A stretch of 35,808 bases of DNA from positions 1 to 35,808 of the forward strand of contig JAAZJL010000046.1 in NCBI GenBank assembly GCA_012800355.1, in the 5' to 3' direction. Source of the DNA: Erysipelotrichia bacterium (GTDB lineage Bacteria; Bacillota_I; Bacilli_A; Erysipelotrichales; Erysipelotrichaceae). A program made the position numbers and the translations under genes. Of this stretch, positions 1 through 35,808 are shown in pieces. The notes under the pieces are model-generated. The model was not told the origin of the DNA. It did not search any database and worked only from the letters and a program-made list of their open reading frames with translations. How positions within the stretch are numbered: position 1 is the first letter of the stretch; every line of letters starts with the position of its first letter.

Positions 1-418
1 ATTTTCCATCAATAATATACATTACTGAACCAGCAGAATGACCTGGAGTAAATAGTACTTTTACTTTAATAGAACCTAAGTTTAGTTCATCATTTTCAAT
101 CCACTTAATTTCACTTTCAACACTTGCTGCAAAACCAGCTAAGTTATTATTCTTTTGATTACGAAGAATTTTTTCATCTTCTTGACTAGCAATTATTGGA
201 CAGTTGTATTTTTCCTTTAGTTTGTCAACTGCACCGATATGATCAAAATGACCATGAGTTAATAATATAGCCACAACTTTAACATTTTCATTTTTCTGAA
301 TAACTTCATCAATTTTCTTAAAAGATGCTCCAGGGTCAATTATTATCATTTCATTTTCGTTAGATACAAGATAACAATTAGTTTGAAACATTCCTACTTT
401 AATTACTTCGACCTTCAT
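1..418 (-). CDS. MBL-fold metallo-hydrolase (glyoxalase II-like), 3' end outside window
   Basis: The gene reads leftwards from ATG at 418 and is cut by the window edge after about 139 residues. The visible part shows the metallo-beta-lactamase fold: an N-terminal strand with FQTNCYLV, the IDPGA turn, and the metal motif THGHFDH, followed by FTPGHSAGSV, which supplies the next histidine. This matches the small hydroxyacylglutathione-hydrolase-like MBL proteins common in Bacillota, which often have unknown thiol-ester substrates. A weak AGGTGA ribosome site precedes the ATG. It lies just downstream of rpmG on the same strand, but a hairpin terminator sits between them. Fold and metal site are clear; the substrate is not. 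Confidence 0.85.
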   Translation of the reverse strand, partial: MKVEVIKVGMFQTNCYLVSNENEMIIIDPGASFKKIDEVIQKNENVKVVAILLTHGHFDHIGAVDKLKEKYNCPIIASQEDEKILRNQKNNNLAGFAASVESEIKWIENDELNLGSIKVKVLFTPGHSAGSVMYIIDGK

Positions 419-430
419 AATAGTCACCTA

Positions 431-457
431 AAGAAAAAGCCTTTATAAAATAGGCTT
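431..457 (-). terminator. Rho-independent terminator after rpmG
   Basis: On the minus strand, arms AAGCCT (457-452) and AGGCTT (442-437) enclose an AT-rich loop and lead into a short T-rich run (TTTTTCTT). The hairpin begins directly after the rpmG stop codon and ends before the MBL gene starts. Confidence 0.6.
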
Positions 458-607
458 CTACTTTTTCTCCCTGTGGATAGTCATTTTATTGCAACGTGGG
501 CAATATTTCTTGATTTCCATTCTTTGAGGATGTTTTCTCTTATTACGAGAACCTAAGTAGTTTTCTTCACCACATTCGCTACACTTAAATTGAATGTTTT
601 CTCTCAC
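458..607 (-). CDS. rpmG: 50S ribosomal protein L33
   Basis: This 49-residue protein is a structural component of the large ribosomal subunit. It starts with GTG at 607, preceded by a strong GGAGGG ribosome site. The zinc-ribbon form of L33 is visible: CSEC at residues 9-12 and CPRC at 36-39, with the basic stretch RNKRKHPQRM between them. Length fits the family (about 49-50 residues). The presence of both Cys pairs marks the zinc-binding (C+) paralogue. Many Bacillota carry a second, zinc-free copy elsewhere, which this window cannot show. A terminator hairpin follows the stop at once, so it is probably transcribed alone. Confidence 0.95.
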   Translation of the reverse strand: MRENIQFKCSECGEENYLGSRNKRKHPQRMEIKKYCPRCNKMTIHREKK

Positions 608-642
608 GTCTAAATCCCTCCGTTTTCAAACTTTGCTTATGT

Positions 643-672
643 ATAATATCATATATTGATGATTTTTTGCAA
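643..672 (-). promoter_or_regulatory. Probable sigma-A promoter of rpmG
   Basis: On the minus strand TTGCAA (672-667) and TATTAT (648-643) are separated by 18 bases, about 35 bases upstream of the rpmG GTG. Both hexamers are near consensus, but the surrounding sequence is AT-rich. Confidence 0.45.
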
Positions 673-779
673 TACTTTTACATCTAATCTCATATTTAGT
701 AATATAATAATTATATTAATGAATTCTTCATTATTTATACTATATAATAGATTAAAATAATGTATCGTGAGGTAAAAAT

Positions 780-1841
780 ATGACTAATCGAGAAAATACT
801 AGAAAAGTTAAAATTGGAAACATTACTATTGGTGGCGAAAACAAGGTTGTCATTCAGTCAATGTGCAATACTTTAACCAAAGACACCAAATCAACAATTA
901 AGCAAATTAAACAATTAGAAAATGTTGGTTGCCAAATTATTAGGTGTAGTGTTTTAGATTTTGAAGATGCTTACGCTTTAAAAACTATTAAAGAAAATAT
1001 TTCCATACCTTTAGTAGCTGATATTCATTTTGACTATAAACTAGCTTTAGCAGCAATAGAAGCTGGAATTGATAAAATTAGATTAAATCCAGGAAATATC
1101 GGCAGCAAGGATAATGTTAGAAAAGTAGTAGAAAAATGTAAAGAGAAAAATATTCCAATTAGAATAGGTATCAATAGTGGTTCAATCGAAAGATTTGTTT
1201 TAGATAAATATGGCAAAAACTGTCCTGAAGCAATGATTGAATCAGCCCAAAGACATGTTGATATTTTAGAAGAAATGGATTTCCACGATATCATTTTATC
1301 TTTTAAATCAAGTGATGTTAGATTGACAGTTGAAACATTCCTAATTGCCAGTACTATCTGGAATTATCCCTTGCATTTAGGAGTTACTGAAGCTGGAACT
1401 AAAGACTACAGTTTAATTAAATCGAGTGCTGCACTAGGTGAACTTTTAAGAAAAGGCATTGGTGATACTATAAGAATTTCTATTTCTGATAACCCAATTG
1501 AAGAAATTAAAGCTTGCAAAAAATTATTAAAAGCCTATGATTTAATTGATAAAGTTCCAGATTTAGTAGGATGTCCAACTTGTGGTAGAACTATGTATGA
1601 TATGTTACCAATCATTAAAGAAGTTGAAGAGTTTTTGGAAACTATTCAAGCTAATATCAAGGTTGCCGTTATGGGTTGTGTGGTAAACGGTCCTGGAGAA
1701 GCTAGGGATGCTGATATTGGAATTGCCGGTGGAATTAAGGAAGGTTTATTATTTAAAAAAGGTGAAATAATTAGAAAAGTACCACAAGAAAAAATTGTAG
1801 ATGAATTAAAAAAAGAAATTTTAGAAATAATCAATCATTAG
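780..1841 (+). CDS. ispG: (E)-4-hydroxy-3-methylbut-2-enyl-diphosphate synthase
   Basis: IspG (GcpE) makes HMBPP from methylerythritol cyclodiphosphate in the MEP isoprenoid pathway, using a 4Fe-4S cluster. The 353-residue length fits the bacterial two-domain form. An N-terminal TIM barrel carries QSMCNT and RLNPGNIG. The C-terminal cluster domain carries CPTCGR (C265, C268) and GCVVNGPGEA (C300, E307), the three cysteine ligands and the catalytic glutamate. A GAGG ribosome site precedes the ATG, and TATAAT at 743-748 is a possible -10 box with a poor -35. ispH, the next enzyme, lies about 6 kb downstream, so the MEP route is evidently used here. Confidence 0.97.
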   Translation: MTNRENTRKVKIGNITIGGENKVVIQSMCNTLTKDTKSTIKQIKQLENVGCQIIRCSVLDFEDAYALKTIKENISIPLVADIHFDYKLALAAIEAGIDKIRLNPGNIGSKDNVRKVVEKCKEKNIPIRIGINSGSIERFVLDKYGKNCPEAMIESAQRHVDILEEMDFHDIILSFKSSDVRLTVETFLIASTIWNYPLHLGVTEAGTKDYSLIKSSAALGELLRKGIGDTIRISISDNPIEEIKACKKLLKAYDLIDKVPDLVGCPTCGRTMYDMLPIIKEVEEFLETIQANIKVAVMGCVVNGPGEARDADIGIAGGIKEGLLFKKGEIIRKVPQEKIVDELKKEILEIINH

Positions 1842-1898
1842 ATTGTTTATTTTTAAAATATGTATATAATCAACTTAAGGTTAAAAGGAGAATTTTAT

Positions 1899-2981
1899 AT
1901 GAATAGGGTTTATAACTTCAGTGCTGGTCCTTCTTGTATTTTTGAAGCTGTATTACAAAAAGCAGCCAATCAAATGTTAAATTATCAGGATTCAAAAATG
2001 TCAGTAATGGAAATGTCTCACCGTTCTAAAACTTATGAAGCCATAATCAAAGAATGTGAAGCTAGATTGCGTAGGTTAATGAATATACCTGAAAATTATA
2101 AGGTATTATTTCTTCAAGGAGGAGCATCTTTACAATTTTCTATGATTCCTATGAATCTTATGAAAAATAAGAAGGTTGATGTCATAAATACAGGACAATG
2201 GACTAAAAAAGCAATTGCGGAACACCTAAAACTTGGAGAAGTAAAAGTAATAGCTAGTAGTCAAGCAGATAATTTTTCTTATGTTCCCAAAGTAACTAAA
2301 GATATGATTAGCGATGATTGTGACTATGTTTATATCTGTGAAAACAACACAATTTATGGCACAGCCTATAACTATGTTCCAGAAACAAATGGCAAACCAT
2401 TAGTTGCAGATTTTTCAAGTTGTATTTTAAGTAAACCATGTAATGTAAAAGATTTTGATTTAATTTTTGCAGGAGCACAAAAAAATATGGGACCGGCAGG
2501 TTTAACTGTTGTAATTATCAAAGAAGACTTAATAAAAGAAAAACCTGAACTTCCAAGCATGTTAAGTTATAAGATTCATGCAGATAACAATTCTATGTAT
2601 AACACTCCTCCAACATATTCAATCTATATGTGTGGTTTGGTTCTAGAATATCTTGAAGAAACTATTGGCGGTTTAGAAAATATGCAAAAGATTAATGAAC
2701 AAAAAGCAAAAATACTCTATGATTATTTAGACAGTTCTAAATTATTTAATAATCCCGTTAATAAAGAAGATAGATCAATTATGAATGTTACTTTTGTAAC
2801 CGGAAACGAAGAATTAGATAAACTATTTATCTTAGAAGCTGAAAAAAATGGTTTTGTAAATTTAAAAGGTCATAGAAGTGTTGGCGGAATGCGTGCAAGC
2901 ATATATAATGGTATGCCTATTGAAGGTGTTGAAAAGCTTGTTAGTTTTATGAAAGAATTTGAGGAGAAACATTATGTATAA
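1899..2981 (+). CDS. serC: Phosphoserine aminotransferase
   Basis: SerC is a PLP enzyme converting 3-phosphohydroxypyruvate and glutamate to O-phosphoserine. The start chosen is ATG 1899, because AAAAGGAG lies 8 bases upstream and the protein then begins MNRVYNFSAGPS, the normal SerC N-terminus; an upstream in-frame ATG at 1860 lacks a ribosome site. This gives 360 residues, the usual length. FLQGGASLQF binds the cofactor phosphate and AGAQKNMGPAG holds the Schiff-base lysine K195. The C-terminal HRSVGGMRASIYN is typical. Its end overlaps serA by 8 bases, indicating translational coupling in a serine operon. Confidence 0.96.
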   Translation: MNRVYNFSAGPSCIFEAVLQKAANQMLNYQDSKMSVMEMSHRSKTYEAIIKECEARLRRLMNIPENYKVLFLQGGASLQFSMIPMNLMKNKKVDVINTGQWTKKAIAEHLKLGEVKVIASSQADNFSYVPKVTKDMISDDCDYVYICENNTIYGTAYNYVPETNGKPLVADFSSCILSKPCNVKDFDLIFAGAQKNMGPAGLTVVIIKEDLIKEKPELPSMLSYKIHADNNSMYNTPPTYSIYMCGLVLEYLEETIGGLENMQKINEQKAKILYDYLDSSKLFNNPVNKEDRSIMNVTFVTGNEELDKLFILEAEKNGFVNLKGHRSVGGMRASIYNGMPIEGVEKLVSFMKEFEEKHYV

Positions 2982-4149
2982 AATAAAAATATTAAATGAC
3001 ATTTCAAAAGTCGGATTAAACAGATTCACAGAAAAATATCAAATCGCTGAAGATCTTACTAATGAAGATGCAATACTTCTAAGAAGTGAAAATATTCATA
3101 AATATGAATTTAATGAAAATTTAAAATGTATTGCTAGAGCTGGAGCTGGAGTTAACAATATTCCTATTGATAAATGTAGTGAAAAAGGTATTGTAGTATT
3201 TAATACTCCTGGTGCCAATGCCAATGCGGTTAAAGAATTGGTCTTTGCTGGATTGTTATTAGGAAGTAGAAAAATCTATGAAGGTATGCAATGGATTCAA
3301 ACTCAAAAAGACAATGAAAATATTGCTAAAGATACTGAAAAACAAAAGAAATTATATTCTGGAAATGAGTTGTTACATAAAAACCTAGGAATTATAGGGC
3401 TAGGAGCAATTGGTGTTCAAGTTGCAAATTTAGCTATTGATTTTGGCATGAACGTCTATGGTTATGATCCATATATCTCATTAGCGAATGCATGGAACTT
3501 ATCAAGAAATGTCCACCACTCTGATACAATTGATGAAATACTTAAAAATTGTGACTTCATATCAATTCACATTCCTTTAACTGATAAAACCATGAATATC
3601 ATTAATGCAGATGTTATATCTAAAATGAAACCAGGAGTTAAACTTCTAAACTTCTCAAGAGATGGTTTAGTTGATACTGAAGCCTTACTAAAGGGTATTA
3701 AATCTGGAATTATCAGTAAATATATTACTGACTTCCCTGTTCAAAAGCTTATTGGTCAAGAAAATGTCTTAATTCTTCCTCATCTTGGAGCTTCTACTGA
3801 AGAAAGTGAAGATAACTGTGCTGTTTTAGCGGTAAAACAAACAATGGATTATTTAGAAAGGGGAAATATTACTAACTCTGTAAATTTACCTGACTGTAGT
3901 ATGGAGATTTATAATAATGTAAGAATTTGTTGTATTCACAGAAATGTTCCAAAAATGATTACTCAAATTTCTGATGCCCTATCAACATCAAATGTTAACA
4001 TTGAAAATTTAATGAATAAATCAAAAAACGAATTAGCCTATACAATGGTTGATATTGCTGATGTTGTTAATGGTGAAATATTAGGTAAAATCAAACAAAT
4101 TCCAGGAATGATAAAAGTTAGTACTTATAACTTTGATAAAAATGATTGA
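2974..4149 (+). CDS. serA: D-3-phosphoglycerate dehydrogenase
   Basis: SerA oxidises 3-phosphoglycerate to 3-phosphohydroxypyruvate, the first step of serine synthesis. The start is ATG 2974, preceded by GAGGAG and overlapping the end of serC; the protein has 391 residues. The NAD-binding loop GLGAIG is at about 142-147, the substrate-binding arginine is in NFSRDGLVD (R229), and the catalytic histidine is H270 in LPHLGAST. The usual catalytic glutamate segment is replaced by TDFP near residue 252. The C-terminal ~80 residues look like one ACT-type regulatory domain (IHRNVPKMITQISDAL), so serine feedback is plausible. Partners are serC upstream and a PHP phosphatase downstream. Confidence 0.93.
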   Translation: MYKIKILNDISKVGLNRFTEKYQIAEDLTNEDAILLRSENIHKYEFNENLKCIARAGAGVNNIPIDKCSEKGIVVFNTPGANANAVKELVFAGLLLGSRKIYEGMQWIQTQKDNENIAKDTEKQKKLYSGNELLHKNLGIIGLGAIGVQVANLAIDFGMNVYGYDPYISLANAWNLSRNVHHSDTIDEILKNCDFISIHIPLTDKTMNIINADVISKMKPGVKLLNFSRDGLVDTEALLKGIKSGIISKYITDFPVQKLIGQENVLILPHLGASTEESEDNCAVLAVKQTMDYLERGNITNSVNLPDCSMEIYNNVRICCIHRNVPKMITQISDALSTSNVNIENLMNKSKNELAYTMVDIADVVNGEILGKIKQIPGMIKVSTYNFDKND

Positions 4150-4912
4150 TGGACATATACATTTAGAAAATGGACCTTTAACTATTGAATATTTGGAAGA
4201 ATTTATTAACGTAGCTATTAATAAAAATTTAAAAAGCATTCAAATATTAGACCACACTCATAGATTTATTGAATTTAGACCAATCTATGAAAATGTCGTT
4301 AATGCTGCAAAAATACAAGAAGAATGGTTTTTAAAAAAATCTAAGGATAATATCAATGATTATTTAAAATTAATCAAACTGGCAAAATCAAAAAAATATC
4401 CAATAGAAATCAAATTTGGATTAGAGGTCTGTTATACAAGTAAAAAAGAAAAAGAAATTAGAGAGATTCTTAAAAACTATGAATTTGATTTTCTAGTGGG
4501 AGCTGTGCATTCAGTTTTTGGCTTATTATACGATATGGAAAATTTCTCTAGAGAATTGCTATGGAATGTTTATGATACTGATGAAATATATAAAGAGTAT
4601 TATAATGAAATTATTAAGCTTATGGAAAGTAATTTATTTACTCAAGTAGCACATCCAGATACTATAAAACTTTTTGACATCTATCCTTCATATGATTTGA
4701 TAGAAACCTATAATAAAATAGCAGATTTAGCACTAGAAAAGGATTTATATTTAGAAAATAACTTTGGTTGTTATTATAGATACAATCATAAAGATCCTGG
4801 CTTAAGTAAAGAATTCAAACAAATTCTCTTAGAAAAAGGTGTTAAAATAATGCTTGCAAGTGATGCTCATATCCCTGAACATGTTGGCAAAAACTTTGAA
4901 TTGTGGAAATAA
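4142..4912 (+). CDS. PHP-domain phosphatase, HisJ-like; candidate phosphoserine phosphatase
   Basis: This 256-residue protein belongs to the PHP phosphoesterase superfamily and looks most like HisJ histidinol-phosphatase. The trinuclear metal site is intact: DGHIH (residues 3-7), LDHTH, FGLEVCY, GAVHS, AHPD and SDAH near the C-terminus. ATG 4142 overlaps the serA stop by 8 bases, so it is coupled to serA; an in-frame TTG at 4133 is an alternative, and neither has a clear ribosome site. No his genes are nearby. Because it completes a serC-serA run that otherwise lacks a phosphatase, I infer it may hydrolyse phosphoserine. The family assignment is firm; the substrate is inference. Confidence 0.85.
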   Translation: MIDGHIHLENGPLTIEYLEEFINVAINKNLKSIQILDHTHRFIEFRPIYENVVNAAKIQEEWFLKKSKDNINDYLKLIKLAKSKKYPIEIKFGLEVCYTSKKEKEIREILKNYEFDFLVGAVHSVFGLLYDMENFSRELLWNVYDTDEIYKEYYNEIIKLMESNLFTQVAHPDTIKLFDIYPSYDLIETYNKIADLALEKDLYLENNFGCYYRYNHKDPGLSKEFKQILLEKGVKIMLASDAHIPEHVGKNFELWK

Positions 4913-4949
4913 GAAAACTGCAATAAGATAGTGAATATAAACAATATTT

Positions 4950-4985
4950 AAAAATAGAAATGATTAAAGAGTCATTTCTATTTTT
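4950..4985 (+). terminator. Bidirectional terminator between serine operon and nfo operon
   Basis: A perfect 14-bp inverted repeat (4950-4963 and 4972-4985) with an 8-base loop has A-run and T-run ends on both strands. It can therefore end the plus-strand serine operon and the minus-strand cshB-nfo-hypothetical operon, which converge here. Confidence 0.85.
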
Positions 4986-5012
4986 GGTTTACTACATTTA
5001 TAAAATTCTTTT

Positions 5013-5507
5013 TTAATATTTGGTAAAACAATTTTCTTTAAAATCGTATTTCCAAATAGTAACATTTATCGATTTTCGAGCAAAAGGATTAAATCCAAAA
5101 ATTAGTTTATGCCTAATAGTTCCTGAAACACATTCTTCCTCTTTATTTGGATGAACAAAATAATATTTTTCATAAACTAGTTTGTTCCCTTTACAAACTT
5201 CTATCTGATAGATAGAAACATTAAATAACAAAACAAGAAATTCTATTGCTCGTGTGACAAAATTTGGTTCTCCTTCTTCTAATCCAAATGTGTAATCTTC
5301 AAAGTGTTTATGGTCGGTGAAATAACTGATAATTATTTCATTGTCAAACACTTCAAAGTGAACATTATTTTTCTCATCAATAGTAACAAAATCAGATTGA
5401 TAAAGACGACCCTTATAGTCTGTGTTTTCAGTTAACACACTTGTTTTTGTTAAATCACAATATGGAGAAATTGCATTCAATAAGTTTTTTGTTATTTCAT
5501 AGTTCAT
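5013..5507 (-). CDS. Hypothetical protein, 164 residues
   Basis: I do not recognise a family. The predicted protein is soluble, with no signal peptide or membrane segment. It is rich in beta-prone stretches (VHFEVFDNEIIISYF, INVTIWKYDF) and ends in FTKY. A cysteine pair and charged patches show no obvious catalytic pattern. It starts at ATG 5507 with AAGGG upstream, 29 bases after nfo, and is probably the last gene of the cshB-nfo operon, ending at the shared bidirectional terminator. Reality as a gene is supported by the ribosome site, full use of the interval and lack of competing frames. Confidence 0.7.
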   Translation of the reverse strand: MNYEITKNLLNAISPYCDLTKTSVLTENTDYKGRLYQSDFVTIDEKNNVHFEVFDNEIIISYFTDHKHFEDYTFGLEEGEPNFVTRAIEFLVLLFNVSIYQIEVCKGNKLVYEKYYFVHPNKEEECVSGTIRHKLIFGFNPFARKSINVTIWKYDFKENCFTKY

Positions 5508-5536
5508 ATTAATTACCCTTTTAATAATAACTTTAA

Positions 5537-6379
5537 TTAAATACTCACATTAAGTAGTCTTTCAATTTCTTCTTTATAAGGTGGTACACCATCTCTATAT
5601 GGAGTTTCCAAAATCATAGCTTTTCCTTTCAATAAGTGATGGTAAACTACTTTACTTAACACATCAAAACCAATGTTACCTTCTCCAATATTTGCATGGC
5701 GATCTTTTCTAGATCCAATAATATTTTTTGAATCATTGACATGAATCACATGAAGTTTATCTAGTCCAATTATTTCATCAAACTCTTTTAATACTTCATC
5801 AAGATTATTTAAATCATATCCACTGTCCCAAGTATGACAGGTATCAAAGCAAACCCCTATGGGATAATCTACTCTTTTAATAATTTCAGCAAGATGTTCA
5901 AAACGATAACCAATTTCGGAACCCTTGCCAGCCATTGTTTCTAAACAAACCTTAACATCAAAATCCTCTTTTAAAATCTCATTTAAACCCTCAATAACTT
6001 TATCAATACCATTTTCAAGAGTATCACTTAAGCTGCTACCAGGATGTAAAACAATATATTTGGCTCCAATAGCACTACTTCTAATCAGCTCATTTCTTAA
6101 AACTGCTTTCCCCATTTCAAAAGTTTCTGGTTTTATAGTATTAGCTAAATTAACAATATATGGAGCATGGATTATTATATCATCCATACTGCATCCATTT
6201 GCAGTCCAGAGTTTTGTCGCTTCTTTTATTTTTAAATCTTCAATAGGTGCTCTAAAACTATTTTGTGGAGCTCCAGTATAAACCATCATGGCATTAGCAT
6301 TATATGATAAAGCTTCTTTGACTGCACCAACCAAATAATCAGGTTTAACCATTGATACATGTGATCCTAATTTAATCAT
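5537..6379 (-). CDS. nfo: Endonuclease IV (AP endonuclease)
   Basis: Nfo cleaves DNA at abasic sites during base-excision repair. The 280-residue protein is a TIM barrel with all expected metal-site segments in order: GSHVSM at the start, IIIHAPY, VLHPGS, CLETMAGKG, CFDTCHTWDSGYD, HVIHVNDSKN, KDRHANIGEGNIG and ILETP. Length is normal for the family. Its ATG overlaps the stop of cshB in an ATGA arrangement, so the two are translationally coupled. The same cshB-nfo pairing next to ispH is known in Bacillus subtilis (yqfR-yqfS near yqfP), which supports the taxonomic placement. Confidence 0.97.
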   Translation of the reverse strand: MIKLGSHVSMVKPDYLVGAVKEALSYNANAMMVYTGAPQNSFRAPIEDLKIKEATKLWTANGCSMDDIIIHAPYIVNLANTIKPETFEMGKAVLRNELIRSSAIGAKYIVLHPGSSLSDTLENGIDKVIEGLNEILKEDFDVKVCLETMAGKGSEIGYRFEHLAEIIKRVDYPIGVCFDTCHTWDSGYDLNNLDEVLKEFDEIIGLDKLHVIHVNDSKNIIGSRKDRHANIGEGNIGFDVLSKVVYHHLLKGKAMILETPYRDGVPPYKEEIERLLNVSI

Positions 6380-7734
6380 CTTCTGCTCTCACTTTTCTCT
6401 CTTTGAGCTTTTTTAGCTCTTTCTTTTTGTTGTTCTTTGATTGAAGCTTTAATCATTAATCTTCTCTGTCTTCTTCTAATTTTGTCAATTTCAGCTTGTC
6501 TTTTCTTTTTATAACCTGGTTTAACTTTTTTTACTGGTTTTTTAGCAATTTTCTGAATTTCTACATCTTCTTGAGAAAGTTTTCTTCTTGTTGGTTTAAA
6601 ATCAAACGGTTTTACATCTACCCATTGATCTCTTTTGTAGTCTTTATACAAAAATTCAAAACCTTGACTTCTTAACACTTTTATACCACTATGATCGCTT
6701 TGGTTAAATAAGACATAACTTACACCACTTCTACCTGCTCTGCCGGTTCTTCCGCTTCTATGAGTATAATAGTTCAATGAAGATGGTAAACCCAAGGAAA
6801 TAACATGACTTACTGATTCAATATCAAGACCCCTAGCCATAATATCTGAGCAAACAATGTAACTTGTTCTATCAGCACTTATAGACTTTAAAGCCTGCTT
6901 TCTTTCTCTATTTGATAAATCACCGTGTATTTCGACGATATCATAACCATTATTTTTTAATAATTCGGCCACTGAAATGACTTCCTGTTTGGTTCTAGCG
7001 AAAATCATACAAACATAAGGTTGAATTCCAGGTAAAATTTTCAATAATTTATCTGTATATGACATATAACGACAATTTATTAAAACATGTTCTATATCTG
7101 GTGATAATTCATGTTTCTCTGTTGCTTCAATAATAGTAGGCCTTGTCATATATTTTCTTAAAAATGGTTGCAATTGACTAGGTATAGTTGCACTAAATAC
7201 TAACATTTGTAACTTTTTTGGTAATCTACCACAAATTTCATCAACCTGCTGTAAAAAACCCAATTCCAAAGTCATATCTGCTTCATCAATAACTATTATC
7301 TTAGCACTGTCTAATCTTAGTACAGCTTCATCAACAAACAAATCTTTAAGTCTACCAATGGTTCCAACCACAATATGAGGTTGTTGACTTTTAACAGACT
7401 CAATCATTCTTTCTTTATCTTTACCAGATGCAATAAGTTTAATGTTTATATTGTCATTAAACATGTTTATTTCACTGATCATAGTATATAACTGAATTGC
7501 TAACTCACGGGTTGGAGCTGTAATAATAGCTTGAATTTCGTTTAAACTACTATCAACCATCTGTAAAATCGGAAGGATAAAAGCATGAGATTTACCAGTA
7601 CCAGTAGCTGAAATTCCAATTACATCCTTTTTATCCAATATTAAAGGAATAGTTTTTTTCTGTATTGGTGATAAATCTTTAAATCGTTTGTATTCAATTA
7701 ATTGTTGAATATCTTCTCTAAAATTGAATTTCAT
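6376..7734 (-). CDS. cshB: DEAD-box ATP-dependent RNA helicase, CshB-like
   Basis: This 452-residue helicase has two RecA-like domains. Motifs in order are the Q-motif region (FKDLSPIQKKTIP), SATGTGKS (motif I), PTREL, the DEAD box in IDEADM, SAT, and HRSGRTGRAGRSG (motif VI). The C-terminal ~75 residues are strongly basic (KKPVKKVKPGYKKKRQ), a typical RNA-binding tail. CshB-type helicases act in RNA unwinding, cold adaptation and mRNA turnover. It starts at ATG 7734 behind a strong GGAGGG and leads the cshB-nfo operon. It is divergent from ispH, and a perfect inverted repeat lies in the shared upstream region. Confidence 0.93.
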   Translation of the reverse strand: MKFNFREDIQQLIEYKRFKDLSPIQKKTIPLILDKKDVIGISATGTGKSHAFILPILQMVDSSLNEIQAIITAPTRELAIQLYTMISEINMFNDNINIKLIASGKDKERMIESVKSQQPHIVVGTIGRLKDLFVDEAVLRLDSAKIIVIDEADMTLELGFLQQVDEICGRLPKKLQMLVFSATIPSQLQPFLRKYMTRPTIIEATEKHELSPDIEHVLINCRYMSYTDKLLKILPGIQPYVCMIFARTKQEVISVAELLKNNGYDIVEIHGDLSNRERKQALKSISADRTSYIVCSDIMARGLDIESVSHVISLGLPSSLNYYTHRSGRTGRAGRSGVSYVLFNQSDHSGIKVLRSQGFEFLYKDYKRDQWVDVKPFDFKPTRRKLSQEDVEIQKIAKKPVKKVKPGYKKKRQAEIDKIRRRQRRLMIKASIKEQQKERAKKAQREKSESRR

Positions 7735-7761
7735 ACTTTCCCTCCTTCTCAGGAATTTATT

Positions 7762-7789
7762 GTAACATAAAACATTTACTTTATGTTAC
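7762..7789. promoter_or_regulatory. Perfect inverted repeat between divergent cshB and ispH
   Basis: GTAACATAAA (7762-7771) and TTTATGTTAC (7780-7789) form a perfect 10-bp inverted repeat around an 8-base spacer, inside the 76-base gap between two divergent genes. It is too far from either stop codon to be a terminator and has no T-run. An operator overlapping both promoters is the likeliest reading. No clear -35/-10 pair stands out. Confidence 0.5.
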
Positions 7790-7810
7790 TATAAATATGG
7801 TGTTAAAGAT

Positions 7811-8716
7811 ATGGAAGTTATAAAAGTTATACCTTCAGGTTACTGTAAAGGCGTTATTAATGCGATCAATAAGGTCAAAAAAGCTATTAAGGACTACCCT
7901 GATAAACAAATATATATTTTGGGAATGCTAGTACATAACAAATATGTAGTAGGTGGTTTTGAGTTGTTTAATGTAATTACCTTAGCAGATAAAAACAAGA
8001 CAAAAGAACAACTACTAGATGAGATTGATGATGGTGTTGTCGTTTTTACCGCTCATGGTATTGATCCTAAAATAAAACAAAAAGCTTTAGATAAAGGTTT
8101 AATTGTTGTTGATGCTACCTGCTGTGATGTAACAAAAAATGCTAATTTATGTATTCAGCATTTAAATGAAGGCTATGATGTTGCTTATATTGGCAAAAAA
8201 AATCATCCTGAAAGTGAGGCTGTTTTAGCTCTTGATGAAAGAATTCATTTAATAACTAATATTCAAGATGTACAAAATTCAAATATCTTAAATGATAAAA
8301 TACTAATAACTAATCAAACCACTATGTCAATTAATGATATTGAACAAATCATAAAAGCATTACTAGTTAAATATCCTTTGGCCAAAGTTGTTGAAGAAAT
8401 ATGTAGTGCAACTAGAACTAGACAACAAGCAGTTAAAGAGTTAGAAGGTTTTGATACACTGATTGTGGTTGGAGATCCAAATAGCAACAATACCACTCAA
8501 CTTGCTAATATTGGTAAGCAGGCAAAGATTAAAAATATTTATAAAATTGAAAATAGTCTTGAACTAACTTCAATTAACTTAGATAATATTAGTAAAGTAG
8601 CTGTAACTTCAGGAGCCTCAACTCCAGGCTATCTAACCCAGCAAGTTATTGATTATTTAAAAACAAGAGATGAAAAATATCTTAATGTAGATTTAGAAAA
8701 AATACTAGATTTATAA
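7811..8716 (+). CDS. ispH: 4-hydroxy-3-methylbut-2-enyl diphosphate reductase
   Basis: IspH (LytB) is the last MEP enzyme, reducing HMBPP to IPP and DMAPP with an Fe-S cluster. The 301-residue protein carries cluster cysteines C12 (GYCKGV), C104/C105 (DATCCDV) and C198 (EICSATRTRQ). The substrate-binding residues are H42, H82 (TAHG), H132 and E134 in NHPE, and TNQTT. The usual CxATxNRQ reads CSATRTRQ here, a minor change. The ribosome site is weak, with only a poor GTTAAAG upstream of the ATG. A small gene follows after 10 bases, probably co-transcribed, and the unit ends at a terminator at 9203. Confidence 0.96.
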   Translation: MEVIKVIPSGYCKGVINAINKVKKAIKDYPDKQIYILGMLVHNKYVVGGFELFNVITLADKNKTKEQLLDEIDDGVVVFTAHGIDPKIKQKALDKGLIVVDATCCDVTKNANLCIQHLNEGYDVAYIGKKNHPESEAVLALDERIHLITNIQDVQNSNILNDKILITNQTTMSINDIEQIIKALLVKYPLAKVVEEICSATRTRQQAVKELEGFDTLIVVGDPNSNNTTQLANIGKQAKIKNIYKIENSLELTSINLDNISKVAVTSGASTPGYLTQQVIDYLKTRDEKYLNVDLEKILDL

Positions 8717-8726
8717 AGGAGAAATT

Positions 8727-9200
8727 ATGTTAAATATTATCTTCATCAACCAACAAGCTTATAAAGATACTCTTGTCGGAAAAGAATTATTACATTTATT
8801 AGATAAATCTGTCCTTTTAAATACTGAATGGGGCTGTTTTACTGATTATTTTGATGATATTTCTTTAAATATTGCTTTAGATAATATGGTTTATAATATT
8901 AATAATTTGCTTCATAGTAAAAAGTTTGAAAACATTATCATTGGTTGGAGTTTTGAAGATGTCGAATTAATAAATCAACTAATTAGCCATTTAGATAGTG
9001 AAGATGCTCAAATAACTATTTTTAATTTAACTGATACAACTATTGAAAATGTAACAAACTACGAATTGTTAAATAAAGAATATCATAAAGAATATTATAC
9101 TTTACAGTCGACTGGACAACTAGTAAAAATGTCCTATGTTGACACAACTGATTGTTCAGCCTTCAAAAGTGCCCATATTCTTTCAATGATTATCCAATAA
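8727..9200 (+). CDS. Hypothetical protein resembling a small P-loop kinase that lacks the P-loop
   Basis: This 157-residue soluble protein has a strong AAAGGAG ribosome site and follows ispH by 10 bases. Its layout recalls small AAA/nucleotide-kinase-like proteins: an N-terminal hydrophobic strand (LNIIFIN), then the place where GxxGxGK[ST] would stand, then an NTEWGCFTDYF segment like the substrate-lid region. A strand near residue 68 (ENIIIGWSFED) fits the Walker B position. The P-loop position reads QQAYKDTLVGKEL, with no Walker A glycines. I infer a degenerate member that probably does not bind ATP conventionally. I am unsure of the family, and no function can be assigned. Confidence 0.7.
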   Translation: MLNIIFINQQAYKDTLVGKELLHLLDKSVLLNTEWGCFTDYFDDISLNIALDNMVYNINNLLHSKKFENIIIGWSFEDVELINQLISHLDSEDAQITIFNLTDTTIENVTNYELLNKEYHKEYYTLQSTGQLVKMSYVDTTDCSAFKSAHILSMIIQ

Positions 9201-9202
9201 AT

Positions 9203-9227
9203 AAAAGACCATGTTAGGTCTTTTTTT
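9203..9227 (+). terminator. Terminator after the ispH unit
   Basis: AAAAGACC (9203-9210), loop ATGTTA, and GGTCTTTT (9217-9224) run into seven T residues. It ends the plus-strand ispH unit. The reverse strand also forms the hairpin, and so may serve the comEB operon that converges on it, although its T-run is poorer. Confidence 0.88.
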
Positions 9228-9231
9228 AATG

Positions 9232-9708
9232 TTACTTAGTGTTTTTAGTTATTTTAACATCTAAGGTGTAATCTAATTGAATTAAATCAACACCAGCAGC
9301 AATTAGCATCCTTTTGCTAGCAATTGTATTGTCAGCATCAGCATATTTGTCTGATTCATAATAGATTTTCTTTATTCCTGATTGAATAATGGCTTTTGCA
9401 CATTCATTACAGGGAAAAAGTGATACATATAAGCTGCAATCTTGAACACTTCTAGGAGCATTTAATATGGCATTTAGTTCAGCATGAACAACATAAGCAT
9501 ACTTTGTTTCTAAAAATGAGCCTTCTCTATCCCAAGGAAAAAGCGAATCATCACAGCCTCTTGGCATTCCATTATAACCAATTGAAACAATCCTATTTAC
9601 ATTATCAACAATTACTGCCCCAACACCTGTGTTTGGGTCTTTACTTCTTAGAGCACTTAAATGAGCTAAGCTCATAAAATAAGTATGCCAATCAATTACA
9701 GTTTTCAT
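9232..9708 (-). CDS. comEB: ComE operon protein 2 / deoxycytidylate deaminase
   Basis: This 158-residue zinc enzyme belongs to the cytidine/deoxycytidylate deaminase family and likely converts dCMP to dUMP for thymidylate synthesis. The zinc site is HAELNAI (His and the catalytic Glu) and PCNEC. The N-terminal WHTYFMSLAHLSALRSKDPNTGVGAVIV and the GYNGMPRGCDD loop match dCMP deaminases of the ComEB type. It is the last gene of lspA-rluD-rhomboid-comEB, only 2 bases after the rhomboid gene, and ends just before a terminator hairpin. The competence link of the name is historical; the enzymatic role is better supported here. Confidence 0.94.
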   Translation of the reverse strand: MKTVIDWHTYFMSLAHLSALRSKDPNTGVGAVIVDNVNRIVSIGYNGMPRGCDDSLFPWDREGSFLETKYAYVVHAELNAILNAPRSVQDCSLYVSLFPCNECAKAIIQSGIKKIYYESDKYADADNTIASKRMLIAAGVDLIQLDYTLDVKITKNTK

Positions 9709-9710
9709 AG

Positions 9711-10985
9711 TTACTCCCCTTTATAATATTTCTGTGTTTCAGTTATATATTTCTTAGCAATATTATCTAAGTTCATCTTTTTATATAGTTGATTGATTTC
9801 GTAATCTGTTCCATCATAGAACTCATTGAAATCTTTGTATGTAAATGACATATAACCTAATACTACTGTTAATATAATACTACAAATTAATGAATTAATT
9901 CTTAAAGATTTACTACTATTTGTGGCAAATATCATTCCAAGCATAATTCCTGTAACAAATCCACCCAAGTGACCTAAAAGTGAGATTCCAGGCATTAGCG
10001 AAATAATAACATTCATGTAAATTGTTCTAGATATTTGTTTTCTAAATGCTGGTATTTTAAAGTAACCTTTTAAGGCAAACATTACAACTAATGCCCCAAA
10101 AATTCCAAAAATACCACCAGATAAACCAACAGCAATAATATTTCCGTTGCCAATAAATATGCACACATTACCCATAACAATAGATACGGTTAAAATCAAT
10201 AAAGTTATATTTTTACCATAGTATTTCTCTGCTACTATGGCCATATCAAATAGAGCCATCAAATTAAAAAGTAAATGTAAAAATGATGTGTGAACAAATC
10301 CTGCTGTTAAAAAGCGATATATTTGATGCAAAATAGTTATATATGCTTTATAGTAAGCACCAAAAATAATAGCGCTATTTAGTAAAGAGGTTTTATAAGC
10401 TGAAGCAAATATTTGAATCGCAATAAAAATAACGACGGAAACAACCGCTGGCAAAAGAAATGATAAACAGAAACCTTCCTTCAGGTTAAGTTTCTTTCTT
10501 TCTGATTTAGCTTTTTTTACACTTTGCATAGATTTAATAGCTAAATCCGTTTCAATTCTTCTTTTTTCTGTTTCAATATTATCGACATCATAAATAACTG
10601 TTGCAATCTCAGGAAAAGATTCTAATATTGGTTGCATAACATCGGTATTTGGTTGAAGTTTGATGTATTGAATATCAGTTAAAAAATAATTAGAAGAATC
10701 TTCATTAAATGAAATATCTAGTATTAAACCTGTTTCAGATTTAATTAAACTTCTTATTTTATTAATGGTGGCAATAATAAAAGGATATTTTCCTGTTCTT
10801 TCTTTATCACTGTCATTACTAATATGAATTATTGGAAATGATTGATTTTGTTCATTAATTAACCAATAATCGATTTCCTTTTTTTCAATCTTAAAATTAC
10901 TTACTATTGAAACCTGTAAGTAATCTTTGGAAACTATAAAATATTTAACCAATTGTAAAGCCCATAGCGAAGCTTTGCTATTCAT
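9711..10985 (-). CDS. Rhomboid-family intramembrane serine protease
   Basis: The 424-residue protein has a soluble N-terminal region of about 170 residues, including a Lys/Arg-rich stretch at 155-170. About seven membrane helices follow, from residue 171. The catalytic dyad is S289 in GLSGGIFG and H339 in LLGHLGGF. The conserved HTSFLHLLFN segment (H232, H237, N241) supplies oxyanion residues. It therefore should cleave substrate helices in the cytoplasmic membrane, as in the GluP (YqgP) type of Bacilli with large N-terminal domains. Its start overlaps the rluD stop by 8 bases. The substrate is unknown. Confidence 0.93.
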   Translation of the reverse strand: MNSKASLWALQLVKYFIVSKDYLQVSIVSNFKIEKKEIDYWLINEQNQSFPIIHISNDSDKERTGKYPFIIATINKIRSLIKSETGLILDISFNEDSSNYFLTDIQYIKLQPNTDVMQPILESFPEIATVIYDVDNIETEKRRIETDLAIKSMQSVKKAKSERKKLNLKEGFCLSFLLPAVVSVVIFIAIQIFASAYKTSLLNSAIIFGAYYKAYITILHQIYRFLTAGFVHTSFLHLLFNLMALFDMAIVAEKYYGKNITLLILTVSIVMGNVCIFIGNGNIIAVGLSGGIFGIFGALVVMFALKGYFKIPAFRKQISRTIYMNVIISLMPGISLLGHLGGFVTGIMLGMIFATNSSKSLRINSLICSIILTVVLGYMSFTYKDFNEFYDGTDYEINQLYKKMNLDNIAKKYITETQKYYKGE

Positions 10986-11898
10986 AGTATATAACCTCTT
11001 CTCTTAATTCTTGTAGATAATTCTGGAAATCTTCTGGTAATGGAGCATTTACTGTCATACTTTTTTTTGTTGTTGGATGAACAAACGTCAACTCATAAGC
11101 ATGCAATAATTGACCATCACCTTTTTGTTTTCTATTGACATATTTTGAATCATTAACTATTGGAAAACCAATATATTCCATATGCACTCTTATTTGATGA
11201 GTTCTTCCTGTTTGTAAGGCACATTCTATTAGTGAATGATTTTCAAATCTTTCTAAAACTGTAAAATAGGTGACTGCATCTTTACTGTTTTTATCGGTTA
11301 CAGCCATTCTCTGTCTATCATAAGGGTCCCTACCAATAGGAGCATCAATTGTTCCGTGATCATGGCCAATAACACCATGAACTAAAGCATAATACTTTCT
11401 ACCCATTTTATGATCAGCCAACTGCTGAGCTAAAAACTCATGAGCATCGTTATTTTTTGCCATAATAATTAAACCAGTAGTGTCTTTGTCAATTCGATGC
11501 ACAACGCCAGGTCTTAATACTCCATTAACATCACTTAATTTACCACAATGATATAAAACACCTTCAACTAAAGTAAGTTCTTTTGTTGTAGCTGTTGGAT
11601 GAACAATCATCCCCTTAACCTTGTTAAGAATAATAATATCTTCATCTTCATATACAATATCTAAGTCCATTTTATGTGGTTTAACAACATATTCAACTTC
11701 TTCTGGTAAATCAACAATAATTTCTTCACCTATTTTTACTTTATAGTTACTCTTTACCGGTTCATCATCAACACTTACCAAGCCTTCAGCAATAAGTTTT
11801 TGTAACTTAGTTCTTGATAAGTCTACTTTACCATTTAAAGCTTTATCTATTCTTAAACCATCCATTTGTTCATCAACAATAATTGTTACTTCTTCCAT
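10978..11898 (-). CDS. rluD: RluD-family 23S rRNA pseudouridine synthase
   Basis: The 306-residue enzyme carries an N-terminal S4 RNA-binding domain (about 13-70, with RIDKALNGKVDLSRTKLQKL) followed by the RluA/RluD catalytic domain. The signature is HRIDKDTTG, with the nucleophilic aspartate D137. Further family segments are LNKVKGMIVHP, GRKYYALVHG and LQTGRTHQIRVHM. It should isomerise uridines in large-subunit rRNA, although the exact site cannot be read from the sequence. It overlaps lspA by 13 bases at its start and the rhomboid gene by 8 at its end. The lspA-rluD pairing is very common in Bacillota. Confidence 0.95.
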   Translation of the reverse strand: MEEVTIIVDEQMDGLRIDKALNGKVDLSRTKLQKLIAEGLVSVDDEPVKSNYKVKIGEEIIVDLPEEVEYVVKPHKMDLDIVYEDEDIIILNKVKGMIVHPTATTKELTLVEGVLYHCGKLSDVNGVLRPGVVHRIDKDTTGLIIMAKNNDAHEFLAQQLADHKMGRKYYALVHGVIGHDHGTIDAPIGRDPYDRQRMAVTDKNSKDAVTYFTVLERFENHSLIECALQTGRTHQIRVHMEYIGFPIVNDSKYVNRKQKGDGQLLHAYELTFVHPTTKKSMTVNAPLPEDFQNYLQELREEVIYYE

Positions 11899-12353
11899 AA
11901 ACGTATCTTTTCTCCAAAAAACAATTCACTTATAATCAATAATACTGCTCCAATAGTAATACAGCTATCAGCAATATTAAACACTGGAAAATCATAACCA
12001 AAAATATAAAAATCTAAAAAATCAATTACATAACCATAAACAAGTCTATCAATAACATTTCCAATTGCTCCAGCTAGTATTAATTGTAGAGAAATTTTCT
12101 CTAATTTCTTAGGTTTATATTTAATGATATAAAAAGTAATAACAACACAAACAATTAAAGCCATAATCACAAAAAACCATCTTTGACCTTTTAAAATCGA
12201 AAATGCTGCACCTGTATTTTCAGCATAGGTGATATAGAAAAAGTCTTTTATAATAGTAAAACTTTCAGAATAAAAATTGCTGATAACTTTCATTGCTATT
12301 TTAGAAATCTGATCAATTAATACTAGTAATAAAACAAATAAAACACCATTCAC
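11886..12353 (-). CDS. lspA: Lipoprotein signal peptidase (signal peptidase II)
   Basis: LspA cleaves the signal peptide of diacylglyceryl-modified prolipoproteins in the cytoplasmic membrane. The 155-residue protein has four membrane helices and the family boxes: DQISK near residue 14, ENTGAAFSIL at 45-54, GAIGNVIDR at 95-103, DFLDFY with D111, and FNIADSCI with D129. D111 and D129 form the aspartyl dyad. The start is GTG at 12353, placed by AGGTGA seven bases upstream; a nearby ATG at 12349 is in another frame. It is the first gene of the lspA-rluD-rhomboid-comEB operon. Confidence 0.97.
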   Translation of the reverse strand: MNGVLFVLLLVLIDQISKIAMKVISNFYSESFTIIKDFFYITYAENTGAAFSILKGQRWFFVIMALIVCVVITFYIIKYKPKKLEKISLQLILAGAIGNVIDRLVYGYVIDFLDFYIFGYDFPVFNIADSCITIGAVLLIISELFFGEKIRLWKK

Positions 12354-12370
12354 GATAAATCACCTAAATC

Positions 12371-12379
12371 ATTATAACA
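12371..12379 (-). promoter_or_regulatory. Extended -10 promoter of lspA operon
   Basis: On the minus strand TGTTATAAT gives a consensus TATAAT (12376-12371) with the TG extension. The -35 position has only a poor TTTTAT. It lies about 18 bases upstream of the lspA GTG, so the leader would be very short. Confidence 0.5.
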
Positions 12380-12446
12380 AATTTCAATATTAAATAAAAC
12401 ATGACACTAATTTCTAAAATTGATGATACAGAATTATATTTTTATG

Positions 12447-12518
12447 TTATTGGATGATGTTGTTTCTTGTATTATTGAATGATGTTTTATTGTTTAACAT
12501 CACAGATTTTTATATAAT
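12447..12518 (+). promoter_or_regulatory. Promoter with operator-like repeats upstream of membrane protein gene
   Basis: TTGTTT (12490-12495) and TATAAT (12513-12518) are spaced by 17 bases. TGATGTT (12480-12486) and AACATCA (12496-12502) form an inverted repeat that brackets the -35 box. A second copy of the upstream arm, TTATTGGATGATGTT at 12447-12461, lies 25 bases before the near-identical TTATTGAATGATGTT at 12472-12486. This is a good candidate for a regulator-binding region. Confidence 0.6.
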
Positions 12519-12542
12519 ATAAGTGGAAAGAAGGTTATATAT

Positions 12543-13202
12543 ATGGATAACAATAACATTTATACTATTAAGTTAAATTCCAATCACTTGGCAAAATGGA
12601 TCCGCTATTTATTTATAACGCTTTTAGTAAGTTATTTCTTTGGTACATTCGCTAATTTAATAGAGAAAATCGATGATACATCTGCATTTGCAGTAATTAT
12701 TGTATTAAAATTTATTCAGTATTGTGTTGATTTAGTAAGTGCTTATTGTCTATTAAAACTTTCACAAATAGAAAAACTATTTGAAAAAGCAGCATTGTTA
12801 GAAGTAATATTTGTTGTGACTAATATCATCACACTTTTTATCCCTGAATACAAAATGATCTTGCTTCCAAATGAAATATTAGCTTTGATGATGATTATTC
12901 CTTCTACTTTTGCTATCTACAGTGAATACTTAGAACACAAAGGTTTTCATAATTTATTAATAGGTTTAGAAGATACATTGGCCAAAAAATGGCATACACT
13001 TTGGTATATTTATTTGGTTTCAAGTGTCTTATTATTATTTGTTGGTCTTTCTGCTCTTAGCTCTATTAATAATATTGAATCTGGCTTTGAATCAATACTA
13101 TTTGGAACTCTTATTAGTTCTATAGGTGTCATAATTCATTTTGTTTATAAACTAGTTGTTTTAAATAAATCAGCTAAATTCTTCCAAAACATGGAGATTT
13201 AG
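12543..13202 (+). CDS. Six-helix integral membrane protein of unknown function
   Basis: This 219-residue protein has about six hydrophobic segments, near residues 20-42, 48-73, 83-100, 103-127, 150-175 and 183-207. Loops are short, and there is no signal peptide or recognised motif. It opens with a hydrophilic stretch of about 18 residues. AGAAGG sits 8 bases before the ATG. A good promoter with flanking repeats lies upstream. The DUF5662-like gene begins only 3 bases after its stop, so the two form a small operon ending at the terminator at 13762. I do not recognise the family. Confidence 0.75.
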   Translation: MDNNNIYTIKLNSNHLAKWIRYLFITLLVSYFFGTFANLIEKIDDTSAFAVIIVLKFIQYCVDLVSAYCLLKLSQIEKLFEKAALLEVIFVVTNIITLFIPEYKMILLPNEILALMMIIPSTFAIYSEYLEHKGFHNLLIGLEDTLAKKWHTLWYIYLVSSVLLLFVGLSALSSINNIESGFESILFGTLISSIGVIIHFVYKLVVLNKSAKFFQNMEI

Positions 13203-13205
13203 TCA

Positions 13206-13724
13206 ATGATTATCAATTTTTTTAAACATTTACATACTGTTAACAAACATCGTTTTATTGTGATGAACTTATGTTTTAAACTAGGTTTATATTGGCAAGG
13301 CTTAACACATGATTTAAGTAAATATTCTTATATTGAATTTTTTACTTCAGTTAAATACTATACTGGCAGTAAAAGTCCTATTGATAAAGAAATAAAAGAA
13401 AAAGGCTATTCATCTTGTTGGTTACATCATAAAGGTAGAAATAAACATCATTGGCAATATTGGACTGATTTCTATCATGGAGAAGTTGTCTATATTGATA
13501 TGCCATTAAAATATATTAAAGAAATGGTTGCTGATAGAATTGCTGCTTGCATGGTTTATCAAAAAGATAATTACCAACCTGATAGCGCTTTAAGATTCTA
13601 TTTAAATTCACAAGAAAAATTGTTCATTCCCAAAAAAACAAGTGAAAAACTTCTATCATATTTAACTATAGTAGCTGAAAATCCTTTAAACAAAGCGCTT
13701 GAAATGATTAAAGCAGATAAATAA
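13206..13724 (+). CDS. DUF5662-like protein
   Basis: The 172-residue soluble protein matches what I recall of the DUF5662 family, often about 150-200 residues. An early HTVNKHRFIV helix is followed by GLTHDLSKYS, then a HHKGRNKHHWQYW block and a VADRIAA segment. The clustered His and Asp residues (THDLSKY, LHHK, NKHHW) look like a metal site similar to HD-type phosphohydrolases, but no activity is established. A GGAG ribosome site lies at the end of the upstream membrane-protein gene, whose stop is 3 bases away, so expression is coupled. Confidence 0.75.
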   Translation: MIINFFKHLHTVNKHRFIVMNLCFKLGLYWQGLTHDLSKYSYIEFFTSVKYYTGSKSPIDKEIKEKGYSSCWLHHKGRNKHHWQYWTDFYHGEVVYIDMPLKYIKEMVADRIAACMVYQKDNYQPDSALRFYLNSQEKLFIPKKTSEKLLSYLTIVAENPLNKALEMIKADK

Positions 13725-13761
13725 AGATGAAAGATTAAATGTCTAAATTACCTCAACACTT

Positions 13762-13796
13762 AAAAAACCAAGCAATACTTTATAGCTTGGTTTTTT
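13762..13796. terminator. Bidirectional terminator at the end of the sugar cluster
   Basis: A perfect 12-bp inverted repeat (AAAAAACCAAGC at 13762-13773 and its complement at 13785-13796) with an 11-base loop has A/T runs at both ends. It can terminate the plus-strand DUF5662 unit and the long minus-strand sugar operon that ends at 13852. Confidence 0.88.
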
Positions 13797-13851
13797 ATTA
13801 GTTTTTAAATAATTGTAAATCGAACATATTAAAAATAAAGGCAGATATTCT

Positions 13852-14538
13852 CTAACATTCATATCCTAAAGAACGAATATATTCTCTTAAATAAGCGATG
13901 TTTTCCTCAATGGTGTATTCTGGATTAAAGGCAGTTTTTCGTCCTAGAACAAGAATTGAAGCTCCCGCATTCAATAATTGTTCAATATCTTGATAACCTA
14001 CTGAACCATCAACAGCTATATCGATTTCAAAATAACCTGCTTCATCCAGTTTTTTTCTTAAATTACGAATTTTATTCAACATCTGTTGATTTACTTCTGG
14101 TTCATCTACTCCCATATCTCTTATATAAAGATTAACAATTTTAATATAAGGTAATAATTCATCTATTACGCATAATGGGGTTCCTGGATACAGTGAAACT
14201 GCTGTTTCATTACCTTTCTCGATAGCTAATTTTAATAGTCTAGTTGTTTCTAAAGTAGTTTCAGGATGAATGTTTATAATATTTCCCTTACTCTCATTTA
14301 AAATAGTATCAATAATTAACAAGGGTTTCTCTAATATTAAATGAATATCCAAAGGAATATCTACTAAATCATTTAGTGGTTTTATAACTGCTGGACTCAT
14401 TAAAGAAGTGCCTAACATTTGAGGATCAGTAATATCAAAATGTAAGTATTCAACTCCAGCTTTCTTTAAAGCCAGTACATCATGTTGTAAATTTAGTAAG
14501 TCTGCTCTTTCTAAAGATGGAGATAATTTAATCTTCAT
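13852..14538 (-). CDS. Rpe-like sugar-phosphate 3-epimerase, second copy
   Basis: The 228-residue protein belongs to the ribulose-phosphate 3-epimerase family (TIM barrel, divalent metal). Metal ligands fit: H and D in YLHFDITD, H in LDIHLI and D in AVDGSVG. The usual phosphate-binding loop NPGFGGQ is replaced by RDMGVDEPEVNQQ, so the substrate may not be ribulose-5-phosphate; AlsE-type hexulose-phosphate epimerase is an alternative. The start is ATG 14538, one base after the preceding gene's stop, with GAGG about 14 bases upstream; an in-frame ATG at 14559 lacks a ribosome site. It is the last gene of the nine-gene operon and ends near the bidirectional terminator. Confidence 0.85.
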   Translation of the reverse strand: MKIKLSPSLERADLLNLQHDVLALKKAGVEYLHFDITDPQMLGTSLMSPAVIKPLNDLVDIPLDIHLILEKPLLIIDTILNESKGNIINIHPETTLETTRLLKLAIEKGNETAVSLYPGTPLCVIDELLPYIKIVNLYIRDMGVDEPEVNQQMLNKIRNLRKKLDEAGYFEIDIAVDGSVGYQDIEQLLNAGASILVLGRKTAFNPEYTIEENIAYLREYIRSLGYEC

Positions 14539-14539
14539 A

Positions 14540-15211
14540 CTATTGTCCCAAAGCCTCATTTAGTAACTTAACTTGCTTATCAAACTGAGTTCCAGCAGTA
14601 AATAATGTTTTAGTACCACACACCAAAATGTTAGCACCATATTTTTTAAAAATTGGAGCAGTTGTAAAATTAATATTACCATCAACTGAAATTTGACAAT
14701 GATTATTTCCAACTCTTTTCATCATTTCTTTGACACCTTCAATTTTACGGCCAATAATTTCAGGATAGTTATGACGTGGGCCAGCACCTGCATTTCCTTG
14801 AATTAGTGTAACTAAATCTACAAGTTCAGCAACATATTCAATTGAGTCTAACCCTGTTCCCATATTAACGACCACACCACACTTGCATTTTTCTTTAATT
14901 TTCACAAGATAATTTGAATAATGATCGCTACTTTCTACTTGTAAAGAAACAATGTCATTCTCATCTAACCAAGGCAATATCTTTTCAACTATTTCATCTG
15001 GATCACGAACCATTATATGAATATCAATTGGTATTTTAGTAATATCTTTAATTTGCTTTAGCAAATCTATTGGTAACATTATTGTATTGGTAAATGTCGT
15101 ATCACAAATATCATAGTGAATGTAATCTATGTTATTTTTTTCAAACTTACGAATTTCATCCTCCATATGCAGAAAGTCTGCACAAGCTAAAGATGGTGCA
15201 ATTTTAATCAT
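14540..15211 (-). CDS. Rpe-like sugar-phosphate 3-epimerase, first copy
   Basis: This 223-residue member of the ribulose-phosphate 3-epimerase family starts behind GGAGGAAA. Metal-site residues are seen in YIHYDICD (H, D), IDIHIM (H) and SVDGNI (D). The phosphate loop reads IQGNAGAGPRH in place of NPGFGGQ, so binding is altered but may still be functional. It is clearly diverged from the neighbouring second copy, so the pair is an old duplication or two acquisitions. In the cluster it would interconvert C3 epimers such as ribulose- and xylulose-5-phosphate, feeding the transketolase; a hexulose phosphate is possible. Confidence 0.87.
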   Translation of the reverse strand: MIKIAPSLACADFLHMEDEIRKFEKNNIDYIHYDICDTTFTNTIMLPIDLLKQIKDITKIPIDIHIMVRDPDEIVEKILPWLDENDIVSLQVESSDHYSNYLVKIKEKCKCGVVVNMGTGLDSIEYVAELVDLVTLIQGNAGAGPRHNYPEIIGRKIEGVKEMMKRVGNNHCQISVDGNINFTTAPIFKKYGANILVCGTKTLFTAGTQFDKQVKLLNEALGQ

Positions 15212-15229
15212 GATTATTTCCTCCTTCTA

Positions 15230-15781
15230 TTATTCTAAATTAGCGTGACGAATACGAATAAATTTATCAACTTCCTCGTTGCCTAACCTGCCGGTCTGAT
15301 ATATTTTAACAATTAAAGCATCACAAAAAATTAGTAATGATTGCTCAAATGTTGAACCACTACTTTGAATTTTTTCTTCGTCAATAATACGGTTAAATAC
15401 CACCACATTATCAGCTTGTTTTCCAATAGTAGATTGTGGATTAGAAGTAATAACACTAATTCTTGCGTTATTTTCTTTAGCTACAGCACAATAACTTTTA
15501 AGATTTTTGGTTTCTCCGCTATTAGTTCCCAAAATTAATAAATCACCTTCTCTTATAGCAGGAGTAGTGGTATCACCAACAACATAAGAATTAAAACCAA
15601 ACTGCATCAGCCTCATTGCCAAAGACCTCATCATTAGTAAAGATCTTCCAGCTCCTCCAATGAAGATTTTTTTACTTTTAAAAATCTCCTCTATTAAGCC
15701 ATCAATATCATTTTCGTTGATTCCAGCACAAGTTTGTTTAAGTTGCTCTAATATCTTATTGTAAATGTCTTCAAATTTCAT
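15230..15781 (-). CDS. hxlB: 6-phospho-3-hexuloisomerase
   Basis: HxlB (PHI) is a SIS-domain isomerase that converts arabino-3-hexulose-6-phosphate to fructose-6-phosphate in the ribulose monophosphate pathway. The 183-residue length is typical. The SIS core shows IFIGGAGRSLLMMRSLAMRL, LILGTNSGETKNL and SVITSNPQSTIGKQAD, then the PHI-type GSTFEQSLLIFCDALI. It lies 5 bases after hxlA, the partner enzyme, and this adjacency is the strongest evidence for the RuMP reaction pair. The pair can run forwards (formaldehyde fixation) or backwards (making ribulose-5-phosphate from fructose-6-phosphate). Direction cannot be read from sequence. Confidence 0.92.
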   Translation of the reverse strand: MKFEDIYNKILEQLKQTCAGINENDIDGLIEEIFKSKKIFIGGAGRSLLMMRSLAMRLMQFGFNSYVVGDTTTPAIREGDLLILGTNSGETKNLKSYCAVAKENNARISVITSNPQSTIGKQADNVVVFNRIIDEEKIQSSGSTFEQSLLIFCDALIVKIYQTGRLGNEEVDKFIRIRHANLE

Positions 15782-15786
15782 AAACT

Positions 15787-16419
15787 CTAACCTTCTTTAA
15801 TCAAATTATACATTTTCTTACATGTTTCAACATAGTCATCAGCTTTATGGATGGCACTTCCAACAATAATAACATCTGGTTGCTCTTTCATAATAGTATC
15901 TAGAGTGGTAAAATTAATACCTCCTGCAACAGAGACCTTAGCATTTTTAACAATCTTTCTAATTCTTCTAAGCTCATCTATTGGATTATTTTTATCTGAT
16001 TGTACATCACTAGCAGTATGAACACATATGTAATCAACACCTAATTCATCTAAATATTTAGCTGTAGTTTCTACATCACTAATACCAATCAAGTCAACCA
16101 ACAATTCTTTTCCTGCTGCCTTTGTCGCTTCTAAGCAACCTTTGATTGTAGCAACATCAGCACAAGCACATACTGTGACAATACTAGCTCCAGCATTTAA
16201 AGCATACTCAGCTTCTAATTTTCCACCATCCATAATTTTGGTATCTGAAAGAATTTTTTTGTCTGGATATTTTTCACTAAAGTATCTAACTGGTTTTTGT
16301 CCATCCATTATAATCATTGGTGTTCCAACTTCAACAATATCAACATAATCCTTAATCTTCGATAATCTTTCATCCATCTCTTCAATTGACATTACATCAA
16401 ATGCTACTTGTAATTTCAT
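15787..16419 (-). CDS. hxlA: 3-hexulose-6-phosphate synthase
   Basis: HxlA (HPS) condenses formaldehyde with ribulose-5-phosphate, reversibly. The 210-residue TIM barrel belongs to the orotidine-decarboxylase superfamily: LQVAFDVMS, the metal site DTKIMDGG, TVCACADVATIKG, LLVDLIGISD, CVHTASD and SVAGGI. The ketogulonate-phosphate decarboxylase UlaD is a close relative, and the PTS genes here are Ula-like. However, VDLIGI, AGGI and the immediately following hxlB favour HPS. A good AAGGAG precedes the ATG. It sits in an operon with transketolase-linked sugar enzymes that could regenerate ribulose-5-phosphate. Confidence 0.88.
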   Translation of the reverse strand: MKLQVAFDVMSIEEMDERLSKIKDYVDIVEVGTPMIIMDGQKPVRYFSEKYPDKKILSDTKIMDGGKLEAEYALNAGASIVTVCACADVATIKGCLEATKAAGKELLVDLIGISDVETTAKYLDELGVDYICVHTASDVQSDKNNPIDELRRIRKIVKNAKVSVAGGINFTTLDTIMKEQPDVIIVGSAIHKADDYVETCKKMYNLIKEG

Positions 16420-16432
16420 TTTAAATTTCTCC

Positions 16433-17233
16433 TTACTTTAATAAATTTTCAATCTCTGCTTCATATTCTTCAGGATGATCTAAATATCTGAAAATATCTG
16501 GATCTTCTGCAAATTGAGCAAAGACTGATTTTCCTTCAATTATACCTAATTTTTCATCATAACTAGGTTTTACAACCTTCAGTTGTGGTAAATTATTATA
16601 ATTAGCATTTTGTATTGCTATTAAAATATCATTTTCCTTTAAAATGTAATAACTAAAACCATGTTTTTTAGTTATTGGATCGTAAAACAATGGTGTGTTT
16701 TTAGCTGCTAAATTATAAAAAGCCATAGGTTCATCACCAATATTGATTGCACAATGGGCATACCAAGCAGGGACAACAAGTTTTTCGCCAGTTTCCAATA
16801 TTACTAACTTGACATCGTCTACTTTTAATTCCTCTTCACTATCAAAGTTAGTTGACTTTTGAAGAATAAAAGCTGCTTTTCCTTGTAAAATTTCATACAC
16901 TTCAGGATAAGGCAAAACATGTCCTTTACTAACACCATGATAATGCCCAGAATTCTTTCGACATTCTCCATTCATTGTTCCACGATTAATAACTGTGATA
17001 CCATTAGCAAAATCACGTTTTTCGTATTCTTCTTTTTCTTCTTCATTGTGATAAATTCCACTTACAAAAGCATAATTCCAACTTTGATCTTCTTCACTTA
17101 AATGCTTTAACAATAACGGGTTCATTTCGATACTTTTTTTATGTTTTACTGGACCAGTTAAGTATTCACGATTAAATGTAAATCCACTTTCATCAACATA
17201 AAAATCAAAATCTTTAGTTTTAATATGTTCCAT
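16433..17233 (-). CDS. Cupin-type glucose-6-phosphate isomerase
   Basis: This 266-residue protein fits the cupin phosphoglucose isomerase family first known from euryarchaea, unrelated to the usual SIS-type Pgi. Metal ligands are H97 and H99 in SGHYHG, E111 in PEVYEIL and H160 in VPAWYAHCAIN. The family usually has about 190 residues; the extra length lies before the cupin core (first ~85 residues) and in a C-terminal tail from about 200. It would interconvert glucose-6- and fructose-6-phosphate, or a related aldose/ketose pair. It sits between deoC and hxlA with short gaps, clearly inside the operon. Confidence 0.85.
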   Translation of the reverse strand: MEHIKTKDFDFYVDESGFTFNREYLTGPVKHKKSIEMNPLLLKHLSEEDQSWNYAFVSGIYHNEEEKEEYEKRDFANGITVINRGTMNGECRKNSGHYHGVSKGHVLPYPEVYEILQGKAAFILQKSTNFDSEEELKVDDVKLVILETGEKLVVPAWYAHCAINIGDEPMAFYNLAAKNTPLFYDPITKKHGFSYYILKENDILIAIQNANYNNLPQLKVVKPSYDEKLGIIEGKSVFAQFAEDPDIFRYLDHPEEYEAEIENLLK

Positions 17234-17253
17234 ATCAATTCCTTTCTAATATT

Positions 17254-17946
17254 TTAAAGTTTTTTATTACTTTCCAACATTTTTTTATAGTCTTCAATAA
17301 TTTTCACACTGGCAGAAGTTCCGATTCTTTCACATCCAGCATCTAAAAAAGCCAATACATCCTCGATTGTCCTAATTCCTCCAGATGCTTTAACCTTGAC
17401 ATCATTCCCAACCACTGATTTCATTAATTTAACATCATTTAAATCAGCACCACCAGTACCAAATCCAGTAGATGTTTTAATAAATGTTGGACGAACTCTT
17501 CTAGCAATCTTAGCTAATTCTACAATTTCTTCCTTGGTTAGATAGCAGTTTTCAAATATTACTTTGCTAATAACTCCATTCTGATTGCAGATATCTACAA
17601 TTTGACGCATCTCTTCTTCAATATAACTGTAATTCTTATCTTTTAATTCTGTAAGATTCACTACATAATCAATTTCATGAGCGCCATTAGCAATTGCATT
17701 TTTGGTTTCAAAAACTTTTACTTCAACAGTTGTCTGACCCAATGGAAAACTTACAGCAGCTCCAACATGGATGTCTTTCCCTTTTAAATATTTTGCACAT
17801 CTTTTTGTTTGCCCTGAGTTTATAGCTACCATTGCAAAGCCATACTTAACTGCTTCATCACATAATTTACTCATATCGGCATCACTTGCAAATGCCTTAG
17901 CATTAGTATGATCTATCATACCTGCTAACTTTTCAACACTAATCAT
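17254..17946 (-). CDS. deoC: Deoxyribose-phosphate aldolase (DeoC-type)
   Basis: DeoC is a class I aldolase that splits 2-deoxyribose-5-phosphate into acetaldehyde and glyceraldehyde-3-phosphate. The 230-residue TIM barrel keeps the key residues: Asp in EIDYVVNL, the Schiff-base lysine in FIKTSTGFG, and the second lysine in [14 protein letters not shown] lies 10 bases before the ATG. No nucleoside genes (deoA, deoB, pupG) surround it. It is embedded among RuMP and pentose-phosphate enzymes instead, so a different aldehyde acceptor or donor is possible. The assignment to the family is firm; the in vivo substrate is inference. Confidence 0.93.
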
Positions 17947-17976
17947 CCCAAAAATTCCTCCTTTTTATTTTTTTAT

Positions 17977-19635
17977 TTATTCAGATAACATTGTTTCTCT
18001 GACAATTTCAACAGCTTTCTGATATTCAGACATGAAATACTTAAAGGTGTTTACCACACATTCACACTTTACAAAATCACTAGGTTCCATGACTCCTTCA
18101 CTGTAAACTTGAACAAATAGTGGATTTTTAAGTAATTCATTTATTTTCCATTCTTCGACTGGTACATCATAATAATTCTTGATTTCAACAGCACAATCAA
18201 CAAAACGCTTTTGCCATTTAACAGGAATAGTCATTGCTACATCTGCACCAATAAACTCTGACCAATGCAGTTGCGAACGATAATAGGCAATCAAAGGACG
18301 AGTTGAATAATTTCTTTCGCCAATCATTTTTATAATCTTTTTGGCAGTTGCAACTCCTGCCCAATTTAAAGCATCTGGATGTATAACTAACTTATTGTTT
18401 TCAGCATTAGCTTTGATAGAATCATCAATCATTCCTGGCAATAATGCCACCATTGGATTAAGTCTGCTATTATCTAAGCCCTCTTTACTACGACGTTTAA
18501 GCGCTCTTTCAATAGCTTCACAAACAGCAATAGCCTGATCAACTGCAAAACACTGGGTCCCCATACAGCTAATTCCATCATAAGTTGCTTGTTCAATTGC
18601 TTTAATACCATTTTCGGTGCAAGGAATTTTTATCTGTAAGTTAGGACCACAAGCATGTACCTCGTGAGCCATCTGTAATATTCTTTCATAGTTATTATAT
18701 TCATATATTGATGACTGAACACAAAAACGTCCATTTTTTGGATTTCCCTGTTCCCACAAAGGAAGCATTATTTGACTACGAATCTTAGCCATTTCCAAAG
18801 TCCAAGCCCAAGTTAATTCCATTTCATTATATTCTGGATATTGTTGATGAAGTTTTGAAATTATCTTTTTGTGATAATCCCTAGATTCATTTATCATCAT
18901 TTTCGCAACCCATGTAGGACTAGTAGTAATCCCTAAAGAACCTTGTTGTAGTCCATAGTGATGATCTTCAATAGCAAAAGAATCTGTCCATAAATCAGTC
19001 TGTGGAAATTTTTTATGCATTTCTAATAGCTTGTTCATCTTTACTCCTTTTAAGTGTTCACTTATATCCTTTTTTATTGGCATTAAATCAATATTATTAA
19101 AATCGCTAAAATCTATTAAATAATCTTTACCAATACATATATTGTAATTTTTATCTTTTAAACTGTCCCAAAACTCTTTCTGATTCAAAGTTATTCTTTT
19201 GATTTTACATATTTTATCTTTATTGTAACAATCGGTAAGATGACCCAGATGACGATTATTATCAGCGTTACGATTTAAGTGTCTATCATAAATAACCTTT
19301 TTATCACCATACAAACATACTGTAATAGCTTTGTAGTTATAACAATCAACTAACTGTTTAAGTTTTAAACGGTGATATTGATACCATGGATAATCAGTAA
19401 TTATGTTAATTCCATGTTCCATTGCTTTTTGTAAACGAAGATAGAATTCTTCTAAAGCATTTGTGCACAATGAATCTTTTTCAACACGATTTTTAAAACC
19501 ATAAAGATCCCAAAATTCTTCCTTAACTTTATCGTAGGAGAATAGCCGTAAGTTATATTCGTCAGCAAATTGTTTAGCTGTATACGATTTTCCTGTACCT
19601 GGAGCACCTGTTACAAAAACAATTAATCCCATCAT
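17977..19635 (-). CDS. Fusion of a P-loop kinase-like domain and a transaldolase-like domain
   Basis: The 552-residue frame holds two proteins. Residues 1 to about 195 are a P-loop kinase-like domain with Walker A GAPGTGKS (K16), a strand ending ITDYP near 78-83, and an arginine-rich lid at 118-130 (RHLNRNADNNRHLGH). From M200, about 353 residues form a transaldolase-family TIM barrel: GITTSPTWV, QIKIP with the likely Schiff-base lysine K336, ALLPGMIDD and WAGVATAKK. Two common transaldolase residues look changed: TNP is TSP, and the expected glutamate before the lysine is in FCVQSS. A strong AAAAGGAG stands 5 bases before the M200 codon, so the transaldolase may also be made alone. The full-length start at 19635 has only a weak ribosome site. 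Confidence 0.88.
   Translation of the reverse strand: MMGLIVFVTGAPGTGKSYTAKQFADEYNLRLFSYDKVKEEFWDLYGFKNRVEKDSLCTNALEEFYLRLQKAMEHGINIITDYPWYQYHRLKLKQLVDCYNYKAITVCLYGDKKVIYDRHLNRNADNNRHLGHLTDCYNKDKICKIKRITLNQKEFWDSLKDKNYNICIGKDYLIDFSDFNNIDLMPIKKDISEHLKGVKMNKLLEMHKKFPQTDLWTDSFAIEDHHYGLQQGSLGITTSPTWVAKMMINESRDYHKKIISKLHQQYPEYNEMELTWAWTLEMAKIRSQIMLPLWEQGNPKNGRFCVQSSIYEYNNYERILQMAHEVHACGPNLQIKIPCTENGIKAIEQATYDGISCMGTQCFAVDQAIAVCEAIERALKRRSKEGLDNSRLNPMVALLPGMIDDSIKANAENNKLVIHPDALNWAGVATAKKIIKMIGERNYSTRPLIAYYRSQLHWSEFIGADVAMTIPVKWQKRFVDCAVEIKNYYDVPVEEWKINELLKNPLFVQVYSEGVMEPSDFVKCECVVNTFKYFMSEYQKAVEIVRETMLSE
19036..19051 (-). promoter_or_regulatory. Internal ribosome binding site at the kinase/transaldolase junction
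   Basis: On the minus strand AAAAGGAG-TAAAG-ATG places a near-ideal ribosome site 5 bases before the in-frame M200 codon, exactly where the transaldolase homology starts. It is stronger than the site at the full-length start. It suggests internal initiation, or a recent fusion of two once-separate genes. Confidence 0.7.
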
Positions 19636-19643
19636 ACTATCTT

Positions 19644-20462
19644 TTAATAAGACTCCATATATGACTTAGCTACATTCTTAATACAACTTCTTAAAGTCGT
19701 GATATAATGACGAATATCTAATTTACCATCCCATTTTTTTCCATATTCAGAAACAGTTGATAGATATGCTGCTCTGATATCAGTTCCAACATTTATTTTG
19801 GATATACCCATAGAAATAGCTTTTTTTATATCACATAATGGAATGCCAGTTCCACCATGTAAAACTAAAGGAATATTACTTTTATCACTTAATGTTTTCA
19901 ACAAGTCAAAACGAAGTTTTGGTTCCCCTTTATAAAAACCATGTTTATTGCCAATTGACACAGCAATGGAATCTACATCAGTTAAATTAATAAACTTTTC
20001 CATTTGTTCTGGATTAGTTAAAACTTCAATATCATTTTTGACATTTTCTTCATTTCCACTGATTAATCCCAATTCACCTTCAACAAAGACACCTTTGCCA
20101 TGACAATATTTCACTATTTTTTTAGTGTTAGCTACATTTTCCTCAAATGAAAGAGATGAACCATCATACATAACATAATCAAAACCAGCATTTACACAAT
20201 CATACAGCAAGTCGATATCAGTACAATGGTCTAAATGAGAAATCACCTGTACACCATACTTTTTTTCCATCAGTTTACATAACTTAACAAAGATATCAAT
20301 TCCCATGAACTTACAACATGACATTGAAGCCATTAAAATTACTGGTTTATTCAATTCAGCTGCTCCACTAACAATAGCTTCCATGTCATCAAAAGTATTA
20401 ACATTAAATGCCCCAATGGCTTTACCTTTTTGGCGGTATTCTAGCAAAATATTTTTTTTCAT
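19644..20462 (-). CDS. Class II ketose-bisphosphate aldolase
   Basis: This 272-residue zinc aldolase belongs to the fructose/tagatose-bisphosphate aldolase class II family. The catalytic aspartate and zinc histidine are D78 and H79 in SHLDHC. Further sites are MYDGSSLSFEENV, EGELGLISG (E130 region), H174 in GNKHGFY, and H202 in LVLHGGTGI; KINVGTD binds phosphate. It is slightly shorter than GatY/FbaA (about 285 residues). The exact ketose bisphosphate cannot be told from sequence. It lies 11 bases after the SIS gene and 8 before the kinase-transaldolase, so it is part of the same operon, with weak ribosome sites suggesting coupling. Confidence 0.92.
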   Translation of the reverse strand: MKKNILLEYRQKGKAIGAFNVNTFDDMEAIVSGAAELNKPVILMASMSCCKFMGIDIFVKLCKLMEKKYGVQVISHLDHCTDIDLLYDCVNAGFDYVMYDGSSLSFEENVANTKKIVKYCHGKGVFVEGELGLISGNEENVKNDIEVLTNPEQMEKFINLTDVDSIAVSIGNKHGFYKGEPKLRFDLLKTLSDKSNIPLVLHGGTGIPLCDIKKAISMGISKINVGTDIRAAYLSTVSEYGKKWDGKLDIRHYITTLRSCIKNVAKSYMESY

Positions 20463-20473
20463 ACTTTAACTAC

Positions 20474-21043
20474 TTAACCTAAATCAGCTTCAATTACTTT
20501 AACAATAGAGTGAATAATAAATAAATGTAGTGCTTCAGCTATAATCAAATCATCAGTATTGACTGGACACCAGCAGTCTACCATACCTTTCAATTTTCCT
20601 CCATTTTTTCCAGTAAAAACAACTGTTATAAGCCCTTTCTTTTTAGCTTCTTCAACAGCAAGAATGATATTTTTACTATTACCAGAAGTCGAAAATGCCC
20701 ACAAAATGTCTCCTTTTTTACCTAAAGCATTAACTTGTCTTTCAAAGACATGGTCATAACCATAATCATTGGAAATAGCTGTTAACACCGAAGCATCTGT
20801 CAAAGCAATAGCAGGATAACCATTACGATCCCAATTAATCATGTGGCTTACAAAATCATTTGTTATATGAGAAGCAGTTGATGCACTTCCTCCATTACCA
20901 CACAATAAAACTTTCCCGCCATTTCGAATAACTTCTTCAGTCAAGACAGCACACTTTTGGTAAGTCAAAAAAATTTCCTCATTGGTGCTATTAACCGCAT
21001 CAATAAGCAAATTATAATCATCTTTTATAATTGTTTTATTCAT
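20474..21043 (-). CDS. SIS-domain sugar-phosphate isomerase, GmhA-like
   Basis: The 189-residue protein is closest to phosphoheptose isomerase GmhA: LLCGNGGSASTASHITNDF, PAIALTDASVLTAISNDYGYDHVFERQV, FSTSGNSKNI and FTGKNGGKLK. GmhA converts sedoheptulose-7-phosphate to a manno-heptose-7-phosphate. Here the catalytic Glu position (FAAEL in GmhA) reads ITNDF, an Asp, and the QExH motif near the C-terminus reads EALH, so specificity may differ. No other heptose synthesis genes are nearby. A strong AAGGAGG precedes the ATG and it is the first gene of the nine-gene operon, whose enzymes handle C5-C7 phosphates. Confidence 0.88.
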   Translation of the reverse strand: MNKTIIKDDYNLLIDAVNSTNEEIFLTYQKCAVLTEEVIRNGGKVLLCGNGGSASTASHITNDFVSHMINWDRNGYPAIALTDASVLTAISNDYGYDHVFERQVNALGKKGDILWAFSTSGNSKNIILAVEEAKKKGLITVVFTGKNGGKLKGMVDCWCPVNTDDLIIAEALHLFIIHSIVKVIEADLG

Positions 21044-21060
21044 TTTCCAACCTCCTTCTT

Positions 21061-21103
21061 ATTATAATGCTATTCTAACAAAAAAAGATTGAAAAATATT
21101 TTC
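21061..21103 (-). promoter_or_regulatory. Possible promoter/operator of the nine-gene sugar operon
   Basis: On the minus strand TATAAT (21066-21061) lies about 18 bases before the SIS-gene ATG; the -35 is poor. Just upstream, GAAAA-N3-TTTTC (21091-21103) is an inverted repeat of the general shape seen at RpiR-type operators. The -35 weakness and the AT-richness keep confidence low. Confidence 0.35.
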
Positions 21104-21112
21104 TATTTATCG

Positions 21113-21853
21113 TTAGTTATGACTTAAATACTCAATAATAATACGAGCAATGATTTCAAGTGGTAACCTTGAAGCACCACAAAAATCAAATAAACCATCA
21201 ATAGCAGTATTATAGCCAACAATTGTAACATCTGAAAGTTCTTCAAGAACTGTTCCTGATTTGCATATGCAAGTAACAATTGGAATACCCATCTTTCGAC
21301 AATCACGTTGAGCAATTTCAAATTCTGGAGTCGTATTATGAGCAGTAAAAGTAATCACCATATCATCTTTGTCTACTAGTTTGACTAGTCGTCTAATAAC
21401 TTCAGAATCGGTTGTTAGAAAGCAATTATATTTCATTAACTGTAGACGGTGAACAAAACACTCCGCTACAAATGATGTATCTCCTCTAGCTATTACATAA
21501 ATCTGTTTAGATTTTTTTATATATTCAACAATTTTCATGATATCGCTTATCTTTAAATTATCAATTGTATTTGTACATTCTTGATAAATATTTGAAAGAA
21601 CTTTATTAACAGCATAGTGTTCTTTACGATGAGATAGTTTTCTTGCCAAGTATAATCTTAAATCTGGAATGCCAGTAAAACCACATTTTCTAATTGCCCT
21701 AGAAACAGTCGCAATAGAAGTATAAGAAAACTCAGCCAATTCTGTAATTGACTGCTCAATTGCTGTATCTCCATGATTATTTATATAATCAACAACTTCT
21801 TGTTCAGCAGATGTTAAGTTTAGTTGTGTTTTTTCATCAAGTTCTATTAACAT
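21113..21853 (-). CDS. RpiR-family transcriptional regulator
   Basis: The 246-residue protein joins an N-terminal RpiR-type helix-turn-helix (LTSAEQEVVDYI, then SYTSIATVSRAIRKCGF as recognition region) to a C-terminal SIS sugar-phosphate-sensing domain (KQIYVIARGDTSFVAE and MVITFTAHN). The SIS signature is loose: SGxS-like turns read RGDTS and AHNTT. The start at 21853 is chosen because GGGGGAAC lies 5 bases upstream; an in-frame ATG at 21871 lacks a ribosome site. It lies between the transketolase operon and the SIS operon on the same strand, so it very likely controls the cluster, responding to a sugar phosphate made within it. Confidence 0.92.
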   Translation of the reverse strand: MLIELDEKTQLNLTSAEQEVVDYINNHGDTAIEQSITELAEFSYTSIATVSRAIRKCGFTGIPDLRLYLARKLSHRKEHYAVNKVLSNIYQECTNTIDNLKISDIMKIVEYIKKSKQIYVIARGDTSFVAECFVHRLQLMKYNCFLTTDSEVIRRLVKLVDKDDMVITFTAHNTTPEFEIAQRDCRKMGIPIVTCICKSGTVLEELSDVTIVGYNTAIDGLFDFCGASRLPLEIIARIIIEYLSHN

Positions 21854-21963
21854 ATGTTCCCCCATTATCATTCTATCTAAATTCTACCATAAAAACGCGA
21901 AAATCTCCATCGCTAATACAGTTTTCAAAACCATCACAACTAAATAATTTTAATTTCATGTTT

Positions 21964-21987
21964 AAAAATTCTGTTATCATCTAACAG
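21964..21987 (-). terminator. Terminator after the transketolase operon
   Basis: On the minus strand CTGTTA-GATGA-TAACAG is followed by AATTTTT. The stem is short (6 bp) and the T-run interrupted, so read-through into the RpiR gene is possible. Confidence 0.55.
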
Positions 21988-22009
21988 CATTTTACTTTTA
22001 TAAAATAAT

Positions 22010-22975
22010 TTACTCTCTATTTAATAATTTTATAGTTTCCTCGACAACATCAGCAGCTGTTAGATGGAAAGTCTTTTTAAGATAATCGACACTACCGACC
22101 TGACCATATAAATCTCTTATACCAATGTTTTTTACTTTTACTCTTTGAGGACAGTTGACCAATACATCATTAACAGCAGAACCTAAACCACCATAAACTG
22201 ATGCGTTTTCGAAAGTTATTACTGCTTTTTTACCTTTTACTTCATTTTTTATCAATTCTTCATCCAATGGTTTAATAGTAAACATATCAATAACTTCAAC
22301 TGATATTCCTTTTTCTTGCAACATTTCAGCAGCATCTAAAGCATCACTAACTAGCTCACCTGCAGCAATAATTAATATATCATTGCCAGTCTTCAAAACA
22401 TTTCCTTTACCTAATTTAAATCTTGAATCATCAGTATAAACTTTTCTAACAGCTTTACGATTAGCACGTAAATAGTGAATTCCCTTTAATTTTAAAAATT
22501 CTTTAACTACCCAAGCAATCTGCACATCATCGCATGCATCAACAATTACTGCATCAGGTAAGGTACGCATTATAGCAATATCTTCAAATGTTGTATGAGT
22601 TCCTCCATTATGAGCTGAAGTATATCCTGGATCAGATCCATATATATTAATAGTATTTTTTGCATATCCACCTGAAAGATAAACCTGATCAAAAGCACGG
22701 CGAACAACAAAAGGTGAGAATGTATGAACAAAAGGTTTATAACCTAACATACTCATACCAGCAGCAACACCCATCATATTTGCCTCAGCAATACCACATT
22801 CAACAAACTGTTGTGGATGACTTGATTTAATTTTGGAAAAACCACTAGCTCCACCTAAATCAGCTTCCAGAGCTACCACCATTTCATCTTCATTCATTGC
22901 CTGTTGTAAAGTTTTTACAACTGTTAAATTCATAGCAGCTCCTATTTTATTTCTATCATCAACTAATTTATACAT
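22010..22975 (-). CDS. Transketolase, C-terminal subunit (split type)
   Basis: This 321-residue subunit carries the pyrimidine-binding and C-terminal domains of transketolase. The catalytic glutamate that activates thiamine diphosphate is in ECGIAEANMMGVAAGM. Further segments are FVHTFSPFVVRRAFDQVYL and SAHNGGTHTTFEDIAIMR (substrate/cofactor loop), then the C-terminal domain from about 190 (ILIIAAGELVSDAL). It must pair with the N-terminal subunit encoded just upstream, which it overlaps by 8 bases, giving equal expression. Together they transfer two-carbon units between sugar phosphates. Split transketolases are known from archaea and from carbohydrate clusters of many bacteria. Confidence 0.94.
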   Translation of the reverse strand: MYKLVDDRNKIGAAMNLTVVKTLQQAMNEDEMVVALEADLGGASGFSKIKSSHPQQFVECGIAEANMMGVAAGMSMLGYKPFVHTFSPFVVRRAFDQVYLSGGYAKNTINIYGSDPGYTSAHNGGTHTTFEDIAIMRTLPDAVIVDACDDVQIAWVVKEFLKLKGIHYLRANRKAVRKVYTDDSRFKLGKGNVLKTGNDILIIAAGELVSDALDAAEMLQEKGISVEVIDMFTIKPLDEELIKNEVKGKKAVITFENASVYGGLGSAVNDVLVNCPQRVKVKNIGIRDLYGQVGSVDYLKKTFHLTAADVVEETIKLLNRE

Positions 22976-23828
22976 TTTTCAAACTCTCCTTAACAAATTT
23001 CTCAAGCTTGGCAATTGCTTCATTGGCAGCATCTATATTTTCTTGGTTATTAAATTTAACTGAATGGTTGTCAATTAGATTTTCAAAATAAGTAATTCCT
23101 TGTCCTTTAATAGTATCTAAAACAATTGAAACAGCACTATTGTTTACTTGTTTGCATTCATCAATAGCTTTAGAAATAGCTTCTTCATCATCACCTTTAA
23201 CTTTTATGGTATAGAAACCAAAAGCTTCCATTTTTTTCTTAATATCAAATGGATTAATAACATCTATGGTATAGCCATCTAATTGGCGTTTATTTTCATC
23301 AATAATTACAATGCAATTGTTAAGTTTATAATTAGCAATAAACTGAAATGCTTCCCAGCATTGTCCTTCATTTAACTCACCATCTCCAACTATTAAATAA
23401 ACATATCGATTTTGATTTAATCTTTTCATAGCCAATGCTATACCAGCTGCTACACTAGTACCTTGACCCAAAGAACCTGTTGTCATATCAACTCCTGGAG
23501 TCTTGGTGCGGTCTGGATGAGATGGTAAATTAGTTCCTCCTTCATTTAATGTCATAAGCATTTCTTTATCAAAAAAACCTACATTTGCCAAAGTTGCATA
23601 CCATGCAGGACCGCTATGGCCTTTACTTATAACAACCATATCCCTATTATCATCGTTAGGATTAGTAGCATCATATCTTAGATGTTTTCCATAAAGTACA
23701 CTAAGTAATTCAACAATAGATAGCGAACCACCCAAATGACCATAACCACAATGTACCAACATCTTCATAACATCCAACCTAATGTTAGCAGACAATAGTT
23801 TTAGTTTCATTAATTCATGTTTTTCCAT
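22968..23828 (-). CDS. Transketolase, N-terminal subunit (split type)
   Basis: The 286-residue subunit holds the thiamine diphosphate pyrophosphate-binding domain. The metal/TPP motif is GDGELNEGQCWEAFQFIANYKLNN. Substrate and cofactor histidines lie in HCGYGHLGGSLS and SKGHSGPAWYATL. SLGQGTSVAAGIALAMKR and DENKRQLDGYT are typical. Its end overlaps the C-terminal subunit gene by 8 bases. It follows the ManA-like gene by 17 bases in the EIIA-led operon. As an accessory, substrate-linked transketolase it may act on non-standard ketose phosphates; whether another, full-length enzyme exists in the genome cannot be seen here. Confidence 0.94.
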   Translation of the reverse strand: MEKHELMKLKLLSANIRLDVMKMLVHCGYGHLGGSLSIVELLSVLYGKHLRYDATNPNDDNRDMVVISKGHSGPAWYATLANVGFFDKEMLMTLNEGGTNLPSHPDRTKTPGVDMTTGSLGQGTSVAAGIALAMKRLNQNRYVYLIVGDGELNEGQCWEAFQFIANYKLNNCIVIIDENKRQLDGYTIDVINPFDIKKKMEAFGFYTIKVKGDDEEAISKAIDECKQVNNSAVSIVLDTIKGQGITYFENLIDNHSVKFNNQENIDAANEAIAKLEKFVKESLKNV

Positions 23829-23845
23829 AATTAATATCTCCTCTT

Positions 23846-24781
23846 TTATTTATCTCGATATGATCCTACTAATATTGTAAAATCACCTTCTAATTTCAAT
23901 TTTCCTAATTTGCATGGTACAAAAAAGGTCTCGCCTTTCTTTATAGGCGTTCCATCTATATGACCAGAGCCATCTGCAATAAAGTAATAAGCAAATTCAT
24001 TTAAGCTAAAATAACCTATACCATTATTAACGACTTTATAAGCGCTAAACTCTCCAGGAATATCATGATACTTAAAAATCATTGCATCACCATCAGAAGC
24101 AATTTGTGGTTGAACAAATGGATTTTCATTATCTGGGCAGATTAACACATCCAAAGTCTTTTCCAAATCCAATTGACGTTTATTACCATTAGCATCTACT
24201 CTATCAAAATCATAAACACGGTAAGTAATATCAGCGTTACGCGACAATTCTAAAATAACTGTACCTTCCCAAGTAGTATGTATGCGACCAGCTGGAATAT
24301 ATGCAAAATCCCCTTTTTCTACAGGATATTTTCTTAGAAGTTTTTCCCACTCTCCATCTAATGCCATTTTTTTAAACTGCTCTTTATTTAAAGCATTATG
24401 TCCATACATACCAATAGTTTTAGGTTCAGCATCCAAGAAAAAAACACACTCGGGTTTGCCAAGACAATTCTCTATTTCTCTAGCATATTTCTCGTTTGGA
24501 TGTAATTGTACCGAAGTACTTTGATTGCAGTCTGCCAAAAGAAACTTAATTGGAATGACTTCGGTTGAATGTGTTCCAAACAACTCATTATGCTGATTAT
24601 ATAATTCGCTTAATGTCATTTCTGTTCCTATAACCAAGTTATCTTCTTTTCCAGGCAATGATGAAGCAAGCCATCCTTCTCCTACTAAACCATTTCCACA
24701 ATCCATTCCATAAATATCACGAAATTTATGACCACCCCAAATTTTTTCTCGAAATTCGGGTTTCAATTTATATATACGCAT
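23846..24781 (-). CDS. Mannose-6-phosphate isomerase, class I (ManA-like)
   Basis: The 311-residue cupin enzyme matches short Bacillota ManA proteins (about 315 residues). Zinc ligands are in VQLHPNEKYA (Gln, His), KPECVFFL (Glu) and the later IPAGRIHTTW histidine. The N-terminus MRIYKLKPEFREKIWGGHKFRD is typical. The start at 24781 is chosen because AGAGGAG lies about 8 bases upstream; an in-frame ATG at 24805 has none. It would interconvert mannose-6- and fructose-6-phosphate or an analogous pair. It lies between the RmlD-like and transketolase genes in one operon. Confidence 0.9.
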   Translation of the reverse strand: MRIYKLKPEFREKIWGGHKFRDIYGMDCGNGLVGEGWLASSLPGKEDNLVIGTEMTLSELYNQHNELFGTHSTEVIPIKFLLADCNQSTSVQLHPNEKYAREIENCLGKPECVFFLDAEPKTIGMYGHNALNKEQFKKMALDGEWEKLLRKYPVEKGDFAYIPAGRIHTTWEGTVILELSRNADITYRVYDFDRVDANGNKRQLDLEKTLDVLICPDNENPFVQPQIASDGDAMIFKYHDIPGEFSAYKVVNNGIGYFSLNEFAYYFIADGSGHIDGTPIKKGETFFVPCKLGKLKLEGDFTILVGSYRDK

Positions 24782-24797
24782 TTTAATTACTCCTCTT

Positions 24798-25649
24798 TTA
24801 CTCAAAATAATTCAAGCATTCTTCCATTGCATCTTGCCAACTACGCATCTCAATGTTAAAGGCTTTTTTTATTAAAGATGTATCCAATACAACCTTCTTT
24901 TCTCTAGGTGCAAGTTTTACACCCATTAGTGTAGGTTTAATCCTTGTTCCATCAAACCCCATTTTTTCGGCAATATATTTAAAATAATCGTAGCGACTAG
25001 CTTCACCACTGTTTCCAACATTATATGTACCATAAGCATCAGTAATCATGATAATCTCTATGGCTTTTGCTACATCTACTGTATAAGTTGGATTGCTAAT
25101 TTGATCTGTAGTATATAGCAAATCACTCTCTCCATTTTCCAAACGTTTCTTCATCTTATATATCGGATTAGTCTCTTTACGTCCATTGTGACCAAATAAA
25201 AGCGGAACACGTATTATAAAACTGTGATTATTGTATATTTTAACTTCATTTTCAGCTAAATATTTACTGTGCCCATAAATGTTAACTGGATTAGTTATAT
25301 CAAATTCACAATATGGTCTATCAAGTGAACCATCAAAAACAGCAGCACTGCTTATGTGAACCATCTTTGATTTAATCGCGGCTGTTGTTACAGCTATATT
25401 ACGTGTTGCCAAAGTATTAATATTATAAGTTGTAAGTGGGTCTTTTTGAGCAACATCAACATCTTTTAATCCTGCACAATGAATGAAGATATCAGGCTTG
25501 TTTTTTTGAACAAATTGCTTGACTGCCTTGTAATCAGTCAAATCAACATCTTTTTGACCATATATTGGTATCACATCATAATTTCTTTTCAAAACTTCAT
25601 AAATGTCAGAACCCAACAGACCATTTACCCCATCTACAATTATCTTCAT
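24798..25649 (-). CDS. RmlD-like NAD(P)-dependent sugar reductase (extended SDR)
   Basis: This 283-residue protein has a Rossmann fold with the dinucleotide motif DGVNGLLGSD near residue 7. The RmlD-type LTDYKAVKQFVQKNKPDIFIHCAG follows, then the catalytic YGHSK (Tyr-x-x-x-Lys) and the SSAAVFDG serine region. The family includes dTDP-4-dehydrorhamnose reductase, but no rmlA, rmlB or rmlC is near. In this operon it more likely reduces or oxidises a different sugar derivative. A strong AGAAGGAG precedes the ATG. It is the only visible dehydrogenase-type enzyme in the sugar cluster, which makes it a clue to the substrate. Confidence 0.87.
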   Translation of the reverse strand: MKIIVDGVNGLLGSDIYEVLKRNYDVIPIYGQKDVDLTDYKAVKQFVQKNKPDIFIHCAGLKDVDVAQKDPLTTYNINTLATRNIAVTTAAIKSKMVHISSAAVFDGSLDRPYCEFDITNPVNIYGHSKYLAENEVKIYNNHSFIIRVPLLFGHNGRKETNPIYKMKKRLENGESDLLYTTDQISNPTYTVDVAKAIEIIMITDAYGTYNVGNSGEASRYDYFKYIAEKMGFDGTRIKPTLMGVKLAPREKKVVLDTSLIKKAFNIEMRSWQDAMEECLNYFE

Positions 25650-25709
25650 TCTTTTCTCCTTCTATTTGAATGTACTTTATTCGTTTTTTTCTTTTCCAAA
25701 AATAATAGT

Positions 25710-26432
25710 TTAAGATTCTTTACGTTTTTTAATAAATGAATAAATAAAACTAGCAATAATTGTCAAAACTATACCAATAGGAATTCCAAGTAAACTAAAC
25801 AATAATGCTTTCTTAATATCCCAATATTGTAAATAACCCCATAAAAAACAAAAATCAACCATAAAGACCGATAAAATAATCGTTAGTTTAGTATTAATAT
25901 CTTTCTTCAATTTATTGACTATTTTTTCAATAGCTTGTTGAACTTGTTGTTTATCGGAATAATATACTCTTTCTTTTGTTAATCCTTTTTTATATAATCT
26001 ATCAGCAAAAGACAGATTTTCAAATTTGGATACTGCTAAAGGAATGAAGTAAACATTATCTAAAAATACATTGGTAGCTTTTTTAACAATTTCATAAATA
26101 ATCCAACAAGCAGAAATCAAAACTATACTACGACCATTTAAAACTAAAGCATCTTCTCTTTTAAATACACCTGAAATACAAATAATAGCAATTAATAAAG
26201 CATTAGCAAACAAAACATAATGCAAAGGTTTCAAAAATTTAATGTTACTAATGTCAATTCCATTTGTAACAATGTTGGCACTAAATTCATTATCCAATTG
26301 TATATTTTCATTTCTAGCATATTTATCAAACTTATCATACTTTTTAGACCACTTTTCAGCCTCATTTTTTTTAACAGTTGATCTATTAGAACTGTCATCA
26401 ACATTTTTTATTTTATTCTTATTTTTTGACAT
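25710..26432 (-). CDS. Four-helix membrane protein with a charged N-terminal tail
   Basis: The 240-residue protein opens with about 60 hydrophilic, Lys/Asn/Asp-rich residues, so there is no signal peptide. Two membrane helices follow near 66-88 and 98-118. A cytosolic or external segment at about 120-180 contains RLYKKGLTKERVYYSDKQQVQQAIEK, and two more helices lie near 183-203 and 208-232, with a basic end KKRKES. I do not recognise a family. It begins 5 bases after the degenerate MBL-fold gene and lies 60 bases before the RmlD-like gene, so it belongs to the EIIA-led operon. Confidence 0.72.
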   Translation of the reverse strand: MSKNKNKIKNVDDSSNRSTVKKNEAEKWSKKYDKFDKYARNENIQLDNEFSANIVTNGIDISNIKFLKPLHYVLFANALLIAIICISGVFKREDALVLNGRSIVLISACWIIYEIVKKATNVFLDNVYFIPLAVSKFENLSFADRLYKKGLTKERVYYSDKQQVQQAIEKIVNKLKKDINTKLTIILSVFMVDFCFLWGYLQYWDIKKALLFSLLGIPIGIVLTIIASFIYSFIKKRKES

Positions 26433-26437
26433 AATTA

Positions 26438-27169
26438 CTATTTCTCCTTATAGGTATATTGAGTGGTATATTTAATTTTTTCACGATATGGTTCGCTAAC
26501 AGGGTCATTTAATATAAAATCAATAATCTTACTTTCATCTTTAAAATTCATTGGAAAAACAGCATCAACATTTAGATTTCTCATAAAATAATCAAATCCT
26601 TCAGCATACATATTTTGTTGTGCTGGATTAAGCACTAGAAAAGCTGCATTAATATTAATATCGCCTATTTTATCTACTTCTTTTTTAAAGTTTTTGGTGG
26701 CTATATTATTATCATAATCTGTTTTATTTGGCCAACTCCAATTGTTTAAATAACCGGCATGAAAAATAATTTTATCACCACATTGAACTAGATAAGCTAA
26801 AGAATTATTCGTATCTGTACAGTTATATGTCCAAATTTTAACCTCATTTAAAAGGTAATTTTTGTTAGGTTCAGCCCAAACAATGTTTTCTCTAGTCTCT
26901 TTTTCAAGAACATATTTAAAGAAAAATTTCATCTGCCATTTTTGACTAAACCTATCTTTAGCGACAATATAATGAACATTTTCTCTATTTGCGCCTAAGT
27001 GAAATACATCGGAGTTAAAATGGTCCGATGAGCAACTGTTAATAAATATATATATCGGTTTTCCCTTGGAAAACTTTGGCGTTGAGCCTGATATATAATT
27101 AAATAGAAATATTGCTTTTTTGGTTTCTATATAAAAACCAGATTGATATAAATAATAGATTTTAAACAT
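26438..27169 (-). CDS. MBL-fold protein with lost metal ligands
   Basis: This 243-residue protein keeps the outline of MBL-fold hydrolases: YYLYQSGFYIETKKAIFLFNYI at the start, the loop INSCSSDHFN (45-50), and DTNNSLAYLV then FHAGYLNNWSW (137-146). In catalytic relatives the first loop is HxHxDH and the second is HAGD. Here both first histidines are serine (S45, S47) and the later aspartate is tyrosine (Y140); D49, H50 and H137 remain. It is therefore probably not a normal metallo-hydrolase. It starts 9 bases after EIIA and is in one operon with it. A sensor or scaffold role is inference. Confidence 0.78.
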   Translation of the reverse strand: MFKIYYLYQSGFYIETKKAIFLFNYISGSTPKFSKGKPIYIFINSCSSDHFNSDVFHLGANRENVHYIVAKDRFSQKWQMKFFFKYVLEKETRENIVWAEPNKNYLLNEVKIWTYNCTDTNNSLAYLVQCGDKIIFHAGYLNNWSWPNKTDYDNNIATKNFKKEVDKIGDININAAFLVLNPAQQNMYAEGFDYFMRNLNVDAVFPMNFKDESKIIDFILNDPVSEPYREKIKYTTQYTYKEK

Positions 27170-27178
27170 AATAATTAA

Positions 27179-27631
27179 TTATAAAATATCGATTGAAGTA
27201 AACAAATCATATAATTCTTCTGCAGTCTGAGGATTCAATGCTTTTTTCATATTTTCATTATCACTTAAAATAATTGCGATTTGTTTAATTGCTTCCATAT
27301 GGTCATTTCCTTCTGAAGCTGCCATACCAATCAATAGATTAACGTCCTCTTCCTTTCCTTCAAATCTAAATGGCTCTTTTACATATGTCAACGATAACTG
27401 TGTCTCATTGACCCCATCATTAGATGATGCATGAAGTAGTGCAATACCTGGGCATAGTACAAAGTATGCATTAAATTTTAAGGCATTGGCAATAATTGCT
27501 TCCGTATATTCATGTGTAATAAAACCACCTTCAATTAGTTTTCTTGTACCTTTTATTATAGCATCTTTCCAGTCAGTAACCGACTCAATAATTTCCACAT
27601 TTTCAGGTTTTAAAATATCTTTTATATACAT
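27179..27631 (-). CDS. PTS EIIA, fructose/mannitol/ascorbate type
   Basis: EIIA passes phosphate from HPr to EIIB. The 150-residue protein belongs to the PTS EIIA type-2 family, and the phosphorylated histidine is H67 in LCPGIALLHAS. Its pairing with Ula-type EIIB and EIIC suggests a UlaC-like protein. The start at 27631 is chosen because GGTGGGAAAG lies just upstream; an in-frame ATG at 27643 lacks a ribosome site. A strong terminator and an inverted repeat separate it from EIIB, so it is transcribed independently and leads a seven-gene operon ending with transketolase. Confidence 0.92.
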   Translation of the reverse strand: MYIKDILKPENVEIIESVTDWKDAIIKGTRKLIEGGFITHEYTEAIIANALKFNAYFVLCPGIALLHASSNDGVNETQLSLTYVKEPFRFEGKEEDVNLLIGMAASEGNDHMEAIKQIAIILSDNENMKKALNPQTAEELYDLFTSIDIL

Positions 27632-27693
27632 CTTTCCCACCATATATTCGTTAGAATATATCCCCTTTCTTTAAAAATAATGAAATAAATTTT

Positions 27694-27733
27694 AGTCAAC
27701 TATTTCTAATAAAACAGTTAATTATAGTTGACT
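27694..27733. promoter_or_regulatory. Perfect 10-bp inverted repeat upstream of EIIA operon
   Basis: AGTCAACTAT (27694-27703) and ATAGTTGACT (27724-27733) are exact inverted copies, 20 bases apart. On the minus strand a TATAAT (27726-27721) overlaps one arm and TTGACT forms the end of the other. A dimeric regulator could bind here and block the promoter of the EIIA operon. The spacer length and lack of a T-run argue against a terminator. Confidence 0.55.
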
Positions 27734-27851
27734 TCATTATAAACTGAATTTTATAAATATTTTCTTTTTAATTATAATTTTCGTTATTTAAACAGTATAA
27801 TTTATTTAATTTCTGATAAAATTACATCATTAAAAATATGACATTCATAGC

Positions 27852-27884
27852 AAAAAACAGGAGAGAAATTAAAGTTTCTCTCCT
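27852..27884 (-). terminator. Terminator between EIIB and EIIA
   Basis: AGGAGAGAAA and TTTCTCTCCT (27859-27868 and 27875-27884) form a perfect 10-bp stem with a 6-base loop, followed on the minus strand by GTTTTTTG. It begins about 20 bases after the EIIB stop. Confidence 0.88.
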
Positions 27885-27903
27885 ACTTTTTTACTTTTTA
27901 TGC

Positions 27904-28197
27904 TTATGCATCAGGATTCTCATCGAAATACTGTTTAAGAACTTCGTAAATGTGATCCTTATTAATTAAATTGTGTATAGCTACAGTAGGAGCATATTGC
28001 TTAACCTGATCATACACATCTGCAGATACTACTAGTAGGTCAGCACATCCATTATATGTATCACCTAAAGATGAATGTTTTACAACAATGTCTGTTCTTC
28101 CCAGTTTTTCTAAAACTTTTTCAACGTTCATACTGAGAATTAATGATGAACCTAAACCAGCAGGACAAATACACATTATAGTATTTACTTTTGCCAT
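27904..28197 (-). CDS. PTS EIIB, ascorbate/Ula type
   Basis: The 97-residue EIIB takes phosphate from EIIA on its active cysteine and gives it to the incoming sugar. The site is CPAGLGSS with C11. The family length is about 95-100 residues, and KHSSLGDTYNGCADLLVVS in the middle matches the lactose/Ula-type EIIB fold. It lies 5 bases after EIIC. The transcript probably stops at the hairpin at 27884 before reaching EIIA. Ula-like sequence alone does not prove ascorbate transport, because the family also includes transporters of unknown substrate. Confidence 0.93.
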   Translation of the reverse strand: MAKVNTIMCICPAGLGSSLILSMNVEKVLEKLGRTDIVVKHSSLGDTYNGCADLLVVSADVYDQVKQYAPTVAIHNLINKDHIYEVLKQYFDENPDA

Positions 28198-28202
28198 ATT
28201 AT

Positions 28203-29588
28203 TTATTCAACTTCTTTCTTTCCGTCTTTTTTTCTGTGGCCAAAGACTAGTACTAGTACAAATAATGCAATGATTACATAGAATACAGCATTACCAATAA
28301 ACTTATTCAAAGTATTTAAAATAACGCCAATTAATACAGTGTCAGCACCACCAAATGTAGTACCACTTACTTCTAGACCACCTAGCCAGATTAAGAATCC
28401 AGGAGCAAAGTGAGTGAAGAAGCCGATAATTAATGTAGCTAAGATAACACCTCTTTTACCTCCATTTGGATTAGCAACGCAGGCATAAGTTGCGCCATAA
28501 TAGAAAGCATTAATTACGTTTGGCAATATAACTGGAAATGCAGGTACAGCATTATGTAATGCAATATTAACGAAGAACGCTAATATGAATGCTACAGTAC
28601 AACACAAGAAACCTACTAATGTTCCTGTTGGATAATAAGGATAAACAATAGGAATATCTAGTGAAGCAACAGCATTTGGGATAAACTTTTCAGAAATACC
28701 TCTAAAGCTAGGAACAATTTCACCAACAACTAGACGAACACCAGCCATTAGGATAAAGACACCAGTAGTAAACTGTAAAGCATAGTTGATAGAACCAATG
28801 ATAAAGTTAACTCCTTCACCAAAAGCTTTTTCTACTAAGCCAGGTACAGCAATTAAACATACTACAGAAACCACAAAGTATAAAGCAAACATAACTAGAG
28901 ACAAAGAAACGTTCCAGTCTTTTAAGAAAGCCATACCTTCTGGAATTTTAGCATCTTCAATACTGTCTTTAGGATCTCCAACTAAAGCAGCAAATCTTGC
29001 AGCTACCCAATATAAAACAGATCCTGTATGAGCAATAGAAATTTCTTGGCTACCTGTTATCTTACAGACATCCTTATGAATTAAAGATGGGAATATTGCC
29101 ATGTACATACCTGTAACTAAACCACCTGCAACGATTATCTGCCATAATGGCAAACCAGCAGCTGAGAATACAAATGCACAACAAGTTGAAACCCACATCA
29201 TTTCATGACCTGTCAGGTAGATAAAGCTAAATCTTGTAAATTTTGCAATGACAATATTAATTGCCATAGCTGCAATAATAATTCCAGATAAAGCAGTTCC
29301 AAATTGTCCAGCAGCAGCACCATAGCAAGCTTCATTTGAAGGAACTACCCCAGTAAAACCGAAAGCAGTTGCAGTCATTGTATTTAATGGAATAATAGAT
29401 CCAACAATGAATGTACTTGAACCACTAATCAAATTGAAGCCTAGCAATGTTTTAATTATGCTAGTTATAATTTCAGTTGTTTTCTTTTTTCTTACCATCA
29501 TACCTGCCATTATAAACAATGAAATTAAAATGGAAGCATTTGATAATAACTGAATAAGAAAGTCCAACAAAAACACAAAAAAACCCAT
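28203..29588 (-). CDS. PTS EIIC permease, ascorbate (Ula/SgaT) family
   Basis: This 461-residue permease has about ten to eleven membrane helices and family segments GSSTFIVGSIIPLNT, GEIVPSFRGISEKFIPNA, YPYYPTGTLVGF and LIWLGGLEV. It imports and, with EIIB, phosphorylates the sugar. The start at 29588 is chosen because GGGAGGTG lies about 9 bases upstream and MGFFVFLLDFL opens directly into the first helix; an in-frame ATG at 29627 lies near the likely transcription start. It heads the sugar cluster behind a near-consensus promoter. No UlaG lactonase or UlaE/UlaF epimerase is found, so the substrate is probably not ascorbate. Confidence 0.92.
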   Translation of the reverse strand: MGFFVFLLDFLIQLLSNASILISLFIMAGMMVRKKKTTEIITSIIKTLLGFNLISGSSTFIVGSIIPLNTMTATAFGFTGVVPSNEACYGAAAGQFGTALSGIIIAAMAINIVIAKFTRFSFIYLTGHEMMWVSTCCAFVFSAAGLPLWQIIVAGGLVTGMYMAIFPSLIHKDVCKITGSQEISIAHTGSVLYWVAARFAALVGDPKDSIEDAKIPEGMAFLKDWNVSLSLVMFALYFVVSVVCLIAVPGLVEKAFGEGVNFIIGSINYALQFTTGVFILMAGVRLVVGEIVPSFRGISEKFIPNAVASLDIPIVYPYYPTGTLVGFLCCTVAFILAFFVNIALHNAVPAFPVILPNVINAFYYGATYACVANPNGGKRGVILATLIIGFFTHFAPGFLIWLGGLEVSGTTFGGADTVLIGVILNTLNKFIGNAVFYVIIALFVLVLVFGHRKKDGKKEVE

Positions 29589-29625
29589 ATATATTTGCAC
29601 CTCCCTATTTATATAAGTTAATTTC

Positions 29626-29653
29626 ATTATAATTTATTTAGAATATTAGTCAA
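29626..29653 (-). promoter_or_regulatory. Sigma-A promoter of PTS EIIC-EIIB
   Basis: On the minus strand TTGACT (29653-29648) and TATAAT (29631-29626) are spaced by 16 bases, both near consensus. Transcription would start near 29619, giving a leader of about 30 bases with the GGGAGG ribosome site. Confidence 0.75.
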
Positions 29654-29662
29654 TAAATTCAT

Positions 29663-29695
29663 AAATTTTGGAAAAAATTTTCAAAATTTGGAAAC
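29663..29695. promoter_or_regulatory. Operator-like repeats upstream of the EIIC promoter
   Basis: TTTGGAAA occurs at 29667-29674 and 29687-29694, a 20-base step (two helical turns). Between and across them, GAAAA-N2-TTTTC (29671-29682) forms an inverted repeat. They begin 10 bases upstream of the -35 box, where an activator or repressor could act. The RpiR regulator is the candidate. Confidence 0.45.
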
Positions 29696-29930
29696 TATTT
29701 TTTTAAAATAAATAAAAAATTTTTTTGATTAAAAATTGTGCAATTTGTTTAAAATTTAGAACTTTTTTAATAAATAACCCTATAATTAAAGACAAAATTT
29801 AGGCTCATAAAATGATTTATTAACTTATTCAATTAAGTTTTTTAAAAAAAATTATTTAAATATTGGATTAAATATTAAAAATATTTTCCTAAGTAATTAT
29901 TTATTGCTCATAAAAAGTCGCATTATAAAT

Positions 29931-29964
29931 AAAAAAGAAGTGATAAATTTAATAAATCACTTCT
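29931..29964 (-). terminator. Terminator after trxA
   Basis: AGAAGTGAT (29936-29944) and ATCACTTCT (29956-29964) form a 9-bp stem with an 11-base loop. On the minus strand a TTTTTT run (29936-29931) follows. It ends the pepT-nagA-dagK-nagB-trxA operon. Confidence 0.82.
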
Positions 29965-30029
29965 ATTTTATTTCCATTATGATATTAACAATTATGTAAA
30001 CTAATTTTTATTAGAAATTTAGCAAATTA

Positions 30030-30341
30030 TTATTTAATCTCATCTAATATATTTATTAAATTAGCTTTTGTTTGAAAACCAATGACTTGTTTAACTACCT
30101 CTCCGTTTTTAAAAGCTAGTAAATTAGGAATTGAGTTAATTTGATATCGTTTAGCTAATTGCTCATCATCATTTATATTAACTTTAACAATTCTAACTAC
30201 TCCTTTATACACTTCACTTAATTCTTCTAAAATAGGAGCAATCATTCTACATGGGCCACACCAGTCAGCATAAAAGTCAACTAGCACAGGTCCTGAATTA
30301 ATAACTTCATCAAAATTTGCACTTGTAATAACTTCTAACAT
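30030..30341 (-). CDS. trxA: Thioredoxin
   Basis: The 103-residue protein is a classical thioredoxin, which reduces cytoplasmic disulfides using electrons from thioredoxin reductase. The active site is WCGPC with C28 and C31. VDFYADWCGPCR, the cis-proline segment SIPNL and the glycine-rich NGEVVKQVIGF end are all typical. It follows nagB by 9 bases and is the last gene of the operon, before a terminator. Being joined to nagB is unusual in context but the sequence is ordinary; the genome may hold other thioredoxins. Confidence 0.95.
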   Translation of the reverse strand: MLEVITSANFDEVINSGPVLVDFYADWCGPCRMIAPILEELSEVYKGVVRIVKVNINDDEQLAKRYQINSIPNLLAFKNGEVVKQVIGFQTKANLINILDEIK

Positions 30342-30350
30342 TTTTTCTCC

Positions 30351-31079
30351 TTATAACAAACTAGCTGCATCTTCATCAACAACAACAGTTACATCTGGAT
30401 GTTTTTGCAAGATTGAAGCAGGACAATCAGTGCTCACTTCACCTTTAACTGTTTGATAGATAGCATCAGCTTTATTCTTTCCTGAAGCAACCAAAAGTAT
30501 CTTTTTAGCATCCATAACATTTTTAATACCCATTGTAATAGATTGAGTTGGAACTTTTGACATATCATCATCAAAAAAACGGGCATTATCTTGAATAGTT
30601 GACTGTTTTAAATCTACAACTTGAGTAACGCTATCAAATGGTGTACCAGGCTCATTAAAAGCTAAATGGCCATTTGATCCTATTCCTAATAATTGAAGGT
30701 CAATTTTTTGTTTCGATAATAATTCATTATAGGCATCACAGTTTGCTTGCATATCATCTCCCTGTACTGAAGGAATATTAACATTCTCTTTTTTGATATC
30801 GATATGATTAAATAAGTTTTGATGCATAAAAGTATAGTATGATTGCGGATGTTCTTGCTCTAAACCTACGTATTCGTCCAAATTGAAAGTAGTAATATTA
30901 GCATATGATGTACCATTTTCTTGATGATCTTTAATCATTCTTTGGTATAAGCCAATTGGAGAAGAACCAGTAGCCAAACCTAAAACAGCTTTAGGGTTAT
31001 TTTTAACTACATCTAGCATAATTTCAGCAGCTCTATCGCTTACTTCATTATAATCTTTACAAATAATAACTTTAATCAT
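30351..31079 (-). CDS. nagB: Glucosamine-6-phosphate deaminase
   Basis: NagB converts glucosamine-6-phosphate to fructose-6-phosphate and ammonia. The 242-residue length matches the short Bacillota form without the C-terminal allosteric tail of E. coli NagB. Signatures are LGLATGSSPIGLYQRM, TFNLDEYVGL (catalytic Asp), GIGSNGHLAFNEPG and SQSIT-type residues near QSITMGIKNVM. GGTGAGGTG precedes the ATG. It is separated from nagA by the DagK-like gene but remains in the same operon. Its product, fructose-6-phosphate, also links to the RuMP cluster nearby. Confidence 0.97.
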   Translation of the reverse strand: MIKVIICKDYNEVSDRAAEIMLDVVKNNPKAVLGLATGSSPIGLYQRMIKDHQENGTSYANITTFNLDEYVGLEQEHPQSYYTFMHQNLFNHIDIKKENVNIPSVQGDDMQANCDAYNELLSKQKIDLQLLGIGSNGHLAFNEPGTPFDSVTQVVDLKQSTIQDNARFFDDDMSKVPTQSITMGIKNVMDAKKILLVASGKNKADAIYQTVKGEVSTDCPASILQKHPDVTVVVDEDAASLL

Positions 31080-31130
31080 TTAATTCACCTCACCTTTATT
31101 ATTCTATCATTAAATTATTTTCGTTACAAA

Positions 31131-32027
31131 CTAATCAAACTTAGGAGCACGAAACTTTAGTTTACCTTTATTCATTTCAATAGTAGCCTCTTTAACTGGC
31201 TTATTTTCACCATCAATTTGAACCCAAAGTTCTCTATCAAATTCAATATGAATTTCTTTTCCTTTTAATACCGTACATTCCTTTTCATTTTGATAAGTTC
31301 CTTTAGCATATTTCATAATCAAGCTAATTAACCTAACTAAGTTTACTGGTCTAAAGTAACATATATCAAATATACCATCGGTTAAATCAGCATCAGGAAA
31401 AGCATTAAACATTCCACCATAGAATTTTCCATTGCTTATAGCGACTAAAACCGTATCATCTTCAAAATATTGACCATCCACTGTCATTTTAAAATGATAT
31501 CTTTCAGGTTTTAATCCTACTTTAAAAATGCAATAAAAATATATCAATTCATCAGGAACGATAGTTTTTTTCTTTTTGGCTACATTATTAGCATAAACAT
31601 TAATATGAGCATCCAAACCAAACGAAGAAATATTAATAAACCTACTTCTACCATTAAATAAGCCGAAGTCCAAATCCATGTCTTCACCTTCAATAGAAGC
31701 TTTAACTATTTCTTCATCTGTTTTCTTATCAGTATAGATTGATTTTAAGAAATCGTTACCAGTACCAGCAGGGATAATTCCTAATCTTACTGATAAATCT
31801 AATCCATCTAATATTTCCTTTGTTGTTCCATCTCCTCCAACAGCATAAAGCATTACATTATCTTCTGCTGTATATCTTTTTGCTATTTCTGTAGCATGCT
31901 TTGGATATTCAGTGTAGATAATTTCATATTCTTTATCACTGTTTTTAAAATAATTTTCAATTACAGGAACAAATCTAAGGCTTTTACCTTTTCCACTTGT
32001 TGGATTAACTATAAATATATATTTCAT
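31131..32027 (-). CDS. Diacylglycerol/lipid kinase, DagK/YegS family
   Basis: The 298-residue protein has the DAGK catalytic domain: IVNPTSGKGKS at the start, GGDGTTKEILDG near residue 65, and IIPAGTGNDFLKS. The C-terminal half is the beta-sandwich typical of YegS/DgkB, with IDGENKP near the end. It likely phosphorylates diacylglycerol from lipoteichoic acid turnover, returning it to phospholipid synthesis, although lipid specificity is not visible. It has no clear ribosome site and sits between nagA and nagB, 15 bases after nagA, so translation may depend on coupling. Confidence 0.9.
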   Translation of the reverse strand: MKYIFIVNPTSGKGKSLRFVPVIENYFKNSDKEYEIIYTEYPKHATEIAKRYTAEDNVMLYAVGGDGTTKEILDGLDLSVRLGIIPAGTGNDFLKSIYTDKKTDEEIVKASIEGEDMDLDFGLFNGRSRFINISSFGLDAHINVYANNVAKKKKTIVPDELIYFYCIFKVGLKPERYHFKMTVDGQYFEDDTVLVAISNGKFYGGMFNAFPDADLTDGIFDICYFRPVNLVRLISLIMKYAKGTYQNEKECTVLKGKEIHIEFDRELWVQIDGENKPVKEATIEMNKGKLKFRAPKFD

Positions 32028-32042
32028 CTTAAAATTTCGTTT

Positions 32043-33182
32043 TTATTTAAACGCTTTTCCTCCTACATAAGTTTGATGTACATCGTAATTATCCTCTAAA
32101 ACAACAATGTCTGCATCATATCCAACTGCAATTTTACCTTTATGATCATCAACTCTTAAAAGTTTAGCTGGATTTAAAGTACAAGAATTAATTGCTGAAG
32201 CAACATCTACCAGGCATTTTTCAATTAAAACTTGTAGACCTTTATTTATTCTTAGTGTTGAACCAGCTAAAGTGTTTGTTCCAAGCAACTTAGCTGTTCC
32301 CTCTTCAGTAATAACAATTGCTGCCCCACCTGAAGTATATTCTCCTTTTGGTAAACCTTTAGGTCTTAATGAATCAGAAATCATTACAGCATAATCTGCT
32401 CCTTTAATATGGAAATAGTTGTTAACTGCTTCAGGAGTTGAATGATATCCATCAGCAATTATTTCACCATACATATCTCTAATTCTAAACGCTGCGCCAA
32501 CTAAACCTAATTGTCTATGACCATAAGCAGTCATACCATTATAAACATGAGTTAATAGTTTAGCACCATTAGCTGCTGCAACAACTGCTGTTTCATAAGT
32601 TGCAGAACTGTGTCCTAATGAAACTACTACACCATTTTGAGAGCAGTATTTTGTTAACTGCATATTCTCATCATGTTCTGGAGCTAAAGTAATTATTTTA
32701 ATTAAACCATCAGCTTTATCTTGATACATTTTGAATTGTTCAACTGAAGTAGGTAAAATATATTCTTCAGGTTGAGCCCCTTTATATTTCATATCTAAGT
32801 AAGGTCCTTCAAAATTAATACCTAATACATTTGCACCTTGATAACCTTCTTTAACAACCTTAGCTACATTAGCTACAGCATTTGATAATACTTCTATTGA
32901 TTGAGTGATAGTTGTAGGTAAAAAGGAAGTAACTCCTTCATCAGCTGGAAGTCTTTTAATCCAGTTTCTTAATCCTTCTTCTTCACCATCATTAGTATCA
33001 AATCCATAAGCTCCATGAGTATGAATATCAATAAAGCCTGGCAAAATTCTTAAATTACCATAATCATAATCTACTTCTTTTGTGCCATAAGGATATACAG
33101 CAACGATTTTTCCGTTTTCAATTTCAATTTGCAAAGGGTTGAAATTGTTAGCTACCCATACCTTTTTTGATTGAATAATCAT
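32043..33182 (-). CDS. nagA: N-acetylglucosamine-6-phosphate deacetylase
   Basis: NagA removes acetate from GlcNAc-6-phosphate, feeding NagB. The 379-residue amidohydrolase shows the metal-site segments PGFIDIHTHGAYGFDT, NFEGPYL, SLGHSSATYE, LTHVYNGM and the catalytic aspartate in MISDSLRPKG; the end NPAKLLRVDDHKGKIAVGYDADIVVL is typical of the superfamily. Its ATG overlaps the pepT stop in an ATGA arrangement. The gene therefore follows pepT directly, an uncommon neighbour, and precedes the DagK-like gene and nagB. Confidence 0.96.
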   Translation of the reverse strand: MIIQSKKVWVANNFNPLQIEIENGKIVAVYPYGTKEVDYDYGNLRILPGFIDIHTHGAYGFDTNDGEEEGLRNWIKRLPADEGVTSFLPTTITQSIEVLSNAVANVAKVVKEGYQGANVLGINFEGPYLDMKYKGAQPEEYILPTSVEQFKMYQDKADGLIKIITLAPEHDENMQLTKYCSQNGVVVSLGHSSATYETAVVAAANGAKLLTHVYNGMTAYGHRQLGLVGAAFRIRDMYGEIIADGYHSTPEAVNNYFHIKGADYAVMISDSLRPKGLPKGEYTSGGAAIVITEEGTAKLLGTNTLAGSTLRINKGLQVLIEKCLVDVASAINSCTLNPAKLLRVDDHKGKIAVGYDADIVVLEDNYDVHQTYVGGKAFK

Positions 33183-34408
33183 TCTTTTACACCTCTTTCT
33201 ACAACTATATTAATAATATTGGCTAATACTTTAACCATTTCTTTCATTTCATCTATTATAGCTAATTCATGGTTACCATGAAAATTTCTTCCACCTGTTC
33301 CCAAATTGGGAGTAGCAACTCCCATAAACGACAAATGAGCACCATCTGTTCCACCTCTGATAGGTTCATACTCCACAGTATAGCCTAATTGCTCAATTGC
33401 AGTTTTAGCTTGTTCGACAATAAACATCTTATCAGTTAAACATTCTTTCATATTATGATAGGTTTCTTTCAGTTGTAATTCCACTACATGACGATTAAAC
33501 ATTTCATTGATATGCATTGTAATTAATTCAAAATGATGCATTTGTTGATGTAATAAATCTAAATCATGATTTCTAATAATATAAGAACTTTTTGCTTGTT
33601 GACAATCCCCAACTATACCTAACAAATGATTAAATCCTTCACGTTTTTCAGTAAATTCAGGTCTTTGATTAACTGGTAACATATTATGAAAATCAATAGC
33701 TAATTGAGTGGCATTAATCATTTTGTTTTTTGCATCACCTGGATGAATACTATTACCATTAAATGTTAATGTTGCACTAGCTGCATTGAAATTTTCAAAT
33801 GTAACATTATTTACTGCTCCTCCATCTAAAGTATAAGCATAGTCACAAACAAACTCATTTAAATCAATTTTTAAAATACCCGTTCCTATTTCCTCATCAG
33901 GAGTAAAGCATACCATTATTTTGCCATGCTTAACTTCAGGATTTTGATAAAGATATTGAATAAAATCCATAATTATGGCAATGCCAGCTTTATCATCCGC
34001 ACCTAACAAGGTAGTTCCATCAGTAACAATTATATCTTTGCCTTTTAAATCTTTTAAGAAAGGATAATCACTAACTGTACTATAAATTCCTTCCGATAAA
34101 AGAATGTCTTTTCCATCATAATCTCTAATAATTCTAGCTTTAATATCTTTTCCGCTTGTTGCATCACTTGTATCCATATGAGCAAGCAAACCTATGACAT
34201 CAGTTTTATAATCAACATTACTTTCTACCGTACCATAAACAAAACCATTGCCATCTTTTCTAGCATCTTTAACACCAATTTGTTTTAACTCATAAATTAA
34301 CATATCAGCAAATATAAGTTGATTTGGAGTGCTTGGGCAAGTCTTACTTCTTGCATCTGCTGTAGTATCAATCTTTGTATAATTAATAAATCTTTCCTCA
34401 ATTAACAT
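33179..34408 (-). CDS. pepT: Peptidase T (tripeptide aminopeptidase)
   Basis: PepT is a cytosolic M20-family zinc enzyme that removes the N-terminal residue of tripeptides. Metal and catalytic segments are LLAHMDTSDA (His, Asp), LLGADDKAGI, FTPDEEIGTG (catalytic Glu) and GGTDGAHLSFMG with GGRNFHGNHE. The start at 34408 has AAGGAG nine bases upstream and gives 409 residues, matching the family (about 408-410) and starting MLIEERFINYTKIDT; an in-frame ATG at 34438 adds ten residues and has no ribosome site. It is the first gene of the pepT-nagA-dagK-nagB-trxA operon. Confidence 0.94.
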   Translation of the reverse strand: MLIEERFINYTKIDTTADARSKTCPSTPNQLIFADMLIYELKQIGVKDARKDGNGFVYGTVESNVDYKTDVIGLLAHMDTSDATSGKDIKARIIRDYDGKDILLSEGIYSTVSDYPFLKDLKGKDIIVTDGTTLLGADDKAGIAIIMDFIQYLYQNPEVKHGKIMVCFTPDEEIGTGILKIDLNEFVCDYAYTLDGGAVNNVTFENFNAASATLTFNGNSIHPGDAKNKMINATQLAIDFHNMLPVNQRPEFTEKREGFNHLLGIVGDCQQAKSSYIIRNHDLDLLHQQMHHFELITMHINEMFNRHVVELQLKETYHNMKECLTDKMFIVEQAKTAIEQLGYTVEYEPIRGGTDGAHLSFMGVATPNLGTGGRNFHGNHELAIIDEMKEMVKVLANIINIVVERGVKE

Positions 34409-34468
34409 CTCTCTTAACTCCTTAGCCCTACTCTTCATTATACACTAAAAAAAGAAGTATAATCCACG

Positions 34469-34499
34469 AAAAAAGGGGCATTAAATCATAATCCCCTTT
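34469..34499 (-). terminator. Terminator after pduL
   Basis: On the minus strand AAAGGGG and CCCCTTT pair around a 14-base loop and are followed by a T-run (TTTTTT). It lies just after the pduL stop and before pepT. Confidence 0.82.
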
Positions 34500-34508
34500 G
34501 TTATTGAA

Positions 34509-35078
34509 TTATTTTATTATTGTACCTTCAATTGGGCCCCCAGCTGCATTTGATTCATCAGTATCAATATGCATTGCTAATGCAAATGAATCTGAAACTC
34601 TACATACAACATCTGAGAAAGTTAAACTTCTACCATCAGTTTCAACTTTAACTGAAACAATTTCACCATTTTTTACATCATAGTATTTTGCATCTTCTTC
34701 GGTAAAATGAATATGTCTTTTAGCTGCAATAACACCTTTATCAATATTTATTGAACCATTTGGACCAACAATTGTACATCCCTCAGTACCCTCAATATCA
34801 CCAGATTCTCTTACTAGAGCTTTTATCCCAAGACCTCTAGCATCTGTTAAAGATAATTCAATTTGTGTATCTTTTCTTGTTGGACCCAAAACTGACATTT
34901 TTGTTTCGCCTCTTGGACCAACAACTGTAATCTTTTCATTACTTGCAAATTGGTTAGGTTGAGATAACATTTTTCTTACCGTCAACTGATATCCTTCACC
35001 AAATAAAGCTTCTACATGTTCTTGCGTCAAGTGAGCATGTCTTGCACTTGTTTCTACCAATATTTTCTTTTTTTCCAT
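34509..35078 (-). CDS. pduL: Phosphate propanoyltransferase / phosphotransacylase
   Basis: PduL-type enzymes interconvert acyl-CoA and acyl phosphate with two zinc ions. The 189-residue protein carries the zinc segments VETSARHAHL near the start, RHIHF in the middle and MHIDTDESNAAG near the end, and repeats the typical VGPRG/VGPNG turns in its two beta-barrel halves. It lacks an obvious microcompartment-targeting tail, starting directly at MEKKKILVETSARH. No other microcompartment genes are near, so it is probably a housekeeping phosphotransacetylase. AGAGGTGA precedes the ATG, with a near-consensus promoter upstream and a strong terminator after. Confidence 0.94.
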   Translation of the reverse strand: MEKKKILVETSARHAHLTQEHVEALFGEGYQLTVRKMLSQPNQFASNEKITVVGPRGETKMSVLGPTRKDTQIELSLTDARGLGIKALVRESGDIEGTEGCTIVGPNGSINIDKGVIAAKRHIHFTEEDAKYYDVKNGEIVSVKVETDGRSLTFSDVVCRVSDSFALAMHIDTDESNAAGGPIEGTIIK

Positions 35079-35106
35079 CTTATTTCACCTCTTAATTTAC
35101 CTTTCA

Positions 35107-35135
35107 ATTATATTACTAATATGGCATTTTTTCAA
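35107..35135 (-). promoter_or_regulatory. Sigma-A promoter of pduL
   Basis: On the minus strand TTGAAA (35135-35130) and TATAAT (35112-35107) are spaced by exactly 17 bases, a near-consensus promoter. Transcription would start about 20-25 bases before the pduL ATG. Confidence 0.78.
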
Positions 35136-35305
35136 CCAAAGTAGTTTTCATTGTGATTAATATAAGGTAATACCCTAAGTAACGATATGAATAAAGTTTA
35201 GAAATGTTTAAAATAAATATCGAATTATTTGAAGTTACTTATCTTATCATGAAAAAATTATCGATTAATTAGGACAAAATAATATTTATTAGTGGACTAA
35301 TCACA

Positions 35306-35341
35306 TAAAAAGGCAAGGATTCTAATTCAGCGCCTTACCTT
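35306..35341 (-). terminator. Terminator after the 78-residue membrane protein gene
   Basis: Imperfect 9-bp stem (35310-35318 and 35333-35341) with a G-T wobble on the minus strand and a following T-run. It lies 110 bases after the stop at 35452. Confidence 0.6.
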
Positions 35342-35451
35342 ATATTTGGTTTACATGGTTTATCTTTATTAATTTGCAACTAATTAAACTCTAAAATTTT
35401 TAATTCAATTAAACTTTTCCTTACAGTTTACAAGTTATCTTTCACTATATT

Positions 35452-35688
35452 TTAGTCTAACTTATTTTCACCAAGCCAGAGTTTTATTCCCAAATATCCC
35501 ATCAAAAAATAAATTAACATCATTGACAAACAATAAGAAAGATATATCTCATTAAATAATTCACTAAACAGCATATTAAATGGAAGGTAAAGAATAATTC
35601 CCCAAATAAAATGATTAAAATACCAACCTGTTAATAATAACATAATGGATATAATTACTAATATTTTTCCCAACTTTTTTTTATTCAT
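35452..35688 (-). CDS. Small two- or three-helix membrane protein, hypothetical
   Basis: The 78-residue protein is mainly hydrophobic. After MNKKKLGK comes a helix near 9-25 (ILVIISIMLLLTGWYF), a second hydrophobic stretch near 28-45, and a third near 52-70 (CLSMMLIYFLMGYLGIKLW). AAAAGGAG lies 11 bases before the ATG, a little far. I do not recognise a family. It is a single-gene unit: its own terminator lies at 35306, and upstream, at 35730-35759, an inverted repeat (CACTTTC/GAAAGTG) overlaps a possible TTGAAA -35 box. Confidence 0.55.
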   Translation of the reverse strand: MNKKKLGKILVIISIMLLLTGWYFNHFIWGIILYLPFNMLFSELFNEIYLSYCLSMMLIYFLMGYLGIKLWLGENKLD

Positions 35689-35808
35689 CTTTACATTTTC
35701 TCCTTTTTATTTTTATATTATTTTTTTAGCACTTTCAATTATTGATTACAAAGAAAGTGGCATATTTCTATTAGTCTTATGATTTTAAATTAGGTTAAGA
35801 CTTAAATA

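Follow-up and report, generated by a model that had tools for sequence, protein, structure and literature searches.

Whereas the PTS delivers a monophosphate, a ketose-bisphosphate aldolase needs a bisphosphate, so that a kinase would be expected to act between the two. Such a phosphorylation step is known from other enzymes, since the pyrophosphate-dependent PFK of Clostridium thermocellum converts sedoheptulose 7-phosphate to the bisphosphate (PMC10339645). The covalent joining of a transaldolase to another sugar-phosphate enzyme likewise has a precedent in the bifunctional transaldolase/phosphoglucose isomerase represented by the NCBIfam model NF007080. For a fusion between a kinase and a transaldolase no paper was found in the open-licence literature. 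Such a merger thus seems to be unreported, in agreement with the original prediction, which had described the pairing as unfamiliar.

The DNA analysed here (the window) is a stretch of 35,808 nucleotides, which represents one entire contig; the draft genome comprises 1.48 Mb in 99 contigs, with a completeness of 81%. The kinase–transaldolase gene had been correctly placed at positions 17977–19635, but it lies on the minus and not on the plus strand. On the minus strand, 552 codons run from an ATG to the stop with zero internal stops, whereas the plus strand carries many stops across the same interval. As predicted, a kinase-like domain with the motif GAPGTGKS is found in frame with a transaldolase in one uninterrupted reading frame, and both parts are recognized by Pfam: TAL_FSA matches residues 218–482 (E 2.3e-26), while AAA_33, AAA_18 and Zeta_toxin match residues 5–127 weakly (E about 1e-5). 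The junction is minimal. Without an added linker, the predicted C-terminal helix of the kinase leads directly into the methionine with which the transaldolase starts in relatives. A structure model of the full-length protein, for which the alignment comprised the window and L031 sequences only, is poor (pLDDT 45, pTM 0.39). The fused gene and its surroundings, all on the minus strand, consist of the following features:

21113–21871, minus strand: RpiR-family sugar-phosphate-sensing regulator
20474–21043, minus strand: GmhA-like sugar-phosphate isomerase (SIS)
19644–20462, minus strand: class II ketose-bisphosphate aldolase (FBAII), lying upstream of the fusion at a distance of 8 nt, a neighbour kept in relatives
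17977–19635, minus strand: fused kinase–transaldolase gene, single open reading frame, 552 amino acids
19039–19635, minus strand: P-loop kinase half, residues 1–199, assigned by Walker A motif, Pfam and fold
19036–19051, minus strand: internal Shine-Dalgarno sequence AAAAGGAG (19044–19051) and ATG (19036–19038) at codon 200
17977–19038, minus strand: transaldolase-family half, residues 200–552, Schiff-base lysine at residue 336
17254–17946, minus strand: DeoC-family aldolase, directly downstream of the fusion
16433–17233, minus strand: cupin-type phosphoglucose isomerase
15787–16419, minus strand: HxlA
15230–15781, minus strand: HxlB
14540–15211 and 13852–14559, minus strand: two ribulose-phosphate 3-epimerase-like genes

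From 21043 to 13852 the genes, including the fusion, form a tight run on the same strand, in which GmhA, FBAII, the fusion and DeoC are separated by gaps of 11, 8 and 30 nt. Curated cut-offs are passed by GmhA, FBAII, DeoC, the cupin phosphoglucose isomerase, HxlA and HxlB; for FBAII, the ketose-bisphosphate aldolase model TIGR00167 scores 250 bits against a cut-off of 215.6. Further upstream, a split transketolase, PMI and an EIIC-GAT PTS are encoded on the same strand. The segments 13852–17233 and 21113–29627 (minus strand) are parts of a long sugar-phosphate cluster. A 243-residue reading frame that separates PTS from sugar genes (26438–27169, minus strand) has no Pfam match at E 0.001. HxlA and HxlB, which exceed their NCBIfam cut-offs as hexulose-phosphate synthase and isomerase, occur in a draft genome in which no sign of methylotrophy was seen. 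Since the genome additionally encodes a second, FSA-type transaldolase and has two genes of the PFK family, neither fused activity is uniquely needed, which makes the fusion an additional enzyme specific to a pathway.

Both halves are also combined in a single 562-codon reading frame in the metagenome-assembled genome Erysipelotrichaceae bacterium Tb.RUG.113 (G003, the same record as L031). The two fused proteins are 57% identical over their whole length, with 68% identity in the transaldolase and 37% in the kinase half, and the G003 protein keeps all kinase motifs as well as the transaldolase lysine. Given 552 codons, two families matched in frame and this recurrence in another species, the reading frame is not a product of chance. 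A DeoC-family gene follows the fusion in the same order as in the window, and G003 has no adjoining aldolase upstream. Among the 273 genomes of the family Erysipelotrichaceae, the fusion is confined to these two, both from gut or rumen bacteria; most relatives possess just one of the two halves.

The kinase half contains a Walker A motif of the GxxGxGK[ST] type (GAPGTGKS, residues 10–17). Taken in isolation it scores above the Pfam cut-offs for AAA_33 (27.4 bits versus 27) and Zeta_toxin (25.4 versus 22.3), AAA_33 being the better match, and ten out of ten relatives match the AAA_33 family at E 0.01 or better. Gly10, Gly15, Lys16, Asp35, Lys38, Glu39, Asp111, Arg118, Arg122, His129 and Asp175 are invariant in the window and these ten relatives. 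A structure model of this half (pLDDT 70.5, residues 118–163 poor) shows the P-loop small-molecule kinase fold. The best match in a fold search was 2rhm, a putative kinase of uncharacterised function (Z 15.2, r.m.s.d. 3.3, 158 aligned residues, 20% identity), followed by PSTK, polynucleotide, adenylate and gluconate-like kinases; matches obtained with Foldseek include the 6-phosphofructo-2-kinase PFKFB. Because many P-loop kinases match about equally, no substrate can be read from the fold. The half is none of the named sugar kinases. The originally assigned term kinase is nevertheless backed by fold and kept motifs as a putative activity.

Gene context is more specific. Close relatives of the kinase half are mostly encoded directly downstream of a ketose-bisphosphate aldolase, and several, among them representatives from the Erysipelotrichaceae, reside in PTS operons. 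FBAII immediately precedes the kinase in G000, G239, G248, G026 and G048, on plasmids of Enterococcus raffinosus and E. faecalis and on a Listeria-labelled contig; in G026, G048, both plasmids and the Listeria-labelled contig, genes for PTS IIA, IIB and IIC stand before the FBAII–kinase pair. In Enterococcus, this kinase family is annotated just as ATP-binding protein. By analogy with this arrangement, the kinase half may phosphorylate a ketose phosphate a second time and thereby feed the aldolase, which we regard as quite possible, if somewhat less than probable. Viral contigs yielded one weak kinase relative and no transaldolase. In a phage collection, the Listeria-labelled matches fall in the record L095 (OR846802.1), which bears the label Listeria phage; its genes are those of a bacterial PTS–aldolase–kinase operon, so it is probably host DNA.

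The transaldolase half matches PF00923 (Transaldolase/FSA) with 93.2 bits against a curated cut-off of 27, while it stays below every curated NCBIfam transaldolase cut-off. When the half is aligned with TalB of E. coli (hhalign 98.6%, E 4.8e-16), the Schiff-base lysine (TalB Lys132) falls on residue 336, corresponding to Lys137 of the half, and this lysine is invariant in 24 aligned rows. Equivalents of TalB Asp17, Thr156 and Arg228 are likewise kept. The classical TalB-like active site is not present in full, as Asn35, Glu96, Ser176, Arg181 and Ser226 are replaced by Ser, Gln, Ala, Met and Tyr, respectively. Glutamine at the position of Glu96 is common to 24 of 24 rows and is also the aligned residue in FsaA. 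The other four changes occur throughout the seven subfamily rows, of which two are fused, two lie beside a kinase gene and three lack a kinase; they are absent from all 15 rows of a PTS-linked sister group, which displays Asn, Thr, Arg and Ala at the places of Asn35, Ser176, Arg181 and Ser226 and is located in PTS operons, often together with a class II aldolase. TalB Arg181 is known as a phosphate ligand. The substitutions suggest that the phosphate site has changed, the placement around Arg181 being based on sequence alignment only, and with Met for Arg181 and Ser for Asn35 throughout the subfamily the substrate may be non-standard. Transaldolase is accordingly used here as a family name, and the three-carbon transfer that had been ascribed to this half is not established for so divergent a subfamily.

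Five bases before the ATG of codon 200 lies AAAAGGAG, with a duplex energy of −8.8 kcal/mol. At the same place, the G003 fusion carries GGAGG (−9.3), and the stand-alone transaldolase genes of G239 and G248 reach −9.2 and −9.5 at their starts. The first start of the fusion, located 8 nt behind the aldolase gene, reaches only −1.5. For comparison, the window contains 255 internal ATGs that are in frame, about 7% of which reach −8, and several of these are probably genuine starts of genes whose listed frames extend too far. Strong Shine-Dalgarno sequences before internal ATGs suggest true starts inside the listed frames 28203–29627 (codon 14), 1860–2981 (codon 14), 23846–24805 (codon 9) and 2959–4149 (codon 6). 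Met200 corresponds to the conserved first methionine of the transaldolase in relatives, so codon 200 is an ancestral-looking transaldolase start. Since a strong Shine-Dalgarno sequence is found there in both fused genes, production of free transaldolase in addition to the fused protein is plausible, although the internal start could also be a relic.

The likely starting point of the fusion is seen in G239 and G248, which belong to another genus. Here the halves are separate adjacent genes in different frames with an overlap of 8 nt, sharing ATGAGTAA; GATGAGTAA forms the end of the kinase gene and includes the ATG of the transaldolase. The operon order is PMI–DeoC–GmhA–FBAII–kinase–transaldolase. 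As the separate overlapping genes follow the class II aldolase in the same order, the fusion looks derived from an ordinary operon pair of neighbouring genes, and a small indel at the overlap would join them. For one such event or two, the evidence points both ways. In G002, which belongs to the window's own genus, DeoC comes after the kinase with no transaldolase in between. In the kinase tree, where the window's half sits on a long branch, G003 groups with G002; a clade of window and G003 without G002 is rejected (p 0.002), a clade of all three is not (p 0.11), and two separate fusions are slightly favoured. In the transaldolase tree, the two fused sequences group together with weak support (72/58). 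On the other hand, the shared order kinase–transaldolase–DeoC favours a single fusion with later loss of the transaldolase in G002. There (L060, 8838–9488), the kinase gene closes with a stop codon of its own and a hairpin resembling a terminator, and no transaldolase precedes DeoC, a state that possibly arose by transaldolase loss after fusion.

Combining these observations, we propose, at a little short of an even chance, a bifunctional protein derived from overlapping operon genes, in which the kinase makes the bisphosphate for FBAII and the transaldolase shares the ketose-phosphate pool. PTS or isomerase would supply a ketose phosphate, the kinase half would add the second phosphate, and the class II aldolase encoded just upstream would split the resulting ketose bisphosphate. 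Drawing on the same pool, the transaldolase half would swap or split off a dihydroxyacetone unit via Lys336. Sedoheptulose 7-phosphate is a candidate for this pool because GmhA, transketolase and transaldolase all meet there. The fusion would fix equal amounts and closeness of both activities, and the retained internal start would add free transaldolase. Several observations weigh against this scheme: the other PFK-family and transaldolase genes of the genome, the lack of specificity in the kinase fold matches, the G003 fusion with no adjoining aldolase, the G002 kinase that has no transaldolase, the long branch of the window's kinase half and the possibility that the internal start is a relic. 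The substrate class of the kinase is the weakest step. Going further, though unlikely in its entirety, the P-loop half may belong to a new ketose-phosphate kinase family that replaces PfkA/LacC-type enzymes in PTS–aldolase operons, with the fused transaldolase retuned by loss of Arg181 to other phosphate demands, giving the pool two exits in one polypeptide.

Other explanations differ in how much of this they dispute. The draft assembly consists of 99 contigs and some relatives carry the genes separately, which would fit two genes joined by a sequencing or assembly artefact. A frameshift or missing stop had indeed been named as a possible refutation; however, the separately assembled G003 carries the same fusion with both halves in frame at 57% identity. 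This reading is rejected as extremely improbable, and the fusion is genuine, of which we are nearly certain. Separate genes in relatives, the other anticipated objection, are real in G239 and G248 but do not extend to G003, and this objection thus applies in part. A genuine fusion might still be a neutral accident, in which an indel removed the stop between overlapping genes, the internal start continues to produce transaldolase and the fused form has no special role. Its rarity (two of 273 genomes), the small indel that separates G239 and G248 from the fused state, an internal Shine-Dalgarno sequence better than the gene's own and the slight preference of the kinase tree for two fusions are all compatible with this. 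Against it, both fused genes have stayed open, kinase motifs included, at 57% identity to each other, and the weak first start could be served by translation coupled to the aldolase. We consider an accident rather unlikely.

Alternatively, the P-loop half could be a nucleotide-dependent regulator or a nucleotide, RNA or protein kinase (Zeta-toxin, polynucleotide-kinase or PSTK-like) attached for control. The Pfam matches to Zeta_toxin and AAA_33 and the high rank of PSTK and polynucleotide kinase in the fold list agree with such a role, but the relatives reside in sugar operons beside an aldolase, and no antitoxin or RNA-repair gene was detected among the neighbours of the fusion, which are sugar-phosphate enzymes. 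A non-sugar role as a whole therefore appears improbable, and the Zeta-toxin and RNA-repair versions were rejected.

With the preferred reading of a bifunctional sugar-phosphate enzyme, two enzyme classes without a known fusion are now joined, and fusion partner and operon neighbours together allow a concrete hypothesis on what this family of P-loop kinases phosphorylates. If true, sugar PTS operons that seemingly lack a second kinase do have one. The protein is a new pairing of known domain classes, explained by its operon origin. Comparison with NF007080 shows that its partner domain, an isomerase, lies C-terminal to the transaldolase, whereas the kinase of the window protein is N-terminal, and the window's transaldolase part matches that model with 48.6 bits, far under the cut-off of 712. 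AAA_33-type kinases (2rhm, gluconate-kinase-like enzymes and the PFKFB domain) have the Walker A motif and core fold in common with the kinase half, which differs from them by an identity of at most 20% and by its link to ketose-bisphosphate aldolase operons. With the divergent group of about 350-residue transaldolase family proteins within PF00923, the second half shares the TAL_FSA match, the Schiff-base lysine and the equivalents of Asp17, Thr156 and Arg228; what sets it apart from PF00923 enzymes is the fusion to a kinase and the subfamily-wide substitutions at five TalB sites.
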